Part shown: positions 1-64,000 of the stretch, one piece after another
Layout: every line of letters starts with the position of its first letter
How positions within the stretch are numbered: the first letter of the stretch is position 1
NCBI RefSeq assembly: GCF_032918005.1
Contig: NZ_CP136628.1
Location: 2,155,501 to 2,219,500, forward strand
Direction: 5' to 3'
DNA length: 64,000 bases
Source of the DNA: Bradyrhizobium sp. NDS-1
GTDB lineage: Bacteria > Pseudomonadota > Alphaproteobacteria > Rhizobiales > Xanthobacteraceae
Translations under genes and position numbers: made by a program
The notes under the pieces: model-generated
The model's database searches: none
The model's input: only the letters and a program-made list of their open reading frames with translations
Told to the model about the DNA's origin: nothing

Positions 1-537
1 CGCATCGAGCAGGGACGGGGTACCTTCGTCAAGGAGCGCGTTGTCCACTCCCGATTGGGTGCGCGGACCCGTCTGAGCACGACCGTGCGCGACATGCACA
101 GGATCAGCGAGCGCCGGTTCGTCGGCTCCGCGCGGGTTCGCGTCGACAGGGATCTTGCGCGCGACCTCCGTGTGCCACTGGCCCAGTTCGCACGCAGAGT
201 CGATACGCTGACGCTGATCGATGGTATTGCCGCCTCGATCTCGTCGAGCTATTTCCCACTGCCTCGATTCGAGGGAATCGAGGCGTTGATCGAACAGACG
301 GGCAGTCTCACGGAATCCTGGAACCACTTTGGCATCGTCGACTATCACCGATTTGAGACGCGGATTTCCGCGGGTTTATTGTCACACACCGATTCCCTTC
401 TGCTTGCGCTGTCGCGACGGCAACCGGTCATACTCATGACCAATATCAATGTGGCCGTTGACGGCGTTCCGATCGTGGTCACAAGAGGTCGAATGGCACC
501 GCAACACATGGAAGTTGTCATTCGATTCAGCGAGTGA
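1..537 (+). CDS. GntR-family transcriptional regulator with UTRA domain, PhnF-like (5' end outside window)
   Basis: The frame is open from the first base. It begins with the GRGTFV motif that closes a GntR winged-helix DNA-binding domain, so the start lies upstream. The rest is a UTRA effector-binding domain ending in DGVPIVVTRGRMAPQHMEVV and a stop at 535-537. That C-terminus resembles PhnF regulators of phosphonate genes, although UTRA domains also bind sugars and amino acids. A phosphonate-type gene set lies 7-14 kb downstream, but the porin and transport genes are closer, so its target is inferred. A decayed second copy of its 3' end follows. Confidence 0.8.
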   Translation, partial: RIEQGRGTFVKERVVHSRLGARTRLSTTVRDMHRISERRFVGSARVRVDRDLARDLRVPLAQFARRVDTLTLIDGIAASISSSYFPLPRFEGIEALIEQTGSLTESWNHFGIVDYHRFETRISAGLLSHTDSLLLALSRRQPVILMTNINVAVDGVPIVVTRGRMAPQHMEVVIRFSE

Positions 538-1059
538 CCAAGTGACCCGTATTTTCGGCTGAGAGGATGTTTGCCACTTTCATACGAGCCGGCATTGGCA
601 ATGCAGATCCGTCGTTCTTTTCTAGACCAGAGAAGCGGCGGTGCTTCACGAGACTGCTTGCATCTGCGCTATCTCGCGGCTGCCGTTTCCTGTGCCAAAC
701 CATTTTTGTGGGCGAAAGCGGTGCCCAGCAGACGGCGCAATCCATCTCTCGACTCATTCAAGCGGCGTCGTGTCTAAAGGATGGCATAAAGGAATTCCTC
801 TCCTTAGCGTGGGACGAGTGAGATTTTCCTGCCAAATCATAAGCGACTCACTCAGCTAACGTAGCAAAACTGTCCAAGCCGGAGTCAGCAGGCAGTCACG
901 GGCAAGGAGCCGACTAGCGTTACTATTTTTATTTATTTAAGGCTGGCGCGCGACGCTGTACGAGGCTTCGTTCGGTTGCAAGAGGCTAGGTCCCTCGATG
1001 ATCAGAACTACCCGATCATTGCCAAGCGTTTCTGTATTTCGGCGTCCGCGGGTCTTCTT
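538..1059. other. intergenic stretch without a recognised gene
   Basis: Short open frames exist on both strands. The best has an ATG at 567 behind a GAGAGG sequence and runs to 821, but its product resembles nothing I know. An A/T-rich patch lies near 920-940. The bases just after the PhnF-like stop resemble those after the decayed copy at 1292, so the duplication extended a little past the gene. Confidence 0.4.
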
Positions 1060-1292
1060 GGTCGCATCGGGATCATCGTGCGACAGAGTCTGGCATTTCG
1101 GAGTCCTGGACGCTATCGCCGGCTCGAGATGCGCATTTCCGTAGACCAACTGTATCGCCGAACCTCGCACTGCCACGCCGGTGAGTACAGATGATCCGGA
1201 TGACCAACATCAATTTCGACTCCTTCGATCGCGGCCTCAACCGCCCGAATGGTCCGACAACACGTGGAGGGATGATTCGCTTCAGCGAGTGA
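1060..1292 (+). pseudogene. decayed second copy of the PhnF-like regulator 3' end
   Basis: The DNA from about 1060 to 1292 aligns with 270-537 of the first regulator. Shared blocks include CGGA(A/G)TCCTGG, ATGACCAA(T/C)ATCAAT and the terminal TTCAGCGAGTGA. The copy has deletions and frame changes and no continuous reading frame, so it is a relic. It shows that this edge of the island once carried two related regulators. Confidence 0.65.
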
Positions 1293-1557
1293 TTAACCGA
1301 GGCCCGGAGCTTTGTTTCGGCTGAAGGTACGTTTGGCGAATTCATCCAAAAACTGTCAGCGCAGTTTCAGCGAACCGACATCGACAATTTAGATGTTGAG
1401 TTCATCTTCCCAGGCAGAACGCTAGTCGAATTTGACGTGAGACCTCGCCTACCAGTGGTCGGTCTTACGGGAGACCATCCCTGCGCTCGCCGAACGCTTT
1501 GGAGCCCTAGTCTCGCTAGGAAACCGAAAACGTACAGTCAACGATTGCGTCTTTTTG
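1293..1557 (+). other. gene-fragment-like stretch, not identified
   Basis: One plus-strand frame from about 1335 reads EFIQKLSAQFQ followed by DVEFIFPG. This vaguely resembles the start of the mature part of an ABC solute-binding protein. No start codon, signal peptide or downstream continuation supports an intact gene. It could equally be chance. Confidence 0.25.
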
Positions 1558-1657
1558 AATGGAGACTTTTGTGCCGAAGAAGGTAGCCAAGCGAAACTCG
1601 AACGCGAAAACGTGCCATCTAGCGTCAACCTTACGACCGTTATTAAATATCGGCTGT

Positions 1658-3241
1658 ATGGGGCACTCGGACCCGGCTTCTAGATCCGCCGAGATCGAGC
1701 CGTGCTCTGCCCCGAATGGGCCGATCCATGGCGAGCGTGCGCGGTACATAAGGGCGATCAAACAGGTTGTCTTGACTTCAGCGGCAGCTGTCATCGCGTT
1801 GAGTAGCGCACAAGCAGCTGACCTTCCCGTCAAAGCAAAAGCGATCGAGTACGTGAAGGCCTGCTCGCTGCATGGTGCCGGATTTTACTACATTCCGGGG
1901 ACCGACACTTGCATCAGACTCGGCGGATACCTGCGTTTTGACACAACTCTCTTGCCGAACGGCGTAACCGGCGCGCCCGGAGCTAACAACCGCCTTAGTA
2001 ACTACTACAGCATGCGGTCTCGTGAGGCCCTTGACATCGATACGCGTACCGCGACCGAGTACGGCGTCGTTCGGACCTTCTTCGAAGGCCTGCTCCAGTG
2101 GACCACTGGTGGCTACGCCGGTGCTGGCGCTCCCTCTGGCGGTGCCACCACGTACTCCGGTGACACGGCCGCAGGCGGTTACCTCCAGGTGTACCTCGCC
2201 TTCATCCAGTTCGCCGGCTTCACCTTCGGTCAAACGCAGTCGCAATTCAACACACCCTGGACCGAGTATCCAGCGAACATCTTCGAGCTGCCGGGCAGCG
2301 GCGGCGGAGATGCCGTCAATCAATTCACGTATACAGCCGACTTCGGTCAGGGCATCACCGCTTCCTTCTCGGCCCAGGATCAGGTCGCCAGATACACAAC
2401 CAACATCTGGAACGTGAGTGCCGCGACGCCGGTAGGTCTCGCAACCGGCGCGTACGGTGCCAGCGACATCGGGGGATCGCGAGCTCCAGATCTCGTTGCT
2501 ATGCTTCGCGTTGACCAAGCTTGGGGCCTCTTTCAGGCGTCGGTCGCAGCGCATGACAACCATGCCGCATATTATGGCGCGGCCGAGCCAACTGGTCATC
2601 CAGCCGACAAGTGGGGCTGGGCTGGGCAATTGGCCTTGTCGATCAAGAACCTCCCGACCGGGCCGGGTGACACCATCAATGTGAGCGGCATGTATGCCAA
2701 TGGCGCAAGCCGCTATGGGTTCAACAGCTATATGTCGACGACTTACGCGAGATACGGCAGTACCGGAGGAACAGGTGCTTACCAAAGTCTCGGGATTGGC
2801 GGTGTGTCTGACTCCGTCTTTGTCGCCGGTGCCGGTCAGGAGCTGACCACGGTCTATGGTTTCAACGGTGGGTACACCCACAACTGGGATCCACATTGGG
2901 CCACCAGCCTCTACGGAGCGTGGGCTGCTGTCCGGTATGACAGCAGAGCGAAAGGTTACGTCTGCGGCGCATTCGTAGCAGGTCTCGCGCTATCGAGCGG
3001 CGTTGCCGGTTGCAACCCCGACTTCAACTACGCAGTTGTTGGTGCACGCGCAATCTGGACCCCGGTCAAGAACCTGTCCTTCACAGCCGAGCTTGCTTAC
3101 AACATGCTCGATCAAAAGTATGCAGGCGGAAGCACTGTAACGCTGCCGCCCCAGTCAGGTATTGCCAAACCGGGTGCTGCTTATGAGCTGAAGGACCAGG
3201 GCGCCGTGAACATCCTTCTGCGCGCACAGCGGAATTGGTGA
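1658..3241 (+). CDS. alphaproteobacterial outer-membrane porin (Porin_2 type)
   Basis: A general diffusion porin of the outer membrane. The mature part starts ADLPVKAKAIEYVKACSLHG and continues GAGFYYIPGTDTCIRLGGYLRFD, the hallmark of rhizobial Porin_2 proteins. It ends in alternating strands with the C-terminal residues QRNW. A signal peptide (RAIKQVVLTSAAAVIALSS, then AQA/ADL) is clear, but the codon where Met would be expected is ATA at 1748. In-frame ATGs exist only at 1658 and 1559 and would add a hydrophilic N-terminal extension. The start is therefore uncertain; the last 1.5 kb is certainly porin. The gene stands alone and a strong hairpin follows at 3401. Confidence 0.85.
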   Translation: MGHSDPASRSAEIEPCSAPNGPIHGERARYIRAIKQVVLTSAAAVIALSSAQAADLPVKAKAIEYVKACSLHGAGFYYIPGTDTCIRLGGYLRFDTTLLPNGVTGAPGANNRLSNYYSMRSREALDIDTRTATEYGVVRTFFEGLLQWTTGGYAGAGAPSGGATTYSGDTAAGGYLQVYLAFIQFAGFTFGQTQSQFNTPWTEYPANIFELPGSGGGDAVNQFTYTADFGQGITASFSAQDQVARYTTNIWNVSAATPVGLATGAYGASDIGGSRAPDLVAMLRVDQAWGLFQASVAAHDNHAAYYGAAEPTGHPADKWGWAGQLALSIKNLPTGPGDTINVSGMYANGASRYGFNSYMSTTYARYGSTGGTGAYQSLGIGGVSDSVFVAGAGQELTTVYGFNGGYTHNWDPHWATSLYGAWAAVRYDSRAKGYVCGAFVAGLALSSGVAGCNPDFNYAVVGARAIWTPVKNLSFTAELAYNMLDQKYAGGSTVTLPPQSGIAKPGAAYELKDQGAVNILLRAQRNW

Positions 3242-3292
3242 AATCCGTTCAACCAATGCCTACCCCGACCCGAAGTCCAGGAGGATCACATC

Positions 3293-3391
3293 CGTCGTGA
3301 CGACCTGCAAAATATGGTGCCCTTCAAGCAGACCGCCGAAGGGCCGATGCCGGCAACGGTTCGCGACGTGACGAGCCTTCCGAAATCCTGA
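3293..3391 (+). pseudogene. C-terminal gene fragment, family not recognised
   Basis: A short open stretch reads RRDDLQNMVPFKQTAEGPMP and then TVRDVTSLPKS and a stop. Its composition looks like the coding end of a longer protein, but no start or upstream part remains. It sits between the porin and the hairpin. Confidence 0.3.
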
Positions 3392-3400
3392 TATCGACGA

Positions 3401-3434
3401 TTGGCCGTCCTCCCTTCGGTGCGAGGACGGCCAA
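3401..3434 (+). terminator. strong inverted repeat, likely transcription terminator
   Basis: Perfect 12-bp arms TTGGCCGTCCTC and GAGGACGGCCAA enclose a 10-base loop containing TTCG. No long T run follows, so it may act on both strands or mainly stabilise RNA 3' ends. It separates the porin and fragment from the HIT gene. Confidence 0.6.
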
Positions 3435-3461
3435 GGACCTCCATATAGAAAGACATATATA

Positions 3462-3944
3462 ATGGCTCATGAAAGCTATTCGCCGGCCGAAATCCTGCGG
3501 TTGATCGACAATTCAGACGAGCGTCATTTCGTTGCCGAGCTCGAAACAGGCATTGTTACGCTCAGCCGCAATCGTCAGTATTTCAAAGGCTACTGCTTCT
3601 ATTCCGCGAAACGGAAGGCACGCGAACTGCATGATCTTCCGATTGAGATTCGCACGAAGCACCTTCTGGAAATGGCGATGGTCGCTGAGGCAGTTCAGTT
3701 GTCCTTTGGCGCGAAGAAAATGAACGTCGCATTCTTCGGAAATTCGTTCGCTCACGTGCATTGGAACATCGTTCCCCGTTACGGCACGGATCCGCTACCT
3801 GAAGATTCGATCTGGACGCTGGACCACAAGTTGATCGAATCGCACTTCCTACCGGAACAAGAGTTTTCGGAGGTGAAAGCCACTTTGCGCGAGGCGCTTT
3901 CCAAGCTCTGCGAGCGCGACCGGATTCCGATCTCCTTCTCCTGA
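3462..3944 (+). CDS. HIT (histidine triad) family protein
   Basis: A 160-residue protein of the HIT superfamily, whose members hydrolyse or transfer nucleotidyl groups (for example Ap4A hydrolases). The triad region reads SFAHVHWNIVPRY near residues 101-113. The first two histidines of the H-x-H-x-H motif are present; the second is the usual nucleophile. The third is Asn, whereas HIT hydrolases normally have His there. The N-terminal half (VTLSRNRQYFKGYCFYSAKR) fits the HIT fold. The ribosome-binding site is weak. No operon partner is obvious, and the substrate is unknown. Confidence 0.75.
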   Translation: MAHESYSPAEILRLIDNSDERHFVAELETGIVTLSRNRQYFKGYCFYSAKRKARELHDLPIEIRTKHLLEMAMVAEAVQLSFGAKKMNVAFFGNSFAHVHWNIVPRYGTDPLPEDSIWTLDHKLIESHFLPEQEFSEVKATLREALSKLCERDRIPISFS

Positions 3945-4208
3945 AGGCGCACCCTCGTCGTGCTCCCCCGTCATTGCCTTCCTCTAGAGTCTCCGATTGA
4001 GGCGTCCCTGACTGCGGTCCAGGCACCTTACGATCTCAATAACTTCCTTGCTCCTGCGGATTGAGATTCGCCACCGAGGTTTCGCGAACACATGTCCTAG
4101 AGCGAACCTAGCGATATTGCCGTCGCGGAGTATCGCTTGTGGGAGAGAGCAGTCTCTGCTCCGCTTCACAGATTCGAATTGTCGTCAAACCGGGAGGTGT
4201 TTGAGCTC

Positions 4209-5210
4209 ATGAACCAGCCGTTTAAATTGGGCATTGATCTAGATAAGGATGGCCGTCAGGACGGCTATCTCAACGTGAGGACGACCAGCGAGCTATCGCC
4301 ATTCGGATGTTCTATGGTTCCTGTCACATCCATACGCAACGGCGACGGCCCCTGCGTTGTGGTCATCGGCGGCTGCCACGGAGACGAATATGAGGGGCAG
4401 CTAATCGCAAGGTCGCTGCTTGGCACCCTAGAAGTCGAGGATGTTCGCGGCCAGTTGATCGTACTTCCCGCCGCGAATGCCGAGGCCGTTCGAGCCGGAC
4501 GGCGCTTTTCCCCCCTTGACGACGGGAATCTGAACGCCGTTTTCCCCGGCAGGGAAAACGGCACGGCGACCGAGCGCATCGCGCACTTCATCGAGACGGT
4601 CCTGATGTCCCGCGCAGAACTTGTCGTGGACATCCATACAGGCGGTAAATCCATCGATTATTTCCCGTCGGCAATGCTTTCTGGAACCATCGATGGCGAC
4701 AGGCGACGCCGCGTCGTGGATCTCACCAAGGCACTCGGACTTCCGGTCGCGTTTTTCGTCGATGAGGAAGATTACTCCCATTCGAGCATTCTCGGAGCAT
4801 GCGACCGCGCCGGGGTCCTCAACATTTCTGCCGAAATCGGCGGAGGAGGATCAGTCAACCCGTCGACGCTGGAGCCGGCGCGCACCGGCGTCATGCGTCT
4901 GCTGCATCAGGCCGGCGTCCTTTGTGATGGCCCCTCGAACTCAGCTACCGAGGTCTCGTTCATGCGTCGCCTCCCGATCAGCTCAACCGTTCTCTCGCCA
5001 GCTAGCGGGCTGCTAGAGCCGCTCGTGCAACTAGGCGACTGGGTCACCAAAGACCAGTTGGCCGGCCTCCTGCATTCTATCGAAACACCGTGGTCCAGGC
5101 CGATCCCGGTTTACTTCGCCGAAACCGGGTTCGTACTCTGCCGTCGCCTGCAGGTTGCGACACAGATCGGCGATGGCCTCTTCAAGCTCGCGGTGCCGAC
5201 GGAGGCGTAA
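4209..5210 (+). CDS. succinylglutamate desuccinylase/aspartoacylase-family zinc hydrolase
   Basis: A deacylase-type zinc carboxypeptidase fold. The zinc-ligand motif GGCHGDEYEG (His and Glu ligands) is near residue 60, and the third ligand lies in VVDIHTGG near residue 140. This is the arrangement of AstE/AspA enzymes, which remove acyl groups from amino acids. I chose ATG 4209 because GGGAGGTG precedes it by about 10 bases; an upstream TTG at 4137 is less likely. An exported solute-binding protein follows at 5320, suggesting uptake and hydrolysis of an acylated compound. The substrate is not evident. A minus-strand fragment of a second family member lies at 6858-7064. Confidence 0.8.
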   Translation: MNQPFKLGIDLDKDGRQDGYLNVRTTSELSPFGCSMVPVTSIRNGDGPCVVVIGGCHGDEYEGQLIARSLLGTLEVEDVRGQLIVLPAANAEAVRAGRRFSPLDDGNLNAVFPGRENGTATERIAHFIETVLMSRAELVVDIHTGGKSIDYFPSAMLSGTIDGDRRRRVVDLTKALGLPVAFFVDEEDYSHSSILGACDRAGVLNISAEIGGGGSVNPSTLEPARTGVMRLLHQAGVLCDGPSNSATEVSFMRRLPISSTVLSPASGLLEPLVQLGDWVTKDQLAGLLHSIETPWSRPIPVYFAETGFVLCRRLQVATQIGDGLFKLAVPTEA

Positions 5211-5319
5211 GAAGCTCCCGCGGTTTCCTCTCATGTCAGCAATCACAGCAATTAACGGCATCGGAGTTTTCGAGCGATTGCTCACGCCGAACCGGATTGC
5301 CCCTTAACGGAACACCAAT

Positions 5320-6591
5320 ATGATGATCACCCGCAGAAGCCTCCTGGTGACCGGAGCCGTGTCGACAGCCGTATACGCCATGCCGGCCGTCATCAGAGCC
5401 GCCCAGAAAACGACCGTCACGATTTCGCAGGCCAATCCGACCTACCGAGCCCTTCTCTCCGAACTGACGACGCAATTCGAAACCGATAACCCCTCGAAGT
5501 CGATCAAATTCGTAGCTGACGGGGACAACTGGGGCCCGTTATTGAACAGCACGATCCGAGGTTCTCTTGTGAATTCCTTGCCGGACGGCTCCTGGCAAGC
5601 CCTGACCTATGCGCGGTTTCTCGCCAACAGAAAGATCGCGCAGCCTTTGAACAAGCTCTTCGGCGGCGACACTGGGAGTTTCGAAGTGCTGGGACTTTCG
5701 AAGACGATGATCGATGCGGCAAGCGTGAATGGCGAAGTCTTCAGCGTCCCGTTCGGGACGACCATTCCCGTCATCTACTGCAACATGGACCTACTTCGTA
5801 AGGCGGGTTACTCGAATCCGAAACCTCCAGCATCCTGGGACGAAATTCATGAAGTCGGTCTCAAGGTCAAGGGTCTGAACGAGACGGTCAGCGGCGGTTT
5901 CATCGAATACGAGGCCAGCAACGCCTGGATGTTCCAGACCCTAATATCGTCCTACGGCGGCGAGATGATGAACCCGGTACGGAACGCAATTGCCTTCGAC
6001 GGCTCGGCAGGTCTCCAGGCGCTTACCACTCTTGCGCGCTTTGGTGAAATCGTCAGGACAGATATGTCCGCGGAGCAGGCTCGCCAGGCGTTCAAGTCGG
6101 GTAGCACTGCCATGCATATTCAGTCCGCAAGCGGCATGACTTCGACGGCGAAGGCGGTGGCCGGGCATTTCGAACTGGCCATCGCCCAGATTCCTGTCGA
6201 GCCTCAGGGCCGACTGGCCGGAGCTGGTCATGGTTTCTTCATGTTCACCAAAGATCAGGCCAAGCAAGAGGTCATGTTCGATTTCATGAAGTTCGCCGCC
6301 AGCAAAAAGGGCCAGATGATACTGGCGAAGAATAGCGGGTACATGCCCATCAATCTTGTGGCTCTCAAGGACGCCGTATTCCTCGACGAGTATCTGAAGA
6401 TTAACCCGCTGCATCGGGACATCGTAGAACGGCTTGCGGTGACGGGGGACCAATTCTCATTCCCGAGCGACAACACGGCCAAGATCGTAGAGATGATTTC
6501 CGATCAAATGCGCAGTGTTTTGTTCCGGGGCAGCAAACCGGAGGAAGCACTACAGAACATGGCAAGCCAAACCAAGAAGCTCCTTGGATAA
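5320..6591 (+). CDS. ABC transporter extracellular solute-binding protein (family 1), Tat-exported
   Basis: A 423-residue periplasmic binding protein. The N-terminus has a twin-arginine signal (MMITRRSLLVTGAVSTAV) ending near VIRAAQ. The mature part has family 1 features: LLSELTTQFETDNPSKSIKF early on, then PFGTTIPVIYCNMDLLRKAG and PPASWDEIHEVG in the hinge region. Such proteins deliver sugars, glycerol phosphates or similar compounds to an inner-membrane permease. No permease or ATPase gene is present in the window, so it is either orphaned or uses a transporter elsewhere. It sits directly after the AstE-like gene and may serve the same substrate. Confidence 0.85.
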   Translation: MMITRRSLLVTGAVSTAVYAMPAVIRAAQKTTVTISQANPTYRALLSELTTQFETDNPSKSIKFVADGDNWGPLLNSTIRGSLVNSLPDGSWQALTYARFLANRKIAQPLNKLFGGDTGSFEVLGLSKTMIDAASVNGEVFSVPFGTTIPVIYCNMDLLRKAGYSNPKPPASWDEIHEVGLKVKGLNETVSGGFIEYEASNAWMFQTLISSYGGEMMNPVRNAIAFDGSAGLQALTTLARFGEIVRTDMSAEQARQAFKSGSTAMHIQSASGMTSTAKAVAGHFELAIAQIPVEPQGRLAGAGHGFFMFTKDQAKQEVMFDFMKFAASKKGQMILAKNSGYMPINLVALKDAVFLDEYLKINPLHRDIVERLAVTGDQFSFPSDNTAKIVEMISDQMRSVLFRGSKPEEALQNMASQTKKLLG

Positions 6592-6857
6592 TTGCAAAGC
6601 TGCAAGCATAGTCGGTCGGCGACTCCGTTGATCGTGCCCCTAAAGATGGTGAAGGTGACAGCGGCGGTCCCAGTGCTTCTTCGGCATGCCCGGGAGGGAG
6701 TCAGCTTGCCGCAGCGAGCAAGTTGATGATGAGATCATCGCTATTTGAGTCTTGGTCTCGAGGGTTATATATCGCGACCGCTGAATGGTCACTCGTGGTT
6801 TGCCCCAAGAAGCAGTGCCGTAAGAGGCAGTTCGCATAGGATTTTCAAGATGCACGA

Positions 6858-7064
6858 CTATTCGTAAAATCTCCTCCGCAGAGCGTCTATCTTGATGGTT
6901 GGACCTCCGCCGCGTTCTGCGGCCAGAACTGAAGTTCCAACGCGTTCACAGGCGGCGAAGAGACTTCCCGCATTGTAATCCTCCTTGTCCAAAACGAATG
7001 TCATTGGCGTTCCAAAGATCTGGACAAGTTCAATGAGCCTATCCTGCTGTGTTGTCTCGGCCAA
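6858..7064 (-). pseudogene. fragment of a second AstE/aspartoacylase-family gene
   Basis: The minus-strand product contains FVLDKEDYNAGSLFAACERV followed by a glycine-rich GGGPT segment. It aligns with FFVDEEDYSHSSILGACDRA and GGGGSV in the intact enzyme at 4209-5210. Only about 68 residues of the middle remain, without zinc ligands, so it cannot be active. The binding protein is thus flanked by an intact and a broken copy of the same enzyme family. Confidence 0.6.
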
Positions 7065-7299
7065 TCATCGCGCAACACCTATATTTAACGCTACGTCCTC
7101 CCGAGTGCGTGTCCACGACGAGTGGCGCCCGGGGTAACGAGGCCGTTTCGATAAAATGGGCGAGGACTTGAGTAGGCATTCCAATTGACAACACAGGGAA
7201 AGCGGCATTTCGAGTCCTCCATCAAATGGCGAGACGTGCGATCCGGGGTAGACCGTAGGGGCCCAGGGCCATTCAAACTAGAGGCAATGATGACATCGA
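7065..7299. other. no recognised gene
   Basis: Short open frames occur on both strands, but none resembles a known family or has a convincing ribosome-binding site. The stretch lies downstream of the minus-strand methyltransferase operon. Confidence 0.4.
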
Positions 7300-8121
7300 T
7301 TATCGCTTTGTCGCTAATGTCACTTCGGTCACGTGAGGTTGACGCAGTAGACCTTCCTGCGAGTATCGCTCAAATAATTCGGTTAGCTTTTCGGCAACGG
7401 CTTGCTTGCCAATCGCCGAGGCAGATCGCTGCATGAGGCTGGACGAGAAACTCAGTGCAAGGAAGTGTGAAAGGTCCACATCAAAATCCCAATTCCAATG
7501 CCGAACGTTCACGTCTGCGAATCGGAGGTCAGCATCGAGCTCGCTGTAAAAGTCGATCGTCGAGTACGTTCCAGCCACGGTTGTGAAGGTGCCTCTGCGA
7601 TATTCTGGAATGCACTGTTCTACGAATTCGTGGTATTCGGCAAGCGCCGGGCTGTCCCAGTATCGGTGTCGATTGTGAACAAGCGCCAACATCCCATCTG
7701 GGAGCAATGTGCGCGCGACCTCGGTGTAGAACATCTGTCTATCAAACCGGTGGGCCGCTGTAGCTGCCGCGATGGCAGACACAGACTTGTCTGGAAATGG
7801 CAGCCGCTCAGCTGGTGCAATGCGGAACGTGATTTGCAGATCGTGGGGCGCTGACTTACCAGCAATCTGGATCATGTCTGCGTTCGGCTCAACTCCAATA
7901 ACGGAGAGCCTTCCCTGCGCTTCCGCGGCGAGCACCCTTGTGAAAATTCCTGTGCCGCTTCCCACGTCCACAATAGGGGCGTCGAAGCGTTTGTTGGTGA
8001 CGTGATCAATGATCACACTCGCAACTTCAGCGGGATAGCTGGGTCTATAAAGGTCATAGCTTTCGCCCTCGCCAGTGAACTCGGACCAGGGGGTCTCAAA
8101 ATTGGGAAATTTGGTAGTCAT
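7300..8121 (-). CDS. class I SAM-dependent methyltransferase, last gene of phosphonolipid-like operon
   Basis: A 273-residue methyltransferase of the Methyltransf_11 type. SAM-binding motif I is PIVDVGSGTGIFTRVL near residues 48-64, with the acidic residue of motif II in VIGVEPNADMI. The later PFPDKSVSAIAAATAAHRF segment is the usual fourth strand region. An AAAGG sequence precedes the ATG. It begins 26 bases after the PLP enzyme gene and is the distal gene of a five-gene minus-strand operon. By context it could methylate an amino head group or an intermediate, but the substrate is inferred only from position. Confidence 0.8.
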   Translation of the reverse strand: MTTKFPNFETPWSEFTGEGESYDLYRPSYPAEVASVIIDHVTNKRFDAPIVDVGSGTGIFTRVLAAEAQGRLSVIGVEPNADMIQIAGKSAPHDLQITFRIAPAERLPFPDKSVSAIAAATAAHRFDRQMFYTEVARTLLPDGMLALVHNRHRYWDSPALAEYHEFVEQCIPEYRRGTFTTVAGTYSTIDFYSELDADLRFADVNVRHWNWDFDVDLSHFLALSFSSSLMQRSASAIGKQAVAEKLTELFERYSQEGLLRQPHVTEVTLATKR

Positions 8122-8147
8122 CGTAACCTTTCAAAAATCTCCGAAAG

Positions 8148-9278
8148 CTATGCTCTGATAAGTTTGCCGATAATCGACAGGCCGTTGCGAAGTTGGTCGT
8201 GATCGGCGGCGACCCCAAGTCCGATCCGGACTCTTGTGCTGCCTAGAGACGAACCAACGGCGAAGGAATCTCCAGCCCCGACGACAACACCTCGTTGCTT
8301 CGAAGCTTCGACAAAATCATTGAGGCTTAGGTGGTCGGGCAGTTTGATCCAGAGGTGGTAACTTGCCGGATCGATATCGAATGGCATGCCGAACGCCTCT
8401 TCCGCGATATTCCGTCGGCTTTTCGTTTCGAGGCGCACTGAATTTATAATTTCAGATGCCACGCCAGTCGTTAGCCAATGGGTCGCGATCTCCGCGATGA
8501 GAGGCGCAACCATCCAATTTGTCGTTCTAACCCCAGGCCAAAATACCCTCTGCGTCATCGCTAAACTTGGACCCGCAACGTAGGCGACCCGAAGCTGACA
8601 AGCCAAGGATTTGCTGAGACCCGAGATGTACCAGCTGCGTTCGGGCGCATACGCAGAAAGGGGGGGAGGAGCGTTCTGCGCAAGGACGCCATAGATGTCG
8701 TCCTCAAAGATCGAAAGATTATGACGGCGCGCGATCTTCGCGATTTCTTGTCGCCTCGTCTCGGTCATAATCGCTGACGTGGGATTGTGAAGAGTAGGCA
8801 TGCAGTATAAGGCGCGCGCCTTCCCCTTGAACTTGTTGCACGCACGATCAAGGCTTTCAGGCTCAATCCCCTCCGCATCAATTGAGATGCCATACAAAAT
8901 TACTCGAAATAGATGCGACAGTGGTTTGATCGCAGGATAGGTAAGTGCCTCCGTAAGGAGCACGCCACCTGGTTTAACATAGTACGCAAGCAACATAGCG
9001 AGGATGCTCTGCGTGCCGTTAGCGAGCACTATTCCCTCCGGATCCGGCGTTCCTTCAAGTCGCCGTGCGAGCCAGTTGGCACCGGCTTCACGATCCTTCG
9101 CTGTGCCGTTGAAACGAGGAAATCGAATAGCCTCTGCAATATTCGTCTTCGCAAGATAGGAAAAGGACTCCTGGATTGCAGTCCCGACAAGCGGACTCGG
9201 AGGCGGAAAATTGCGTCCGAAGTCGATGAGCCGTGCGGAAGCCTGTGCAACTTCGCTAACGTTTGAAAGATCGTCCAT
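8148..9278 (-). CDS. PLP-dependent aminotransferase class I/II (MocR-type catalytic domain without HTH)
   Basis: A fold-type I PLP enzyme of 376 residues. It keeps LANGTQSILAMLLAYYVKPG (cofactor phosphate region), HNPTSAIMTETRRQEIA, IFEDDIYGVL (Asp that binds the pyridine nitrogen) and SGLSKSLACQLRVAYVAGP with the PLP lysine. The sequence resembles the C-terminal domain of MocR/PdxR regulators but has no winged-helix part. I chose the start at 9278 because AGGGAGGGAAAA directly precedes it. It is the fourth gene of the operon, 43 bases after the CDP-alcohol transferase. It may act on an amino- or oxo-phosphonate; this is inference. Confidence 0.85.
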   Translation of the reverse strand: MDDLSNVSEVAQASARLIDFGRNFPPPSPLVGTAIQESFSYLAKTNIAEAIRFPRFNGTAKDREAGANWLARRLEGTPDPEGIVLANGTQSILAMLLAYYVKPGGVLLTEALTYPAIKPLSHLFRVILYGISIDAEGIEPESLDRACNKFKGKARALYCMPTLHNPTSAIMTETRRQEIAKIARRHNLSIFEDDIYGVLAQNAPPPLSAYAPERSWYISGLSKSLACQLRVAYVAGPSLAMTQRVFWPGVRTTNWMVAPLIAEIATHWLTTGVASEIINSVRLETKSRRNIAEEAFGMPFDIDPASYHLWIKLPDHLSLNDFVEASKQRGVVVGAGDSFAVGSSLGSTRVRIGLGVAADHDQLRNGLSIIGKLIRA

Positions 9279-9321
9279 TTTTCCCTCCCTGGCTTGAAAG
9301 CCACAACGATGTTCGATCGGC

Positions 9322-9942
9322 TTAACGGGCAATACCTGCGACAGTTGCCAGCGCGATCGAGCCGGCGATTGCAAAGCCCGTCGCGATCGGCACCGCAATT
9401 CCACGAATGGCTGGGACGCGGATTGCTGTGTTCACGTGTAACAGCGCGAGTATGATGAATGCTGCCGCAACAATCGTCGGAAAAACATCGTCCGATAACA
9501 ACGGGCGAGCGAGCAGCAGGATAGTAAGGATTGGCGTATCGTACGAAACTGGAATGCCAATAAATCGCGCGTCAGATGTGAGTCCTACATTTTCGAAATA
9601 GCTGAGCCTGATCGCGCCCGCCAATACCAGCGCCAAGCTCGCGACGAGCGAAAGCATCGTGCCTTGACCAAGAAGGATAACGATCGTGGCCGGGAACACA
9701 ACGCCATGAATGAGATCGGCAAATCCATCGAAGCTTTTCCCGAACTCCGCCACACCTGGACGGCGAAGATGCCGCATCTTCCGGGCAACATGCCCATCCC
9801 AATGATCCAGAAACCAGGTCCAGAGCATTGCCGCAACGCCGAGCTCTATCTTGCCGTTTAAGGCCAGGAACAGCCCGATGACGGCAAACAGATAGGCGAG
9901 GGCGGTGATGGCATTTGCATAGTCACGCAGATACCCGATCAT
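9322..9942 (-). CDS. CDP-alcohol phosphatidyltransferase family membrane protein
   Basis: A 206-residue integral membrane enzyme. The catalytic signature is complete: WDGHVAR, then, after a spacer somewhat longer than usual, GKSFDGFAD. This supplies the aspartates that bind the metal and attack the CDP-linked substrate. Hydrophobic segments surround it (for example LAYLFAVIGLFLAL and VVFPATIVILLGQG). Family members make phospholipids such as phosphatidylserine or phosphatidylcholine from a CMP-activated partner. The gene overlaps the upstream cytidylyltransferase-like gene by four bases (ATGA). That pairing suggests the CMP-activated head group made by that enzyme is joined here to a lipid alcohol. 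Confidence 0.88.
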   Translation of the reverse strand: MIGYLRDYANAITALAYLFAVIGLFLALNGKIELGVAAMLWTWFLDHWDGHVARKMRHLRRPGVAEFGKSFDGFADLIHGVVFPATIVILLGQGTMLSLVASLALVLAGAIRLSYFENVGLTSDARFIGIPVSYDTPILTILLLARPLLSDDVFPTIVAAAFIILALLHVNTAIRVPAIRGIAVPIATGFAIAGSIALATVAGIAR

Positions 9943-10754
9943 CGCCTTGCTCCCGTCAGCGGGATGGAACTCGCCACGGAAACTGCCCGGCCCATCGACG
10001 GCGCGAAAATCTTCTCCGCTAGGCGCAGATCATCTTTGCTATCGATTTCGAACCAGCGGGTATCGCTGCAATCCGCCGCTGAAAGCTGCAGCTCTCGCTG
10101 CTCGACAAGCCGTGCGAGGACCTGCTCAACATAGGCCGTACGATGCCCGCTTTCCACAGCCTGGTGCAATGCTGGCACCACCTGTTCGCGCGAGGCGTCC
10201 GCGGAAAAGCGCGTCAGGTTGATGGTCTTGAAGAGACCCCTGGCCTGGGCCTCGACGGGCGTCTGGTTCATGACGAACGCGACGACAGAACCATCGTCAG
10301 CCAGCTCGACGGCGGAACCACTCATTGCTGCGTTGAACGCCGCCACAGCCGCCACGCTCTGCTTGGTAGATGAGACCGTTCGAAGTGTTCTTTCGAGGAC
10401 TTCGCGCTCAAAGAACACATCGCCTTCGAGAAAGACGGCGTCGCCGGCAAGCATTGTATTTCGCGCTAGCCATAAGGAATAGGCGCTGCCGGTCCGATCG
10501 AAGATGGGATTGTGGACATACTCGATGTCGACCTCCTCGAACCGATGGCCGCAGGACTGTTCGATGGCTTCTTCGCGATAACCCACGACGATGGTTGCTT
10601 CGCGAGCCCCGAGCTCAGACAACTGATGCAGCGCGTTGTGCAGCATCGGGGTTCCGTTCACCTCCACCAAAGGTTTCGGAACAAATTCCGTGTAGGGGCG
10701 CAGCCTGGAGCCCATTCCTGCGGCAAGGATCACCGCCCGTGTACCATTGAGCAT
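9939..10754 (-). CDS. NTP-transferase (CTP:phosphocholine/aminoalkylphosphonate cytidylyltransferase-like)
   Basis: A nucleotidyltransferase with the N-terminal signature AVILAAGMGSRLRPYTEFVP followed by KPLVEVNG, and a metal-binding EGDVFFERE segment. Its length (271 residues) matches LicC/PntC-type enzymes that activate phosphocholine or 2-aminoethylphosphonate with CTP. GGAAGGAC precedes ATG 10754, which favours this start over an in-frame ATG at 10775. It lies 24 bases after the aminotransferase and overlaps the phosphatidyltransferase gene. With PEP mutase nearby, the natural substrate could be an aminophosphonate. Sugar-nucleotide synthesis is the main alternative. Confidence 0.82.
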   Translation of the reverse strand: MLNGTRAVILAAGMGSRLRPYTEFVPKPLVEVNGTPMLHNALHQLSELGAREATIVVGYREEAIEQSCGHRFEEVDIEYVHNPIFDRTGSAYSLWLARNTMLAGDAVFLEGDVFFEREVLERTLRTVSSTKQSVAAVAAFNAAMSGSAVELADDGSVVAFVMNQTPVEAQARGLFKTINLTRFSADASREQVVPALHQAVESGHRTAYVEQVLARLVEQRELQLSAADCSDTRWFEIDSKDDLRLAEKIFAPSMGRAVSVASSIPLTGARR

Positions 10755-10778
10755 TTTGAAACGTCCTTCCGGCAAGCT

Positions 10779-11987
10779 TCAAGCCGTTGCTTGCCTGGTC
10801 TTCAGGCTGTTCAGGGTCTCGACGACGCGTTTCAGTCCCGTCTCCAGCAGGTCTGGTGGAGCACCGAAACAGAGACGCAGGCCATTCACGTCGCCAAAGG
10901 TACCGCCGGCAACGGATCCCACATCGGCTTCCTCCAGGAGCAATCGTGCAATGTCGTCGGTGGATCGAAGGTGGCCGCTGGCCGGCAAAGCTGAGACAAG
11001 CCTACTGAGATCGAGATAGAAGAAGAACGAGCCGTCGGCGCCCGGCAAGCTTACGTCCTGCAGACCAGAGAGGATGCGAAGGCCATTGTTGCGAGCGTCG
11101 GACAGACGCTCATGCATCTTTCGTTCAAAACTGCCGTCGCCAACTTGAAGGTGATGCAGGATGGCGTGCTGTGCGATTACATTGGCATTCGAGGTCGTAT
11201 GGCTTTGCAGCTTCTTGGCCGCGGAAACGATCTCCGGCGGAGCTGCGAAGTAACCCAGGCGCCAACCGGTGATCGCCAGCTCTTTTGAGAAGGCGTTGAC
11301 CAGGATAGTCCTTGAACGGACGCCGGGATGCGCCATGACGATCGACTCATGGCGCGAACCGGTGAATACGAAGCTGGAGTAGCTTTCGTCGGAAACGATC
11401 CAGAGCTGATAGTTGATCGCGAGATCGCCGATAGCTTGTAGAGTCGTTCGATCATAGACTGCGCCGGTCGGATTGTTCGGCGAGTTAATGATAACGGCTT
11501 TCGTGCGCGGGCTGACAGCGGCGCGAATTGCGACAATATCAGGAGTATATGTCGGGGGGCGAACGTCGACGAACACGGGCTTTGCGCCAGCGAGAAGAAC
11601 CTGGGACGGGAATGTCGGCCAGCAGGGGCGAATGATGATGACCTCATCTCCAGGATTGAACACCGCCAAGGCAGCGTCGAGCAGGCCCTGCTTTGCACCC
11701 GCAGTGATAGCGATGTTATCCGTATTCCAGTCGATGCCTGTTTCCGCAGACAGCTTTGCGGCAACGGCGCCGCGAAGCGGCGTCAGGCCGATGGAATCGG
11801 TATACCGGTTCGCCCCGGCATTGATGGCGGCAATCGCTCCTTCGCGCACGGATGATGGTGGCTCGATGATGACTTCGCCGTCGGCCAGATCGATGATCTG
11901 ACGGCCGGTCGCGGCAGCTATCTTAGCCGCCTCACGGGCGGCGGCAGTGCCCGAAACTGGCAGCAAAGACATCCGTTGCGCCAACAT
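10779..11987 (-). CDS. aminotransferase class I/II, first intact gene of phosphonolipid-like operon
   Basis: A 402-residue fold-type I aminotransferase. It shows ITAGAKQGLLDAALAVFNPG, SPNNPTGAVYDRTTL, VSDESYSSFVF (pyridine-ring Asp), NAFSKELAITGWRLGY (PLP lysine) and a C-terminal LRLCFG arginine. It most resembles aspartate/aromatic aminotransferases. AGGAGGAG five bases before ATG 11987 fixes the start; longer in-frame ATGs lack this. A degraded pepM 5' end on the same strand lies about 170 bases upstream. Transamination of phosphonopyruvate or phosphonoacetaldehyde is therefore a reasonable guess. No phosphonopyruvate decarboxylase is visible, which would favour phosphonoalanine as product. 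Confidence 0.85.
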   Translation of the reverse strand: MLAQRMSLLPVSGTAAAREAAKIAAATGRQIIDLADGEVIIEPPSSVREGAIAAINAGANRYTDSIGLTPLRGAVAAKLSAETGIDWNTDNIAITAGAKQGLLDAALAVFNPGDEVIIIRPCWPTFPSQVLLAGAKPVFVDVRPPTYTPDIVAIRAAVSPRTKAVIINSPNNPTGAVYDRTTLQAIGDLAINYQLWIVSDESYSSFVFTGSRHESIVMAHPGVRSRTILVNAFSKELAITGWRLGYFAAPPEIVSAAKKLQSHTTSNANVIAQHAILHHLQVGDGSFERKMHERLSDARNNGLRILSGLQDVSLPGADGSFFFYLDLSRLVSALPASGHLRSTDDIARLLLEEADVGSVAGGTFGDVNGLRLCFGAPPDLLETGLKRVVETLNSLKTRQATA

Positions 11988-12159
11988 CTGCGCTCCTCCT
12001 GCATCGATGGTCGAATTTGTTACGGTGATCGCAACCGCTTCGCCGCCGGTACGCGATCTGCCTCGGCGGATATCACTCTTCCGATCGACAACCGCGTCGT
12101 AGCCAAATGGGGCTTTAGAGTTCATTGAGACCGGCGACCTCTTCATCGCGCCAAGATGC

Positions 12160-12282
12160 CCTTCATGCACTTACAAGGAGGGGCGCGGTTGGAGCAGACC
12201 TGAGCACACAGTATTTTGGAACCGAGGAGCCAACGCATCGATCGCGGCCGTCGGCCAGAACAGATTGTGAGTGAGTCTGCAT
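12160..12282 (-). pseudogene. 5' stump of a second PEP mutase gene
   Basis: Read on the minus strand, the DNA from ATG 12282 matches the start of the intact pepM at 13489 over about 95 bases. Shared blocks include CACAATCTGT, CGATCGATGC and CTGCTCCAA. One base is lost about 60 bases in, shifting the frame, and similarity ends near 12160. The intact copy encodes SNLELSFLMEAHDG at this point. Before decay this copy would have been the first gene of the minus-strand operon. Confidence 0.7.
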
Positions 12283-12450
12283 GCTGAACTCCTTGCAGCT
12301 GATGTTTGCGTAGCCCGATGCTCATCCGACAAATAGTTTGCTCCCATCAGTAGATCAGATACTAACGTTGGTAGTTGACCCGAGCGCAAACATAAGTCGT
12401 TAGAATTGAGACGAGAGTTGCGGCTCTACGGTGCTCGGAGTCGAGCAGCT
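12283..12450. other. upstream region of the minus-strand operon
   Basis: This should hold the original promoter of the phosphonolipid-like operon, upstream of the pepM stump. I found no nod box, TGT-N10-ACA site or clear -24/-12 element in it. Confidence 0.3.
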
Positions 12451-13073
12451 CTAGACTTGCCCTTGGCGATGGCTTCTATCATTTGCAAACATGTCGATGC
12501 ACGAGGCGCTTGAAACATGCCGCAGTCTGATCGTGAGAGTGCCGCCCGCTCTACCGACGATGCTTATTGAGCTCAGAGTGGTGCGGATAAGCGATGCATC
12601 GACGTGAACGACCTCAGCGGTGGCGATCTTCGCCTTGAGACGCGCCCCGACCGTCCGCTTGAAGATCATGCGGTGGCGCTCTGCACCCCACCGCTCGCGG
12701 ATGCGTATCAAGCTGGAGTGGTCGGGAAGAGCGTCATGCGGTCCGTAGCCGACGAACCATCGGATGGCGACATTGACTTGAGCCTCCGATCGTCGAGGAT
12801 GCCCAGTGACAGCCCAGCGAGCATCAACCGTACAGCGACTTCCGGATAATCGCCCGGCCATCGCCGAAGAAATAGCAGTGAGACTTCGTGGTGTAGCCCA
12901 GAAGAATAGAGTACGCGATCAACCCGAACCGCCACTGGTCGTCGGGCATTTGCTGGCGAAGCGCGGAGGTGACGAACAGCTCTAGCTGATTCTGTTCCTT
13001 CCCAGCATATGGCGCCCCTCCGACCGCGACTCACAAGGAAAACGGAATCAGTTCGCGCGAACTCTTTCAACAA
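12451..13073 (-). pseudogene. decayed DDE transposase (IS1182/IS5-like)
   Basis: Two overlapping minus-strand frames together rebuild an IS1182/IS5-like transposase. The upstream frame holds the N-terminal region. The downstream frame holds NVAIRWFVGYGPHDALPDHS, IRIRERWGAERHRMIFKRTV and VVHVDASLIR. The frame changes near 12850 and the C-terminal catalytic part is missing or scrambled. It lies between the pepM stump and the intact pepM and may have caused their separation. Confidence 0.65.
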
Positions 13074-13084
13074 CCTCCACTCGG

Positions 13085-13385
13085 CAGCGCTGTCACGTGG
13101 CGTTCAGCACCTTGGCGGCGGCCTTATGCCCTCGTGGGCGTCCGAGATTCACTAGCTTGAGGGCCGCGCAGACCCCGCCTCGCGAGCCTGCGCAGGACGC
13201 CATCCGGGGATGGGCCGACATCCACGTCCCCGGACTTCGCGCCGGCCATCACTGTACGCCGATCGCGACGATCCCCGCGACCGAGACAATGCGCCCCTGC
13301 TGGCGCACCTTCACGTAGGTGGCGTCGATCCACAGAGAGAGCCCTCGCCCTCGACCGGACGGGCGCGGAACGCCCCGTCAACTAT
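13085..13385 (-). pseudogene. IS256 (Mutator-like) transposase fragment
   Basis: The minus strand encodes LWIDATYVKVRQQGRIVSVA followed by GIVAIGVQ and an in-frame stop. This is the conserved catalytic segment of IS256-family transposases. Upstream and downstream parts are absent, so the element is dead. It abuts the upstream region of the intact pepM. Confidence 0.7.
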
Positions 13386-13488
13386 CAAGCCTGCTAATTG
13401 ATCTAGATGTCAGAAAAGCCGAGTGATGCCGATTGAAGGTTGGGCTGCTCTGTCGGGTTGCTCAACCGTCGCTCCTGGGGTGTTCGGC

Positions 13489-14418
13489 ATGAAACGTCAA
13501 CCACAATCTGTACTCGCCAACGGTCCTGATCGATGCACCGCATCCTCGCCCGCAGAAATGCTGCGTGCACAGGTTTGCTCCAATCTTGAACTCTCCTTCC
13601 TCATGGAAGCGCATGACGGCCTCTCCGCTGCGATCGCCGAGCGGGCAGGGTTCAAAGGTCTCTGGGCGTCCGGTCTTTCAATTGCCTCCTCTCTTGGGTA
13701 TCGTGATGTCAACGAAGCGTCATGGTGCCAACTTGTCGATGCAGTCGAGCGGATCGTGGACTCGAGCAAACTGCCTGTTCTGGTTGACGGCGATGGCGGC
13801 TTCGGGAATTTCAACAATGCACGCCTCCTTGCCCGCAAGCTCCGTCAACGAGGCGCTGCCGGCGTTGCGCTGGAGGACAGCTGCTTTCCGAAGATGAACT
13901 CGCTCATTGGCGATCGTCACCCCCTCGCCGATATCCACGAATTCTCCGGCCGCCTGCGGGCAGTTAAGGATACAGTCGCGGAAGACTTGGTCCTCGTGGC
14001 CCGGATCGAGGCGTTGATCGCGGGGCATGGAATGGACGAAGCCATATTACGCGCTCACGCTTACGCAGACGCGGGTGCGGACGCGATCCTGATTCACTCG
14101 CGAAAGAGCACCGCGGACGAGGTTCTTTCCTTCACGCGCACCTGGCAAAGCCGATTGCCCGTCGTGATCGTGCCAACGACATACTATCGAACACCAGTCT
14201 CTGCGTATCGTAATGCCCGCATCTCAACAGTGATCTGGGCCAACCACTCAGTGCGAGCTGCAATAGCGGCAATGCAGCAGATCTGCCGTCGTATCATTGC
14301 CGAAGAAGGCGTTGCCGGTATCGAGCCCAATATTGCGACGCTCGATGAGGTCTTCGAACTGTTGAGGTATGACGAACTTGCCCGCGCGGAAGCGCGCTAT
14401 CTTCACCCTCTTGACTGA
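13489..14418 (+). CDS. pepM: phosphoenolpyruvate phosphomutase (PEP mutase)
   Basis: This isocitrate-lyase/PEP-mutase superfamily enzyme would convert phosphoenolpyruvate to phosphonopyruvate, the C-P bond-forming step of phosphonate biosynthesis. VLVDGDGGFGNFNNARLLAR (Asp100, Asp102) supplies metal and substrate ligands. The gating loop is EDSCFPKMNS at residues 129-138. The PEP-mutase signature is EDKxxxxxNS; here its Lys is Ser131, but the Lys135 and Asn137 equivalents needed for phosphoryl transfer are kept. Start 13489 is supported by homology to the stump at 12282. The 309-residue length is normal. It is transcribed away from the operon that once held its twin. A PEP-mutase-like lyase remains possible. 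Confidence 0.82.
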   Translation: MKRQPQSVLANGPDRCTASSPAEMLRAQVCSNLELSFLMEAHDGLSAAIAERAGFKGLWASGLSIASSLGYRDVNEASWCQLVDAVERIVDSSKLPVLVDGDGGFGNFNNARLLARKLRQRGAAGVALEDSCFPKMNSLIGDRHPLADIHEFSGRLRAVKDTVAEDLVLVARIEALIAGHGMDEAILRAHAYADAGADAILIHSRKSTADEVLSFTRTWQSRLPVVIVPTTYYRTPVSAYRNARISTVIWANHSVRAAIAAMQQICRRIIAEEGVAGIEPNIATLDEVFELLRYDELARAEARYLHPLD

Positions 14419-14473
14419 GGGCGATGACCTCTCATTTAAACGCAAACAAACTCATTCTCGAAGGACCACCGCC

Positions 14474-14680
14474 ATGCAATCGGCCGCCTTACTGGTACGC
14501 TCCACCGTAGTTTTCAGTGAAGCACAGGCGTTCCCTCCCAAAATCAGATACGCTATAAACGGGCGCGACAGCTCTTGCGCGGCTGATCCGAACATGCTGC
14601 AGATCTACGGGCTCATTTCCTCTCTTGAAGAGGCGCCAACGGGGACGGTGATCCGTCTTCCTCTTCAAGAAAGCTCGTAG
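14474..14680 (+). CDS. small hypothetical ORF between pepM and GDPD gene
   Basis: A 68-residue frame starts at ATG 14474 with GAAGGA about 12 bases upstream. It reads through DPNMLQIYGLISSLEEAPTG to a stop just before the phosphodiesterase gene. It resembles no family I recognise. Position and reading direction would allow co-transcription with pepM, but the coding evidence is slight. Confidence 0.3.
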   Translation: MQSAALLVRSTVVFSEAQAFPPKIRYAINGRDSSCAADPNMLQIYGLISSLEEAPTGTVIRLPLQESS

Positions 14681-14726
14681 ACTCCACACCGCAACTTCAA
14701 CCACAAGTAACATTTGAGACCGACGG

Positions 14727-16358
14727 ATGTTAAGGCAAGGGACAGTTCTGCTCAACTCTTCGGGCACCGTCGCCAACGTGACAGATCTGCGTGGCGACGC
14801 CGTTCGCAACGTGTTCTCTTGCAGTATGCGCCGCTGGCGCAAGCAACTGACCCGGCTAGGGTTGATTGGGACCATAGTTGTCGCCTCAGCTGCGGCTGGC
14901 AGTGTCACCGATGCGAACGCGGGAGACGAGGCGAAGGCTGCCATGCAAACCCAAATCGGCTGGGTGCAGCCGCGGGTTCCCGCATGTGGCGAGACAACCC
15001 AAAAATTTGGCTCCAATGATCCGGACGATCCCGTCGATGACACCGTCAACAAGATGATCACCAAGTGGCTGGCGGCCGGCAACAAGGCCGCTTGGAAATC
15101 CAGCTTCGGTCTGGATAGGCGCTCTCTTGCCGACGCAGAGTCCGAAATCGACACCTCCGGTTACGGGAAGGATCTCTTCCTGACCGGCCCCGAAGCCAAG
15201 ACCCGCGGCATCGATCCGCATCGGAAGCAAATACTGCCGCACCGCGGTCTGTTCGATAATTCCAAGGGCATTCTCGAAAACACCATTTCAGCCGCCGACA
15301 ACGCGCTTAAGCACGGCTTCCACCGTGTCGAACTCGATCTTCGCGCGGATAAGAGCGGCCATGCCTGGATGATTCATGACAGTACACTCGGGCGGGTTAC
15401 CGGCGATCCGAACAATTGCCTGATTTCGGATGTCCCTACCGAGGAAATCAAGAACATGAACCTCTCGATATGGAATCCCATCAATAATGAACGACTTCCG
15501 GCGCTTGACCGCCACGGCAATCCGCAACAGATGGAAGACCTGCAGAAGATCATCGATTACGTTCGCGAGAAGAATAGAAGCGGCGATGAGTTCAACGTTA
15601 TCATCGACCCCAAGGACGAGGTATCGACGATCGCAGCAATCAAGGCGCTGTCGGCGCTTGAGAATGCTGACGTGCGGAGGCACCTCGGCATCAAGATCTA
15701 TTCGACCTATGTGCCGATTACCGACCGCGACGTTGCGCGCTGGGAAAATAAGACAACCAAAGTACTCGATGCGTTGGTGCAGGCCAATGTCCCGGTCCAG
15801 CTGAACAACAGACTCAATCTGATCCCGGTCCTCATCAAAGCGGAAAACGTCCAGTCGCCTCACATCGATAAAGACCAGGTCACCCAGGCCGGCGATTGGC
15901 TGACCTCCTTCGATAGGCTGGGCAATCTCACCATGGTGGAAATCTCCCGTTTCAAGGGAACCGACAACTTCGACAAGATGAATCAGGTGACCGCGAAATT
16001 CCAGGCAGCGGGCAAGAAGTTCGCCAGTACGCCTGTCACGGCGTCCTATATCTCGGAAGCGTTCTCCGTTAACGGGCAGAAGTTTTACTATAGTGCTCAG
16101 GGCGTGCCGATCACCCTGCCCGGCCGTCCCGACATGGAGTTCCGCGCCACTTTCGGCGCGCTTGAGCCCTATGCCGACGTGCTGCTGTCCGACAATGTTT
16201 ATTTGGAGACGCTCTATGCCACCGGCTATATCACTGAGGGCAGCCATGCGGATTATGCCTTTCCGATAGATGCCCACTACAACCCGGCATCCATTATCGC
16301 CGCACCGAAGGTTATCAGTGACAAGCCGAGCTGGATGAGCGATCCACGTCATCGGTGA
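14727..16358 (+). CDS. exported glycerophosphodiester phosphodiesterase family protein
   Basis: A GDPD-family TIM barrel. LPHRGLFDNSKGILENTISA carries the signature HRG...ENT residues. RVELDLRADKSGHAWMIHDS supplies the metal-binding E-x-D and the catalytic H-D, and VIIDPKDE follows. The family hydrolyses glycerophosphodiesters to glycerol-3-phosphate and an alcohol. A signal peptide (RRWRKQLTRLGLIGTIVVAS, cleavage after DANA) places it outside the cytoplasm. That signal fits a start at ATG 14826 better than at 14727. At over 500 residues it is longer than typical GDPDs. Lying behind pepM, it might recycle lipid head groups. This link is inference. Confidence 0.8.
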   Translation: MLRQGTVLLNSSGTVANVTDLRGDAVRNVFSCSMRRWRKQLTRLGLIGTIVVASAAAGSVTDANAGDEAKAAMQTQIGWVQPRVPACGETTQKFGSNDPDDPVDDTVNKMITKWLAAGNKAAWKSSFGLDRRSLADAESEIDTSGYGKDLFLTGPEAKTRGIDPHRKQILPHRGLFDNSKGILENTISAADNALKHGFHRVELDLRADKSGHAWMIHDSTLGRVTGDPNNCLISDVPTEEIKNMNLSIWNPINNERLPALDRHGNPQQMEDLQKIIDYVREKNRSGDEFNVIIDPKDEVSTIAAIKALSALENADVRRHLGIKIYSTYVPITDRDVARWENKTTKVLDALVQANVPVQLNNRLNLIPVLIKAENVQSPHIDKDQVTQAGDWLTSFDRLGNLTMVEISRFKGTDNFDKMNQVTAKFQAAGKKFASTPVTASYISEAFSVNGQKFYYSAQGVPITLPGRPDMEFRATFGALEPYADVLLSDNVYLETLYATGYITEGSHADYAFPIDAHYNPASIIAAPKVISDKPSWMSDPRHR

Positions 16359-16779
16359 GCCGATGGCCGATGGTGATCTGCACCACGATTGTTGCACGCC
16401 CCCTGCAGAAAGCTGCGAAGGGATATGATGAGCTGGCCAGTCGAAGAAATCCAAACATGAAGCCCTGCAAGAGTAGGACCGCGTCAGTTGGCGGCCCGCC
16501 ATCGTGAATCGGCGGACGAGACAGCGCTTGACCTCCGCCTGCCGCATTCACGCAGAAGCACGTAGTGCTAAGCTCGTGCATGAGAGCAAAAAGCAGCAAC
16601 CAGTGTTACCTAACCATCACATCGTTCCGTCGGCTGCCGAACGATCGCCTGCTTCTTGGCATAAAGGGCATCCGCGCCGTGTGCAGCGGTGCCGTTCAGT
16701 ACATGGCGACGTCGGGGAATACTCGCCGCGTCTGGCCGGCTCTCCTGTTCGCGCAGATGCGTGAGGAGCGACACGACAT
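16359..16779. other. no recognised gene
   Basis: A 6-bp hairpin (CATCGG/CCGATG, 16350-16365) overlaps the GDPD stop. After it, short frames on both strands resemble nothing known. The stretch probably belongs to the remains of the IS630 element that follows. Confidence 0.35.
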
Positions 16780-17371
16780 GAACGTGATCACATCAGAACG
16801 CAATTCCCTGATCTCGGAAACTTGGGCTCCGAGGTGCGTCAGCCGATACCGGCCAGGCCCGGACAGCGCGAGCGCTACGATTATGAGTACCGCCGCAACG
16901 GCACCGTCAATCTCTTCGTTAACTTCGATCCGCATCGCGGCTGGCGCAACGTCAAGATAGCAGGCCGCCGCGCCGCCGTGGACTACGCTCACTGCATGCG
17001 TGAACTCGTCGACGTCCATTATCCCGATGCCGCCAGTATCCGTGTCGTGCAGGACAATCTGTCGATCAGTCCGCCGGCGCGCTGTATCAAGCATTTGCGC
17101 CCGCCGAGGCCCGTCGCATCCTGCGTCGCCTCGAATTCTACTACACACCGAAACACGTCAGTTGGCTCAACATGGTCGAGTGCGAGATCAGCGTGCTGCA
17201 GCGCCAGTGTCTCGGCCGCCGCATCGACGACGCCAAACGGCTCCGAAAAGAGATCGCAGCATGGCAACAGAAGCACGAGACCGCATCAAATGGATGTTCA
17301 CAACCGACAAAGCCGGCGCCAAACTCGGCCGCGCATATCCAACCATCGCCAAAGAGTCAAAATTACTGTGA
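16780..17371 (+). pseudogene. IS630-family transposase, frameshifted
   Basis: Three successive plus-strand frames rebuild an IS630 DDE transposase. The first has YEYRRNGTVNLFVNFDPHRG, HCMRELVDVHYPDAASIRVV and QDNLS. The second has EFYYTPKHVSWLNMVECEIS, and the third RIKWMFTTDKAGAKLGRAYP. At least two frameshifts (near 17070 and 17285) break it, and the N-terminal helix-turn-helix part is lost. Confidence 0.75.
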
Positions 17372-17488
17372 TGAACCACTAGCTAGGTCCAGCGGGCTTT
17401 CATAGCGATCCTTCAAGAACCTGGCGGCGCGCTCATGGATTCCTAGTTTTGAGCCAACAACGCCGCATGGATTGTAGCTATCGACGCC

Positions 17489-18601
17489 TCAAGCCAAGCT
17501 GAATACGCCGGAGAAGACTGGCAGCTCATATCGGGCGACAATATTGTTGAAGCGAACATGGGTATCTATCAGCTCTTCGAGATCGAACGAGAATGGAATG
17601 CCCATTTGCTTTACGACGAACGGTGTCAACACCGTCGGAGCAGGTGCTACGCCGATCTTCGCCAATTCTTCCAATCCATTAATCGTGTTCTCTGCAGCCT
17701 CAATTCCGGCCAGAAGGCAGCTTCCGGCTCCGAACCGACCAAACACGTCGACTGCGTCGGCAAAGATCGCCATGTACTCTTCAAAAGTGTATTCGCCCTT
17801 CAGGCCACGGATATACTTTCTTCGCATTCCGGCATCGACGATATCGACCCCCGTGTTGAATCGCGAAACGCCAGCATCTCTCAGAACTGAAAGGTAATTT
17901 CTTCGCTTATCCCTGTCGTTTCGGATGCTCGGCGGAACCACCTGGGATACGTAAATATTCTTTGTATACCCCGCCTCTCTGAGCCGACGAGAGATTGTCG
18001 AATGTCGATCCAATTCGGTCTTCTCATCCTTGATGCTTCCAGTGCATAGCCAAACGATATCGTATTTGTCATCAAACGTGTGGCCATTCCTGTCCGCATA
18101 ATTCAAACACTCCTGAAAATTGGCCTTGTAATTAGTATCACCTCCCTGAATGGCCAGCGCCTCCCACTCATTTTCTTTAAAACAGAACTCGCACGAATAA
18201 CAGCAGTAAACATGATAATCGAACACGAAACTCCGGGCGCCATTCGCGCGCATCATACCGAAATTGTACATACCCGTAGGCGAGCGTTCGGGGTCAATAT
18301 GTTGTCGACAACGGACTTGTTCAATTTCGTCGTTTATTGATGCAAAGAGGACCTCTCCGTCAAACATAAATGGCGAGTTCGAATTGATCCGTACGGTGAT
18401 CTTTTTGACGAACTGCGGGCCAAATATCTCGATTTCGAGTCTCGGTATGATTTGCCCAAGAATTGGAAATGATATATCGGTCGTGAGAAGTTGAATTCCG
18501 TCTCTCAGTGCGCCAAGTCTGAAGACTTCCTCGATACGAACACCGTGCCTATTTTTGAGTGCAAGATCGAATTTTGCGATCCTCTTTTTCTGAATGCTCA
18601 T
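17489..18601 (-). CDS. radical SAM protein of unknown function
   Basis: A 370-residue radical SAM enzyme. Cys133, Cys137 and Cys140 in YHVYCCYSCEFCFKENEW form the CX3CX2C motif that holds the 4Fe-4S cluster and SAM. A roughly 120-residue N-terminal domain precedes it. Later stretches (LCTGSIKDEKTELDR, FNTGVDIVDAGMRRKYIRGL) look like the barrel strands. No C-terminal SPASM cysteines are seen. Base composition is visibly richer in A/T than the hup or phosphonate genes, suggesting separate acquisition. IS fragments lie on both sides and no partner gene is adjacent. The substrate is unknown. Confidence 0.75.
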   Translation of the reverse strand: MSIQKKRIAKFDLALKNRHGVRIEEVFRLGALRDGIQLLTTDISFPILGQIIPRLEIEIFGPQFVKKITVRINSNSPFMFDGEVLFASINDEIEQVRCRQHIDPERSPTGMYNFGMMRANGARSFVFDYHVYCCYSCEFCFKENEWEALAIQGGDTNYKANFQECLNYADRNGHTFDDKYDIVWLCTGSIKDEKTELDRHSTISRRLREAGYTKNIYVSQVVPPSIRNDRDKRRNYLSVLRDAGVSRFNTGVDIVDAGMRRKYIRGLKGEYTFEEYMAIFADAVDVFGRFGAGSCLLAGIEAAENTINGLEELAKIGVAPAPTVLTPFVVKQMGIPFSFDLEELIDTHVRFNNIVARYELPVFSGVFSLA

Positions 18602-18784
18602 GGCCGCACTCCACCTGCCGCAACGGATTCCTTAGATCGACCGAGCGCCATGCCTGCGACTTAAAATCCGTCACACGCCACGGCGGCCCCGATGAGATCG
18701 CTTGCTTTTGATGTCTGGGGCTTGGAGTGCTGCGGCTGCTTTCATGAAACGGCGACTTCCTTTGTCGAACTGCTTCAGCCCTGC

Positions 18785-18959
18785 ATCCTTCCTCACTAAT
18801 GATCAGAAAGCGATCATGCGCGCCAGGCGCGGATCGAGATTTGGTTGTGGATGCGCCATCAAGGCCGAGCAGGTGGATCAGCCGAAGCGCTGCGGCGAGA
18901 TCAATCCGAGTATTCTGCAGTCCATCCTTGCTGGCCGATGCGCGCGCACGAGTTGTCAT
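18785..18959 (-). pseudogene. N-terminal fragment of a class II aldolase/adducin-family gene
   Basis: From ATG 18959 the minus strand encodes RIDLAAALRLIHLLGLDG followed by APGAHDRFLI. This matches the start of class II aldolase/adducin proteins. The zinc-site histidines and the rest of the domain are absent, so it is a stump. Confidence 0.55.
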
Positions 18960-19094
18960 CACTTCCCAATCTCTCAGTTGTGACGTTAAACGTGCGCCAC
19001 GGTGGTCACAATTTACTCCATGCGATTTCACGACGGCGGTGATCGCAACAGATTGTTTGCCACTTATAGGCAATCGGCGTGCCACAAGAGATGC

Positions 19095-19460
19095 TGTGCG
19101 AGCCGTTGACGAAACGATGCGCTTTGCACTGCGCCAACGTAGCACCGAGTCTCGGTGTCGGGTCTCTGCCATAAACGTATCAAACCGAACAGTGCTGAAC
19201 GCGACAACACGGAGCGTTCATCGATATCGAAGCCTGGAGCATCGTTTCTTTTTAAGAACTTCAACAACTCGATGGCTCGATGACGCTTGAGGCGTTTGCC
19301 GATGACGGAAGCCCGAGGTGACATCGAGCGCTGCAGACAGCAGGCATCGACGGCGCACGTATCTGGGCCGCCGCGGTACCCCAGGCATCACCGCCAAGGC
19401 CGGTAGCTCGCGTTCGAGTGCCTGGATCTGGCTTTTCTCATCGATGCCGAAGGACAAGGA
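19095..19460 (-). pseudogene. second IS630-type transposase fragment
   Basis: The minus-strand frame starting at 19457 reads SFGIDEKSQIQALERELPAL and later AALDVTSG. A shifted frame continues VIGKRLKRHRAIELLKFLKR. This is the catalytic core region of an IS630-type transposase with a frameshift near 19310. The pieces upstream and downstream are missing. Confidence 0.65.
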
Positions 19461-19592
19461 CCCCGTTCGTCGCTGGATAGGTAGCTAGAGTCGAACCGGC
19501 GAAGCCGGATGCGCCCTGCACAACGGAAATGCATCGTTCTCTCCACTTGCAAACAAGATTTGAAACAACCATGCCGCGTGTCATGATGAGGA

Positions 19593-19770
19593 ATGACTGT
19601 ACGATACGATATTCGATCCGAGACGAACGGCTGGACGGTTTACGACATCCGCACTGGTTTTGCTGCTGATCAATGACGTCGCCCAAAATGGCCTTCCCCT
19701 GGAAGACGCCGACGACCTGGCCGATCTGTTGAATCACCTACAATCAGAGCAAGCCTACGTCAGCAGTCAC
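19593..19770 (+). pseudogene. small hypothetical gene with frameshift
   Basis: An ATG at 19593 behind GATGAGGA opens a frame reading ETNGWTVYDIRTGFAADQ and a stop. A second frame continues NGLPLEDADDLADLLNHL. Together they look like a short rhizobial hypothetical protein split by one frameshift near 19668. The function is unknown. Confidence 0.4.
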
Positions 19771-19984
19771 TATGGGTTTCGCGGGCGCCGCGATTTTCGC
19801 TCTGGTCGCCGCCCTTTGGTGTGGCGGAGGATAAACGTGTATCGACGGGAGCTTCCACGGGTCTTCGAACTTCGCGACTTGGTCCAGTATTCATCATCGC
19901 GAGACGCGTATTTCCAGAATTTTGAGAAATCGCTGTCGGAGATCCCTGAAAAACTGAAGCAGTTCCCGCGACATCGAGCGGGAC

Positions 19985-20054
19985 TTCCGATGTCGACGAA
20001 GGCCTTGGCCATGCCGTGAAGGCCGAGCGCGTTGAGCTGATCAGCGGTCAAGCC
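19985..20054 (-). pseudogene. possible IstB (IS21 helper) N-terminal scrap
   Basis: About 23 residues on the minus strand read TADQLNALGLHGMAKAFVDI. This resembles the first helix of IstB ATPases of IS21 elements. No P-loop follows, so it is at best a scrap. Confidence 0.3.
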
Positions 20055-20223
20055 GCCAATCGGGGCGATTGGCGATGGTGGGGGCATATGATCTGCACCC
20101 GCCGACGGTGACAACTGCTGACTCTAGTAGGTTTGTTGTTCCCACGCATGAGCTAATGACTAGGTCGTTTTCACCGACACGCCTCGCGCATCAACAGTGC
20201 AAGCCCTGCACAGGAGAACCTCT

Positions 20224-21774
20224 ATGTCGTCGACCGCACTGTGCACCACCTCTCTTGCGTTGATCCTTTTTGCCAGCGGGATCATGGGGAGCGCGCAGGC
20301 AGACAATCCGCCGCCGCGCGCCAATGCCACGACGCCAGCCGGCCAGAACGGCGGCCCCGGCGAACGCGCCGGCCAAGCGCCGAGTACGCCGTCGGTCGCC
20401 GAGCAGCATCGCCTGCCCCCGGACTCCAGCACCAGGCAAACGCTTGATCTCCCTGGGCGGACGCTCTCTTTCATCGCGACGGCCGGCTCCATCCGCCTGT
20501 TCGAGGAGAAGGGCGAGCCGGAGGCCGACATCGTCTATACCTCCTATCAGCTTGACGGCACCGATCGCGGCACGCGCCCGGTAACGTTCTTCTTCAACGG
20601 AGGACCGGGCTCATCATCGGCCTGGCTGCAGCTCGGCAATGCCGGACCGTGGCGGCTGCCGATCAATGCAGACGAGGTCACGCCATCCACTTTTCCGGAG
20701 GTGAGGCCAAACGCGGAGACTTGGCTCGACTTCACCGATTTGGTGTTTATCGACCCCGTAGGCACAGGCTATAGCCGTTTCGTGGGAACCGGCGATGATG
20801 TGCGCAAGCGGCTCTTTTCAGTTGACGGCGACGTCAACGCGCTCGCGCTGGTGGTCCGTCGCTGGCTCGAAGAGCATGACCGGCTGTTGTCGCCGAAATA
20901 CATCGTGGGTGAAAGCTATGGGGGCATTCGCGGGCCAAAGGTTGTGCACCAGTTGCAGATGCGGCAGGGCATAGGAGTCAAGGGTCTGATAATGGTATCG
21001 CCACTCTTCGACTATGGCCAATTTGCCCGCACTGGCCTGCTGCAATACATCGCAACACTGCCGAGCTATGTCGCGACCCTGCGTGAAGCCGAGGGTCCGG
21101 TAAAGCGAGCCGATCTCGCCGACGTGGAAGCTTATGCACGCGGAGAGTTTCTGATCGACCTCATCAAAGGTCAGGCGGACAGGGAAGCGACCATGCGTCT
21201 GGCCGACAAGGTCGCGGCGCTGACCGGCATCGATCAGGCGGTGAGTCGCAGGCTCGCGGGCCGCTTCGACCTCGCCGAGTTTCGCCGTGAGTTCGATCGT
21301 AAGAACGGCATGTTAATCGGCAGATATGACGCCTCAGTGCGTGGCCTCGATCCGTTTCCGGACTCGGATTTCCATCTTTCCCGCGATCCGTCGAGCGACA
21401 CGCTGCTCGCACCTTTGACCAGCGCCACTGTCGATCTCCTTACGCGCAAGCTAAACTGGCGTCCGGACGGCTCCTATGAGCTAGTCAACCGCGCGGTCGG
21501 GCAGGCTTGGGATTACGGCCGCGGCCTTCCGGAGTCGCTGTCGGAGCTGCGCCAGATTCTCGCAACCGACCCGAAGATGAAATTGCTGGTCGGGCACGGC
21601 CTGTTTGACCTCGCCACGCCTTATCTCGGATCACAGATCGTGCTCGACCAATTGCCGCCATTTGCTTCAGCACCGCGCGTCAAACTCGTAGTCTACCCAG
21701 GCGGCCACATGTTCTATTCACGAGATGGCTCGCGCCAGGCTTTTCGTGCAGAGGCCGAAGCGATTATGAAGTAA
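20224..21774 (+). CDS. exported peptidase S10 family serine carboxypeptidase
   Basis: An alpha/beta-hydrolase of peptidase family S10. A signal peptide (LALILFASGIMGSAQA/D) sends it to the periplasm. FFFNGGPGSSSAW forms the oxyanion hole, and Ser231 in VGESYGG is the nucleophile. The acidic residue lies in GHGLFDLATPYLG and the histidine in YPGGHMFYSR near the C-terminus. AGGAGA upstream supports start 20224 over an in-frame ATG at 20197. A low-complexity Pro/Ala/Gly stretch follows the signal. It would trim residues from peptide C-termini. The radical SAM genes are 320 bases downstream, beyond a hairpin, so a shared role is possible but unproven. Confidence 0.88.
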   Translation: MSSTALCTTSLALILFASGIMGSAQADNPPPRANATTPAGQNGGPGERAGQAPSTPSVAEQHRLPPDSSTRQTLDLPGRTLSFIATAGSIRLFEEKGEPEADIVYTSYQLDGTDRGTRPVTFFFNGGPGSSSAWLQLGNAGPWRLPINADEVTPSTFPEVRPNAETWLDFTDLVFIDPVGTGYSRFVGTGDDVRKRLFSVDGDVNALALVVRRWLEEHDRLLSPKYIVGESYGGIRGPKVVHQLQMRQGIGVKGLIMVSPLFDYGQFARTGLLQYIATLPSYVATLREAEGPVKRADLADVEAYARGEFLIDLIKGQADREATMRLADKVAALTGIDQAVSRRLAGRFDLAEFRREFDRKNGMLIGRYDASVRGLDPFPDSDFHLSRDPSSDTLLAPLTSATVDLLTRKLNWRPDGSYELVNRAVGQAWDYGRGLPESLSELRQILATDPKMKLLVGHGLFDLATPYLGSQIVLDQLPPFASAPRVKLVVYPGGHMFYSRDGSRQAFRAEAEAIMK

Positions 21775-21800
21775 CCCGCGCCGCGAACTAGGTCACAAGC

Positions 21801-21822
21801 ATGCTCGTGTTCGCACGAGCAT
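21801..21822 (+). terminator. hairpin with UUCG loop after carboxypeptidase
   Basis: Nine-bp arms ATGCTCGTG and CACGAGCAT are closed by a TTCG tetraloop, 27 bases after the stop codon. The short following run (AGTTATAG) is not a classic T tract. It most likely ends or protects the carboxypeptidase mRNA. Confidence 0.55.
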
Positions 21823-21830
21823 AGTTATAG

Positions 21831-22095
21831 ATGAAGCTGCTCATGGCGCCGGCTTCGACGTGTAAGTTCATGCTTCCCCCGGTTTTGGTTGTGGATCAGG
21901 GGAGCCTACTTCTTGTCGCTTGTGCCGCATCATTGTTACCGACTCGGGTGAGGTTTTCCTTGCCCGACTCTGCGGGTGCTTGAAAACGGCTTCTTGAGTG
22001 TTCCTATCTGCCCTTGCATTGCGTCAATCTTGTTGACGTACAACCTAAATCTCCTCAGAGAGCAGTTCTGCACAACTGGTATCATAGGAGCGTCA
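21831..22095. other. leader region before the B12 radical SAM gene
   Basis: An unsupported 50-codon frame starts at 21831 without a ribosome-binding site. Otherwise nothing is recognised until AGGAG at 22086. Part of this stretch is open in frame with the downstream gene from 21976, but no start there is well supported. Confidence 0.3.
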
Positions 22096-23742
22096 ATGGG
22101 AAGCACCTCTGGAGTGTCGTTCACAGCTAGTCGTAACTGTACACGGAATACCGAGAGGTTCGCGTTGCGCGAGGCAGCCTTACCCTTACGCGGTATTCCG
22201 CCGATAGTTCTGGCTACGCCAGCGCCGATCACGCACCGTACCGCCGAGGAAAATTTGGGGCTCGGTTACCTGGCGAGTATTCTCAGAAGCAAGGGGGCGA
22301 ATGTCCAAATCATCGACGGTTGGCTGGGCGGTCTGACGAGTGACGAGATCGTAGATTCGATAGCCCGGCTGCCGGTTCCGCTGTGGATCGGATTTTCCTG
22401 CTACCGATCCAATATGGCTCGGGCAATCGAAGTCATGCAGCTGCTTCATCAGCGCGGTCTACAAACCCCGACGATCGCCGGCGGCTACGGGCCGACCTTT
22501 CACCCGGATGAGTTCCTGAACGCTGGGTTCGACGTCGTGGTCCTCGGCGAGGCCGAAGAAACTGTCTGCGAGTTGAGCGAGCACTTTGCATTCGGTAAAC
22601 TGGACCTCTCCGACATTTCAGGTATCCGCTACAAACACGACGGCAAGATCGTTCGTAGCGGGCGCAGGCCAGCGGTCGCGAACCTTGACGCCATACCTTT
22701 TCCTAGCCGCGACACGATCCGCGCCTCACTTGAGCGGCGGAGCGCTGTGCCCGTGCTTTCGTCACGCGGCTGCGCGGCCCACTGCACGTTCTGCTCGATC
22801 GTTGCCTTTGCGAAAGTATCGGATGGTTCGCATTGGAGGCAGCGTTCGATCGAAAACTTCGTCGACGAGCTGGAGCAGGTTAGCCGCCTCGGGGCGACGT
22901 GTTTCAAAGTCATCGACGACAGCCTTATTGAGCCGCCTCGAGACGAGCTCTGGTGCCGTGAACTTGCCGACGATATTCAATCGCGAGGCCTGCGCGTGCG
23001 CTTGCGAGGTTCGATCAGAGCGGATCGCGTGACCGACGAGGCAATTAGGCAGCTCAAGCGAGCCGGCTTCTTCGCGTTTTCGTGCGGTATTGAGAATTAT
23101 TCGGAATCCGCATTGAAGAGGATGGCGAAGAGTGCAAGCGTTGATCAAAACCTGCAAGCCCTTGATGTCTTCAAGAAACACGCCATCTACGTGCAAGCCG
23201 GGCACATTCTCTTTGATCACGGCACGACGATGGAAGAGTTGCGGGAAAATCACCGTCGCATGTCGGACTACGTTTGGACGATCAGCAAGGGAATTTTCTC
23301 CGAGATGTATGCGGCCGAAGGAACGCCGTTCGCGAGGCTGCTGCGAAAACGAAACCTGATCGACGCCAACGTCGATGGGACTGGCAACCGAAACTATCGT
23401 CTGGCCGACGAAGACGTGGTTCACGCCTATACGGGCCTAAAGCGCTGGCACAAGAGCCATCTTCGCCTTTACGACAAAGCGATCGACGCCATCAGCGCGC
23501 CAAAGGCACTCGAGGACGAGGAACTGGTCGAATTCCACGCGCTTGCGACCGAACTGCGGCGGCACGACCTCGCCTACCACTTGCCTGAGCTCGGCCGGAT
23601 GGGCTTTGGTAGCTCCGCGCTGGACGCGACCGAAGGACTTCCGCGCTCGCGGCTTCGAGCGAAGTCCTCTTTTTTTTGCGCATCGTCGAGTACGACTGGA
23701 ACGCTGCACGCCCTCCGTCAAGAACTACTCGACCCGAACTGA
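22096..23742 (+). CDS. B12-binding-domain radical SAM protein
   Basis: A 548-residue enzyme with an N-terminal cobalamin-binding-type domain (residues about 30-180: LGLGYLASILRSKGANVQII through FDVVVLGEAEETV). The radical SAM domain follows, with Cys226, Cys230 and Cys233 in SSRGCAAHCTFCSIV. Such enzymes typically methylate unactivated carbon or phosphorus, or rearrange rings. The family is broad and no substrate can be read from sequence. AGGAG six bases before ATG 22096 supports this start. The C-terminal 40 residues are Ser/Thr-rich with a TTTTTTTTG run near 23670. It is the first gene of a pair with the RiPP-type radical SAM enzyme. Confidence 0.82.
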   Translation: MGSTSGVSFTASRNCTRNTERFALREAALPLRGIPPIVLATPAPITHRTAEENLGLGYLASILRSKGANVQIIDGWLGGLTSDEIVDSIARLPVPLWIGFSCYRSNMARAIEVMQLLHQRGLQTPTIAGGYGPTFHPDEFLNAGFDVVVLGEAEETVCELSEHFAFGKLDLSDISGIRYKHDGKIVRSGRRPAVANLDAIPFPSRDTIRASLERRSAVPVLSSRGCAAHCTFCSIVAFAKVSDGSHWRQRSIENFVDELEQVSRLGATCFKVIDDSLIEPPRDELWCRELADDIQSRGLRVRLRGSIRADRVTDEAIRQLKRAGFFAFSCGIENYSESALKRMAKSASVDQNLQALDVFKKHAIYVQAGHILFDHGTTMEELRENHRRMSDYVWTISKGIFSEMYAAEGTPFARLLRKRNLIDANVDGTGNRNYRLADEDVVHAYTGLKRWHKSHLRLYDKAIDAISAPKALEDEELVEFHALATELRRHDLAYHLPELGRMGFGSSALDATEGLPRSRLRAKSSFFCASSSTTGTLHALRQELLDPN

Positions 23743-23878
23743 TCCTTGCGGCGTGGCACCGCTTAATGTCGAGAGCGAAGCGGTGTGTCGACTCATTCAC
23801 CGCTCGGCTCTAGCACCCTCCGCCGGACTAGCGCGTTCATGCTTTCCAGTCTCCATGCAACGAACGTGACACGGAAAC

Positions 23879-24040
23879 ATGGCTCGAAGCGCGCCGCCTA
23901 GGGCATTCGCTGAATTAGTTGACTTCATGTTCACGGCTCCAATCACGGAGTCGCGCAGAAGTTCGCATTGCCGTCCAGCGCAAGAGGCTGCGGCCGGGCG
24001 AACGCGCCTAGTCTACGACAAATATTGTGGCATCACATGA
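23879..24040 (+). CDS. 53-residue ORF overlapping the RiPP-type radical SAM gene, candidate precursor peptide
   Basis: The frame starts at ATG 23879, reads AFAELVDFMFTAPITESRRS in its first half, and ends KYCGIT. Its TGA overlaps the ATG of the radical SAM gene (ATGA, 24037-24040). The overlap suggests coupled translation. The size and the Cys, Ser and Tyr residues in the C-terminal half suit a RiPP precursor. It shows neither the nitrile-hydratase-like nor the Nif11-like leader I know for this family. The ribosome-binding site (ACGGAAAC) is weak. It may be only a leader ORF. Confidence 0.4.
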   Translation: MARSAPPRAFAELVDFMFTAPITESRRSSHCRPAQEAAAGRTRLVYDKYCGIT

Positions 24041-26013
24041 GTATCGATGTGCCAATCGTCTTAGTCAACATGCCTATGTCGGCAGTCGAAAGACCGTCGT
24101 TGGCGCTTGGTCTGCTGAAGTCAGCGCTGACCCAGGCTGGGCTGCAAGCCACGATAGCATATCCCAACATCTGGTTTTTGGAATACATGGGCATTGCCGA
24201 CTATGGGCCTCTTGAGAGTTGCCCGCCAGAGGAGGCGCTGGTTGATTGGCTGTTCGCGGGCGTTGCTTTTCCCGACTTCGAGCCTGAAGAAAGCGCCTTC
24301 CTGGACCTTTATTTCGAACGCAACCCGATACACGCAGGCAAATCTTTGGCCGAGCGTCGCGCGAATTTCCTCAGGCTGCGCTCGCTCATCGGCGGGTTTA
24401 TTGATTGGACGGCTGACAAGATATTGGAGCAGCGGCCGGCCATGGTCGGGTGCAGCTCGACCTTCACCCAGCATGTTCCCTCGCTCGCGTTGCTGCGCCG
24501 ACTGAGCGAGCGCTCACCGGATCTTGTCACTCTCATGGGGGGCGCAAACTGCGAGTCGGTAATGGGGCGGAGCACTCACATGCGCTTCCCATGGGTCGAC
24601 TATGTCGTGTCGGGCGAGGCCGACTTACTGATCGGCCCGCTGTGTTGGGACATCCTTAATCGCGGCAGAGACATTCCGCCTGCTGACCTGCCATTTGGCG
24701 TTTTCGGTCCGGCGCATCGCGAGGCCGGTTATCCCGCTGCGTCGACGCGCGACTTAGTGCCCCGCGCAGTGATCGAGAACATGGGTGACCTGCCGCTGCC
24801 CGATTTCTCGGACTATTTTGCCGAGCTCAACGCGTCGCTCTACGCCGACCGCATCCATGCCGGGCTGCCGATGGAGTTCTCTCGAGGCTGCTGGTGGGGC
24901 GAGCGGAGCCACTGCACGTTTTGTGGGCTGAACGGCGGATCGATGACCTATCGCCAGAAACCCGCGAGGCAGGCCGCAGAGGAGATGATTGAGATGTCGG
25001 CGCGCTACGGTTCTTCGCGCATCGAAGCGGTGGACAATATTCTGGCCACTGACTACCTTAAAAAGGCGCTGCCTCGCCTCACCGCGCTACCCGAGAAGCT
25101 CGCGATCTTCTTTGAGGTCAAAGCCAACCTGAAGCGCCACGAAGTGGAGAAGCTGGCTGCCGCCGGCGTCCGCTGGATCCAACCGGGTATTGAGAGCCTG
25201 GATACCCGTGTTTTGAAGCTGATGCGCAAAGGAACGAGCTCAGCGCATAATGTCCAACTCTTGAAGTGGTGCCGTCAGCACGGTGTGCGGGTCAGTTGGA
25301 GTTTGCTGTGGGGCTTCCCGGGCGAGAGCGACGCATGGTATGCGGAAATGGCTCCTTTGCTACCGCTGCTGCATCATCTACAGCCGGGACCTGCGGTGCG
25401 TTTGCGGTACCAGCGCTACAGCCCCTATCACTACGCAGCCGAGAAACATGGATTGAAGCTGCGCCCGGCCGTCTCCTATCGCTACGTCTATCCGTTGTCG
25501 GAGCGCGATCTGGTGGATCAGGTTTACTACTTCGAAGACAGTGAAGACGACGATGTCGGCGGTCATTTCGCGGCGCGCAGCGCTAATCGCCGCCCGGGGC
25601 TAAGCGCTGTCGCCAAGGGTATCGATGCCTGGCTGAAAGCCTGGTGCGAGCCGAGGTTGTCTATGCTGTCGATGCGGGACAGCGGCGACGAGATCATAGT
25701 CGAGGACACGCGAGCCATTGCAGTCGAGCGCGAACACCGGGTCAGGGGCCTCGCGCGGAAAATTCTTCTGGCTGCGGACGAAGGCTTGCCTGAAACCCGC
25801 CTGCGCGAACAGCTGAGCGGGACAAATGTAATGCAGGCCGAGATTGAGGCTGCGATAGCTGACATGATCGCTCGCAAATTGATTGTGCGGCTGGATGCGC
25901 GGCTGGTTGGGCTCGCGCTCTGGCAGCCCTATACGCCAATCCCTCCGATGACTGCGTTCCCTGGAGGCTATTTCGACCGACGTGCCGCGCCATTGGGTAC
26001 ATCGCGTGAATGA
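24037..26013 (+). CDS. RiPP maturation radical SAM C-methyltransferase-like protein
   Basis: A 658-residue B12-type radical SAM protein. The SAM-cluster motif is CX7CX2C: Cys285, Cys293 and Cys296 in FSRGCWWGERSHCTFCGLNG. This spacing and the CWWGxxxHCTFCGLNG context are hallmarks of the RiPP maturation radical SAM C-methyltransferases. The N-terminal 230 residues form a cobalamin-binding-type domain (MVGCSSTFTQHVPSLALLRR, LVTLMGGANCE, VVSGEADLL). The C-terminus resembles a winged-helix-like domain. It should methylate a ribosomal peptide. Start 24037 overlaps the upstream small ORF. IS110 insertion debris follows at 26.1 kb, so other cluster genes may have been lost. Confidence 0.82.
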   Translation: MSIDVPIVLVNMPMSAVERPSLALGLLKSALTQAGLQATIAYPNIWFLEYMGIADYGPLESCPPEEALVDWLFAGVAFPDFEPEESAFLDLYFERNPIHAGKSLAERRANFLRLRSLIGGFIDWTADKILEQRPAMVGCSSTFTQHVPSLALLRRLSERSPDLVTLMGGANCESVMGRSTHMRFPWVDYVVSGEADLLIGPLCWDILNRGRDIPPADLPFGVFGPAHREAGYPAASTRDLVPRAVIENMGDLPLPDFSDYFAELNASLYADRIHAGLPMEFSRGCWWGERSHCTFCGLNGGSMTYRQKPARQAAEEMIEMSARYGSSRIEAVDNILATDYLKKALPRLTALPEKLAIFFEVKANLKRHEVEKLAAAGVRWIQPGIESLDTRVLKLMRKGTSSAHNVQLLKWCRQHGVRVSWSLLWGFPGESDAWYAEMAPLLPLLHHLQPGPAVRLRYQRYSPYHYAAEKHGLKLRPAVSYRYVYPLSERDLVDQVYYFEDSEDDDVGGHFAARSANRRPGLSAVAKGIDAWLKAWCEPRLSMLSMRDSGDEIIVEDTRAIAVEREHRVRGLARKILLAADEGLPETRLREQLSGTNVMQAEIEAAIADMIARKLIVRLDARLVGLALWQPYTPIPPMTAFPGGYFDRRAAPLGTSRE

Positions 26014-26103
26014 GGAAAACTGCGGGGGGCATCTCGGAGGGAGACGCTTCTTCTGGGGCGCACGACGAGATGCCAAGTATGGCGGAGCGGAGATTTCGAG
26101 CTT

Positions 26104-26317
26104 TTGGAAGTTTTGTCTCTGTATGTTCCTCCGGACTGGCAGCACGGCGAACAGTGGGCGCCGGAAGAGCTCAAGGAGGGAATGCGCTTGCACAACGTGT
26201 TTGCCAAGCGTGTCCGAGCCAAATTTGAACACGATGACGTAATTGCGGTCGGCGCTCGTGGCAGACAACCTCCGTTATCGTTGAGCCCTCGCAATCAAAT
26301 GATTCGAAGGAGCTCCC
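26104..26317 (+). pseudogene. unidentified coding remnant cut by the IS110-family element
   Basis: A plus-strand frame reads LEVLSLYVPPDWQHGEQWAP, then LKEGMRLHNVFAKRVRAKFE and HDDVIAV, a protein-like composition. The only start is TTG 26104. The frame runs into the transposase leader and on into the transposase gene, which suggests truncation. I do not recognise the family. It lies directly behind the RiPP-type radical SAM gene and could be part of that cluster. Confidence 0.35.
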
Positions 26318-27346
26318 ATGAAGCAGTATGTCGGGCTGGACGTCTCACAGAGAGAAACCGCTGTGTGCGTTGTCAACGAGACCGGTCAAGTAATATTCGA
26401 AGGGAAAGCCAGGTCTAATCCTGGTGCCTTGACTGACCTGCTTAACAAACATGCGCCTCATGCCGAGCGTATCGGCTTCGAGACCGGTGCGATGGCAAGT
26501 TGGCTATGGCATGAACTCCGCAGGGTTGAACTTCCGGTGGTCTGCATCGACGCTCGGCATGCGCACGCAGCTTTGTCGGTCCGAATGAACAAGAGCGATC
26601 AGAATGATGCGCGAGGGCTTGCCGAACTGGTGCGGGTTGGATGGTATCGAGAGGTAAAAGTCAAAAGTGAGGAAAGCCAGAAGATCCGAGCGATCCTTGT
26701 CGCCAGATCTCGGCTAGTGTCCATGCGCCGAGACATCGAGAACCAAGTTCGCAGCTTGATCAAGGAATGTGGATTGCTGTTCCCTCGCGCGATCGGCCAA
26801 CAATTCCGCAACCAGGTCAGCGAACTCTTGGGCGTCGATCATTTGCTTCTCAGCGTGATATCGCCGCTGCTCTCGATCCATGAGAACGTTTGTCAACAAC
26901 AAGGTAAGTTCGACAACGAGGTCCGCCGGTTGGCAAAGCTGGACGACACGACGCGTCGCCTGATGACGGTCCCGGGGGTCGGTGTCGTGACGGCCCTAAC
27001 GTTCCGCCACACGATCGATGACCCCTCGCGCTTCCGATCGGCTTCGACGGTCGGCGCCTACCTAGGCCTTACGCCGAGGCGCAGCCAATCCGGCGAAACC
27101 GACACCAACGGAAAGATATCTCGATGGGGCGACCGGCTTCTCCGAACTTACTTGTTCGAGGCCGCCACTGTCCTTCTTTATCGAACCAAAAAGTGGTCTT
27201 CCCTAAAGGCCTGGGGCATGAAGCTCGCCAAGCGGATCGGCATGAAGAAGGCAAAGGTCGCCATCGCCCGAAAGATCGCCGTGATTCTCCACTGCATCTG
27301 GGTCGATGGCACGTCGTTCGACTGGGGCCAGCCGAAGCCAATCTGA
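26318..27346 (+). CDS. IS110-family transposase (intact)
   Basis: A complete 342-residue DEDD transposase. [17 protein letters not shown] holds the first acidic residue of the RuvC-like domain. [20 protein letters not shown] holds the later Asp pair. The C-terminal transposase_20 domain shows [20 protein letters not shown] and [13 protein letters not shown] with its serine. AAGGAGCTCCC precedes the ATG. IS110 elements have no terminal inverted repeats and recombine through an element-encoded guide RNA, so exact ends cannot be drawn here. This is the only clearly intact transposase in the window. Confidence 0.92.
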
Positions 27347-27810
27347 TATTTGCTCGCAAGTTCCTGGTCCGGTCCGCCGGACTGGCGATGTCCCGCTGGG
27401 ACGGTGGTCGTGGTGACCTCGGTCAATCGGCTGGTGGCGGTTCGCCCGCACTCCGCTGCAAACGTTGAGGCGCCCGATCCGGACATCATCATGAGGCGCT
27501 CGCGACCTCGGAAAGGACCATGACCCCAGCTACGACATCAACCCAACCCGACGAAGCCGCCAACGACGTCGATTGCCAAGCCCGCTAGGCAATCGTCTCG
27601 CCATCCGCGATCGCTCCGTCTCCGCAACCTGACCAGCTCCGACGGAGCAATCGCTACCGGCGTGTCACTGGAGAGAGGAAGAATGGTAGCTTGACAACAA
27701 ACCGCAATTAAAGGGCCGATTGACAGTTTTTGGAGTGCCCAGTTTTGTAACGATGTGGCGCACCAAACACGATGCGAACGTGTGACTTCCACCTTTGGGA
27801 AGGCAATGGT
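27347..27810. other. non-coding flank of the IS110-family element
   Basis: About 450 bases without a recognisable gene follow the transposase. It includes GC-rich repeats and an A/T-rich segment near 27690-27740. Part of this is probably the element's right end; a guide RNA could be encoded in it or in the upstream flank. Confidence 0.35.
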
Positions 27811-28620
27811 CTAGGCAGCCAATCGCGGAATGACTGTTTCCACCAATCGCAAAAACCGGGTAATACGAGCCCACACGACCATCATTTCTTGCGAGATCCC
27901 GATTTCGAGAACACCCGTTCCATTTCGCCGGAATCGGGTGTTGCGTGTCCCCGCAACCAACGATTCTTGCGAAAGCAAGGCAACCAAAACCCCGGCCTCC
28001 GAAAAGACGTCGGGGTTTTTCTTGTTTGCGGCGAACCGCAGGAACGAGGCCAGGTCGCCCCGCAGGACGATCGCCAGTTCAGCCTTGTCGGGCACAAGTG
28101 TCACCTGATCGACCAACGTGCGGAAGACTTCCGCCGCCTCGGTCTTCCCATCCTCGGTCTTCCCATCCTCGTTCTGCAGGCTCTCATAGAGCGCCGCGAT
28201 CCGCTGACAGTAGATCTCCGCCATGTTCGGAATGTAGGAGGGGGGGGCGGCTCTTCCGCATTCGCAAGCTGGTCCTTCAGTACCGCCTTTCGGGCCTCGA
28301 GCCGCTTCATGTCCTCGACGATGGCTTCGATATCGGACCGCCAGCCTTAATAGCAGCCAGCAGCTTTCCCAGTTCGCGTTCGATGCGCGGGAGCTCGTCT
28401 CGCATGGCAGCGAGGCCCGCTCCACGCTCAATCCGCAACCGATTAACCTCGCGGGTGAACTCGTCGCAGAATTCCTTGAATAGATCGGGCTTCATCAAGT
28501 GCGTCCGGAGGCCACTGAGCACCGAGGCTTCGAGAGCGTCTCGCCTGATATTCAGGCGGTTGTCGCATGTGCCTTTGTTCCGCGACGTCGCGCAGCCGAG
28601 CAGATCCTTAGAGATCATCG
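27811..28620 (-). pseudogene. large serine recombinase, C-terminal part, frameshifted
   Basis: The minus strand starts in the zinc-ribbon region (LLGCATSRNKGTCDNRLNIR) and continues into the coiled-coil domain (FCDEFTREVNRLRIERGAG). The frame then changes, and MAEIYCQRIAALYESLQNED and FLRFAANKKN follow. The N-terminal resolvase domain with the catalytic serine is absent. One frameshift lies near 28330 and another at a run of eight G at about 28240. It is dead. Confidence 0.7.
28138..28167 (+). repeat. 15-bp direct repeat inside the recombinase remnant
   Basis: CTCGGTCTTCCCATC occurs twice in tandem, giving GKTEDGKTED in the minus-strand product. It keeps the frame and looks like a slippage duplication. 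Confidence 0.7.
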
Positions 28621-29341
28621 TATAGCCGCCACAGCCGCGGATCAGGGCTCAGCAAGTCCTCGCGCGTCCACACGCCCGGGCTCGTTCCGCGCATTCGCAG
28701 CAGAGCTTCGTCGCGCAATCGCGCGCGGCATTCGGTTCGTCGGCTCTGGGGCACCCGCAGTAGGAAGCCGAGGATGTCGTTAATCTCCAAGTCCAAGAGA
28801 CGCTCGGTGAGAACGCCCCAGATGCCGATCCGCCCCTCCGGTCCATGGGGTAGGGTCCCTGACAGGCTGGCCGGGAAAATCCGCTCTTCCGGCCATTCCT
28901 CCAAGCCGCGGACCAGCAGGTCGCTGGCCACGCCGGTGGCGTCGGCATTGGTAATCAGCAGATAGCCGTGCCGGGATCGTCGAGGTGGTGTTTGGCCGGC
29001 CGACGGGTGGTACCGTGTTTGAGCAACGCGTCGAAGTCGGTGATTGACCACGGACCGCTGTTGCGCAGCTTCACCTGCACGACGAGTTTGTAGCCGTCTG
29101 CGACGTTCGCGCTAGGTTGGGCACGGCCAGGCGTCGTTGGTTCGAGCTCCGACTCCAGATCTTCCTCGTTGGCGGGTTCGAGCGTGATGCTCGTCGCCGA
29201 TTTGGTGATCAACATCAACCGCAGAGCCGCCAACACCGAGACGGCGAGTTGGTACTCGTAGCCATCGAGTGCAGCCTTGCCCCCGCCTGCAGCAGATGGT
29301 AGAGGGAGCGCTGTCAAGCGTCGGCACTCATCAAACGTCAT
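28608..29341 (-). pseudogene. dsDNA-nuclease-domain (Cap4/DUF4297-like) protein, frameshifted
   Basis: Read from 29341, the first frame has GGGKAALDGYEYQLAVSVLA, LEPANEEDLESELEP and YKLVVQVKLRNSGPWSITDF. This is like the PD-(D/E)XK domain of Cap4-type defence nucleases, with Glu and Q-x-K positions. A frameshift near 28970 moves to YLLITNADATGVASDLLVRG and RIGIWGVLTERLLDLEINDI. The downstream domain is truncated where the recombinase remnant begins. The family call is by motif only. Confidence 0.5.
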
Positions 29342-29501
29342 TATCCAAGTAGTGGAGCTGCTGGAGATGATTCATCATCGTTTCTTTCTTACAGGTGCTT
29401 ATTGGCATCGGACATGCCAGAGGCATCGAGTGTCTTCAGCAACGCCGAGACGTTCCGTTGTCGTTTTTGAGCCCGCCTAGGCGGGGCTCTATGAGACCTC
29501 G

Positions 29502-29990
29502 TCAGGTTGTCTTCAGTTTTAGGGTGCTTGTCGGATAACCGAAGGCGAGAAAAAAGTGTGAAACTCGAATGGTGCCGTGCGTGGGAGCCAGCGACGGATC
29601 TCGTTCGTGCTCAGTGTCGAAATCTGCCGCCCTGAACATATTGGACGGCCTCGCTATCGGGTCGCCGCCGGAGGTAGGCTTAAGGCGCAATGCGGTTGCG
29701 AGGGCGGCGTCCTCCAGTGCTTCCCTGATCGGCGGGACCACATCAGCGTCCGGATCAAGAAGGACGCCCACCATGGCGGCGACCGCTTGTCGGCGGCTGT
29801 AGATGCCTGTGACGAAGCGACCGAGGCCTTGTTCGAGCAGATAATGGTTACGGTGCTTCTTTTGCCGTCCCATGCGATTGAACTCGAAGACGAGACGCAT
29901 GCCTTGAGTGGTGTCGTTCCAGCCATAGACAATGTCGGTCCGCCGCTCCTGAATGAGCGTTCCAGTGCTCAGATCGATTTCCCCGATCAC
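29502..29990 (-). pseudogene. truncated hypothetical gene abutting the hupV stump
   Basis: The minus-strand frame reads IGEIDLSTGTLIQERRTDIV, MRLVFEFNRMG and GLGRFVTGIYSRRQAVAAMV. It ends naturally but its 5' end stops where hupV sequence begins near 29996. It resembles uncharacterised proteins found beside defence or mobile genes; I cannot name it. The abrupt junction marks a deletion or insertion breakpoint. Confidence 0.5.
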
Positions 29991-29995
29991 GTCCT

Positions 29996-30355
29996 CGGCT
30001 GATCGAGACCGCGCGCATCGCGCTTGCCATGGAGCAGTGGACGCGCGCGCTGCGGCTGTCGGAGCCGTTCCGCGACAAATCGCGCGAGCTCCCCGACGGA
30101 AGCTATGTCGAGTTGGTCGAGGCCGCCCGCGGCAGTCTCGGGCACTGGATGGCAGTGCGCGACGGCAAGATAGAGCGCTTCCAGATCATCGCGCCGACCA
30201 CCTGGAATTTCTCGCCGCGCGATTCCTTCGACGTCGGCGGCCCGCCGGAGCGGGCGCTGGTCGGCACTGATGTCGGCGACGCCGGCCCGCGTGCGGTTGC
30301 GATCCAGCACATCGTGCGCTCGTTCGAGCCCTGCATGGTGTGCACCGCGCATTGA
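29996..30355 (+). pseudogene. hupV: 3' stump of hupV (H2-sensing hydrogenase large subunit)
   Basis: About 118 C-terminal codons of a NiFe-hydrogenase large subunit remain, ending APTTWNFSPRDSFDVGGPPE, VAIQHIVRSFEPCMVCTAH and stop. The chain stops right after the C-x2-C-x2-H motif. HupV-type sensors end this way, whereas HupL has a cleavable tail. The N-terminal two thirds and the small subunit hupU are missing. Without HupUV, the H2-responsive control known in Bradyrhizobium could not work from this locus. Confidence 0.8.
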
Positions 30356-30491
30356 CCGGAAACTTCGTTGCCGGCTGCAAATCGAATTGTTTCCTCTTCT
30401 CGTGTTGGCAGCGTCCTCGCGTACCGTTCATGAAAGTGGTTCAAATTCGCAACGTTATGGAATCTCTCTACTTTTGAATCTCTCCAGGCTG

Positions 30492-30509
30492 TTGGCCTGC
30501 TTCTTGCTA
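30492..30509 (+). promoter_or_regulatory. RpoN -24/-12 promoter of hupSL
   Basis: TTGGCCTGCTTCTTGCTA has GG and GC ten bases apart and a TTGCT -12 element, 45 bases before the hupS ATG. I found no TGT-N10-ACA NifA site in the 150 bases upstream. Activation by HoxA, the usual hup activator in Bradyrhizobium, is therefore more likely. No hoxA gene is in this window. Confidence 0.75.
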
Positions 30510-30553
30510 CCCTTTGCGTCATCGAAAAGTCAAAGCCGAAGGCGGGAGGATTC

Positions 30554-31645
30554 ATGGGCGCGGCGACGGAAACGTTTTACAGCGTGATCAGGCGGCAAGG
30601 CATCACGCGTCGGAGCTTTCATAAATTCTGCAGCCTGACGGCGACGAGCCTCGGCCTCGGACCGCTGGGGGCGAGCCGCATCGCGAACGCGCTCGAACTT
30701 AAGCCGCGCGTGCCCGTGATCTGGATGCACGGCCTCGAATGCACCTGCTGTTCGGAGAGCTTCATCCGCTCCGCGCACCCGCTGGTCAAGGATGCGGTGC
30801 TGTCGATGATCTCGCTCGACTACGACGACACCATCATGGCGGCTGCGGGCCACCAGGCCGAAGCCATCCTCGAGGAGACCCGCGCCAAGCACAAAGGCCA
30901 GTATATCCTCGCGGTGGAAGGCAATCCGCCGCTGAACGAAGGCGGGATGTTCCGCATCGATGGCGGCAAGCCGTTCGTCGAGAAGCTGAAGATGATGGCC
31001 GAGGACGCGATGGCAATCATCGCCTGGGGCGCCTGCGCCTCCTGGGGCTGCGTGCAGGCGGCAAAGCCCAATCCGACACAGGCAACTCCGATCGACAAGG
31101 TGATCACCAACAAGCCCATCATCAAGGTGCCGGGATGCCCCCCCATCGCCGAGGTGATGACCGGCGTCGTCACCTTCATCACCACCTTCGGCAAGCTGCC
31201 CGAGCTCGATCGCCAGGGCCGACCGAAGATGTTCTACTCGCAGCGCATTCATGACAAGTGCTACCGGCGCCCGCATTTCGACGCGGGGCAGTTCGTCGAG
31301 GAGTGGGACGACGAGGCCGCGCGCAAGGGCTATTGCCTCTACAAGATGGGCTGCAAGGGGCCGACCACCTACAACGCCTGCTCGACCGTGCGCTGGAACG
31401 GCGGCGTGTCCTTCCCGATCCAGTCGGGTCATGGCTGCATCGGATGCTCAGAGGACGGCTTCTGGGACAAGGGCTCGTTCTACGACCGTCTCACCAACAT
31501 CAAGCAGTTCGGCATCGAGAAGAATGCCGATCAGATCGGCATGGCGGCAGCCGGCGCCGTCGGCGCGGCGGTCGCGGCGCATGCCGCGGTGACGGCGGCG
31601 AAGCGCCTCGCCAACAAGCGCGACGATGCGAACCAAGATCACTAA
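30554..31645 (+). CDS. hupS: uptake [NiFe]-hydrogenase small subunit
   Basis: The Fe-S subunit that passes electrons from H2 oxidation towards HupC and the quinone pool. A Tat signal with RRSFHKF (Arg19-Arg20) exports the folded heterodimer to the periplasmic face. [13 protein letters not shown] near residue 61 and [20 protein letters not shown] supply ligands of the proximal cluster. [19 protein letters not shown] and [19 protein letters not shown] carry those of the distal and medial clusters. The C-terminal Ala-rich helix [18 protein letters not shown] anchors it in the membrane. Length 363 is normal. It heads the hupSLCDF unit behind an RpoN promoter. Confidence 0.97.
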
Positions 31646-31666
31646 TCGAGTTCAGGGGAGATAGCG

Positions 31667-33456
31667 ATGGGCATCCAGACACCCAATGGGTTCAAGCTCG
31701 ACAATTCCGGCAAGCGCATCGTCGTCGATCCGGTCACCCGCATCGAAGGTCACATGCGGGTCGAGGTCAACGTCGATTCCGACAACATCATCCGTAACGC
31801 CGTGTCGAGCGGCACGATGTGGCGCGGCATCGAGGTGATCCTGAAGAACCGCGATCCGCGCGACGCCTGGGCGTTCACCGAACGGATCTGCGGCGTCTGC
31901 ACCGGCACGCACGCGCTGACTTCGGTGCGCGCGGTCGAGAACGCGCTCGGGATCGCCATCCCGGAGAACGCCAATTCGATCCGCAACCTGATGCAGCTTG
32001 CCCTGCAGGTGCACGACCACGTCGTCCATTTCTATCACCTTCACGCGCTGGACTGGGTCGACGTCGTTTCCGCGCTCTCGGCCGATCCGCGGGCGACCTC
32101 GACGCTAGCGCAGTCGATCTCGAGCTGGCCGCTGTCGTCGCCCGGCTACTTCAAGGATCTGCAGACCCGGCTGAAGAAGTTCGTCGAGTCCGGACAGCTC
32201 GGTCCGTTCAAGAATGGCTATTGGGGCAGCAAGGCCTACAGGCTGCCGCCCGAAGCCAATCTGCTGGCGGTGGCGCATTATCTGGAGGCGCTCGATTTCC
32301 AGAAGGAGATCGTCAAGATTCACACCATCTTCGGCGGCAAGAACCCGCATCCTAACTGGCTCGTCGGCGGCGTGCCCTGTCCGATCAATGTCGACGGCAC
32401 CGGCGCTGTCGGCGCCATCAACATGGAACGGCTGAACCTGATCTCCTCGATCATCGACCGTCTGATCGAGTTCAACGAAATGGTCTATCTGCCCGACGTG
32501 GCGGCGATCGGCTCATTCTACAAGGATTGGCTCTATGGTGGTGGCCTTTCGAGCCAGAGCGTGCTCTCGTATGGCGATGTGCCAGAACATGCCAACGACT
32601 ATTCCGCCAAGAGCCTGAAGCTGCCGCGCGGCGCCATTATCAACGGCAACCTGTCCGAGGTGCTTCCGGTCGACCACGCCAATCCCGACGAGATCCAGGA
32701 GTTCGTGGTGCACTCCTGGTACAAATATCCCGACGAGACCAAGGGACTTCATCCCTGGGACGGCGTCACCGAGCCGAATTACGTGCTGGGACCCAACGCG
32801 AAGGGCACCAAGACGGCGATCGAGCAGCTCGACGAAGGCGGCAAGTACTCCTGGATCAAGGCGCCGCGCTGGCGCGGTCACGCCATGGAGGTCGGCCCGC
32901 TGGCGCGCTGGGTCGTCGGCTACGCGCAGACCAAGGCGGAGTTCAAGGATCCCGTCGACAAGTTCCTTCGGGATCTGAACCTGCCGATCTCGGCGCTGTT
33001 CTCGACCTCGGCCGCACGGCGGCGCGTGCGCTCGAATCCGTCTGGGCCGGACGCCAGATGCGCTACTTCCAGGACAAGCTCGTCGCCAACATCAAGGCCG
33101 GCGACAGCTCGACCGCCAATGTCGACAAGTGGAAGCCGGAGAGCTGGCCGAAGGAGGCCAAGGGAGTCGGCTTCACCGAGGCGCCGCGCGGCGCGCTCGC
33201 GCACTGGGTCAAGATCAAGGACACCAAGATCGACAACTACCAGTGCGTGGTGCCGACGACCTGGAACGGCTCGCCGCGCGACCCCAAGGGAAATATTGGC
33301 GCCTTCGAGGCGTCGCTGATGAACACGCCGATGGTCAATCCCGAGCAGCCGCTGGAGATCCTGCGCACCATCCATTCCTTCGATCCGTGCTTGGCCTGTT
33401 CGACGCACGTCATGAGCCCGGACGGCCAGCAGCTCGCCAAGGTCAAGGTCAGGTAG
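31667..33456 (+). pseudogene. hupL: uptake [NiFe]-hydrogenase large subunit, one-base frameshift
   Basis: The catalytic subunit. The first NiFe-site pair is in [20 protein letters not shown], the second in [20 protein letters not shown], followed by the tail that HupD cleaves. The reading frame from 31667 changes near 33006. There GACCTCGG replaces the expected GACCCTCGG, and translation would run into 100 unrelated residues ending at 33319. The correct frame resumes at once ([20 protein letters not shown]) and is intact to 33456. The rest is well conserved, so this is either a sequencing error or a very recent inactivating mutation. Confidence 0.9.
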
Positions 33457-33465
33457 GAGAGGATC

Positions 33466-34203
33466 ATGATGGATGCAGCTGCCTCGGACGCCGGGCCCGA
33501 CCTCTCGGCGATCGCAGCCGATGCTTCCGGAGAACGTGCGGTGGGTCGTCCCAGCGTCTATGTCTACGAAGCGCCGGTACGGATCTGTCACTGGGTGAAC
33601 GCGTTCTCGATTATCGTGCTTATGGTGACCGGCTATCTGATCGGAACGCCGTTGCCGACGGTCGCGGGCGAGGCGTCCGACAATTTCGTGATGGGCTACA
33701 TCCGCTTCGCCCATTTCGCCGCGGGGCAGGTGCTCGCGGTATTCTTCCTCACGCGCATCCTGTGGGCTTTCGTCGGGAACCACCAGTCTCGGCAGATCTT
33801 CTACATCCCGGTTCACCGCAAGCAGTTCTGGGAGGAAGTGCTGCACGAAATCCGCTGGTACGCGTTCCTGGAGCGCGAGCCCAAGATGTATGTCGGCCAT
33901 AATCCTCTGGCGCAGATTGCGATGTTCACGGGATTCACGCTGTTCGTGGCCTTCATGATCATCACCGGGTTTGCGCTCTATTCGGAAGGCACCGGCATCG
34001 ATAGCTGGCAGCATAAGCTGTTCGGCTGGGTGTTTGCGATCTGGCCGAACAGCCAGGACGTGCACACCTGGCATCATCTCGGCATGTGGGCGCTGGTCGT
34101 GTTCGTGATGGTGCACATCTTCACCGCGATCCGCGAAGACATCATGTCGCGCCAGAGCATCATCTCCTCGATGATCTCGGGCGAACGGCAATTCCGCGAC
34201 TGA
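33466..34203 (+). CDS. hupC: Ni/Fe-hydrogenase b-type cytochrome subunit
   Basis: A membrane cytochrome b that anchors HupSL and transfers electrons to the quinone pool. Four hydrophobic helices are visible (for example FSIIVLMVTGYLIGTPLPTV, FTGFTLFVAFMIITGFALYS and WALVVFVMVHIFTAI). Haem-ligand histidines lie in VRICHWVNAF, FAHFAAGQV, HTWHHLGMW and FVMVHIF. GGAGAGG precedes the ATG, ten bases after hupL. The 245-residue length is as expected. Confidence 0.95.
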   Translation: MMDAAASDAGPDLSAIAADASGERAVGRPSVYVYEAPVRICHWVNAFSIIVLMVTGYLIGTPLPTVAGEASDNFVMGYIRFAHFAAGQVLAVFFLTRILWAFVGNHQSRQIFYIPVHRKQFWEEVLHEIRWYAFLEREPKMYVGHNPLAQIAMFTGFTLFVAFMIITGFALYSEGTGIDSWQHKLFGWVFAIWPNSQDVHTWHHLGMWALVVFVMVHIFTAIREDIMSRQSIISSMISGERQFRD

Positions 34204-34217
34204 GACGGGAACGCCAA

Positions 34218-34799
34218 GTGAAGCCGACTTTCTCGCAAGACGATCGCATCCTGGTGCTCGGCATCGGCAATATCCTGTGGGCCGACGAAGGGTTCGGCGT
34301 GCGCGCGGTGGAGGAGTTTCACCGCCGCTACGCCGTGCCCGACAATGTCACCATTCTCGATGGCGGCACGCAGGGGCTCTATCTCGTCAACTATCTGGAA
34401 GAGGCGGACCGCCTGATCGTGTTCGACGCGATCGACTATGGCCTCGAGCCCGGCCAGTTGAAGCTTGTGCGTGACGACGAGGTGCCGCGTTTCACCGGCG
34501 CCAAGAAGATGAGCCTGCACCAGACCGGCTTCCAGGAAGTCATCAGCGCGGCCGACCTGCTCGGCCGCTGCCCGAAACATCTGGTGCTGATCGGCTGCCA
34601 GCCGCTCGATCTCGAAGACTGGGGCGGGCCGCTGACGCCGCCGGTGCGCGACCAGATCGCGCCCGCGATCAATCTCGCTTGCGCCATCCTGGCCGAATGG
34701 GGCCTCACGGTGAGCCAACGCGCCGAGCCATTGGCAGATATCGAGCGGCTGCTCGCCAATGACATCGATCATCTCCATTACGAGACGCCGCCGGCCTGA
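34218..34799 (+). CDS. hupD: hydrogenase maturation endopeptidase
   Basis: The protease that removes the C-terminal tail of HupL after nickel insertion. ILVLGIGNILWADEGFGVRA contains the first nickel-binding Glu, IVFDAIDYG the Asp, and LHQTGFQEV the His of the metal site. The start is a GTG at 34218; an upstream ATG in frame lies inside hupC. Length 193 fits HupD/HyaD proteins. Confidence 0.92.
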   Translation: MKPTFSQDDRILVLGIGNILWADEGFGVRAVEEFHRRYAVPDNVTILDGGTQGLYLVNYLEEADRLIVFDAIDYGLEPGQLKLVRDDEVPRFTGAKKMSLHQTGFQEVISAADLLGRCPKHLVLIGCQPLDLEDWGGPLTPPVRDQIAPAINLACAILAEWGLTVSQRAEPLADIERLLANDIDHLHYETPPA

Positions 34800-34825
34800 T
34801 CGGCCACACTGCCGGAGACTTGCCC

Positions 34826-35122
34826 ATGTGCCTCGGCCTGCCCATGACGATTGTCGAGACCGACGGGATCTCGGCGCTGTGCACGTATCGCGGCGAGCAG
34901 CGCCCCGTCTCTGTGCTGCTGCTCTCGAATCCTCCGGTCGGCGCCAAGGTGCTGGTCTATATCGACACCGCGATCCGGCTGCTGGACGAGGACGAGGCAC
35001 GCCTGATCGCGAATGCGATCGAAGGTCTCAGCGCGGCGCTCGACGGCGAGGATTGCGATCGCTTCTTCGCCGACCTCATCGACCGCGAGCCGCAACTGCC
35101 CGAGCACCTGCGGTCCGACTAG
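34826..35122 (+). CDS. hupF: HupF, HypC-like hydrogenase chaperone
   Basis: A 98-residue HypC/HupF-family chaperone. The N-terminal MCLGLPM carries the essential Cys2. Central strands (VSVLLLSNPPVGAKVLVYID) form the OB-like barrel. HupF is a HypC paralogue that helps stabilise HupL during maturation, especially under oxygen. It is the last gene of the first hup block; a 275-base gap follows. Confidence 0.92.
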   Translation: MCLGLPMTIVETDGISALCTYRGEQRPVSVLLLSNPPVGAKVLVYIDTAIRLLDEDEARLIANAIEGLSAALDGEDCDRFFADLIDREPQLPEHLRSD

Positions 35123-35291
35123 GATCGCCGCTGCTTCTCCCGTTTGATGCGTTGACGACATCAGTGACCGGCCGGCCTCGGCGGCCGCTGTGCGCCTGGA
35201 AGATCGATTTCTACCTGCAAAGACAGCTCTCACCAGATATGGCAAGTATCTTTCCATTGAAGCCTGGCTTACAATCGGCGCCAAGAAATAC

Positions 35292-35305
35292 ATGATCTGG
35301 ATCAA
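35292..35305 (+). promoter_or_regulatory. FixK/FNR-type box upstream of hupG
   Basis: ATGATCTGGATCAA matches the FixK/FNR consensus TTGAT-N4-ATCAA at nine of ten defined bases. It lies about 46 bases before a -24/-12 element and 93 bases before hupG. It could add low-oxygen control to hup/hyp maturation genes. Confidence 0.5.
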
Positions 35306-35337
35306 TGGGATAAATCCGAACATGTGATAACCGATCC

Positions 35338-35354
35338 TGGCACGTGGCTTGCTG
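35338..35354 (+). promoter_or_regulatory. RpoN -24/-12 promoter upstream of hupG
   Basis: TGGCACGTGGCTTGCTG is a near-perfect RpoN element (GG-N10-GC with TGGCAC and TTGCT). It lies 44 bases before the hupG ATG, in the only sizeable gap in the hup cluster. No perfect TGT-N10-ACA site was found upstream. Confidence 0.7.
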
Positions 35355-35397
35355 ACCTCTAGTTCGGCAAAAACACAAGCTTGTCAGGAGAGGTTCG

Positions 35398-35844
35398 ATG
35401 GAATTCCAGGTGGGAAAGCATGATCTGGCGCGGAGTGGTCTGCCGGAGGTCGATGCTGCGACGGTCGATCATTTTCTTGGCGGAGCGGACGAGGCCGGTG
35501 CGGTCGCGGTGCTGCTGTCGGCGGGCGATCCCAACCGCTTTCCGGAGGCAATCGATGTCGCCGTGGTGCTGCCCGAGCTTATCGCAGCGTTCGGCAATCG
35601 GCTGCGCGGTGCGATCATCGCACGCGACGCTGAGCGTGTGCTCGGCGAGCGCTTCGAGGTGCGGGTGCAGCCGACGCTGATCTTCGTCGCCAACGGCAAG
35701 ACGCTGGGGTTGATCGCCAAGATCCAGGACTGGTCGGTCTATGCCGACCGCATCACCAAGCTGATCGACCGGCCGCGCGGGCAAGGCGCCGCAGTCGCCG
35801 TCACCATCGTTCCCCAGCATCGCGCACAAGAGGTCGGGCTATGA
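35398..35844 (+). CDS. hupG: HupG, HyaE-type hydrogenase accessory protein
   Basis: A 148-residue thioredoxin-fold protein of the HyaE/HupG family that assists HupS/HupL assembly and export. [20 protein letters not shown] matches the family core; the thioredoxin Cys pair is absent, as usual. AGGAGAGG precedes the ATG. It overlaps hupH by four bases. Confidence 0.9.
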
Positions 35845-36704
35845 AGGCCGGCTTCTGGGATGCGCCCGAAGGCGCCGGGCAACCAGTCAACGTGTTTCCG
35901 ATCGGCGACGAGAGTCTCAATGCAGCGAAGGGCAGCCTGACGGCGGCCGGCGCGCTCGCAAAGCTTGCAACGCTCGACAGTGCGGAGCTTGCAAAGAGCT
36001 GCCCGAACGCGGTCGCGCTGCTCTCGGGGATCGCGGATGCCATCGCGGATCAAAAGGCGAACGCGCCGACAAGACTGTTTCGGCTGGCCAATCTCAACGA
36101 TCTCGAGAGCAAGCTGGTGGCCGACGTGCTCGGCGAAGGCGAGGTCGCCGGCGTCGTCGCGCTGCCGGACGGATCGCTGGCGCAGATCCAGGAATCGGTG
36201 CTGGCGGGAATTTGGCTTGTGCGGCTCGAGACCGACGCCACTTCCGAATATCTCGAGATCGGCGCGGTTCCCGAGATCGTCAAGCGTGCGGCTGCCGACC
36301 TGACATCCGCCGATTTCGAGATCGGGCAGGTGCCGGAGGGCGCCATGAACGTGCTGCCGGTGCTCGCCGAAATCCGCGAGCGGGCACAGGCCTGGCGGCC
36401 CGGCATTCGCTCGCAGATCATCAATTTCACGCTGCTGCCGATGAGCCCGGTCGACATGAGGTTCCTGCAGGACACGATCCGGAACGGACCGATTCAGCTC
36501 GTGTCGCGCGGCTACGGCACCTGCCGGGGGCTCTCCACCGGCATCCGCAATGTCTGGTCGGTGCAGTTCTTCAACGCCATGGACACTATCATTCTCGATA
36601 CGCTCGAAGTCGGCGGCGTGCCGACGGTTGCGCTGGCAGCGGACGAGGATTTCGAGGATTCCGCCGAGCGGCTGCAGGAAATCATCGAGGCCTACTTCAA
36701 ATGA
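35841..36704 (+). CDS. hupH: HupH, HyaF-type hydrogenase assembly protein
   Basis: A 287-residue HupH/HyaF-family protein that takes part in maturation of the small subunit under microaerobic conditions. It contains [32 protein letters not shown] and the conserved [40 protein letters not shown] with [16 protein letters not shown] follows. The start overlaps hupG (ATGA), and hupI overlaps its end. Confidence 0.92.
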
Positions 36705-36910
36705 GCGCCTTCGAGATTATTGGCGTGCGCCAGGACGTCGCCGACGTCACGCGGCTGGAATGCGGCATCTGCTGGACCGTCTACGATCCTGCGGATGGCG
36801 ATGAGGTAGCGCAGATCGCGCCGGGCACGCCGTTCGCGGCGCTGCCGGAGGAGTGGCACTGCCCGAATTGCGACGCGCCAAAATCCAAGTTCATGGCGAT
36901 CGAAACATGA
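36701..36910 (+). CDS. hupI: HupI rubredoxin
   Basis: A 69-residue rubredoxin. The iron site is formed by [10 protein letters not shown] and [10 protein letters not shown] (CX2C pairs). HupI-type rubredoxins support hydrogenase assembly in oxygen-exposed conditions. It starts at ATG 36701, overlapping the hupH stop, and overlaps hupJ by four bases. Confidence 0.93.
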
Positions 36911-37434
36911 CAGGCAGCGCGCCAGCGAGTGCGTCAGGTCCTGCCGGCGACCCCGACGCCGCGGCGTGGGGCGAGCTTCTGGCCGCAAGCTACCGGGAGA
37001 TCGGCGAGCGCGCGATGCGCGATCTACCCATCTACAACGATGCGCTCGGCATCGAGGCGGTCGGTTTCCGTCCCTTCAACGGCACGATCGTCGGCATCAT
37101 GGTCACGCCGTGGTTCATGAACGTGGCGATGCCGGCGGGCGCGGTGACGCCAGCCACCTCGGGCGCGACCGTGCGAATGCGTTTTCCCGCGGGCGATATC
37201 GAATTCACCCTCAGCGAGATCGCCCGGATCGGCCGGAACGCGAGCTGCTCGCTGTTCTCGCCGATGTTCCAATTCGCCGACATGGATGCCGCGCGAGCGA
37301 CGGCCGAAGCCGCGCTTGCCGAATTGATGCTGCCGGCGGACAGCGAGGAGGCGGTTCGCCGCCGCGAGCCCGAGACAAGCCCGATCGATCGGCGTAACTT
37401 CCTGCGGGGTGTCTTGATGGAGCGGCATGGATGA
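36907..37434 (+). CDS. hupJ: HupJ, HybE-family hydrogenase assembly chaperone
   Basis: A 175-residue HupJ/HybE-family chaperone. The core reads GVMVTPWFMN-like (GIMVTPWFMNVAMPAG), FPAGDIEFTLSEIARIG and CSLFSPMFQF. It is thought to guide maturation of a hydrogenase subunit. The N-terminus is Ala/Pro-rich. Four-base overlaps link it to hupI and hupK. Confidence 0.9.
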   Translation: MTGSAPASASGPAGDPDAAAWGELLAASYREIGERAMRDLPIYNDALGIEAVGFRPFNGTIVGIMVTPWFMNVAMPAGAVTPATSGATVRMRFPAGDIEFTLSEIARIGRNASCSLFSPMFQFADMDAARATAEAALAELMLPADSEEAVRRREPETSPIDRRNFLRGVLMERHG

Positions 37435-38522
37435 GTCTCTCGTTCCGCAGCGAGATCGATATTACGGTGCTGTTGTCCGGCGCCACGATCGCCGACGTCG
37501 CGATCAAGCCGCGCAACCGGCCGCCGCTGACGCGGCTGTTTGCGGGAAAGCCCGCGGCTTCGCTGCTTCCGGTGCTGCCGCGTCTGTTCTCGCTGTGCTC
37601 GATCGCCCATCACGTGGCGTTCCAGTCGGCGGTGGAAGCCGCGCAAGGGCGGGAGGCGGCTCCCGCAACGGTGCGGCGCCGCGTCACCGCAGTCGTCGTC
37701 GAGCGGCTGACCGAACTGCTGCGCGGCCTGTTCGTCGGACGGCTCGCGCTCGACGGCACAAACGCTCCGGCGGTGCGCGCCGTAATGCAGGCAAGCGCGC
37801 TGCTTTGGGGCGCGGACGAGGCCGTCCCGCCGGCCTTGCATCGCAACGCCGTGGTGCAGATCAAGGCCGCGCTCGGCGCGATGGGGATCGCCGGCGAAGA
37901 AGACGAGACGCTCGCGCCGGGCAGCCCGCTCGCCGCCTCCGTCGCGGGATGCCACGGCAAGCTGGTGTCAGAGCCGGAGGCCGATCCATCCTTCCTGACG
38001 GTGGCGGACGATTTGGACATCGTCACGCGTCTGCTGGCGGACGGTGCGGCCTATTCCGATGCGCCGGACCTCTGCGGCCGGATTCCGGAAACCGGCGTCT
38101 GGGCGCGCAGGGCACGCCGTGAAGCGGTCTCGGCGGCGGAAGCGGGCTCCGCCGCGCGTCTGAAGGCGCGGATTGCCGAGGTCGCGCGGCTCTGCGCCTG
38201 GCTCGATCGTGGCGATGCGGATCTTGATGAAGGCGTCGTCGCGAGCTACCGGCTCGGCGCGGGCAAGGGGGCAGCCGCGGTCGAATGCGCACGCGGGCGC
38301 CTTCATCACGCCGTCGCACTGGACGAGGATCGCGTCGTCAACTTCGAGTTCCTGGCACCGACCGAGTGGAATTTTCACGCCCGCGGACCGCTGGTCAGGA
38401 GCCTCAAGGGCGCGACGCTCGCGACCGGCCGGCAGGGACAGGACGCGGTTCGCGCGCTGGTCGGCTCCTTCGATCCCTGCGTCGGCTTCAGCCTGCAATT
38501 TCGCGAGGCCGGCCATGCATGA
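37431..38522 (+). CDS. hupK: HupK hydrogenase maturation protein
   Basis: A 363-residue HupK, a scaffold related to hydrogenase large subunits. The C-terminal FLAPTEWNFHARGPLVRSLK and VGSFDPCVGFSLQ echo the HupL tail, but only one Cys of the C-x2-C pair remains, as typical for HupK. It helps build the Fe(CN)2CO centre with HypC and HypD. It overlaps hupJ by four bases and hypA by eight. Confidence 0.93.
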   Translation: MSLSFRSEIDITVLLSGATIADVAIKPRNRPPLTRLFAGKPAASLLPVLPRLFSLCSIAHHVAFQSAVEAAQGREAAPATVRRRVTAVVVERLTELLRGLFVGRLALDGTNAPAVRAVMQASALLWGADEAVPPALHRNAVVQIKAALGAMGIAGEEDETLAPGSPLAASVAGCHGKLVSEPEADPSFLTVADDLDIVTRLLADGAAYSDAPDLCGRIPETGVWARRARREAVSAAEAGSAARLKARIAEVARLCAWLDRGDADLDEGVVASYRLGAGKGAAAVECARGRLHHAVALDEDRVVNFEFLAPTEWNFHARGPLVRSLKGATLATGRQGQDAVRALVGSFDPCVGFSLQFREAGHA

Positions 38523-38856
38523 GATGGCGCTGTGCGAAGGCATCGTCGGTATCGTCGAGGAGGAAGCGCGCAAGCGCGCTTTCACCAAGGTGAACGTCGT
38601 CTGTCTGGAGATCGGTGCGCTGAGCCATGTCGTGCCGGAGGCGCTGAAATTCTGCTTCGAGGCCGTGGCCGCGCGGACCATCGCGCAAGGCGCGCGGCTC
38701 GAGATCGTCGAGACGCCCGGCACGGCTTGGTGCATGGCCTGTTCCAAAACCGTTGAGATCGGGCAGTGTTACGAGCTGTGCCCGTCCTGCGGCGGCTACC
38801 AATTGCAGGTGACGGGCGGCGAAGAATTGCGCGTAAGGGAATTGGAGGTCGACTGA
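38515..38856 (+). CDS. hypA: hydrogenase nickel incorporation protein HypA
   Basis: A 113-residue nickel chaperone. The N-terminal MHEMAL provides the nickel ligands, including His2. The zinc site is WCMACSKTV and LCPSCGGYQ. It works with HypB to load nickel into the large subunit. The start overlaps hupK; the stop shares one base with the hypB start. Confidence 0.95.
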
Positions 38857-39776
38857 TGTGTACGGTCTGCGGCTGCAGCGACGGCAAGGCATCGATCGAA
38901 GATGCGCATGGTCATCATCATGATCACGGCGATGGCCATGAGCACGGAGGGCACCATCATCATGACCGCGGTCATGGCCACGACCACGGTCACCACCATC
39001 ACCACGGTGGTGCCCACGACCACGCCCCCGATGAGGCCGGGCTGCTCGACTGCGGCGCCAATCCCGCGGGCCAGAAGATCGCCGGCATGAGCAGCGACCG
39101 CATCATCCAGGTCGAGCGCGACATCCTCGACAAGAACGACCGGCTTGCGGCCGACAACCGCGCCCGCTTCGCGGCCGACGGCGTGCTCGCCTTCAACCTG
39201 GTCTCCAGCCCCGGCGCCGGCAAGACCTCGCTGCTGGTCCGCGCCCTGTCCGAGCTGAAGGCAAGCTTTGCGATCGGCGTGATCGAAGGCGACCAGCAGA
39301 CCTCCAACGATGCCGAGCGCATTCGCGCGACCGGCGTGCCGGCGATCCAGGTCAATACCGGCAAGGGCTGTCACCTCGACGCCGCCATGGTCGGCGAGGC
39401 CTATGACCGGCTGCCCTGGCTGAACGGCGGCCTGCTCTTCATCGAGAATGTCGGCAACCTGGTTTGCCCGGCGGCGTTCGATCTCGGCGAGGCCTGCAAG
39501 ATCGTGGTGTTCTCGACCACCGAGGGCGAGGACAAGCCGCTGAAATACCCCGACATGTTCGCAGCCTCGTCGCTGATGCTGATCAACAAGATCGATCTCG
39601 CGCCCGTGCTCGATTTCGATCTGGCGAAGACCATCGACTATGCGCGCCGGGTCAACCCGAAGATCGAGGTGCTGACGGTGTCGGCGCGCACCGGCGAAGG
39701 CTTTGCGACGTTCTTTGCCTGGATCCGCAAGCGGATGGCGGCGACGACGCCTGCCGCGATGACGGCGGCGGAGTGA
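38856..39776 (+). CDS. hypB: hydrogenase nickel incorporation GTPase HypB
   Basis: A 306-residue SIMIBI GTPase. The N-terminal MCTVCGC motif is followed by a long histidine-rich nickel-storage region (residues about 18-60, with [18 protein letters not shown]). The P-loop is [13 protein letters not shown], the switch segments include [15 protein letters not shown] and ENVGNLVCP, and NKIDL recognises guanine. It delivers nickel together with HypA. The start overlaps the hypA stop. Confidence 0.97.
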
Positions 39777-39778
39777 CG

Positions 39779-42031
39779 ATGGGCGGCGAGGCCACGGCGC
39801 GGGACGGACGGCGGCTGCGCCTGCACGTGCGCGGCGCGGTACAGGGCGTCGGCTTTCGCCCCTATGTCTACGGCCTCGCCACGCGCTACCGCCTCGGCGG
39901 CTTCGTCGCCAACGATTCCCATGGCGTCGTCATCGAGGTCGAGGGCGAGCGCGCGTCGGACTTCGTCAGGGCACTGCCGCTGGAAAAGCCGCCGCTCGCC
40001 CGGATCGACGAGATCTCGGTGCAGCCGGTCGGGGCGGTGGCGAGCGAAGGGTTTTATATCCGCGCGAGCGACCAGGGCAGGGTGTCGACACGCATCGTCG
40101 CCGATGCCGCGACCTGTCCAAAATGCCTGAGCGAGCTGTTCGATCCAGCCGGCCAGTTCTATCGCTACCCCTTCGTCAACTGCACCCATTGCGGTCCGCG
40201 CTATACCATTGCCGAGCGGCTTCCTTACGACCGCGCGACCACGGCCATGAAGCGCTTTGCGATGTGCAAGGCCTGTGCGGGCGACTATGCCGATCCCGAC
40301 AGCCGCCGATTCCATGCCGAAGCGATCGCCTGCCCGCAATGCGGCCCGCGGCTCAGCCACGGTATCGAGGACATCGCTGCCGCGATCGCCGCAGGCAAGA
40401 TCGTCGCAGTCAAGGGGCTCGGCGGTTATCAGCTTGTCTGCGATGCCCGGGACGAGGCGGCCGTGCAGCGCCTGCGCCAGCGCAAGCAGCGCGACCAGAA
40501 GCCGTTTGCCGTCATGGTCGGCTCGGTGGACGCGGTCGCCGGCATCGCCGACGCCGATGCTGCCGAGCTCGCCTTGCTCGAGACGTCGCCGCGGCCGATC
40601 GTGCTGATGACATCGCGCCATCGGCTCTCGCCGGCGATCGCGCCGGAGCTGGCGCGGATCGGCATCGCGCTGCCGGTCACTCCGCTCCATCATTTGATCT
40701 TCGAGGCGCTGGATGCGGCGTATCCGCTCGCCGGCGAGAGCTGGGCGATCGTCGCCACCAGCGCCAATCCCGGCGGCGAGCCGCTTCTGACCGACAATCG
40801 CGAGGCCGAGCTGCGGCTTGCCGGCATCGCCGACCTCATCGTCAGCCATGATCGCGACATCGTCACCCGCGCCGACGATTCCGTGGCGGCCGTCGTCGCC
40901 GGCCGGACGCAATTCATCCGCCGTGCCCGCGGCTACGTGCCGGAGCCGGTTCGGCTGGCGCGACCGGTGCCACCGATCCTTGCGGTCGGCGGCGCGTTGA
41001 AGTCGACCGTGACGGTCACGCGCGGCAGCGAGGCCTTCGTTTCCCAGCATGTCGGCGACCTCGGCACCGCCGAAGGCGTCCGTGTCTTCGAAGAAACCAT
41101 CGGCCACCTGCTGTCGACGCTGGACGTCGAGCCGGGGGTTATCGCCCATGATCTGCACCCGAACATAGCCTCGACCCGCTTCGCCGAAGCGAGCGGGCGG
41201 CGACTGATCGCAGTCCAGCACCATCATGCCCATGCCGCCTCCGTGATGGCGGAGCATGGCCTCGCGGGATCTGCGTTGGCGCTGGTGCTCGACGGCTTCG
41301 GCCAGGGCAGCGACGGCGGCAATTGGGGGGGCGAGCTCCTGCTGTGCGAGCGCGCGCAGTTCCGGCGGCTCGGCCATCTGGCGCCGATGAAGATGGCGGG
41401 CGGCGATCGCGCCGCGCGCGAGCCGTGGCGCATGGCTGCAAGCGCATTGCATGGCCTGGCCCGCGGCAACGCGATCGCGACCCGGTTTGCGGCGCAGCCG
41501 CAGGCTGCGCGTCTCCATGCCTTGCTCGACCAGCCGGGCGTACCGGTGACGACCAGCGCCGGCCGGCTGTTCGATGCGGCGGCGGGGCTGCTCGGTCTTT
41601 GCCAGGTGCAGAGCTATGAGGGCGAAGCCGCGATGAAACTGGAGGCGCGGGTTCGCGCGCCGCGCTCCATGAAAGACGGCTGGACGATCGAGGATGGGGT
41701 GCTGTCCCTGTTTCCGTTGCTTGCGCGCCTTGCGGCCGAGGGCATCGATCCGGTCGAGGGGGCCGGGCTGTTCCATGGCACGCTCGCCGCTGCCTGCGTC
41801 GACTGGATCGCCCGTGCGGCGCGCGAGACCGGCGTCACGACCGTCGCCCTGAGCGGCGGCTGCTTTCTCAACGCGATCCTCAGTTGCGAGATCGAGCGCG
41901 GCTGTATCGCCGCCGGTCTCTTGCCGCTGCTGCCGCGGCAAGTGCCGCCCAATGACGGCGGTCTCAGCCTCGGCCAGGCCTGGATCGCCGCGCTCCAACT
42001 CGAACAGTACGGCCTGGAAGGAACCGCCTGA
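39779..42031 (+). CDS. hypF: carbamoyltransferase HypF
   Basis: A 750-residue protein that makes the cyanide ligands of the active site from carbamoyl phosphate, with HypE. Domains in order: acylphosphatase (LHVRGAVQGVGFRPYVYGLA), two zinc fingers (CPKCLSEL, CTHCGPRY, CKACAGDY, CPQCGPRL), YrdC-like (VAVKGLGGYQLVCDA) and Kae1-like (VQHHHAHAASVMAEHGL, LVLDGFGQGSDGGNWGGELL). Start 39779 follows the hypB stop by two bases. Length matches the family. A large open frame on the opposite strand is a GC-driven shadow. Confidence 0.96.
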   Translation: MGGEATARDGRRLRLHVRGAVQGVGFRPYVYGLATRYRLGGFVANDSHGVVIEVEGERASDFVRALPLEKPPLARIDEISVQPVGAVASEGFYIRASDQGRVSTRIVADAATCPKCLSELFDPAGQFYRYPFVNCTHCGPRYTIAERLPYDRATTAMKRFAMCKACAGDYADPDSRRFHAEAIACPQCGPRLSHGIEDIAAAIAAGKIVAVKGLGGYQLVCDARDEAAVQRLRQRKQRDQKPFAVMVGSVDAVAGIADADAAELALLETSPRPIVLMTSRHRLSPAIAPELARIGIALPVTPLHHLIFEALDAAYPLAGESWAIVATSANPGGEPLLTDNREAELRLAGIADLIVSHDRDIVTRADDSVAAVVAGRTQFIRRARGYVPEPVRLARPVPPILAVGGALKSTVTVTRGSEAFVSQHVGDLGTAEGVRVFEETIGHLLSTLDVEPGVIAHDLHPNIASTRFAEASGRRLIAVQHHHAHAASVMAEHGLAGSALALVLDGFGQGSDGGNWGGELLLCERAQFRRLGHLAPMKMAGGDRAAREPWRMAASALHGLARGNAIATRFAAQPQAARLHALLDQPGVPVTTSAGRLFDAAAGLLGLCQVQSYEGEAAMKLEARVRAPRSMKDGWTIEDGVLSLFPLLARLAAEGIDPVEGAGLFHGTLAAACVDWIARAARETGVTTVALSGGCFLNAILSCEIERGCIAAGLLPLLPRQVPPNDGGLSLGQAWIAALQLEQYGLEGTA

Positions 42032-42267
42032 TGTGTCTCGCGATACCTGCTGAGGTCACGAAGCTCCTGCCCGACGAGATGGCGATCGTCTCGATCGACG
42101 GCGTGAGCAAGGAGATATCGGTCGCCTTGATCGAGAATCTCGCCGTCGGCGACTATGTGATCATCCATGTCGGCTATGCCCTGACGAAGATCGATCCGGA
42201 GGAGGCAATGCGGACGCTCGAGCTGCTGCGCGAGCTTAGCGCCGAGGGGCAGGGAGCCGCGTCATGA
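42031..42267 (+). CDS. hypC: hydrogenase chaperone HypC
   Basis: A 78-residue chaperone that carries the Fe(CN)2CO unit with HypD to the large-subunit precursor. MCLAIPAEV supplies Cys2. VGDYVIIHVGYALTKIDPEE is the conserved second half. It overlaps hypF by one base and hypD by four. Confidence 0.95.
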   Translation: MCLAIPAEVTKLLPDEMAIVSIDGVSKEISVALIENLAVGDYVIIHVGYALTKIDPEEAMRTLELLRELSAEGQGAAS

Positions 42268-43406
42268 AATATGCCGACGAGTTTCGCGACAAGGAGATCG
42301 CGCTCGGGCTTGCGAAAGCGATCCGCGCGGAAGCCGATCCGCAAAAGCTCTATCGCTTCATGGAATTCTGCGGCGGCCATACCCACGCGATCTCGCGTTA
42401 CGGCCTCGAGGACATGCTGCCGAAGAACGTGCGGATGATCCACGGCCCCGGCTGTCCGGTGTGCGTGCTGCCGGCCGGACGCATCGACATGGCGATCCGG
42501 CTCGCCGAGCGGCCGGACGTCATCCTGTGCGTCTATGGCGACCTGATGCGCGTTCCCGGCTCGCAGGGCACATCGCTGTTGAAGGCGAAGGCGCGCGGCG
42601 CCGACATCCGCATGGTCTATTCCACCATCGACGCGATCCGGATCGCCGAGGACAATCCCGGACGCGAGGTCGTGTTCTTCGCCATCGGCTTCGAGACCAC
42701 GACGCCACCGACTGCAGTCATGATCCGGCTGGCGGAGAAGAAGCAGCTCGAAAACTTCACCGTGTTCTGCAACCACGTGCTGACGCCGCCGGCGATGCAG
42801 AACATCCTGGAAAGTCCCGACATCCGCAACATCGGCCGGGTCGAGATCGACGGTTTCGTCGGGCCGGCCCATGTCTCGACGATCATCGGCACGGCCCCTT
42901 ACGAGTTCTTTGCCGAGGAGTTCGGCAAGCCCGTGGTGATCGCGGGCTTCGAGCCGCTCGACATGATGCAGGCGATCCTGATGCTGGTGCGGCAGGTCAA
43001 CGAGGATAGGCACGAGGTCGAGAACCAGTACAGCCGCGCGGTGAACCGCGACGGCAATCTGCGCGCCAAGGAGGAGGTCTCCGACATCTTCGAGCTGCGC
43101 GATCAGTTCGAATGGCGGGGGCTCGGACAGGTTCCCTATAGCGGGCTGAAGCTGAAGCGCGCTTACGCCATATACGACGCCGAGGTGCGCTTCGACATGC
43201 ACGAGCTGCGCGTCGACGACAATCCCGCCTGCGAATGCGGCGCCATCCTGCGCGGCGTGAAGAAGCCGGTCGACTGCAAGCTGTTCGGCACCGTCTGCAC
43301 GCCGGAGACGCCTTTGGGCTCCTGCATGGTCTCCTTCGAAGGCGCCTGTGCCGCACACTGGACCTATGGCCGCTTCCGCGACCACCAGCAAAGGCGCGCG
43401 TCATGA
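42264..43406 (+). CDS. hypD: hydrogenase formation protein HypD
   Basis: A 380-residue Fe-S scaffold where the iron receives its CN and CO ligands. MEFCGGHTHAISRYGLEDML, HGPGCPVCVLPAGRIDMAIR and GFETTTPPTA form the active cleft. Cysteines of the 4Fe-4S cluster lie in NPACECGAILRGVKKPVDCK and LFGTVCTPETPLGSCMVSFE. It overlaps hypC and hypE by four bases each. Confidence 0.96.
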   Translation: MKYADEFRDKEIALGLAKAIRAEADPQKLYRFMEFCGGHTHAISRYGLEDMLPKNVRMIHGPGCPVCVLPAGRIDMAIRLAERPDVILCVYGDLMRVPGSQGTSLLKAKARGADIRMVYSTIDAIRIAEDNPGREVVFFAIGFETTTPPTAVMIRLAEKKQLENFTVFCNHVLTPPAMQNILESPDIRNIGRVEIDGFVGPAHVSTIIGTAPYEFFAEEFGKPVVIAGFEPLDMMQAILMLVRQVNEDRHEVENQYSRAVNRDGNLRAKEEVSDIFELRDQFEWRGLGQVPYSGLKLKRAYAIYDAEVRFDMHELRVDDNPACECGAILRGVKKPVDCKLFGTVCTPETPLGSCMVSFEGACAAHWTYGRFRDHQQRRAS

Positions 43407-44443
43407 AGGCCTACCAGCGCAAGCTCGACATCAGGAACGGCTGCGTCGACCTATCCCACGGCTCGGGCGGCCGGGCCATGGCGCAGTTGATCTCGGGTCT
43501 GTTCCACGAGGCCTTCGGCAATGAATGGCTGGCGCGCGGAAACGACCAGTCGGCATTCGACGTTGGTGCCGGGCGCATGGTGATGACGACCGACGGCTAT
43601 GTGGTCTCGCCGCTGTTCTTCCCCGGCGGCAATATCGGCTCGCTTGCAGTGCACGGCACCGTCAACGATATCGCCATGGCCGGTGCACGCCCGCTCTACC
43701 TCTCTGCAAGCTTTATCATCGAGGAAGGCTTCCGCTTCGCCGACCTCAAGATGATCGCGGAATCGATGGGCGAGGCTGCGCGCACGGCCGACGTTCACAT
43801 TGTCACCGGCGACACCAAGGTGGTCGAGCGCGGCAAGGCCGACGGCCTGTTCATCTCGACCGCCGGCGTCGGGGTCGTGCCCCACGGGCTCGATCTCTCG
43901 GCGGAGAATGCCCGCGTCGGCGATCGCGTCCTGATCTCGGGCACGCTCGGCGATCACGGCGTGGCGATCATGTCGAAGCGGCAGAATCTCGCCTTCGAGA
44001 CCGAGATCGTCTCGGATTCGGCGGCGCTGAACGATCTCGTCGCGAAGATGGTCGAAGCCGGCGGCCGCGGCATCCGCCTGATGCGCGATCCCACCCGCGG
44101 CGGGCTTGCCGCCACGCTGAACGAGATCGCCCAGCAGTCCGACCTCGGCTTCCATCTTCGCGAGGAGGCGATCCCGGTCAAGCCGGGCGTCGCGGCAGCG
44201 TGCGAGCTGCTCGGGCTCGATCCGCTCCATGTCGCCAATGAGGGCAAGCTGGTCGCGATCGTGGCGCCCGAAAATGCTGCTCCAGTGCTGGCCGCGATGC
44301 GGGCGCATCCGCTTGGCCGCGACGCCGCCGACATCGGCGAGGCCGTGGCCGACGATCATCATTTCGTGCAGATGGCCACGAGCTTCGGCGGCGGGCGGAT
44401 CGTCGACTGGTCGTCGGGCGAGCAATTGCCGAGAATCTGTTGA
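43403..44443 (+). CDS. hypE: hydrogenase expression/formation protein HypE
   Basis: A 346-residue PurM-like enzyme that dehydrates the thiocarboxamide on its own C-terminal Cys to thiocyanate. LSHGSGGRAMAQLISGLF begins the ATP domain, RDPTRGGLAATLNEIAQQS the second. The chain ends PRIC, with the required terminal Cys. The start overlaps hypD (ATGA). It ends the hyp operon; only a hoxX-like stump follows. Confidence 0.96.
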   Translation: MKAYQRKLDIRNGCVDLSHGSGGRAMAQLISGLFHEAFGNEWLARGNDQSAFDVGAGRMVMTTDGYVVSPLFFPGGNIGSLAVHGTVNDIAMAGARPLYLSASFIIEEGFRFADLKMIAESMGEAARTADVHIVTGDTKVVERGKADGLFISTAGVGVVPHGLDLSAENARVGDRVLISGTLGDHGVAIMSKRQNLAFETEIVSDSAALNDLVAKMVEAGGRGIRLMRDPTRGGLAATLNEIAQQSDLGFHLREEAIPVKPGVAAACELLGLDPLHVANEGKLVAIVAPENAAPVLAAMRAHPLGRDAADIGEAVADDHHFVQMATSFGGGRIVDWSSGEQLPRIC

Positions 44444-44451
44444 GGCAAATC

Positions 44452-44560
44452 ATGCGCATCCTGCTCCTGTCGCATTCCTTCAACAGCGCAGCGGCTGCAG
44501 AGTCAAACCCTCGCGCCTCATGGCTGAACGTTATCTCACCCTGTCGCGCGAAGTCGGCCT
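44452..44560 (+). pseudogene. 5' stump of a hoxX (hypX)-like gene
   Basis: Eight bases after hypE an ATG opens MRILLLSHSFNSAA, the typical start of HoxX/HypX, which makes the CO ligand or aids maturation under oxygen. After about 14 codons the sequence no longer matches and a stop follows. HoxX normally has over 500 residues and often sits here, ahead of hoxA. Neither is present. Confidence 0.65.
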
Positions 44561-44874
44561 GAAGCCTTGGGCGTTGCCGCGACCGCCTCGGGCGGCCTGT
44601 TCATCTGCTTGAGAAGGACATCTGGGTTGTGTAGGCGCTGGATGGTCTGTTTGCATCACCGCTCAGCGAGCATGTCGTCTTTAAGGGCGTACGTCGCTCT
44701 CGAAAGTCTACAAGGTTATTCGTCGATTCTATGCCCATGGCAACCGCTCTCCGGTTGCCACCCCAAGGCGGAGCGGAGAGCGAGGCTCGAAGCTACGCGG
44801 GCCGTTGCCTAAAGTTAATTGGGTTTGGCCGGTATTTTGGGCGATGCCGTGGCGCCTAGCTGCTCGGCGCCTGG
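44561..44874. other. intergenic region with one hairpin
   Basis: No gene is recognised. Eight-bp arms GGCAACCG and CGGTTGCC (44738-44758, loop CTCTC) form a hairpin. It could end transcription from either the hyp operon or the M16 operon, which converge here. Confidence 0.4.
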
Positions 44875-46260
44875 TCAAGAAGTCGCTGCCGATGGCACGG
44901 TGGCCGACCGGGCGGCGCCCATTGGGGAGCGGCCAACGATCATGGTGAGCAGACCCTGGCCCCACAGCCGCTGTGCGGCCCTCTTGGCGTCCTCCAACGT
45001 CACTGCATCGACGACGGCGTTATGCTGTTTGACATAGTCGATCGGCAGCTTATCAAGCTGATGCTGCAGCAGCGTTCGCGCAAACTTCGAGGAAGTGTTG
45101 AGGGCCAGCATCTGTGAGCCTCTCAGGTAAGACTTTGCATCGTCGAGTTCCTGCAGGGTCGGTCCTTCCTCCGCGATTCGGTGGGCTTGATTCTCGATCT
45201 GTTCGACCGTCTCGTCAGCGCGATCGGCGCGGGTGCCGCTATTGCCGACAAACATGGCGGAATGATCCATCCAGACCAAGCGCTCATGGACCGAATAGGC
45301 CAGCCCGCGCTTCTCGCGGACTTCGCGGAACAGCCGCGACGTCAGACCGGGGCCGCCGAGGATGTGGTTGACGACATAGGCCGCCATGAAATCGGGCTCG
45401 CTGCGGCGGACGCCGGGACCGCCAAAGATCACAACGGTCTGGGGCACATCGAGCGGAATGAAGACGCGCTGCGGCGGCGTTGCTGCGACCACGTCGGGCA
45501 CCGGCGCCAACTCCGCCATGGCCGGCAGGCCGCCAAAAGTCCTGTCGAGCAATTTGCACAGGGCCTCTGGATCGACGTCGCCGACCACCGCGATCTTGAG
45601 CGTGTCTTTTGCTATCACGCGTCGGACATAGCCCTTGAGATCCGCGACCTCGATCTTTGGCACGCTCTCGATCGTGCCTCTGGCCTCCCGAGCATAAGGA
45701 TGATCGTTAAAGGCGACTTCGAGGAATTTGCGCTTGGCGAGGGACGAGGGATCGGTCGAGTCTTGCCGAAGGCTCGCAAGCATGCTGGCACGAATCCGTT
45801 CGACATCGGCCGCGTCGAAACGCGGCGAGGTTAGTGCCATCCGTAGCAGGTCGAAGGCCTCGTCCCTGTTGTCTTCGAGCGTGCGCAAGGCACCGCGGAA
45901 GTGATCGCGGGTCGATTCAAAGTTTAGCTCAATCGCGCGACGGTCGAGCCGCTCATGAAAGGTCTGGGAATCTAGATCACCGGAGCCTTCACCGAGTAGG
46001 CCAGAAACCATGTAGCCGACGCCGGGTTTATCAGTGGGGTCTTGGGTCGCGCCGCCGCCGAATGCGTAATCCATCGCAATCAACGGGACAGTGGCGTCCT
46101 GCACGAACCAGGCTACTATACCGCAAGATGACACCAGGCGCTGGATCTTGGTCGCGCCACGCGTTCCGGCCGCGGAAAGTGAACGTGGCGAGGCGAGCAT
46201 CGCGGTCGAGCGCGAGGCTCCGCCGGCGAAGACCGCACGACGTGTGAAGGAATAGGTCAT
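44875..46260 (-). CDS. M16-family peptidase homologue lacking the zinc motif (partner subunit)
   Basis: A 461-residue M16 (pitrilysin/insulinase) fold protein. It has the subunit core (AMDYAFGGGATQDPTDKPGV, LKIAVVGDVDPEALCKLLDR, VVNHILGGPGLTSRLFREVR and EKRGLAYSV). The HxxEH zinc site is missing, as in the non-catalytic half of two-subunit bacterial M16 peptidases. The C-terminal R/Y region that helps bind substrate is present. An N-terminal signal-like stretch follows FTRRAVFAGG. Its ATG overlaps the stop of the catalytic partner by four bases, so they should form a heterodimer. Confidence 0.88.
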   Translation of the reverse strand: MTYSFTRRAVFAGGASRSTAMLASPRSLSAAGTRGATKIQRLVSSCGIVAWFVQDATVPLIAMDYAFGGGATQDPTDKPGVGYMVSGLLGEGSGDLDSQTFHERLDRRAIELNFESTRDHFRGALRTLEDNRDEAFDLLRMALTSPRFDAADVERIRASMLASLRQDSTDPSSLAKRKFLEVAFNDHPYAREARGTIESVPKIEVADLKGYVRRVIAKDTLKIAVVGDVDPEALCKLLDRTFGGLPAMAELAPVPDVVAATPPQRVFIPLDVPQTVVIFGGPGVRRSEPDFMAAYVVNHILGGPGLTSRLFREVREKRGLAYSVHERLVWMDHSAMFVGNSGTRADRADETVEQIENQAHRIAEEGPTLQELDDAKSYLRGSQMLALNTSSKFARTLLQHQLDKLPIDYVKQHNAVVDAVTLEDAKRAAQRLWGQGLLTMIVGRSPMGAARSATVPSAATS

Positions 46261-47714
46261 GATCGCTTCTCCCGGTGGTTCCGCGTTGACTCTTTCATAA
46301 GATAGCCAGTCACGGAGCGCTTCTTGTCGAGCCATTTCCCAGCGGCCGCGCGCACTTGGTCGGCGGTGACTGCGCGGATGCCGTCCTGCCAGCCTCGGAT
46401 TTCGTCGATGCTGAGCCCAGTCGTGAGCCCACCACCATACCGGATCGCAAGCGCTTCTTGCCTGTCCTGAGCGTAGGTTGCTTGCGCGATCAGCTGCGTC
46501 TTGACCCGCTCGAGATCCTCGGCGCGCGCGCACATGTGCGCAATATCGGCTATCACCTCGTCGATGGCGCACTCAATCTCCCCGAATCCGACGCCGGGTT
46601 TCGGGGTCGCATAAATCTCGAATTGCGTAGGATCGAGCGAGGTACGCTCGTAGCTTGTCTCCGCCGTGATCGCAATCTGCTTGTCGATTACCAGCGCGCG
46701 ATAAAGATGTGAGTTGGCGCCGCCACCCATCAATTGCGCGAGCACATCAAGCACTGGACTCTCGCCGGCGGCCGCGGGGTGAGCCGACGGCACGAGATAA
46801 TAACGGCGCAAGGCTGGCTGTTCGACGCGGGGATCGGTCAGCGTCACGGTACGCGGCGCAGCCGGCGTCGGCTCCTGCGGTCGCAGGCGTTCCGCGGGAA
46901 TTGATGGTTGCGGGGGGATGTGGCCATAATTCTTTTCCACCATCGGGCGGATCGCATTTGCGTCGACGTCACCGGCGATGATCAGGATGGCGCTGTTCGG
47001 CGCGTAAAAACGCTTGTAGAAGGCGAGCGCGTCCTCGCGATCGAACTTTTCGATTTCCTGACGCCAGCCGATCAAAGGGCGGCCGTAGGGATGGTTGAGG
47101 TAAAGAGCCGCCATCATCTGCTCGGCGAGCTGCGCGTCCGGCTTGTTGGCGACCCGCCTATTGAGTTCCTCCAGCACCACGTCGCGCTCCGACAGCACGT
47201 TCTCCTCTTTGAGGATGAGACCGGTCATGCGGTCGGCTTCAAATTCCATCATCTTACCGAGCTGCTCGCGCGGCACCTGCTGGAAATAGGCGGTATGGTC
47301 GGTCCCGGTGAAGCCGTTCTGGTTGCCGCCGCAGCGCTGCACGGTCTGGGAGAATTCACCCGCTGGATGTTTGGATGTGCCCTTGAACATCAGGTGTTCG
47401 AGGAAATGCGCAAGCCCCGATTTGCCGGGTGGCTCGTCGGCGGAGCCGACCTTATACCAGATCATCTGAGTCGCAACGGGCGTCCGATGATCCGCAATCA
47501 CCACGACCTGCAGGCCGTTCTGAAGCGTGAAGCTGGCTGGTCGATCCGACCTGACTGTGTCCCGGGCAAGCACGCTCCCTTCTTCAGGAGCGTACCGAAG
47601 GTTACCATCCGCGCTATCATACGTTTCGACAGCCAGTGCGGTGCGCGTCATCAAATCGAAGGCACCAGCCGCGGTGCTTCCCACCTTGGCGGTTACCGAA
47701 CCCCAGTTCTTCAT
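46257..47714 (-). CDS. M16-family zinc peptidase, catalytic subunit
   Basis: A 485-residue zinc peptidase. HFLEH (His103, Glu106, His107) is the inverted zinc motif, and the distal Glu ligand lies in LSERDVVLEELNRR. AAYLNHPYGRPLIGW-type sequence follows (ALYLNHPYGRPLIGWRQEIE). I took ATG 47714 as the start because the remote upstream ATG adds unrelated residues. The N-terminus has only a weak export signal. M16 peptidases cut short peptides in the periplasm. HrrP and SapA of Sinorhizobium are M16 enzymes that degrade host nodule peptides; a similar role here is speculation. Confidence 0.88.
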   Translation of the reverse strand: MKNWGSVTAKVGSTAAGAFDLMTRTALAVETYDSADGNLRYAPEEGSVLARDTVRSDRPASFTLQNGLQVVVIADHRTPVATQMIWYKVGSADEPPGKSGLAHFLEHLMFKGTSKHPAGEFSQTVQRCGGNQNGFTGTDHTAYFQQVPREQLGKMMEFEADRMTGLILKEENVLSERDVVLEELNRRVANKPDAQLAEQMMAALYLNHPYGRPLIGWRQEIEKFDREDALAFYKRFYAPNSAILIIAGDVDANAIRPMVEKNYGHIPPQPSIPAERLRPQEPTPAAPRTVTLTDPRVEQPALRRYYLVPSAHPAAAGESPVLDVLAQLMGGGANSHLYRALVIDKQIAITAETSYERTSLDPTQFEIYATPKPGVGFGEIECAIDEVIADIAHMCARAEDLERVKTQLIAQATYAQDRQEALAIRYGGGLTTGLSIDEIRGWQDGIRAVTADQVRAAAGKWLDKKRSVTGYLMKESTRNHREKRS

Positions 47715-48859
47715 CGCATCGCCTTTTCGTTCCACAGAGAGCCACGTTCTGTGACAGACAATCCCGACAAAAGCGGGAAGCCGCACACCGTTTGGCAAGC
47801 AGCTGAGCAAAGACCGGGCCAACTGCCTGGCGGCCTGCGCACGGCCACGCTACGCGCCAACTGGACGCAGAACAAACGTGGGGCGCACGTTCTGGCCAAA
47901 GGTCAACCGCCCGCATGTCGTTAACACGACATTGCGCACGAAAGCGCATCATAACTTGCCGCCGACTGGCAGAATGGCAACTTGCAGCAAACGACAGACC
48001 GAGCGGCGATTACAACGCCGTCTCAACTTTCGCAGTCGCTGTTACACGCATAAGGACGCTCATCCATCGAAAAGTCTGACGCACGGCGTCCTACCGACGG
48101 TCCAACTCGGGCGGGCAGTGAACGATTGCCTGTTCGCTGGAGCGCAAATTTCTTCGCAGCGGATGCCACGGCATTGCACTCAACTCGGCTGATGGCTCAC
48201 TCTCCCTCTGCGCCGTGAGTGGCTTCGCAATATTTCTCATGATCGCGAGACGGGAGTTGGCGAGCAGCTGCTTGGAGTGAACTCCGCCGAAATAGTGTAG
48301 GACAAGGCGCCGGAATAACGTAGATGTCTCGGTAACGCGAATTAGGTTGTCGAGAATGGGCCCACTTCGCCAATGTGGTCGCGGATAACGTTGATAGCGT
48401 TCAGCCGGCGAACCGCCTCGTCGGCAATCACCTCTAGCAATCAACAAACGCGTTGTTCCCTAGTGCGTCGTAGAATGGCTTTTCTGCAGCATACGCGCGG
48501 CAAGTGCACATCTCGTCAAATGCGATCATAACCAACAGGGAGAATTCGTCTTTGAGATGTCAGCCATGGACCAAAATCATGTGATCGAATGTTTAATCTC
48601 TCTCGAAGGTCCGTTTCGGATCCGTTAGCGACAGCTCTGTGGTGCGGATGACCCCATTGGCGTGGCGCTCTTCGTCGGCTGTCCATAATTAAACAATGCC
48701 CCGGCGTCATCCGTAGCGATCAGTCCTACTGCGTCATAATTTGCACCGACTTCGACGTCAGATTGGTCTGATGCAATAAGGGTATCGAAATAGTGTGGAC
48801 ACGAGAGCCGCGTTCCATCCTCTCCGAACGGTGGCGATCGAATCTGGGAGTGTTGCTCA
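47715..48859. other. no recognised gene
   Basis: Over 1.1 kb of mixed short frames lies upstream of the M16 operon. Its promoter should be in the first 200 bases, but no -24/-12 or FixK-type element stands out. The remainder resembles decayed DNA next to the IS701 fragment. Confidence 0.4.
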
Positions 48860-49320
48860 GGCCGCAATGGCGGATCCCCTCGGTCGATAAGTTTCGGGAA
48901 TTGCAGCTTCCTTGAACAGCTTGGTGGAGGCTGTTTCTGAGGGGGAAATCGCTTCTCGCTCGGAGACCAGAATCCGTAGGCGGCAATGCAGGGTGTTGCG
49001 TGATGGTGGAAGCCACGCCAGCTTCGCCCCTCGAAGTGGCCAAGGCCCACATCCTGTTTGAGTTCGTGGTAGTCGCGCTCAATGCGCCAGCGCAGCTTGA
49101 CGGCATCGACGAGCCGACGGAAGCCAATGTTCGCCGGAAGCGTTGACAACCAATATTTGGTCGGCGCCTCTTCGCCTGCCGGCCCCTCGATCGGCAGCCA
49201 TTTCCTCCGACCGGCTTTCGCCGCGCCACTAATCTCGATGTGCCGGACGGACGCGCACACGGGCGAAGCGCGAGGACAACCTTTCTGCCATACCCTCACG
49301 CCACGTGATCTTGTGCCAAG
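48860..49320 (-). pseudogene. IS701-family transposase fragment
   Basis: The minus strand encodes RRKWLPIEGPAGEEAPTKYW, LSTLPANIGFRRLVDAVKLR, WRIERDYHELKQDVGLGHFE and GRSWRGFHHHATPCIAAYGF. This is the C-terminal half of an IS701-type DDE transposase with the final catalytic Glu region. The N-terminal half is missing at about 49320, and the end is scrambled after 48930. Confidence 0.75.
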
Positions 49321-49384
49321 CATGTGATGGCAGGCCGAGCGCAAGCTTCTTGGCCGAAATCGCTCGGTGCGTAACCCTGTGGTA

Positions 49385-49730
49385 AAGCGATCATCCGGTA
49401 TCCACGGGAGGAGCCAATGACCACGCGCACGCTGTTCGTGACCAAGGCTGTTGGTGATGGCGTTGGCGATAGTCTGACTCTTGCCCCTGCCGGGCGGGCC
49501 GAACAGTACATAGCCCGCGCCGCGCTGGGCAGCGACGACGGCAGCGATCTGCGAGGAACCGGCCGACAGCGGCGCGAACAGTTCGATCGGGTCGACGATA
49601 TCGTCGATGGTCCGCGATCGATGAAGCTCGCCCGGGACCCATCGTAGCTGTGGGTCGGGGTATCGATCAGGTGACGCACGACGGGATTGCTCTTGGGCAA
49701 TCTGCGCGGTCGACGAGATCCTCCCATATC
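49385..49730 (-). pseudogene. remnant of a large SF1-type helicase/ATPase (DUF4011-like)
   Basis: The minus strand reads DPIELFAPLSAGSSQIAAVV and then GYVLFGPPGRGKSQTIANAI. This is a Q-motif-plus-Walker-A arrangement (GPPGxGKSQTIAN) typical of DUF4011/DUF3320 helicase-like proteins. Just upstream another frame gives PKSNPVVRHLIDTPTHS, consistent with a frameshift. Only about 115 codons remain of a protein normally over 1000 residues. Such proteins occur in defence islands. Confidence 0.5.
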
Positions 49731-50187
49731 AGTTACTTGGTGAAGGACTGCGTCGCGAGCGTCACCGGCTCGGTGACTTCCCAGCCCTGGATGCTCTTGA
49801 TGTGGCGGCGGACACCTTCGAGCTGGGCAGGCGGATCGGCTCATTCTGAATGAGGGGGTTGAGTTGCGCCGGTGCTCTCCGACTTGTCGGCCGGACTCAA
49901 TTCGCAGGCTGCTGAAATACGAGCTGAAGACATTCGGCGGAAGCTGATCTGGATGATCGGGCTTCCAACGATGCTCATGGGCCTGTTCGCCCTGCTGTTG
50001 GGTTGCAGCATCGCCACAAACCGTCGCGTCGATGACGGCAGCCATGCGTCAGCTCGGGCGACGGCCCGTTCGATGTGGTTCTGCCGGGTAGCGGATCCAG
50101 GAAATAGCCTCCACGTTAGACCGTACCGAGTCTGACGTCCTTCGAATGCGGGAGCTGCTTCTTCAACTGCACGATCGACATGTTGCC
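49731..50187. other. no recognised gene
   Basis: Probably further decay of the helicase-like gene on the minus strand. No frame with family resemblance or ribosome-binding site was found. Confidence 0.35.
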
Positions 50188-50742
50188 TCAGGCAATTTTA
50201 AGCGTGTCGCCGCCGATCTCCCGGTTGCAAGGGCAGAGCTCATTAGTCTGTATCGCATCCAGAACGCGTAGCGTGTCTTTTGGGCTGCGGCCGACATTGA
50301 GGCTTGTCGCATAGACATGCTGGATCGTATTCTCAGGATCGACGATGAAAGTGTAGCGATGCGCGATGCCATCACGCGAGCGCACTCCAAGGCCATCGAC
50401 CAGTGCGCCCTTGGTGTCGGCAAACTGCCAGATCGATAGACGGTGCAGGTCCTTGTGCTCACGCCGCCAGGCGAGCTTGCAGAACTCGTTATCGGTCGAG
50501 CCACCAAGCACGACTGCATCGCGATCGGCAAAATCCTTGGATAGGCGGGCAAACTCAGCGATTTCGGTTGGGCAGACGAATGTGAAATCCTTCGGGTAAA
50601 AGAAGATGACTTTCCATTTGCCGGGAAAGCTCGTCTCAGTCAGCGTCTCAAAGGCGCTCTGCCCGTTCTCCTCTTGCAGGTGAAAGCCGGGCTTCACGCC
50701 TGTGATTTCGAACGGCGGCAACTTACTTCCAATTCCAGACAT
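50188..50742 (-). CDS. peroxiredoxin (AhpC/TSA family)
   Basis: A 184-residue 2-Cys-type peroxiredoxin that reduces peroxides. The peroxidatic Cys lies in FFYPKDFTFVCPTEIAEFAR and the resolving-type Cys in NELCPCNREIGG. GSTDNEFCKLAWRREHKDL supplies another Cys and the conserved Arg. GAGGACAAT precedes ATG 50742. It is transcribed divergently from nifH. A clear -24/-12 element about 55 bases upstream suggests expression together with nitrogenase, protecting it or its electron donors in bacteroids. Confidence 0.92.
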   Translation of the reverse strand: MSGIGSKLPPFEITGVKPGFHLQEENGQSAFETLTETSFPGKWKVIFFYPKDFTFVCPTEIAEFARLSKDFADRDAVVLGGSTDNEFCKLAWRREHKDLHRLSIWQFADTKGALVDGLGVRSRDGIAHRYTFIVDPENTIQHVYATSLNVGRSPKDTLRVLDAIQTNELCPCNREIGGDTLKIA

Positions 50743-50796
50743 ATTGTCCTCACAACAACATCGCGTCACGCGGAAACTGCGTTCCGGGCCTAGCAA

Positions 50797-50813
50797 AGCA
50801 AGCGATATGCCAC
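50797..50813 (-). promoter_or_regulatory. RpoN -24/-12 promoter of the peroxiredoxin gene
   Basis: On the minus strand, GTGGCATATCGCTTGCT keeps GG-N10-GC with TGGCAT and TTGCT. The transcript would start about 45 bases before the ATG. Confidence 0.7.
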
Positions 50814-50989
50814 CCGCTCTGACGGCAAGTACCCACCGTACCGGTCATGAAACATTCGCACTTTGATGATGGCGGTGTCCTCGAACCCGATCCGCACCGT
50901 ATGATCTCCTCAATCGCCTCGGGCTAAGGCCCGGCATTTCCCGTTCCGCGCCCTGTCGCCGGGCGCTCGTAATGGAATCAATGCGCCAG

Positions 50990-51015
50990 GGCTTTGTCCG
51001 GTTTCTGTCAAAGCC
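50990..51015. promoter_or_regulatory. probable NifA upstream activator site between peroxiredoxin and nifH
   Basis: Arms GGCTTTG and CAAAGCC enclose TCCGGTTTCTGT, giving TGT-N10-TCA at 50995-51010. This is one base off the NifA consensus TGT-N10-ACA, inside a perfect 7-bp dyad. It is about 100 bases upstream of the nifH -24 element and 180 from the peroxiredoxin promoter, so it may serve both. Confidence 0.5.
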
Positions 51016-51107
51016 CTTGCCGCGGTCGCGTCCGCAACGGCATCCGGTCTCGGACGCCGCGCGATTAGTCCAGCACGCTCAGGCGCTTGACGCACCTGCG
51101 AACGAAA

Positions 51108-51124
51108 TGGCACGCCAGTTGCTA
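51108..51124 (+). promoter_or_regulatory. RpoN -24/-12 promoter of nifH
   Basis: TGGCACGCCAGTTGCTA is a full-consensus RpoN element. It lies about 157 bases before the nifH ATG, giving a long 5' leader, as in other Bradyrhizobium nifH genes. Confidence 0.9.
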
Positions 51125-51155
51125 AATGGATGCAGCAACAACGAGTGAGGGCTGA

Positions 51156-52172
<1,017 letters not shown>

Positions 52173-52177
52173 TTCAT

Positions 52178-52212
52178 GATGTCGGCCTTCTCGACCCGGG
52201 AAGGCCGACATC
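52178..52212 (+). terminator. perfect 13-bp hairpin between nifH and nifQ
   Basis: Arms GATGTCGGCCTTC and GAAGGCCGACATC with loop TCGACCCGG begin five bases after the nifH stop. It lacks a T run, so partial termination or 3'-end protection of an abundant nifH mRNA is more likely than full termination. Confidence 0.65.
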
Positions 52213-52239
52213 GTCCACTCAGATGCTGGGGTGACCTTC

Positions 52240-52944
52240 ATGATTGGTACACAAAGACAATTGGCCGGTACGGTGTCACCTCCTGTATCGGCAGCTCACG
52301 TCGCCGAGCTGCGCGATGCAAGTAAGCTCTACGGCCTTCTGACTGGACGCCATCCAACAGAAGTCGACATCAGCGATAACTACGATTTCGATCGCCATGT
52401 GCTCGCCTGCGTTCTCGCCGCATCCGCTATGGATGGCGGCCAACTTCCCGAACGGGCTGGCTTGACTAACCAGGAGCTCAATGCGCTCCTAGTGCAATAC
52501 TTCCCGTCCAGCCCGGTCAGAAGGTGTACCTGGCGCGAACAGTCCGCGTTATCGGCTCCTGACGAGACAATTATGGTGCGCGACCTCCTGCTTGCGCAAC
52601 GTTCTACCCATAGCGAGGTCGGCGGCTGGTTGGCGACGATGATCGCGCGGCGCGCCATGGAGCCCAATCACTTGTGGGAAGATCTCGGTCTGCGGAAGCG
52701 CGACGAATTGTCCCGCCTCCTGACGCGCCATTTCGGGCCGTTAGCGGCTCGCAACTCCAAGAAGATGCGTTGGAAGCGCTTCTTCTATCGCATGCTATGC
52801 GAAGATGACGGTCTGGTGATGTGTACTACGCCGGTCTGCACGGAATGCAATGATTTTGATCTTTGCTTCGGCGTGGAGAACGGGGAGAGCCGGATGGCCG
52901 GACGACGGCGGGATCATCTGCGTCGTCTCGATGATTCCGTTTAA
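52240..52944 (+). CDS. nifQ: molybdenum-delivery protein NifQ
   Basis: A 234-residue NifQ, which carries a Mo-Fe-S cluster and supplies molybdenum for FeMo-co synthesis on NifEN. The metal-binding motif near the C-terminus is CTTPVCTECNDFDLC (C-x4-C-x2-C-x5-C). KKMRWKRFFYRMLCEDDGLV is the conserved stretch before it. I chose ATG 52240, preceded by GGGGTGA; a GTG at 52231 is possible. It is downstream of nifH beyond the hairpin and probably in the same transcript. Confidence 0.92.
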   Translation: MIGTQRQLAGTVSPPVSAAHVAELRDASKLYGLLTGRHPTEVDISDNYDFDRHVLACVLAASAMDGGQLPERAGLTNQELNALLVQYFPSSPVRRCTWREQSALSAPDETIMVRDLLLAQRSTHSEVGGWLATMIARRAMEPNHLWEDLGLRKRDELSRLLTRHFGPLAARNSKKMRWKRFFYRMLCEDDGLVMCTTPVCTECNDFDLCFGVENGESRMAGRRRDHLRRLDDSV

Positions 52945-53043
52945 AAGACGGCGCCCTACCGAGCGCTGGACCCGCGATTGCTTGGCCGCTCCCACCGCAT
53001 TGTGATCGGCTAGCATTCAGGGTTTGCCGCAATCACTTCGCTG

Positions 53044-53199
53044 TTGTCCGAGTTGCAAGTGTCGGTCACCGCCGAGCAAACCGAAACCATCCTCGCGCGC
53101 GTCCGCAAGCATGCCATCGAGCACAAGGGCCGGGTGCCCGGAAGGGTGGTGGCAATCTGGCGCGACATTCACGAGGGCTCCCTCGTCAAGGGCGTGTGA
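53044..53199 (+). CDS. small nif-associated protein between nifQ and nifW
   Basis: A 51-codon frame reads VSVTAEQTETILARVRKHAI, RVPGRVVAIWRDIHEGS and LVKGV, then a stop. Its composition is protein-like, and I recall similar short proteins beside nif genes, though I cannot assign a role. No ATG is available after the in-frame stop near 53015, so TTG 53044 (or a non-standard codon) must start it. It has the same direction and spacing as nifQ and nifW. Confidence 0.5.
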   Translation: MSELQVSVTAEQTETILARVRKHAIEHKGRVPGRVVAIWRDIHEGSLVKGV

Positions 53200-53283
53200 T
53201 GGGTTGGTCAGCCAGGGCCGCGCGATCAAGTCGAAACATTCGCCCGGATGGTTTCTGGGCGTGGATCTAAATGGAGGTTGAGA

Positions 53284-53616
53284 ATGATGACGGACGGCAT
53301 CCTTTCGCAATTGAAGAAGGCCTCGGCGGCAGAGGAGTTTTTTGCACTGCTCGGCGTCGAGTACGACGAGAAAATCATCGACGTGGCGCGGCTTCACATC
53401 CTGCGTCGCATGGGTCAGTATCTTGCGGGTGAGGCGTTGACGGGTGCATCCGATCCTGACATCGCCTTGCGTTGTAAGGCTACGCTTGAGCGCGCCTATG
53501 CCGACTTCGTCACGTCCTCCCCGATCGAACAGCGCGTGTTCAAGGTCCTCAAGGATGCGGCAGCGCCACAACCGAACAAGCATCCAGCCTTGGTCCAGCT
53601 CGGTTCCTTGGAGTGA
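53284..53616 (+). CDS. nifW: nitrogenase-stabilizing/protective protein NifW
   Basis: A 110-residue NifW, which interacts with the MoFe protein and protects it from oxygen or aids its assembly. The sequence opens ILSQLKKASAAEEFFALLGV and continues VARLHILRRMGQYL, both family-conserved. GAGGTTGAGA precedes the tandem ATG at 53284; an upstream in-frame start at 53248 is less well supported. It is the last gene of the nifH transcript. Confidence 0.93.
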   Translation: MMTDGILSQLKKASAAEEFFALLGVEYDEKIIDVARLHILRRMGQYLAGEALTGASDPDIALRCKATLERAYADFVTSSPIEQRVFKVLKDAAAPQPNKHPALVQLGSLE

Positions 53617-53882
53617 ATCGAGTTTACATCTCGTGCTCTGGACTGTGAAGGTTCGGAGCTGACAGCCCCAGCTTGCAATTCAAACGGAAGTTGCAGTGGC
53701 CTCGTGGATCCGCAGCTTTAACACTTGCTCCGCTCTCCTTATGTGCCAATCACGACTGGGCGCTGGTTTGTCCATCCTTTCAAGCTGGTGCCCATGGCGA
53801 ACCTATCTCCTGCAATAGTACGCCGGCAGCGGGAAGCGCACATTTGGCGAGGAAAGCGCACCAGATTCGGATGACTGTCTTC

Positions 53883-53898
53883 TGTCGCATTCCGGACA
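53883..53898 (+). promoter_or_regulatory. NifA upstream activator site for the fixA-BCX promoter
   Basis: TGTCGCATTCCGGACA is a perfect TGT-N10-ACA site. It lies about 107 bases before the -24 element at 54003, the usual NifA spacing. Confidence 0.85.
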
Positions 53899-54002
53899 CG
53901 CCTCGGCGCGGTTACCGAATGTTCCGATCCTCGTGAGAGGCCGCCAACCAATTTCCTTCCGTAAGAGTCTGTATTGGCGCCCAATTTTAATCGCCTACGC
54001 AA

Positions 54003-54019
54003 TTGGTACGACAATTGCT
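54003..54019 (+). promoter_or_regulatory. RpoN -24/-12 promoter of the fixA-BCX transcript
   Basis: TTGGTACGACAATTGCT matches the RpoN consensus except T for C after GG. With the NifA site upstream it should drive transcription through the decayed fixA into fixB, about 700 bases away. Confidence 0.82.
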
Positions 54020-54049
54020 GACATATGCTCAGCCAGTCTGGAGAAGCGC

Positions 54050-54640
54050 ATGCACATCTTGGTCTGCATCGATTGTGTTTTTGACGTCGCGCAGGTTCGC
54101 GCGCGCTGCCTGTCGGCACCATGATGCGTCGCGACGCCAACGCGATGGCCGCATATTCGGACCTGGCTGAGCTGAACGCTGAGCGTGATCCGCGCCAAAG
54201 GTTCGTCGACGAAATCACCCCCGTTGGCCGAGCTATGGCCGAGGTTTCGCGGGGGCAGTACTTGCTCTCCAGCGCCGGCCGCGCGGCGCCGTTGACGGGC
54301 GGTTTGACCCCGGCGCTCGTGCTCTCGCCAAGAGTTGCGGGCTTGTCGCTGCAATCGGCGAGACCTCGAGGGCATTCGGAGCAATGGATCGGGTTTTCAC
54401 CGGCAAGCACGTGGCGGATAATGATATCAGCCGAGCCTCTGCCACATCCTCGATCCGTTCCAGCTCGGTTGCATCTCGAAGATGAGGGGACCAATCGATC
54501 GGCTCGCGTGACCGGCGCAGAGAACCCGAAACGCGTGATTCCGTGGTCGTCGACACTTCGAGCAATGTCTGTCTCGGCCCCGCGCTGCTGCCAGGCGGTG
54601 CTGACTGAATGGCGGCGGGCATCCGGCCGAACTTTTGACT
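54050..54640 (+). pseudogene. fixA: decayed fixA (electron-transfer flavoprotein beta subunit)
   Basis: ATG 54050 behind GGAG begins MHILVCIDCVFDVAQVR, the start of FixA (normally MHxVVCIKQVPDSAQIR), but stops after 24 codons. Shifted frames then resemble the FixA body: MMRRDANAMAAYSDLAELNA, and later AIGETSRAFGAMDRVFTGKH (compare FGxxDIVFTGKQ). Several frameshifts and deletions destroy it. fixBCX follows in the usual order, so this was an ancestral fixABCX operon. Bradyrhizobium is known to carry fixA elsewhere, apart from fixBCX. Confidence 0.8.
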
Positions 54641-54725
54641 GAAGCAATCCTCAAGCGCGAATTCAAAGCTGGGGCGGAGCGCGCTCCGCTGGCTAGCCGC
54701 TACTGAACAACGGATGGGAGTACAG

Positions 54726-55841
54726 ATGATGAGCACCGCACCCAAAAGCGCAGCGCCGGCCGCGGGTGGTGGTCGCGCAGCGACCAAGAGGGAGCTGCCC
54801 GAACGATTTAAGGCGTATAAGCACGTCTGGGTCTTCATCGAGCAGGAACGCGGGGTTGTGCACCCCGTCTCCTGGGAGCTGATGGGTGCCGGCCGCCGGC
54901 TCGCCGACAAGCTCAACGTCGACCTCGCCGCGGTTGTCATCGGCCCGGTCGGGGAGACAACGGAGCAGGTAGTCGCCGAATCCTTCTGCTACGGCGCCGA
55001 CCTCGCCTATATCGTCGCGGACCATCTCTTGGCTGACTATCGCAATGAGTCCTATACCAAGGCCTTGTCAGAGCTGGTCAATACGTACAAGCCGGAAATC
55101 CTACTCCTAGGGGCAACTACACTCGGCCGGGATCTCGCCGGCTCAGTGGCCACCACACTGCTCACCGGCCTAACTGCCGACTGCACCGAGCTCGATGTCG
55201 ATCCCGACGGCTCGCTTGCAGCGACGCGGCCGACGTTTGGCGGTTCACTGTTGTGCACGATCTACACACTCAACTATCGTCCACAGATGGCAACCGTCCG
55301 CCCGCGCGTGATGCCGACGCCCGAGCGCGTGACGGGCGCCGTCTGGCGCGTCATCTCGCATCCGCTCGGGCTTGTAGAAGAAGATATCGTCACAAAAGTC
55401 CTCTCGTTCCTGCCGGACCGCGATTCTAAAAGGTCCAACCTTGCCTATGCGGACGTGGTCGTCGCTGGAGGGCTCGGTCTGGGATCGCCTGAGAACTTCC
55501 AACTGGTACAGCAGCTCGCCGACGTGCTTGGCGCCGAGTATGGCTGTTCGCGGCCGCTAGTCCAGAAGGGCTGGGTCACCTCGGACCGACAAATCGGCCA
55601 GACTGGGAAAACCATTAGGCCAAAGCTTTATATCGCGGCCGGTATTTCCGGGGCGATCCAGCATCGCGTCGGAGTGGAGGGTGGCGACCTCATCGTTGCC
55701 ATCAATACCGACAAGAACGCCCCGATCTTCGACTTCGCCCATATCGGTATCGTCACCGACGCCATTCGACTGTTGCCGGCATTGACCTCTGCATTCCGCG
55801 CGCGGCTGTCGCCGCACTCGCACGACCGCATCGCCGGCTAG
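54726..55841 (+). CDS. fixB: electron-transfer flavoprotein alpha subunit FixB
   Basis: FixB pairs with FixA in the bifurcating FixABCX complex that supplies low-potential electrons to nitrogenase. [20 protein letters not shown] starts the N-terminal domain. [20 protein letters not shown] and the C-terminal [20 protein letters not shown] form the FAD site. GGGAG before ATG 54726 supports the start. The N-terminus has an Ala/Gly-rich extension of about 25 residues. It is 10 bases from fixC. FixA must come from another locus. Confidence 0.97.
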
Positions 55842-55851
55842 GGAGCTTGTT

Positions 55852-57159
55852 ATGATCGAGGAAAAATTCGACGCGATCGTCGTCGGTGCTGGCATGGGCG
55901 GGAATGCGGCGGCGCTTACCATGGCCGAGCGTGGCCTGAAAGTGCTGCAGCTGGAGCGCGGCGAGTATTCGGGGTCGAAGAACGTGCAAGGGGCCATCCT
56001 CTATGCCGATATGCTGGAGAAGCTGATCCCGGATTTCCGCGAGGATGCACCGCTTGAGCGGCATCTGGTCGAGCAGCGCTTCTGGATCATGGACGAGCGT
56101 TCGCACACGGGGCTTCACTATCGCTCCGATGATTTCAATGAGGAGAAGCCGAACCGCTACACCGTCATCCGCGCTCAGTTCGATAAATGGTTCTCGCAGA
56201 AGGTCCGCGAGGCCGGCGCCACGGTCCTGTGCGAGACCACGGTGACCGAGCTCCTCCAGGATTCACATGGGCGGGTGGTCGGGGTGCGCACAGACCGCGA
56301 TGGCGGTGAAATCCATGCAGATGTCGTCGTGCTGGCCGAGGGGGTGAACGGAGTGCTCGGGACGGGTGCGGGGTTAAGAGGGCGACTGAAACCGGATAAG
56401 GTGGCACTCGCGGTCAAGGAGATGCATTTCCTGTCGCGCGAGACAATCGATGCTCGCTTCAGCCTCAAAGGCGACGAGGGGCTCGTCATCGAAGCTGCCG
56501 GAACCATCTCCCGCGGCATGACCGGCATGGGCTTCATCTATTCGAACAAGGAATGTATCTCGCTCGGTATTGGCTGTCTTGTTGCCGACTTCCAGCGTAC
56601 CGGCGAGACGCCCTACGGCTTGCTCGAGGCTTTCAAGCGTCACCCCTCCGTCGCGCCGCTGATCGAGGGTTCGGAAGTCAAGGAATATTCCGCCCACTTG
56701 ATCCCCGAAGGTGGGTACAAGGCGATCCCGCAGCTTTGTGGTGAGGGCTGGGTCGTCGTCGGGGACGCCGCCCAGCTCAACAACGCCATCCATCGCGAGG
56801 GGTCCAATCTGGCGATGACGTCGGGCCGTATCGCGGCGGAAGCGATCTGTCTTATCAGATCGCGAAATGATCCCATGACGGCGAAAAATCTTTCGCTTTA
56901 CAAAAAGATGCTGAATGACTCCTTCGTAATCAAGGACCTGAAGAAGTACAAGGATATGCCGGCACTGTTGCATGCCCACTCGCAAAACTTCTTTCTCACA
57001 TATCCGCAGCTCTTCTCGAAGGCGATGCAGGATTACCTGCGCGTCGACGGTACACCAAAGCTCGAGAAAGAGAAGCTGATGCTGAACTCGTTCATCAAGG
57101 CACGATCGTGGAGTGGACTGTTCAGCGATGCCCTTCGCATTGCCCGGGCCTGGCGCTGA
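55852..57159 (+). CDS. fixC: flavoprotein-quinone oxidoreductase FixC
   Basis: A 435-residue member of the ETF-quinone oxidoreductase family. The N-terminal FAD motif is [20 protein letters not shown], and [20 protein letters not shown] is the second FAD contact. FixC accepts electrons from FixAB and passes them with FixX to quinone and ferredoxin. GGGAGCTTGTT precedes the ATG. Spacing to fixX is 41 bases. Confidence 0.97.
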
Positions 57160-57200
57160 TCACGAAGCAAAGACAACGACGATTGACGGAGCCAGAATCA

Positions 57201-57497
57201 ATGCCGAGCGAGCCATCCCAACGTGTCGAGGACAAACTATTCTACAACCGTTATCTTGTTGATTCCGGCCGCGCCCATATCAAGGTGCGGCCGCACACCA
57301 CGCCATCGTCGCAGCTGCTATCGATGCTGAAGGCTTGCCCAGCACGGTGCTACGAACTCAACGATAAAGGTCATGTTGAGGTTACAGTCGACGGGTGTCT
57401 CGAGTGCGGCACCTGCCGGGTGATCTGCGAAGAAAGCGGTGATATCAAGTGGAGCTACCCACGGGGCGGTTACGGTGTGCTATTCAAGTTTGGTTGA
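57201..57497 (+). CDS. fixX: ferredoxin-like protein FixX
   Basis: A 98-residue ferredoxin-like partner of Fix[20 protein letters not shown] and [18 protein letters not shown] carry the cluster cysteines. It ends with the typical [18 protein letters not shown] 57201 fits the family start; longer in-frame starts overlap fixC in another frame. It completes fixBCX. Confidence 0.96.
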
Positions 57498-57740
57498 AGC
57501 TTCAGGGGAGGGCCTGGCTTTGGCAGGATGCGGCGTTGTCGCGATGCAACGAGATGCGCGGGACTCGAGATTTCACCCGGGCACATTCAATCGGGGCCAC
57601 GGGCAGGCCCTTGCATGGTGGATAACCGCAGCTTCCCAGCTTCCCCCCATAATCTTCCCGACGATAGCCAAAGCGAGCGGATCCAAAACAAGGGCGCGAC
57701 GCACTGTATCGCGGGGATATATCGTCGGCCGGAGAGCATT

Positions 57741-58250
57741 ATGATTGTTCGAGTACAAAAGAGCAGGGCAGCCGCTGACGCGCGGATGCTGCTCGACAGC
57801 TTGCGAGTAGAGGTAGGCCGTGAGAGTTCGGTTGGCGACATCCAGGCATGCATAGCCGAACTGAGAAGCTTGCCGCGCGAGAAGCTCGCGGATGCGGTGC
57901 TCATACTCTCGATGAATGCAAGACGGCAGGGCGACTTGATCCGACAGGCGATCGAGAAGCGCGCCGAGGTCGACTTGGACTTTGATCCGCCGGCGAATGC
58001 GGATTTGGCGACCTATCTCGCCAATGATGCGGTCTCGACCTTACGCCACCACGTTGTCGACCTTCCGGACTTGCTGGACTTCTTGGTTCCGCAAGCGCCT
58101 GACGTCTGCTTCACCGTCCATCGGGAGGAGGCCGTTTTGCTGCTCGCCGCAATCATTCGCGAACAGCGGCTCGAAGGAGTCCTTGAAGGCCTCAGGCTCG
58201 CCGGGCTCCTGAATGAGCCAGCGAAGGATCGTCATGCCGGGATCGGTTAG
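57741..58250 (+). CDS. hypothetical protein downstream of fixX
   Basis: A 169-residue, mostly helical, soluble protein. It includes IQACIAELRSLPREKLADAV, LILSMNARRQGDLIRQAIEK and ILAAIIREQR-like segments, with two cysteines and no recognised motif. CCGGAGAGC precedes ATG 57741. It lies 243 bases after fixX on the same strand, so it may be read from the fix promoter. I do not recognise its family. Confidence 0.6.
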   Translation: MIVRVQKSRAAADARMLLDSLRVEVGRESSVGDIQACIAELRSLPREKLADAVLILSMNARRQGDLIRQAIEKRAEVDLDFDPPANADLATYLANDAVSTLRHHVVDLPDLLDFLVPQAPDVCFTVHREEAVLLLAAIIREQRLEGVLEGLRLAGLLNEPAKDRHAGIG

Positions 58251-58690
58251 GACGCGGACTTGAGGGAGCTGCCGACGGCGTGTGAGGGTTCAGGGCGCTT
58301 TGAGGACGGTCCCTGCAGAGAGGTCAAAACCGCGTCGAACGTCGCGGCGTAGTTCCTTTGTCCTCCGTTGAACGTTTATCGCCGACGCGGAGCCGGTATG
58401 CACGCCCGGTCGCAGTCCCCGGCCGCGTCAAGCTCGGGTCTTTATAGTGAGCACAAGATCCGCAGTTCTGAGCTTTCGTGCTCAGTTGCAGCACGCGCGG
58501 CGCGCTGCGCTGGCGGATCACGCAACCGTTCGTTAACAGCCTAGCAAGGGAAATCACGGCAGGACACGTCGGCCGAGCAGCGGCGAGGCGGACGCCGCTT
58601 TTTCGCAGATGGCAGGCTTGCCGGGCGCAAGTTGATCCATGTTCACTTTAGCGTCCGGTTTGGCGCCACGTCCTCCCGACCATGCTCAAA
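58251..58690. other. no recognised gene
   Basis: About 440 bases of GC-rich DNA with short frames only. No terminator hairpin or family-like frame was identified. Confidence 0.35.
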
Positions 58691-58698
58691 GGAGTAAG

Positions 58699-58884
58699 AT
58701 GGTCTCAAACTCTCGTAAGCGCGAACGGCGCAAGACACAAAGTCGCGAGCTCCGCAGGAACGACACCATCTCGGCCGTGATTCTTGGGAAACATGGACTC
58801 GCGGTCATGCCAAGACGCCGCCTTTTGAGTTCGAGAGAAAGCCGTATTCGCCTCAGAAGAATGATGGGGTTCTCCAGGGCCTGA
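58699..58884 (+). CDS. small basic hypothetical protein
   Basis: A 61-residue, strongly basic frame reading RKRERRKTQSRELRRNDTIS. AAAGGAG four bases before ATG 58699 is the best ribosome-binding site in this region. It matches no family I know. It could be a small nucleic-acid-binding protein or a fragment created by rearrangement. Confidence 0.4.
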   Translation: MVSNSRKRERRKTQSRELRRNDTISAVILGKHGLAVMPRRRLLSSRESRIRLRRMMGFSRA

Positions 58885-58928
58885 CAAGACAAGGGCGTGG
58901 CACGGAAATAAATCAGATTCCGCCGGGT

Positions 58929-58982
58929 AGCCCAGGCGCCCTCCAGCAGACCGGCGACCAGCAAAATGCTAGTCCAGTCCAT
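58929..58982 (-). pseudogene. N-terminal stump of an SMR (SugE-type) efflux gene
   Basis: From ATG 58982 the minus strand encodes MDWTSILLVAGLLEGAWA. This matches the first helix of small multidrug resistance proteins of the SugE/Gdx type, with their conserved Glu in LLEGAWA. Similarity stops abruptly after 18 codons. Only the leader and first helix survive. Confidence 0.55.
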
Positions 58983-58984
58983 GG

Positions 58985-59016
58985 CGACCCTCCGTTCATC
59001 GGAGGGTCGTCCCCGC
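58985..59016 (-). promoter_or_regulatory. hairpin leader with hidden ribosome-binding site, mini-ykkC-like
   Basis: Read on the minus strand, perfect 10-bp arms CGACCCTCCG and CGGAGGGTCG (loop ATGAA) bury the GGAGGG ribosome-binding site three bases before the SMR ATG. An overlapping alternative stem is GGG-ACGA-CCC, an ACGR tetraloop as in guanidine-II (mini-ykkC) riboswitches, which often precede SugE-type genes. Only one ACGR hairpin is seen; the known motif has two. Confidence 0.35.
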
Positions 59017-59103
59017 GGCTGATGTAATGATGAGCTGCAGGGCCGAGCTTCGCCAGGACTCGCGATTCGCTTCGATCAGGCCGCGGCCAACTGCTCTCAA
59101 AGA

Positions 59104-60030
59104 TCAGCTCTTGGACGTTATTGGTTCAGCGAATTCACACGATCGACAAAGCAGAAAGCCGTCCGTTCCGTTCATGCGATCGGCAATGTTGCGAAAAGTC
59201 GCCCCTTCGAAGAGATCCTCGTACCTGTCGCGGAGGAGGTTGCCCAAGACGTGTCGTCGCTCAAAATCCTTGCAGCAGAAAGTAACATCGCCGTTTGGAA
59301 GAAGAACATTACGATATTGCCGTTCGTCGGGACACGTTAGTGTTCCAACGATTGGCGGTCGTGCTTTAACCATCTCGAGCTCGCCGCTGCCAGCTCTCCT
59401 GCGAGGCGGACGCAAGCGGACCAGCGCTTCGTCGGGAATGATGCCGACAAGTTCGGGATGAACCTCGCCCATGACCATGAAGAGCAGTGATGAAATGTCG
59501 GCGTCGACAAGTTGGCGTATCAAATCGACATAGTTGCGCGTGACGAGACCACTATCCATGGACGTGCAGTCATCAACAACCTGCACCAGGAAAACGCGGA
59601 ACTGCAGCGCACGTAAGCGCCTTAGATCCTGCCCGTCCACTCCGGCAAGGGTTGTGAAAATCCGGATTCCATGGCCGCACGCGTAGGCATGCTCGACCAT
59701 TTCGGTGCAAGCCGGATTGAGCCAAGGCTGCGAATATCCGGAAAAGCTGATGTCGACAGCTGCTGGTACGTGCGCCAGGCATCGCTTGAAATCTTGCATG
59801 GAAAGATGCTTCAGGTCGGATCTCGCTCTTTGCCGTTCGGCAAACCTGTCCTGCGAGCAATAAGAACATCCGACGACACAGCCCGTTGTCGTAGTTATCT
59901 CCAAGACCCTGCCGCCAGTGACTGCAGAGCGCAGCTCCTGTAGAGTCATCGATTTGATACTATCCACTTTCCGCGCTTCCCCGTTTGGAATAAGTAATCT
60001 TGAGGGTGACCGTCCAGCTGTATCCCTCAT
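59104..60030 (-). CDS. radical SAM protein with SPASM-like C-terminal cysteines
   Basis: A radical SAM protein of about 308 residues. TTTGCVVGCSYCSQDRF is the CX3CX2C cluster motif. PNGDVTFCCKDFERRHVLGN and FLLCRSCEFA provide cysteines for an auxiliary cluster of SPASM type. FSGYSQPWLNP and FRVFLVQVVDDC are barrel strands. SPASM enzymes modify peptides, proteins or small molecules; no precursor gene is obvious. The start is uncertain: ATGs at 60051, 60048, 60030 and 59949 all lack a good ribosome-binding site. It stands alone, converging with the small ORF at 58699. Confidence 0.72.
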   Translation of the reverse strand: MRDTAGRSPSRLLIPNGEARKVDSIKSMTLQELRSAVTGGRVLEITTTTGCVVGCSYCSQDRFAERQRARSDLKHLSMQDFKRCLAHVPAAVDISFSGYSQPWLNPACTEMVEHAYACGHGIRIFTTLAGVDGQDLRRLRALQFRVFLVQVVDDCTSMDSGLVTRNYVDLIRQLVDADISSLLFMVMGEVHPELVGIIPDEALVRLRPPRRRAGSGELEMVKARPPIVGTLTCPDERQYRNVLLPNGDVTFCCKDFERRHVLGNLLRDRYEDLFEGATFRNIADRMNGTDGFLLCRSCEFAEPITSKS

Positions 60031-61320
60031 GCCAGTTCGCTCATGCATCATTTTCGTTCGTCGCCCATCAGCGCGACACGGCACCGTTGCAAGCGCGACC
60101 GCGAAAGATGAAGAAAGCGCCACGGCTCTCTCCCGCCTAGTCCAGAAGGATCGGGCAGCGGCTGCCGAGTGCGCTTGCATCGATGGGGTTGGTCTAACGT
60201 CTCGTTTACTTCAACAAGCATCACTCATGCCAGGCGGTACTGTGTCCATAAGTCGACACGTTCGCGATGAATGTCGTCCCAATTGCGGCAACCGAGGCGC
60301 AGCTCTACGCGATCGATAGAGTACAATATGACCTTACGTGCGATTCAAGCTCTCTCGAAAATGAGTTGAATTGCGGGTTTCTATGAACATGTGACGGCGT
60401 TGCCGCTGCCCGAGCGCCTCGTCATCATGATTATGGTGCACGATCGAACGCGATTGGTGTCTGCGGACCAGGGAGGCGATATCTTCGTGGCGCGCGCTGA
60501 TATGATCCGGGATCGGTCTTTGCGTCTCGCGGTCGTGGTCGCCGACGAAACCAGCGTCGGTACGGACGCCGAGCTTCACGAAGCGATCATCGCCGATCGC
60601 GATGCGCTGCACGCGTAGAACCTCTGCCTCATCGAGCGGCCCCGTCCCGCCTTCCTGATGACCATTCCCCATCGCTGGATACGGTCCTGCGGTGGTCTCT
60701 CGCCTTCTATTGACGTAGCTCGACTTTGAGTCTTTGAGGAGAAGAACGGCAGCGGTTCGCGCGAGCAGATCTTTTGGAATCTGACTCACTACGGCGCGGG
60801 CGCGTTCCTTGATATCATGCCAACAGACCCACCAGTACTGGCGTCTTGAGAACGACCGGGCAGAAGTCCGGTGTACCCCCGCAGATTGTTGCGGACACGA
60901 TGCCGTGCCGAATTCTGCCCGGAACTGGCGTACTGGAGCTCGGTGTCAACGGAGATTTAAGTCGGCGCCCCAACAGCCATTCATGCAGAAACCAGACGCG
61001 ACGTGTGTAGAGTTCTTGAAGGAGACGCCCTCTCGGGCGTGACTATCCGAAAGGTACCTCGTTTACCGCGAGGAAGCTTCGGCAGGTAAATGGTTTGCCG
61101 CAAGAGGCGCTGGCGCTCCGCGCGGAGACGATCGAGCCTAACGTCAATCAGCGATACGTATGGTTTTACAATCTCATCCTCGCGGCCGGCCCTCACTTGA
61201 GCAAAGCTTAATGGGGGGCCGCGCGTCTCTCTCCGTTTCGTGATGACCGGCACGGACAGTGCCGTGTATGGTGCCCGCGCTTTCGCGCCCCGAGCGCATG
61301 TTCGGGCTTCCATAAGGATC
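60031..61320. other. no recognised gene
   Basis: Nearly 1.3 kb separates the radical SAM gene from the M16 gene. A 75-codon plus-strand frame (60391-60618, with LRLAVVVADETSVGTDAELH) and a longer minus-strand frame over the same bases match no family. The DNA looks rearranged. Confidence 0.35.
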
Positions 61321-64000
61321 ATGATGTCCTCACACCAAGTGACCGCCCCTTTCGTTGCCGCACATGTTTGCACAACCTCACTGTCAAGCAGCGGCCTGCG
61401 CGCCCAGACTACGGTTACCTCCGGACGCCCCGCCAGCTTTAAGCTCGACAACGGCCTGCAGGTTGTGGTGATCCCCGATCACCGCACGCCTGTCGTGACG
61501 CAGATGATCTGGTACAAGGTCGGCTCCGCCGACGAGACGCCGGGCAAATCCGGGCTCGCGCATTTTCTCGAGCATCTGATGTTCAAAGGCACCGTCAAGC
61601 ACCCGGCCGGCGAGTTCTTGCAGACCGTGCAGCGGGTCGGCGGCGACCAGAACGCCTTCACCTCGGTCGACTACACTGGCTACTACCAGCGCGTGCCGCG
61701 CAAGCAGCTTCCTGCCACGATGGAGTTCGAGGCCGACCGCATGATCGGCCTCATCCTCAAGGACGAGGACGTGCTGCCTGAGCGCGACGTCGTGCTGGAA
61801 GAATACAACATGAGCGTCGCCAACGATCCGGACGGGCGGCTGAACGAGCAGATCATGGCCGCGCTCTACCTCAACCATCCCTACGGCCGGCCCGTGATCG
61901 GCTGGCACCAGGAGATCGAAAAGCTCGACCGCGAGGATGCGCTCGCGTTCTACAAGCGCTTCTACGCCCCGAACAACGCGATCCTGGTGATCGCCGGCGA
62001 CGTCGAGGCCGCCGAAATCCGTCCGCTGGTCGAACGCAATTTCGGGCCGATCCCGGCCCAGCCGGCGATCCCGGCGCGGCGCGTCCGCCCGCAGGAGCCG
62101 GAGCCGGCCGCGCCGCGCACCGTCACGCTGGCCGATCCGCGCGTCGAGCAACCCGGCTTGCGTCGCAATTACCTGGTGCCCTCGGCGACCACGGCAGCGG
62201 CCGGCGAAAGCGCGGCCCTCGACGTGCTGGCGCAGCTGATGGGCAGCGGCAGCAACTCCTATCTCTACCGCGCGCTCGTGGTCGACAAGCCGCTCGCGGT
62301 CTCCGCCAGCGCCAGCTATTCGAGCATCTCGCTCGACCCGACCCAGTTCGCTGTCTCCGCCTCGCCGAAACCCGGCGTCAGCTTTGCAGAGGTCGAGCAG
62401 GTGGTCGACGGCATCATTGCCGACGTCGCCCAGAATCCGAGCCGCGCCGAGGATCTCGAGCGGGTCAAGACCCAGCTCATCGTCGAGGCGATCTATGCCC
62501 AGGACGATCAGAAGAGGCTGGCGTGGTGGTATGGCGCTGCCCTGACCACCGGTCTCAGCATCGACGAAATCAGGAGCTGGCCGGACCGCATCCGCGCCGT
62601 CACCGCCGAGCAGGTGCGCGATGCCGCGGCCAAATGGCTCGACAAGAAGCGATCGGTGACCGGCTATCTGATCAAGGATACTGCGCCGAAACATAAGGAA
62701 GCACTTGTGACCTATCCCCTCACCCGCAGCGCGGCGCTGATCGGCGGCGACTGCGCCGCGATGCTGACGCTGTCATCCGCACCCTTGCAGGCTGCAGCCA
62801 ATATCCAGCGACTAGTGTCGCCTGGCGGCATCGAGGCGTGGTTCGTGCAGGATGCGACCGTGCCCCTGATCGCGATGAAGTATGCCTTCAGCGGCGGCTC
62901 GTCACAGGATCCCAAGGACAAGCCCGGCGTCGGCAATCTGGTCGCCGCCCTGCTTGAGGAAGGCTCAGGCGATCTCGATTCCAAGACCTACCATGAGCGG
63001 CTCGATCGCCGGGCCATCAAGTTGAGCTTCTCCGCGACGCGCGATCACTTCCGCGGCTCGCTTCGCATGCTCAAGGACAACAAGGACGAAGCGTACGACC
63101 TGTTGCGGATGGCGCTGACCTCCGCGCGGTTCGAGCCGGCCGATGTCGAACGCATCCGCGCCCACGTGCTCTCCACCCTGCGCCGTGAATCGACCAATCC
63201 GTCCTCGCTGGCCGACCGCAAGTTCCTCGAAGTCGCGTTTGGCGATCATCCCTATGGCAGGCCGGACACCGGCACGCTGGACAGCGTACCGAAAATCGAG
63301 ATCGCCGACCTGAAGGACTATGCGCGCCGGATCCTCGCCAAGGATACGCTGCGCATCGCCGTGGTCGGCGACGTCGATCCCGATACGCTCGGCAAGCTGC
63401 TCGACAACACCTTCGGCGCCCTGCCGGCCGAGGCTGAACTGACGCCGATCCCCGATGTTGTGGCGGCCAAGCCGCCGCAGCGCGCCTTCATCCCGCTCGA
63501 CGTGCCGCAGACCGTCGTCACCTTCGGCGGACCCGGCATCAACAGGCACGACCCGGATTTCATGGCGGCCGATGTGGTGAACCACATTCTCTGCGGCGGC
63601 CCGGCGTCGCGTCTCTTCAACGAAGTGCGCGAGAAGCGTGGGCTGGTCTATGAGATTTCGGAAGCGCTGCTCTGGATGGATCACTCCGCGCTGTTCATCG
63701 GCAACACCGGCACCCGCGCCGATCGCGCCGGCGAGACCGTCGATGCGGTCGAGACGGAAATCCGCCGGATCGCCGACGAGGGCCCGACGCAAAAGGAGCT
63801 CGACGAGGCCAAGTCTTACCTCAAGGGCTCGCAGATGCTGGCGCTCGGCACCTCTGCCGAGCTCGCGCAGGCGCTGCTGCAATATCAGCAGGACAAGCTG
63901 CCGATCGACTATATCGAGAAGCGCAACGCCATCGTCGACGCGGTGACGCTTGACGACACCAGGCGGGTCGCAAAGAAGCTCTGGGGCGACGGCCTGCTCA
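61321..64000 (+). CDS. fused two-domain M16 zinc peptidase (3' end outside window)
   Basis: One uninterrupted frame joins two proteins that are separate at 44.9-47.7 kb. The first domain has HFLEH (His81, Glu84, His85) and the distal Glu in PERDVVLEEYNMSVANDPD. The junction at GTG 62707 reads ALVTYPLTRSAAL, where the paralogous pair has a stop/start overlap. The second domain, without HxxEH, continues to the window end. AAGGATC supports ATG 61321. The usual export signal before FKLDNGLQVVVIPDHRTP is replaced by unrelated residues, so localisation is uncertain. The second-domain product may be made separately from GTG 62707. Confidence 0.82.
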   Translation, partial: MMSSHQVTAPFVAAHVCTTSLSSSGLRAQTTVTSGRPASFKLDNGLQVVVIPDHRTPVVTQMIWYKVGSADETPGKSGLAHFLEHLMFKGTVKHPAGEFLQTVQRVGGDQNAFTSVDYTGYYQRVPRKQLPATMEFEADRMIGLILKDEDVLPERDVVLEEYNMSVANDPDGRLNEQIMAALYLNHPYGRPVIGWHQEIEKLDREDALAFYKRFYAPNNAILVIAGDVEAAEIRPLVERNFGPIPAQPAIPARRVRPQEPEPAAPRTVTLADPRVEQPGLRRNYLVPSATTAAAGESAALDVLAQLMGSGSNSYLYRALVVDKPLAVSASASYSSISLDPTQFAVSASPKPGVSFAEVEQVVDGIIADVAQNPSRAEDLERVKTQLIVEAIYAQDDQKRLAWWYGAALTTGLSIDEIRSWPDRIRAVTAEQVRDAAAKWLDKKRSVTGYLIKDTAPKHKEALVTYPLTRSAALIGGDCAAMLTLSSAPLQAAANIQRLVSPGGIEAWFVQDATVPLIAMKYAFSGGSSQDPKDKPGVGNLVAALLEEGSGDLDSKTYHERLDRRAIKLSFSATRDHFRGSLRMLKDNKDEAYDLLRMALTSARFEPADVERIRAHVLSTLRRESTNPSSLADRKFLEVAFGDHPYGRPDTGTLDSVPKIEIADLKDYARRILAKDTLRIAVVGDVDPDTLGKLLDNTFGALPAEAELTPIPDVVAAKPPQRAFIPLDVPQTVVTFGGPGINRHDPDFMAADVVNHILCGGPASRLFNEVREKRGLVYEISEALLWMDHSALFIGNTGTRADRAGETVDAVETEIRRIADEGPTQKELDEAKSYLKGSQMLALGTSAELAQALLQYQQDKLPIDYIEKRNAIVDAVTLDDTRRVAKKLWGDGLL

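Follow-up and report, generated by a model that had tools for sequence, protein, structure and literature searches.

A rhizobial PEP mutase locus as the candidate production half of a production and recovery cassette for a soluble phosphonoalanine conjugate

Genes at the locus

The window, the whole 64,000-nucleotide stretch of Bradyrhizobium sp. NDS-1 DNA that was analysed, carries a tight minus-strand operon of five genes, in transcription order PLP1 (10779–12170), CTase (9939–10775), CDPOH (9322–9942), PLP2 (8148–9278) and MT (7300–8121), with intergenic gaps of 3, −4, 43 and 26 bases. On the opposite strand, 1.25 kb off, lies an intact pepM (13423–14418, plus strand). All six reading frames are open and signature motifs were found in all six products, so the open reading frames and measured gaps bear out the compact operon and adjoining PEP mutase of the original prediction. 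The PLP2 coordinates use an ATG start, a longer GTG start being set aside, and pepM possibly starts at 13558, as a gene caller prefers, instead of 13423.

PLP1 is aspartate-aminotransferase-like (Aminotran_1_2, 175 bits) and is proposed to be a phosphonopyruvate transaminase in a PnaA-like role. CTase is a LicC/PntC-like nucleotidyltransferase (NTP_transf_3, 56 bits), a proposed CTP:phosphonoalanine cytidylyltransferase, and CDPOH is a PSS-type CDP-alcohol transferase, proposed to pass phosphonoalanine from its CMP form to a hydroxy acceptor. PLP2, a fold-type-I PLP enzyme, may tailor the acceptor or the amino group, and MT, a SAM methyltransferase (Methyltransf_11, 62 bits), is a further putative tailoring enzyme.

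The spacer between the divergent pepM and operon (12171–13422) holds a transposase-domain remnant, an ORF at 12451–12861 (minus) matching PF05598 at 30.3 bits (cut-off 23.1). No intact gene was found in these 1.25 kb, and ORF 12708–13073 is without any match. On the other side of the operon, all on the plus strand, are a PhnF regulator (1–537, starting 149 bases left of the window; TIGR02325, 159.3 bits, cut-off 156.8), a DoeB-like AstE/AspA-family deacylase (4209–5210, alternative start 4137) and a UgpB-like solute-binding protein, SBP (5320–6591; SBP_bac_8, 83 bits). With nifH in the window at 51294–52112 and nodC 336 kb further on, the predicted symbiosis-island setting is supported.

A GDPD gene by pepM (14727–16358) was rejected as the pathway phosphodiesterase. 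Its GDPD match is weak, its best family is an AvrBs2 effector model at 98 bits (cut-off 1000), and outside the window its cluster was found in just five stretches, all from the closest relatives.

PEP mutase and its loop motif

PepM scores 333.8 bits against the curated family model TIGR02320 (cut-off 319.55) and 203.2 bits against TIGR02321, phosphonopyruvate hydrolase (cut-off 374.4). The genome holds six PEP_mutase-superfamily matches, and PepM is the sole one above the TIGR02320 cut-off; judged by this family model, the pepM product is a true PEP mutase. Its closest solved relative is the Mytilus PEP mutase (316 bits, aligned residues 50–327).

The loop motif EDKxxxxxNS is absent. The window PepM reads EDSCFPKMNS, with Ser in place of the motif Lys, and keeps the second Lys and the NS. 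This Ser counts against the proposed biosynthetic pathway; membership was decided by the full-length model score, not by the loop. Our survey of PepM ORFs found EDSCFPKxNS in 30 from the Bradyrhizobium clade (redundant contigs counted), the EDK form in six (from Mesorhizobium, Rhizobium, Sinorhizobium and Agrobacterium) and an EDN variant in two broken copies (L051 and L062), and did not find the motif in L047, L082 and short fragments.

Probable route to activated phosphonoalanine

The best matches of PLP1 are aspartate aminotransferase (AspAT) models and solved AspATs, and in M. waimense PLP1 is fused to PepM in a single 725-aa ORF. No second such fusion occurred among the best 120 of 7556 matches, nearly all of which were PepM–NTP-transferase fusions. 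A precedent for the proposed role is PnaA, an AspAT-superfamily phosphonopyruvate transaminase (PMC11867202, partial text). The closest solved relative of CTase is LicC (1jyk), and Tde-PntC (6pd1) was also matched; the LicC/PntC-like CTase lies beside pepM, as in a Pnt-type CMP-phosphonate pathway. Some relatives (L036, L037 and L039) have the operon without an intact CTase.

The original prediction held that an aminophosphonate is made and nucleotide-activated, and that this is phosphonoalanine, not AEP, if there is no decarboxylase. The gene content supports all of this, with one caveat: nothing in the genome exceeds the TIGR03297 cut-off (312.5 bits; the best single piece reaches 140), and sub-cut-off matches occur likewise in 13 of 14 control genomes. 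As read from these families, the route probably runs from PEP through phosphonopyruvate, phosphonoalanine and CMP-phosphonoalanine to a phosphonodiester.

PepM and PLP1 might instead run from phosphonoalanine to PEP, the entire locus serving phosphonate use. The forward PEP mutase reaction is highly unfavourable (PMC11867202, partial text), and uptake and C–P lyase genes are adjacent, as this catabolic direction would have it. It sits badly, however, with a LicC/PntC-like nucleotidyltransferase and a CDP-alcohol transferase next in the operon, in an order kept across rhizobia, and with the retention of PepM in genomes that have a LysR–PphA–PalB set, and we regard it as very improbable.

The CDP-alcohol transferase

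CDPOH has the CDP-AP catalytic motif and a predicted PSS fold. A single-sequence search found no solved relatives; a profile search then found PSS, which is the closest match in both sequence and predicted fold (profile search; VIA-align 2). In MjPSS serine is coordinated by Asp62, Ser63, Asp66 and Phe105 (PMC8633023, in the accessible part). Three of these four are kept in CDPOH (D72, D76 and F116). The two proteins share the fold, the catalytic aspartates and the equivalents of Arg101 and Phe105, but CDPOH has Gly73 for Ser63 (148/154) and Tyr115 for Arg104 (143/154), as well as a 5-residue insertion following the AR motif (HMMER alignment) and a different proposed donor, CMP-phosphonoalanine. 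The predicted PSS-like fold fits a serine-like acceptor better than diacylglycerol, without deciding between them. MjPSS itself produces a lipid, a point against a soluble product.

Conservation and cluster variants

In 25 of 29 mapped loci pepM (at least 50% identity, some copies partial) lies within 10 kb of CDPOH; as these loci are related and their fetched flanks unequal, the counts represent neither a random sample nor independent observations. The order pepM–AT–CTase–CDPOH recurs on Rhizobium, Sinorhizobium and Mesorhizobium plasmids, with two extra genes in MAFF 303099 pMLa and one additional oxidoreductase in Agrobacterium pAt2; the in-line CDPOH of S. meliloti M270 is annotated at 288 bases only. 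Conserved linkage of pepM with the operon, set beforehand as a test that could refute the prediction, is thus present in both the loci and the plasmid gene order. Mapping dropped matches with less than 25% query coverage, overlapping weaker ones and those with E above 1e-15. One genome (G257) entered the set on account of its PphA match, and another (G067, with FT, AsnB, an Opp set and pepM) stands outside it, its CDPOH row being lost to these filters. We recognised no description of this cluster among the results of a literature search.

The tailoring genes vary. PLP2 is related to MocR/EhuR regulators, without their DNA-binding domain, and is fused to GNAT in relatives; MT is fused to a DoeB-like protein in L069, and DoeB-like homologues lie within the synthesis operon of relatives. 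Block exchange at the CTase/CDPOH junction was seen in three of five close relatives. Where an importer is present it follows the tailoring type: CUT1 in 9/9 DoeB/MT/PLP2-type loci and Opp in 3/3 AT15-type loci. Against such matching, an FT/AsnB-type cluster (G002) shares a CUT1 importer, 13.5 kb off, with a second cluster. An MFS transporter within or adjoining two plasmid clusters was counted for solubility.

These variants bear on the end product, which had been predicted to be a membrane phosphonolipid. CDPOH would then transfer the phosphonoalanine of the CMP form to a lipid, diacylglycerol or some other, with PLP2 and MT modifying the head group, and the neighbouring importer would recover deacylated head groups. 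We consider this unlikely. CDPOH is closest to PSS, whose alcohol site binds serine; tailoring and importer types co-vary; the AsnB, formyltransferase, dipeptidase and Opp importers of sister clusters fit a soluble amide better; and the CDPOH gene is patchy (27/149 relatives). The PSS-like CDPOH, this co-variation and the adjoining uptake and breakdown genes suit a soluble product better than a lipid.

Uptake and breakdown genes

The window genome has its importer, PhnF and PhnM-GHIJKL at 2.143–2.156 Mb, the importer genes cutA-cutP1-cutP2 at genome positions 2151988–2154937 being followed by PhnF. PhnJ occurs twice in this genome. Genome searches found no PphA-like gene and no PDE1 there, so that recovery would depend on C–P lyase. 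PhnJ was found near CDPOH in only one of the 29 loci, besides S. meliloti M270. These points count against a pairing.

Across the loci, uptake and catabolism genes linked with the producer genes, as in an opine- or rhizopine-like system, are found, though not universally. An importer lies within 35 kb in 16/29; none was found in 13/29, most on short contigs or partly fetched, and none within the roughly 30 kb fetched on each side in G010, G019 and G066. UgpB-like SBPs are common, and the SBP was therefore set aside as stand-alone evidence; its homologues accompany the importer of several related clusters at 49–52% identity, and are at 28–34% in others. The permease was used as a control instead. 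Of 20 genomes, 10 carry it at a level of at least 77%, with 11 copies in all, ten of them near CDPOH; it was not found in the four CDPOH-negative genomes.

A PphA-like gene lies within 60 kb in 12/29 loci. Of the genomes covered by the CDPOH survey, 16 have a PphA-like match above 340 bits; 14 of the 16 hold CDPOH, and in 10 of these 14 both genes are on the same contig, 7–53 kb apart. Among 25 same-genus CDPOH-positive genomes, 14 have such a match, one (G066) has a partial one, and 10 have none listed. A Fisher value of 5e-8 assumes that all 89 same-genus genomes were in both the CDPOH and the PphA-like searches, and is not relied on. The PphA-like proteins score 360 and 359 bits against TIGR02321, just below its cut-off of 374.4, with 2dua as best solved match (334.7 bits). 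As in a pal cluster, a phosphonopyruvate hydrolase lies beside a transaminase, LysR and a transporter in relatives (L035, L127 and other contigs), which also speaks for phosphonoalanine as the phosphonate. PDE1 (at least 50%) is within 35 kb in 10/29 loci. Seven of 12 genomes have a single copy of it, in 7/7 at a distance of 5.8–15.0 kb from CDPOH, five of the seven having been picked because PDE1 was already seen there and all genomes being CDPOH-positive.

Control signals

Bacteroid-specific expression, also predicted, gains no support. No NifA UAS lies between 6500 and 14800. Neither pepM nor PLP1 is preceded in the window by a sigma-54 element with at most one mismatch, and the window as a whole gave no nod-box-like match at one mismatch. 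A two-mismatch sigma-54 match lies at 12218 (minus), 48 bases upstream of PLP1, one of 82 matches at two mismatches or fewer in the window; a one-mismatch match at 9412 is intragenic. Upstream of pepM in relatives, L075 has a one-mismatch sigma-54 match and L036, L041 and L079 have UAS-like pairs.

A LuxR-type regulator lies near pepM in many Bradyrhizobium relatives (17/56 mapped stretches, redundant contigs counted). LuxI-family genes occur in 11 of 12 genomes, those listed being on a different contig from LuxR or, where the contig is shared (G002, G019 and G056), over 90 kb away, and no LuxI–LuxR pair was seen near pepM in these 12 genomes, which are drafts. LuxR control would suit an antibiotic-type natural product, a phosphonoalanine phosphonodiester used in competition, with the hydrolases as self-protection and the catabolic genes as an unrelated neighbour. 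Variable tailoring and block exchange point the same way, as does the antibacterial action of phosphonoalanine peptides (PMC11867202, partial text). Such a product, however, needs neither a dedicated importer and degradation route beside the producer genes nor importers that match tailoring, and we hold this explanation to be quite improbable.

Proposed production and recovery

We propose a paired production and recovery cassette for a soluble phosphonoalanine conjugate, with opine/rhizopine logic, in which this locus would be the production half, and put the probability of this at a little under 60%. Its product would then be a private nutrient or a signal rather than a membrane lipid. PepM would isomerise PEP to phosphonopyruvate, PLP1 would transaminate this to phosphonoalanine, pulling the unfavourable PepM step, and the LicC/PntC-like CTase would give CMP-phosphonoalanine. 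The PSS-like CDPOH would free CMP and form a P–O ester of phosphonoalanine with a small, perhaps serine-like, hydroxy acceptor, and PLP2 and MT (with GNAT and DoeB-like proteins in relatives) would tailor it into strain-specific versions. The exported product would be recovered through the dedicated ABC importer. In many relatives the phosphodiesterase would open the compound, and breakdown would fall to a pal-type pair (PalB transaminase and PalA phosphonopyruvate hydrolase) or, in the window genome, to a second C–P lyase. Gene content, conserved linkage, fusions, predicted fold and importer/tailoring co-variation are read from sequence; from these we infer reactions, acceptor, export and ecological role. 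The original prediction is supported for the aminophosphonate, its activation, phosphonoalanine and the linkage, and gains no support for the membrane lipid and bacteroid specificity.

More tentatively, rhizobia and some agrobacteria could possess a C–P-bonded opine family of phosphonoalanine phosphonodiesters, carried on symbiosis islands and conjugative plasmids. The exchangeable tailoring block would set the versions, and kin with the matching importer and degradation genes would recover them, and in the root-nodule environment they would be a private currency for phosphorus, nitrogen and carbon; this is possible, with the odds against it. If this is right, phosphonates are private goods that rhizobia both produce and take back, a tie between symbiosis, the phosphorus economy and competition among strains, and the rhizopine question, why some strains have matched make-and-use genes, gains a second, chemically distinct test case. 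PSS-like transfer from CMP-phosphonoalanine would be a new enzyme activity.

Comparison with known systems

As here, opine and rhizopine systems keep producer genes together with the matching uptake and breakdown genes, either in symbiosis regions or on conjugative plasmids. Known rhizopines are inosamines, and we know of none with a C–P bond.

The locus resembles Pnt pathways with PntC (Rice 2019, PMC6697681, partial text) in having a PEP mutase beside a LicC-like CTase and in its CMP-activation logic. It differs from those characterised there, which act on AEP, in having no decarboxylase above cut-off, an AspAT-like transaminase and a PSS-like transferase. The same text gives EDKxxxxxNS as its PepM filter; the Bradyrhizobium loop is EDSxxxxxNS, so such a motif filter would miss it, and a phosphonate inventory built in this way would overlook the clade. 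A different route, with pepM, ppd and pdh, is reported from a free-living Bradyrhizobium (PMC10708946, in the accessible part).

The Streptomyces phosphonoalamide pathway PnaA/PnaD (PMC11867202, partial text) likewise combines PepM with an AspAT-superfamily transaminase to give phosphonoalanine, but makes peptides by ATP-grasp ligases where our locus has a nucleotidyltransferase and a CDP-alcohol transferase. The pal cluster of Variovorax sp. Pal2 (PMC10574752, in the portion consulted) groups LysR, PalB, PalA and transporters, as do stretches beside many rhizobial clusters; that cluster is catabolic, whereas the rhizobial sets have an adjoining biosynthetic cluster, two ABC importer types and a phosphodiesterase.

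Operon and PEP mutase

The window occupies positions 2,155,501-2,219,500 of a 7.65 Mb genome. The original prediction of a tight minus-strand operon beside a PEP mutase holds: the genes for PLP1 (an AspAT-like proposed transaminase), CTase (a LicC/PntC-like nucleotidyltransferase), CDPOH (a PSS-like CDP-alcohol transferase), PLP2 (a PLP enzyme) and MT (a methyltransferase) are intact and separated by 3, -4, 43 and 26 bases, and the PEP mutase PepM, also intact and divergent from the operon, scores above the curated cut-off. One transposase-domain remnant lies in the spacer between them. The nearest named contigs for PLP1 are from Bradyrhizobium canariense BTA-1 (98%) and B. rifense (97%).

The nifH gene (51294-52112) lies 39 kb rightward of the operon, with a perfect sigma-54 element ~190 bases upstream, at 51108; other perfect elements stand at 35338 (+) and 19070 (-). 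The promoter sequences lend no support to the bacteroid specificity that had been suggested for the product.

Downstream of pepM, a gene at 14727-16358 (+) combines resemblance to the AvrBs2 effector family (NF041304, 98 bits, far under the cut-off of 1000) with a GDPD domain (PF03009, 54 bits); its homologue in stretch L068 is called as several pieces. A pair of radical-SAM proteins is encoded at 22165-26013, adjoining a serine carboxypeptidase-like gene at 20224-21774; the first of the pair carries a B12-binding domain.

Linkage of pepM to the operon

The CDPOH gene was found in 27 of 149 relatives, 25 of them of the same genus, and 29 CDPOH loci were mapped after their neighbourhoods were fetched. 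Co-occurrence of pepM with the operon is conserved, as predicted: in this non-random sample, with unequal flank lengths and one genome (G257) included on account of its phosphonopyruvate-hydrolase-like (PphA) hit, pepM lies within 10 kb of CDPOH in 25 of the 29 loci (identity at least 50%, partial copies counted). The others are G027, with pepM ~15 kb away, G049:C1052, G060 and G088. Rhizobial plasmids keep the same-direction order pepM-aminotransferase-CTase-CDPOH (Rhizobium sp. CCGE531, where an IS5 element precedes CDPOH, S. meliloti AK57 pSymA, Mesorhizobium AR10 and R. leguminosarum Vaf10), and MAFF 303099 pMLa and Agrobacterium pAt2 carry this set with additional genes. In S. meliloti M270 the CDPOH of the set is annotated at only 288 bases and a second, divergent CDPOH is full-length, and in M. 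metallidurans (L075) pepM, PLP1, CTase, CDPOH, PLP2, MT and the deacylase-like gene DoeB are all co-directional. PepM and PLP1 are fused as a single 725-aa ORF in the M. waimense draft genome; no further fusion appears among the 120 best of 7556 matches. The link exceeds chance adjacency.

In PMC6697681, only PF13714 proteins with EDKxxxxxNS were retained. The loop reads EDSCFPKxNS in 30 Bradyrhizobium PepM ORFs (redundant contigs included), so a filter of that type drops this clade. EDK occurs in six ORFs of Mesorhizobium, Rhizobium, Sinorhizobium and Agrobacterium and EDN in the broken copies of L051 and L062; no motif was found in L047, L082 or short fragments.

Identity of the phosphonate

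Phosphonoalanine had been proposed on the premise that a decarboxylase is missing, and no phosphonopyruvate decarboxylase scores over the cut-off in the source genome. PLP1 is by sequence an AspAT-type enzyme, and PnaA, of the AspAT superfamily, converts phosphonopyruvate to L-phosphonoalanine (PMC11867202).

This reading is independently supported by the hydrolase, aminotransferase and importer sets that adjoin the clusters. In B. hipponense (L035, L070) genes for a solute-binding protein (SBP), two permeases and an ATPase lie within 7.5 kb after CDPOH, followed by genes for an aminotransferase and for a PepM-like protein whose loop reads EDKTFPKVTS. This protein scores 360 bits with the model for phosphonopyruvate hydrolase, whose cut-off is 374.4, and 276 with that for PEP mutase, and its best solved relative is the hydrolase 2dua (334.7 bits; next 264.2). 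With its LysR gene this set has the same make-up as the Variovorax pal cluster (review PMC10574752). The CCGE531 plasmid has the same arrangement: its producer genes are followed by a PF01663 phosphodiesterase and an M19 dipeptidase, and then by an Opp-type importer, LysR, an aminotransferase and a hydrolase. In AK57 pSymA (L112), the matches at 16.8-19.6 kb split both the phosphonopyruvate-hydrolase-like gene next to the producer genes and its LysR gene into two pieces each.

Importer, hydrolase and phosphodiesterase genes

Since the loci are mutually related, the pairing counts are not independent. The importer permease (at least 77% identity) occurs in 11 copies across 10 of 20 genomes, ten of them within 35 kb of CDPOH and the eleventh on another B. 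hipponense contig. It is absent at that identity from all four CDPOH-negative genomes and all six CDPOH-positive genomes without the CUT1 set; weaker homologues (46-58%) are located elsewhere. Within 35 kb of CDPOH, a CUT1-type importer was found in 12 of the 29 loci, an Opp type in four and none in 13, including G010, G019 and G066 with ~30 kb fetched per side. Importer type goes with tailoring type: among loci having an importer, it is CUT1 in 9/9 of the DoeB/MT/PLP2 type and Opp in 3/3 of the AT15 type. The CUT1 loci G056 and G071:C8 have no assigned tailoring type; of the formyltransferase/AsnB-type loci, the Opp set of G027 lies farther off, and G002 shares a CUT1 set 13.5 kb away with a PLP2-type cluster.

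In the genus search, TIGR02321 matched 24 of 117 genomes at ≤1e-60, one over the curated cut-off. Sixteen genomes with hits above 340 bits were also checked for CDPOH, which was present in 14; hit and CDPOH share a contig, 7-53 kb apart, in ten of these and lie on separate draft contigs in four (G028, G039, G049, G079). The reverse direction is weaker, with such a hit in 14 of 25 same-genus CDPOH-positive genomes, a partial one in G066 and none listed in ten. A PphA-like gene lies within 60 kb of CDPOH in 12 of the 29 loci, and the phosphodiesterase PDE1 (at least 50%) within 35 kb in ten. PDE1 occurs once per genome in 7 of 12 genomes, each time 5.8-15.0 kb from CDPOH; five of the seven were chosen since PDE1 had already been seen there, and the set held no CDPOH-negative members.

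Neither PphA nor PDE1 was found in the source genome. Just left of the window (stretch L063), plus-strand genes encode an SBP and cutA, cutP1 and cutP2, whose identities to the importer of B. hipponense are 76, 85 and 82%; the last importer gene ends 7.9 kb from MT. PhnF (+; 159.3 bits, cut-off 156.8) enters the window at bases 1-537, and PhnM, PhnG, PhnH, PhnI, PhnJ, PhnK, PhnL and a TIGR03223 protein lie to its left (L063) on the minus strand. PhnJ has two copies in the genome, one in this stretch and the other at 7.208 Mb, and the C-P lyase on the symbiosis region is therefore an extra one. S. meliloti M270 has a similar layout (producer genes, importer, PF01663 protein, PhnF, phnGHIJKML); none of the other members of the 29 loci has PhnJ within 35 kb of CDPOH. 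The window's own SBP (5320-6591) is 49-52% identical to that of several paired clusters, and only 29% alike to the L063 SBP.

Variation among clusters

From CTase to pepM, BTA-1, CTAW71 and aSej3 (L068, L083, L070) are 90-100% identical to the window in 300-base windows; at ~9.9 kb, the CTase/CDPOH junction, identity falls to 62-89% or alignment ends. L069 retains the back half at 83-96%, and L087 CDPOH and PLP2 (87-95%) but not MT. In these alignments the activating half stays constant, and in three of the five close relatives the transferase-and-tailoring half has been swapped, a pattern to be expected of a compound under diversifying selection.

In a further cluster type, seen in L037/L072 (B. 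hipponense), L076, L087 and partly L038/L078, PLP1-CDPOH-PLP2-MT is surrounded by genes for an FAD oxidoreductase, a class V aminotransferase, a TauD dioxygenase or an amidohydrolase. On pAt2 (L067, L128) the four-gene set runs on into ParB-N, ornithine-cyclodeaminase, alanine-racemase and cysteine-synthase-like genes, beyond which lies an ABC importer; this extension resembles a diaminopropionate-type route and may be an acceptor pathway. In many Bradyrhizobium clusters (L032, L033, L042, L043, L047, L048, L054, L055 and L062 among them) pepM has a LuxR-type autoinducer-binding regulator nearby; counted with redundant contigs, these are 17 of 56 stretches, and no LuxI gene was seen beside the regulator.

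Comparison with known systems

A lipid, as originally predicted, is a possible end product. The proposed paired cassette would make and recover a soluble phosphonoalanine conjugate, and its likeness to opine and rhizopine systems is one of gene arrangement.
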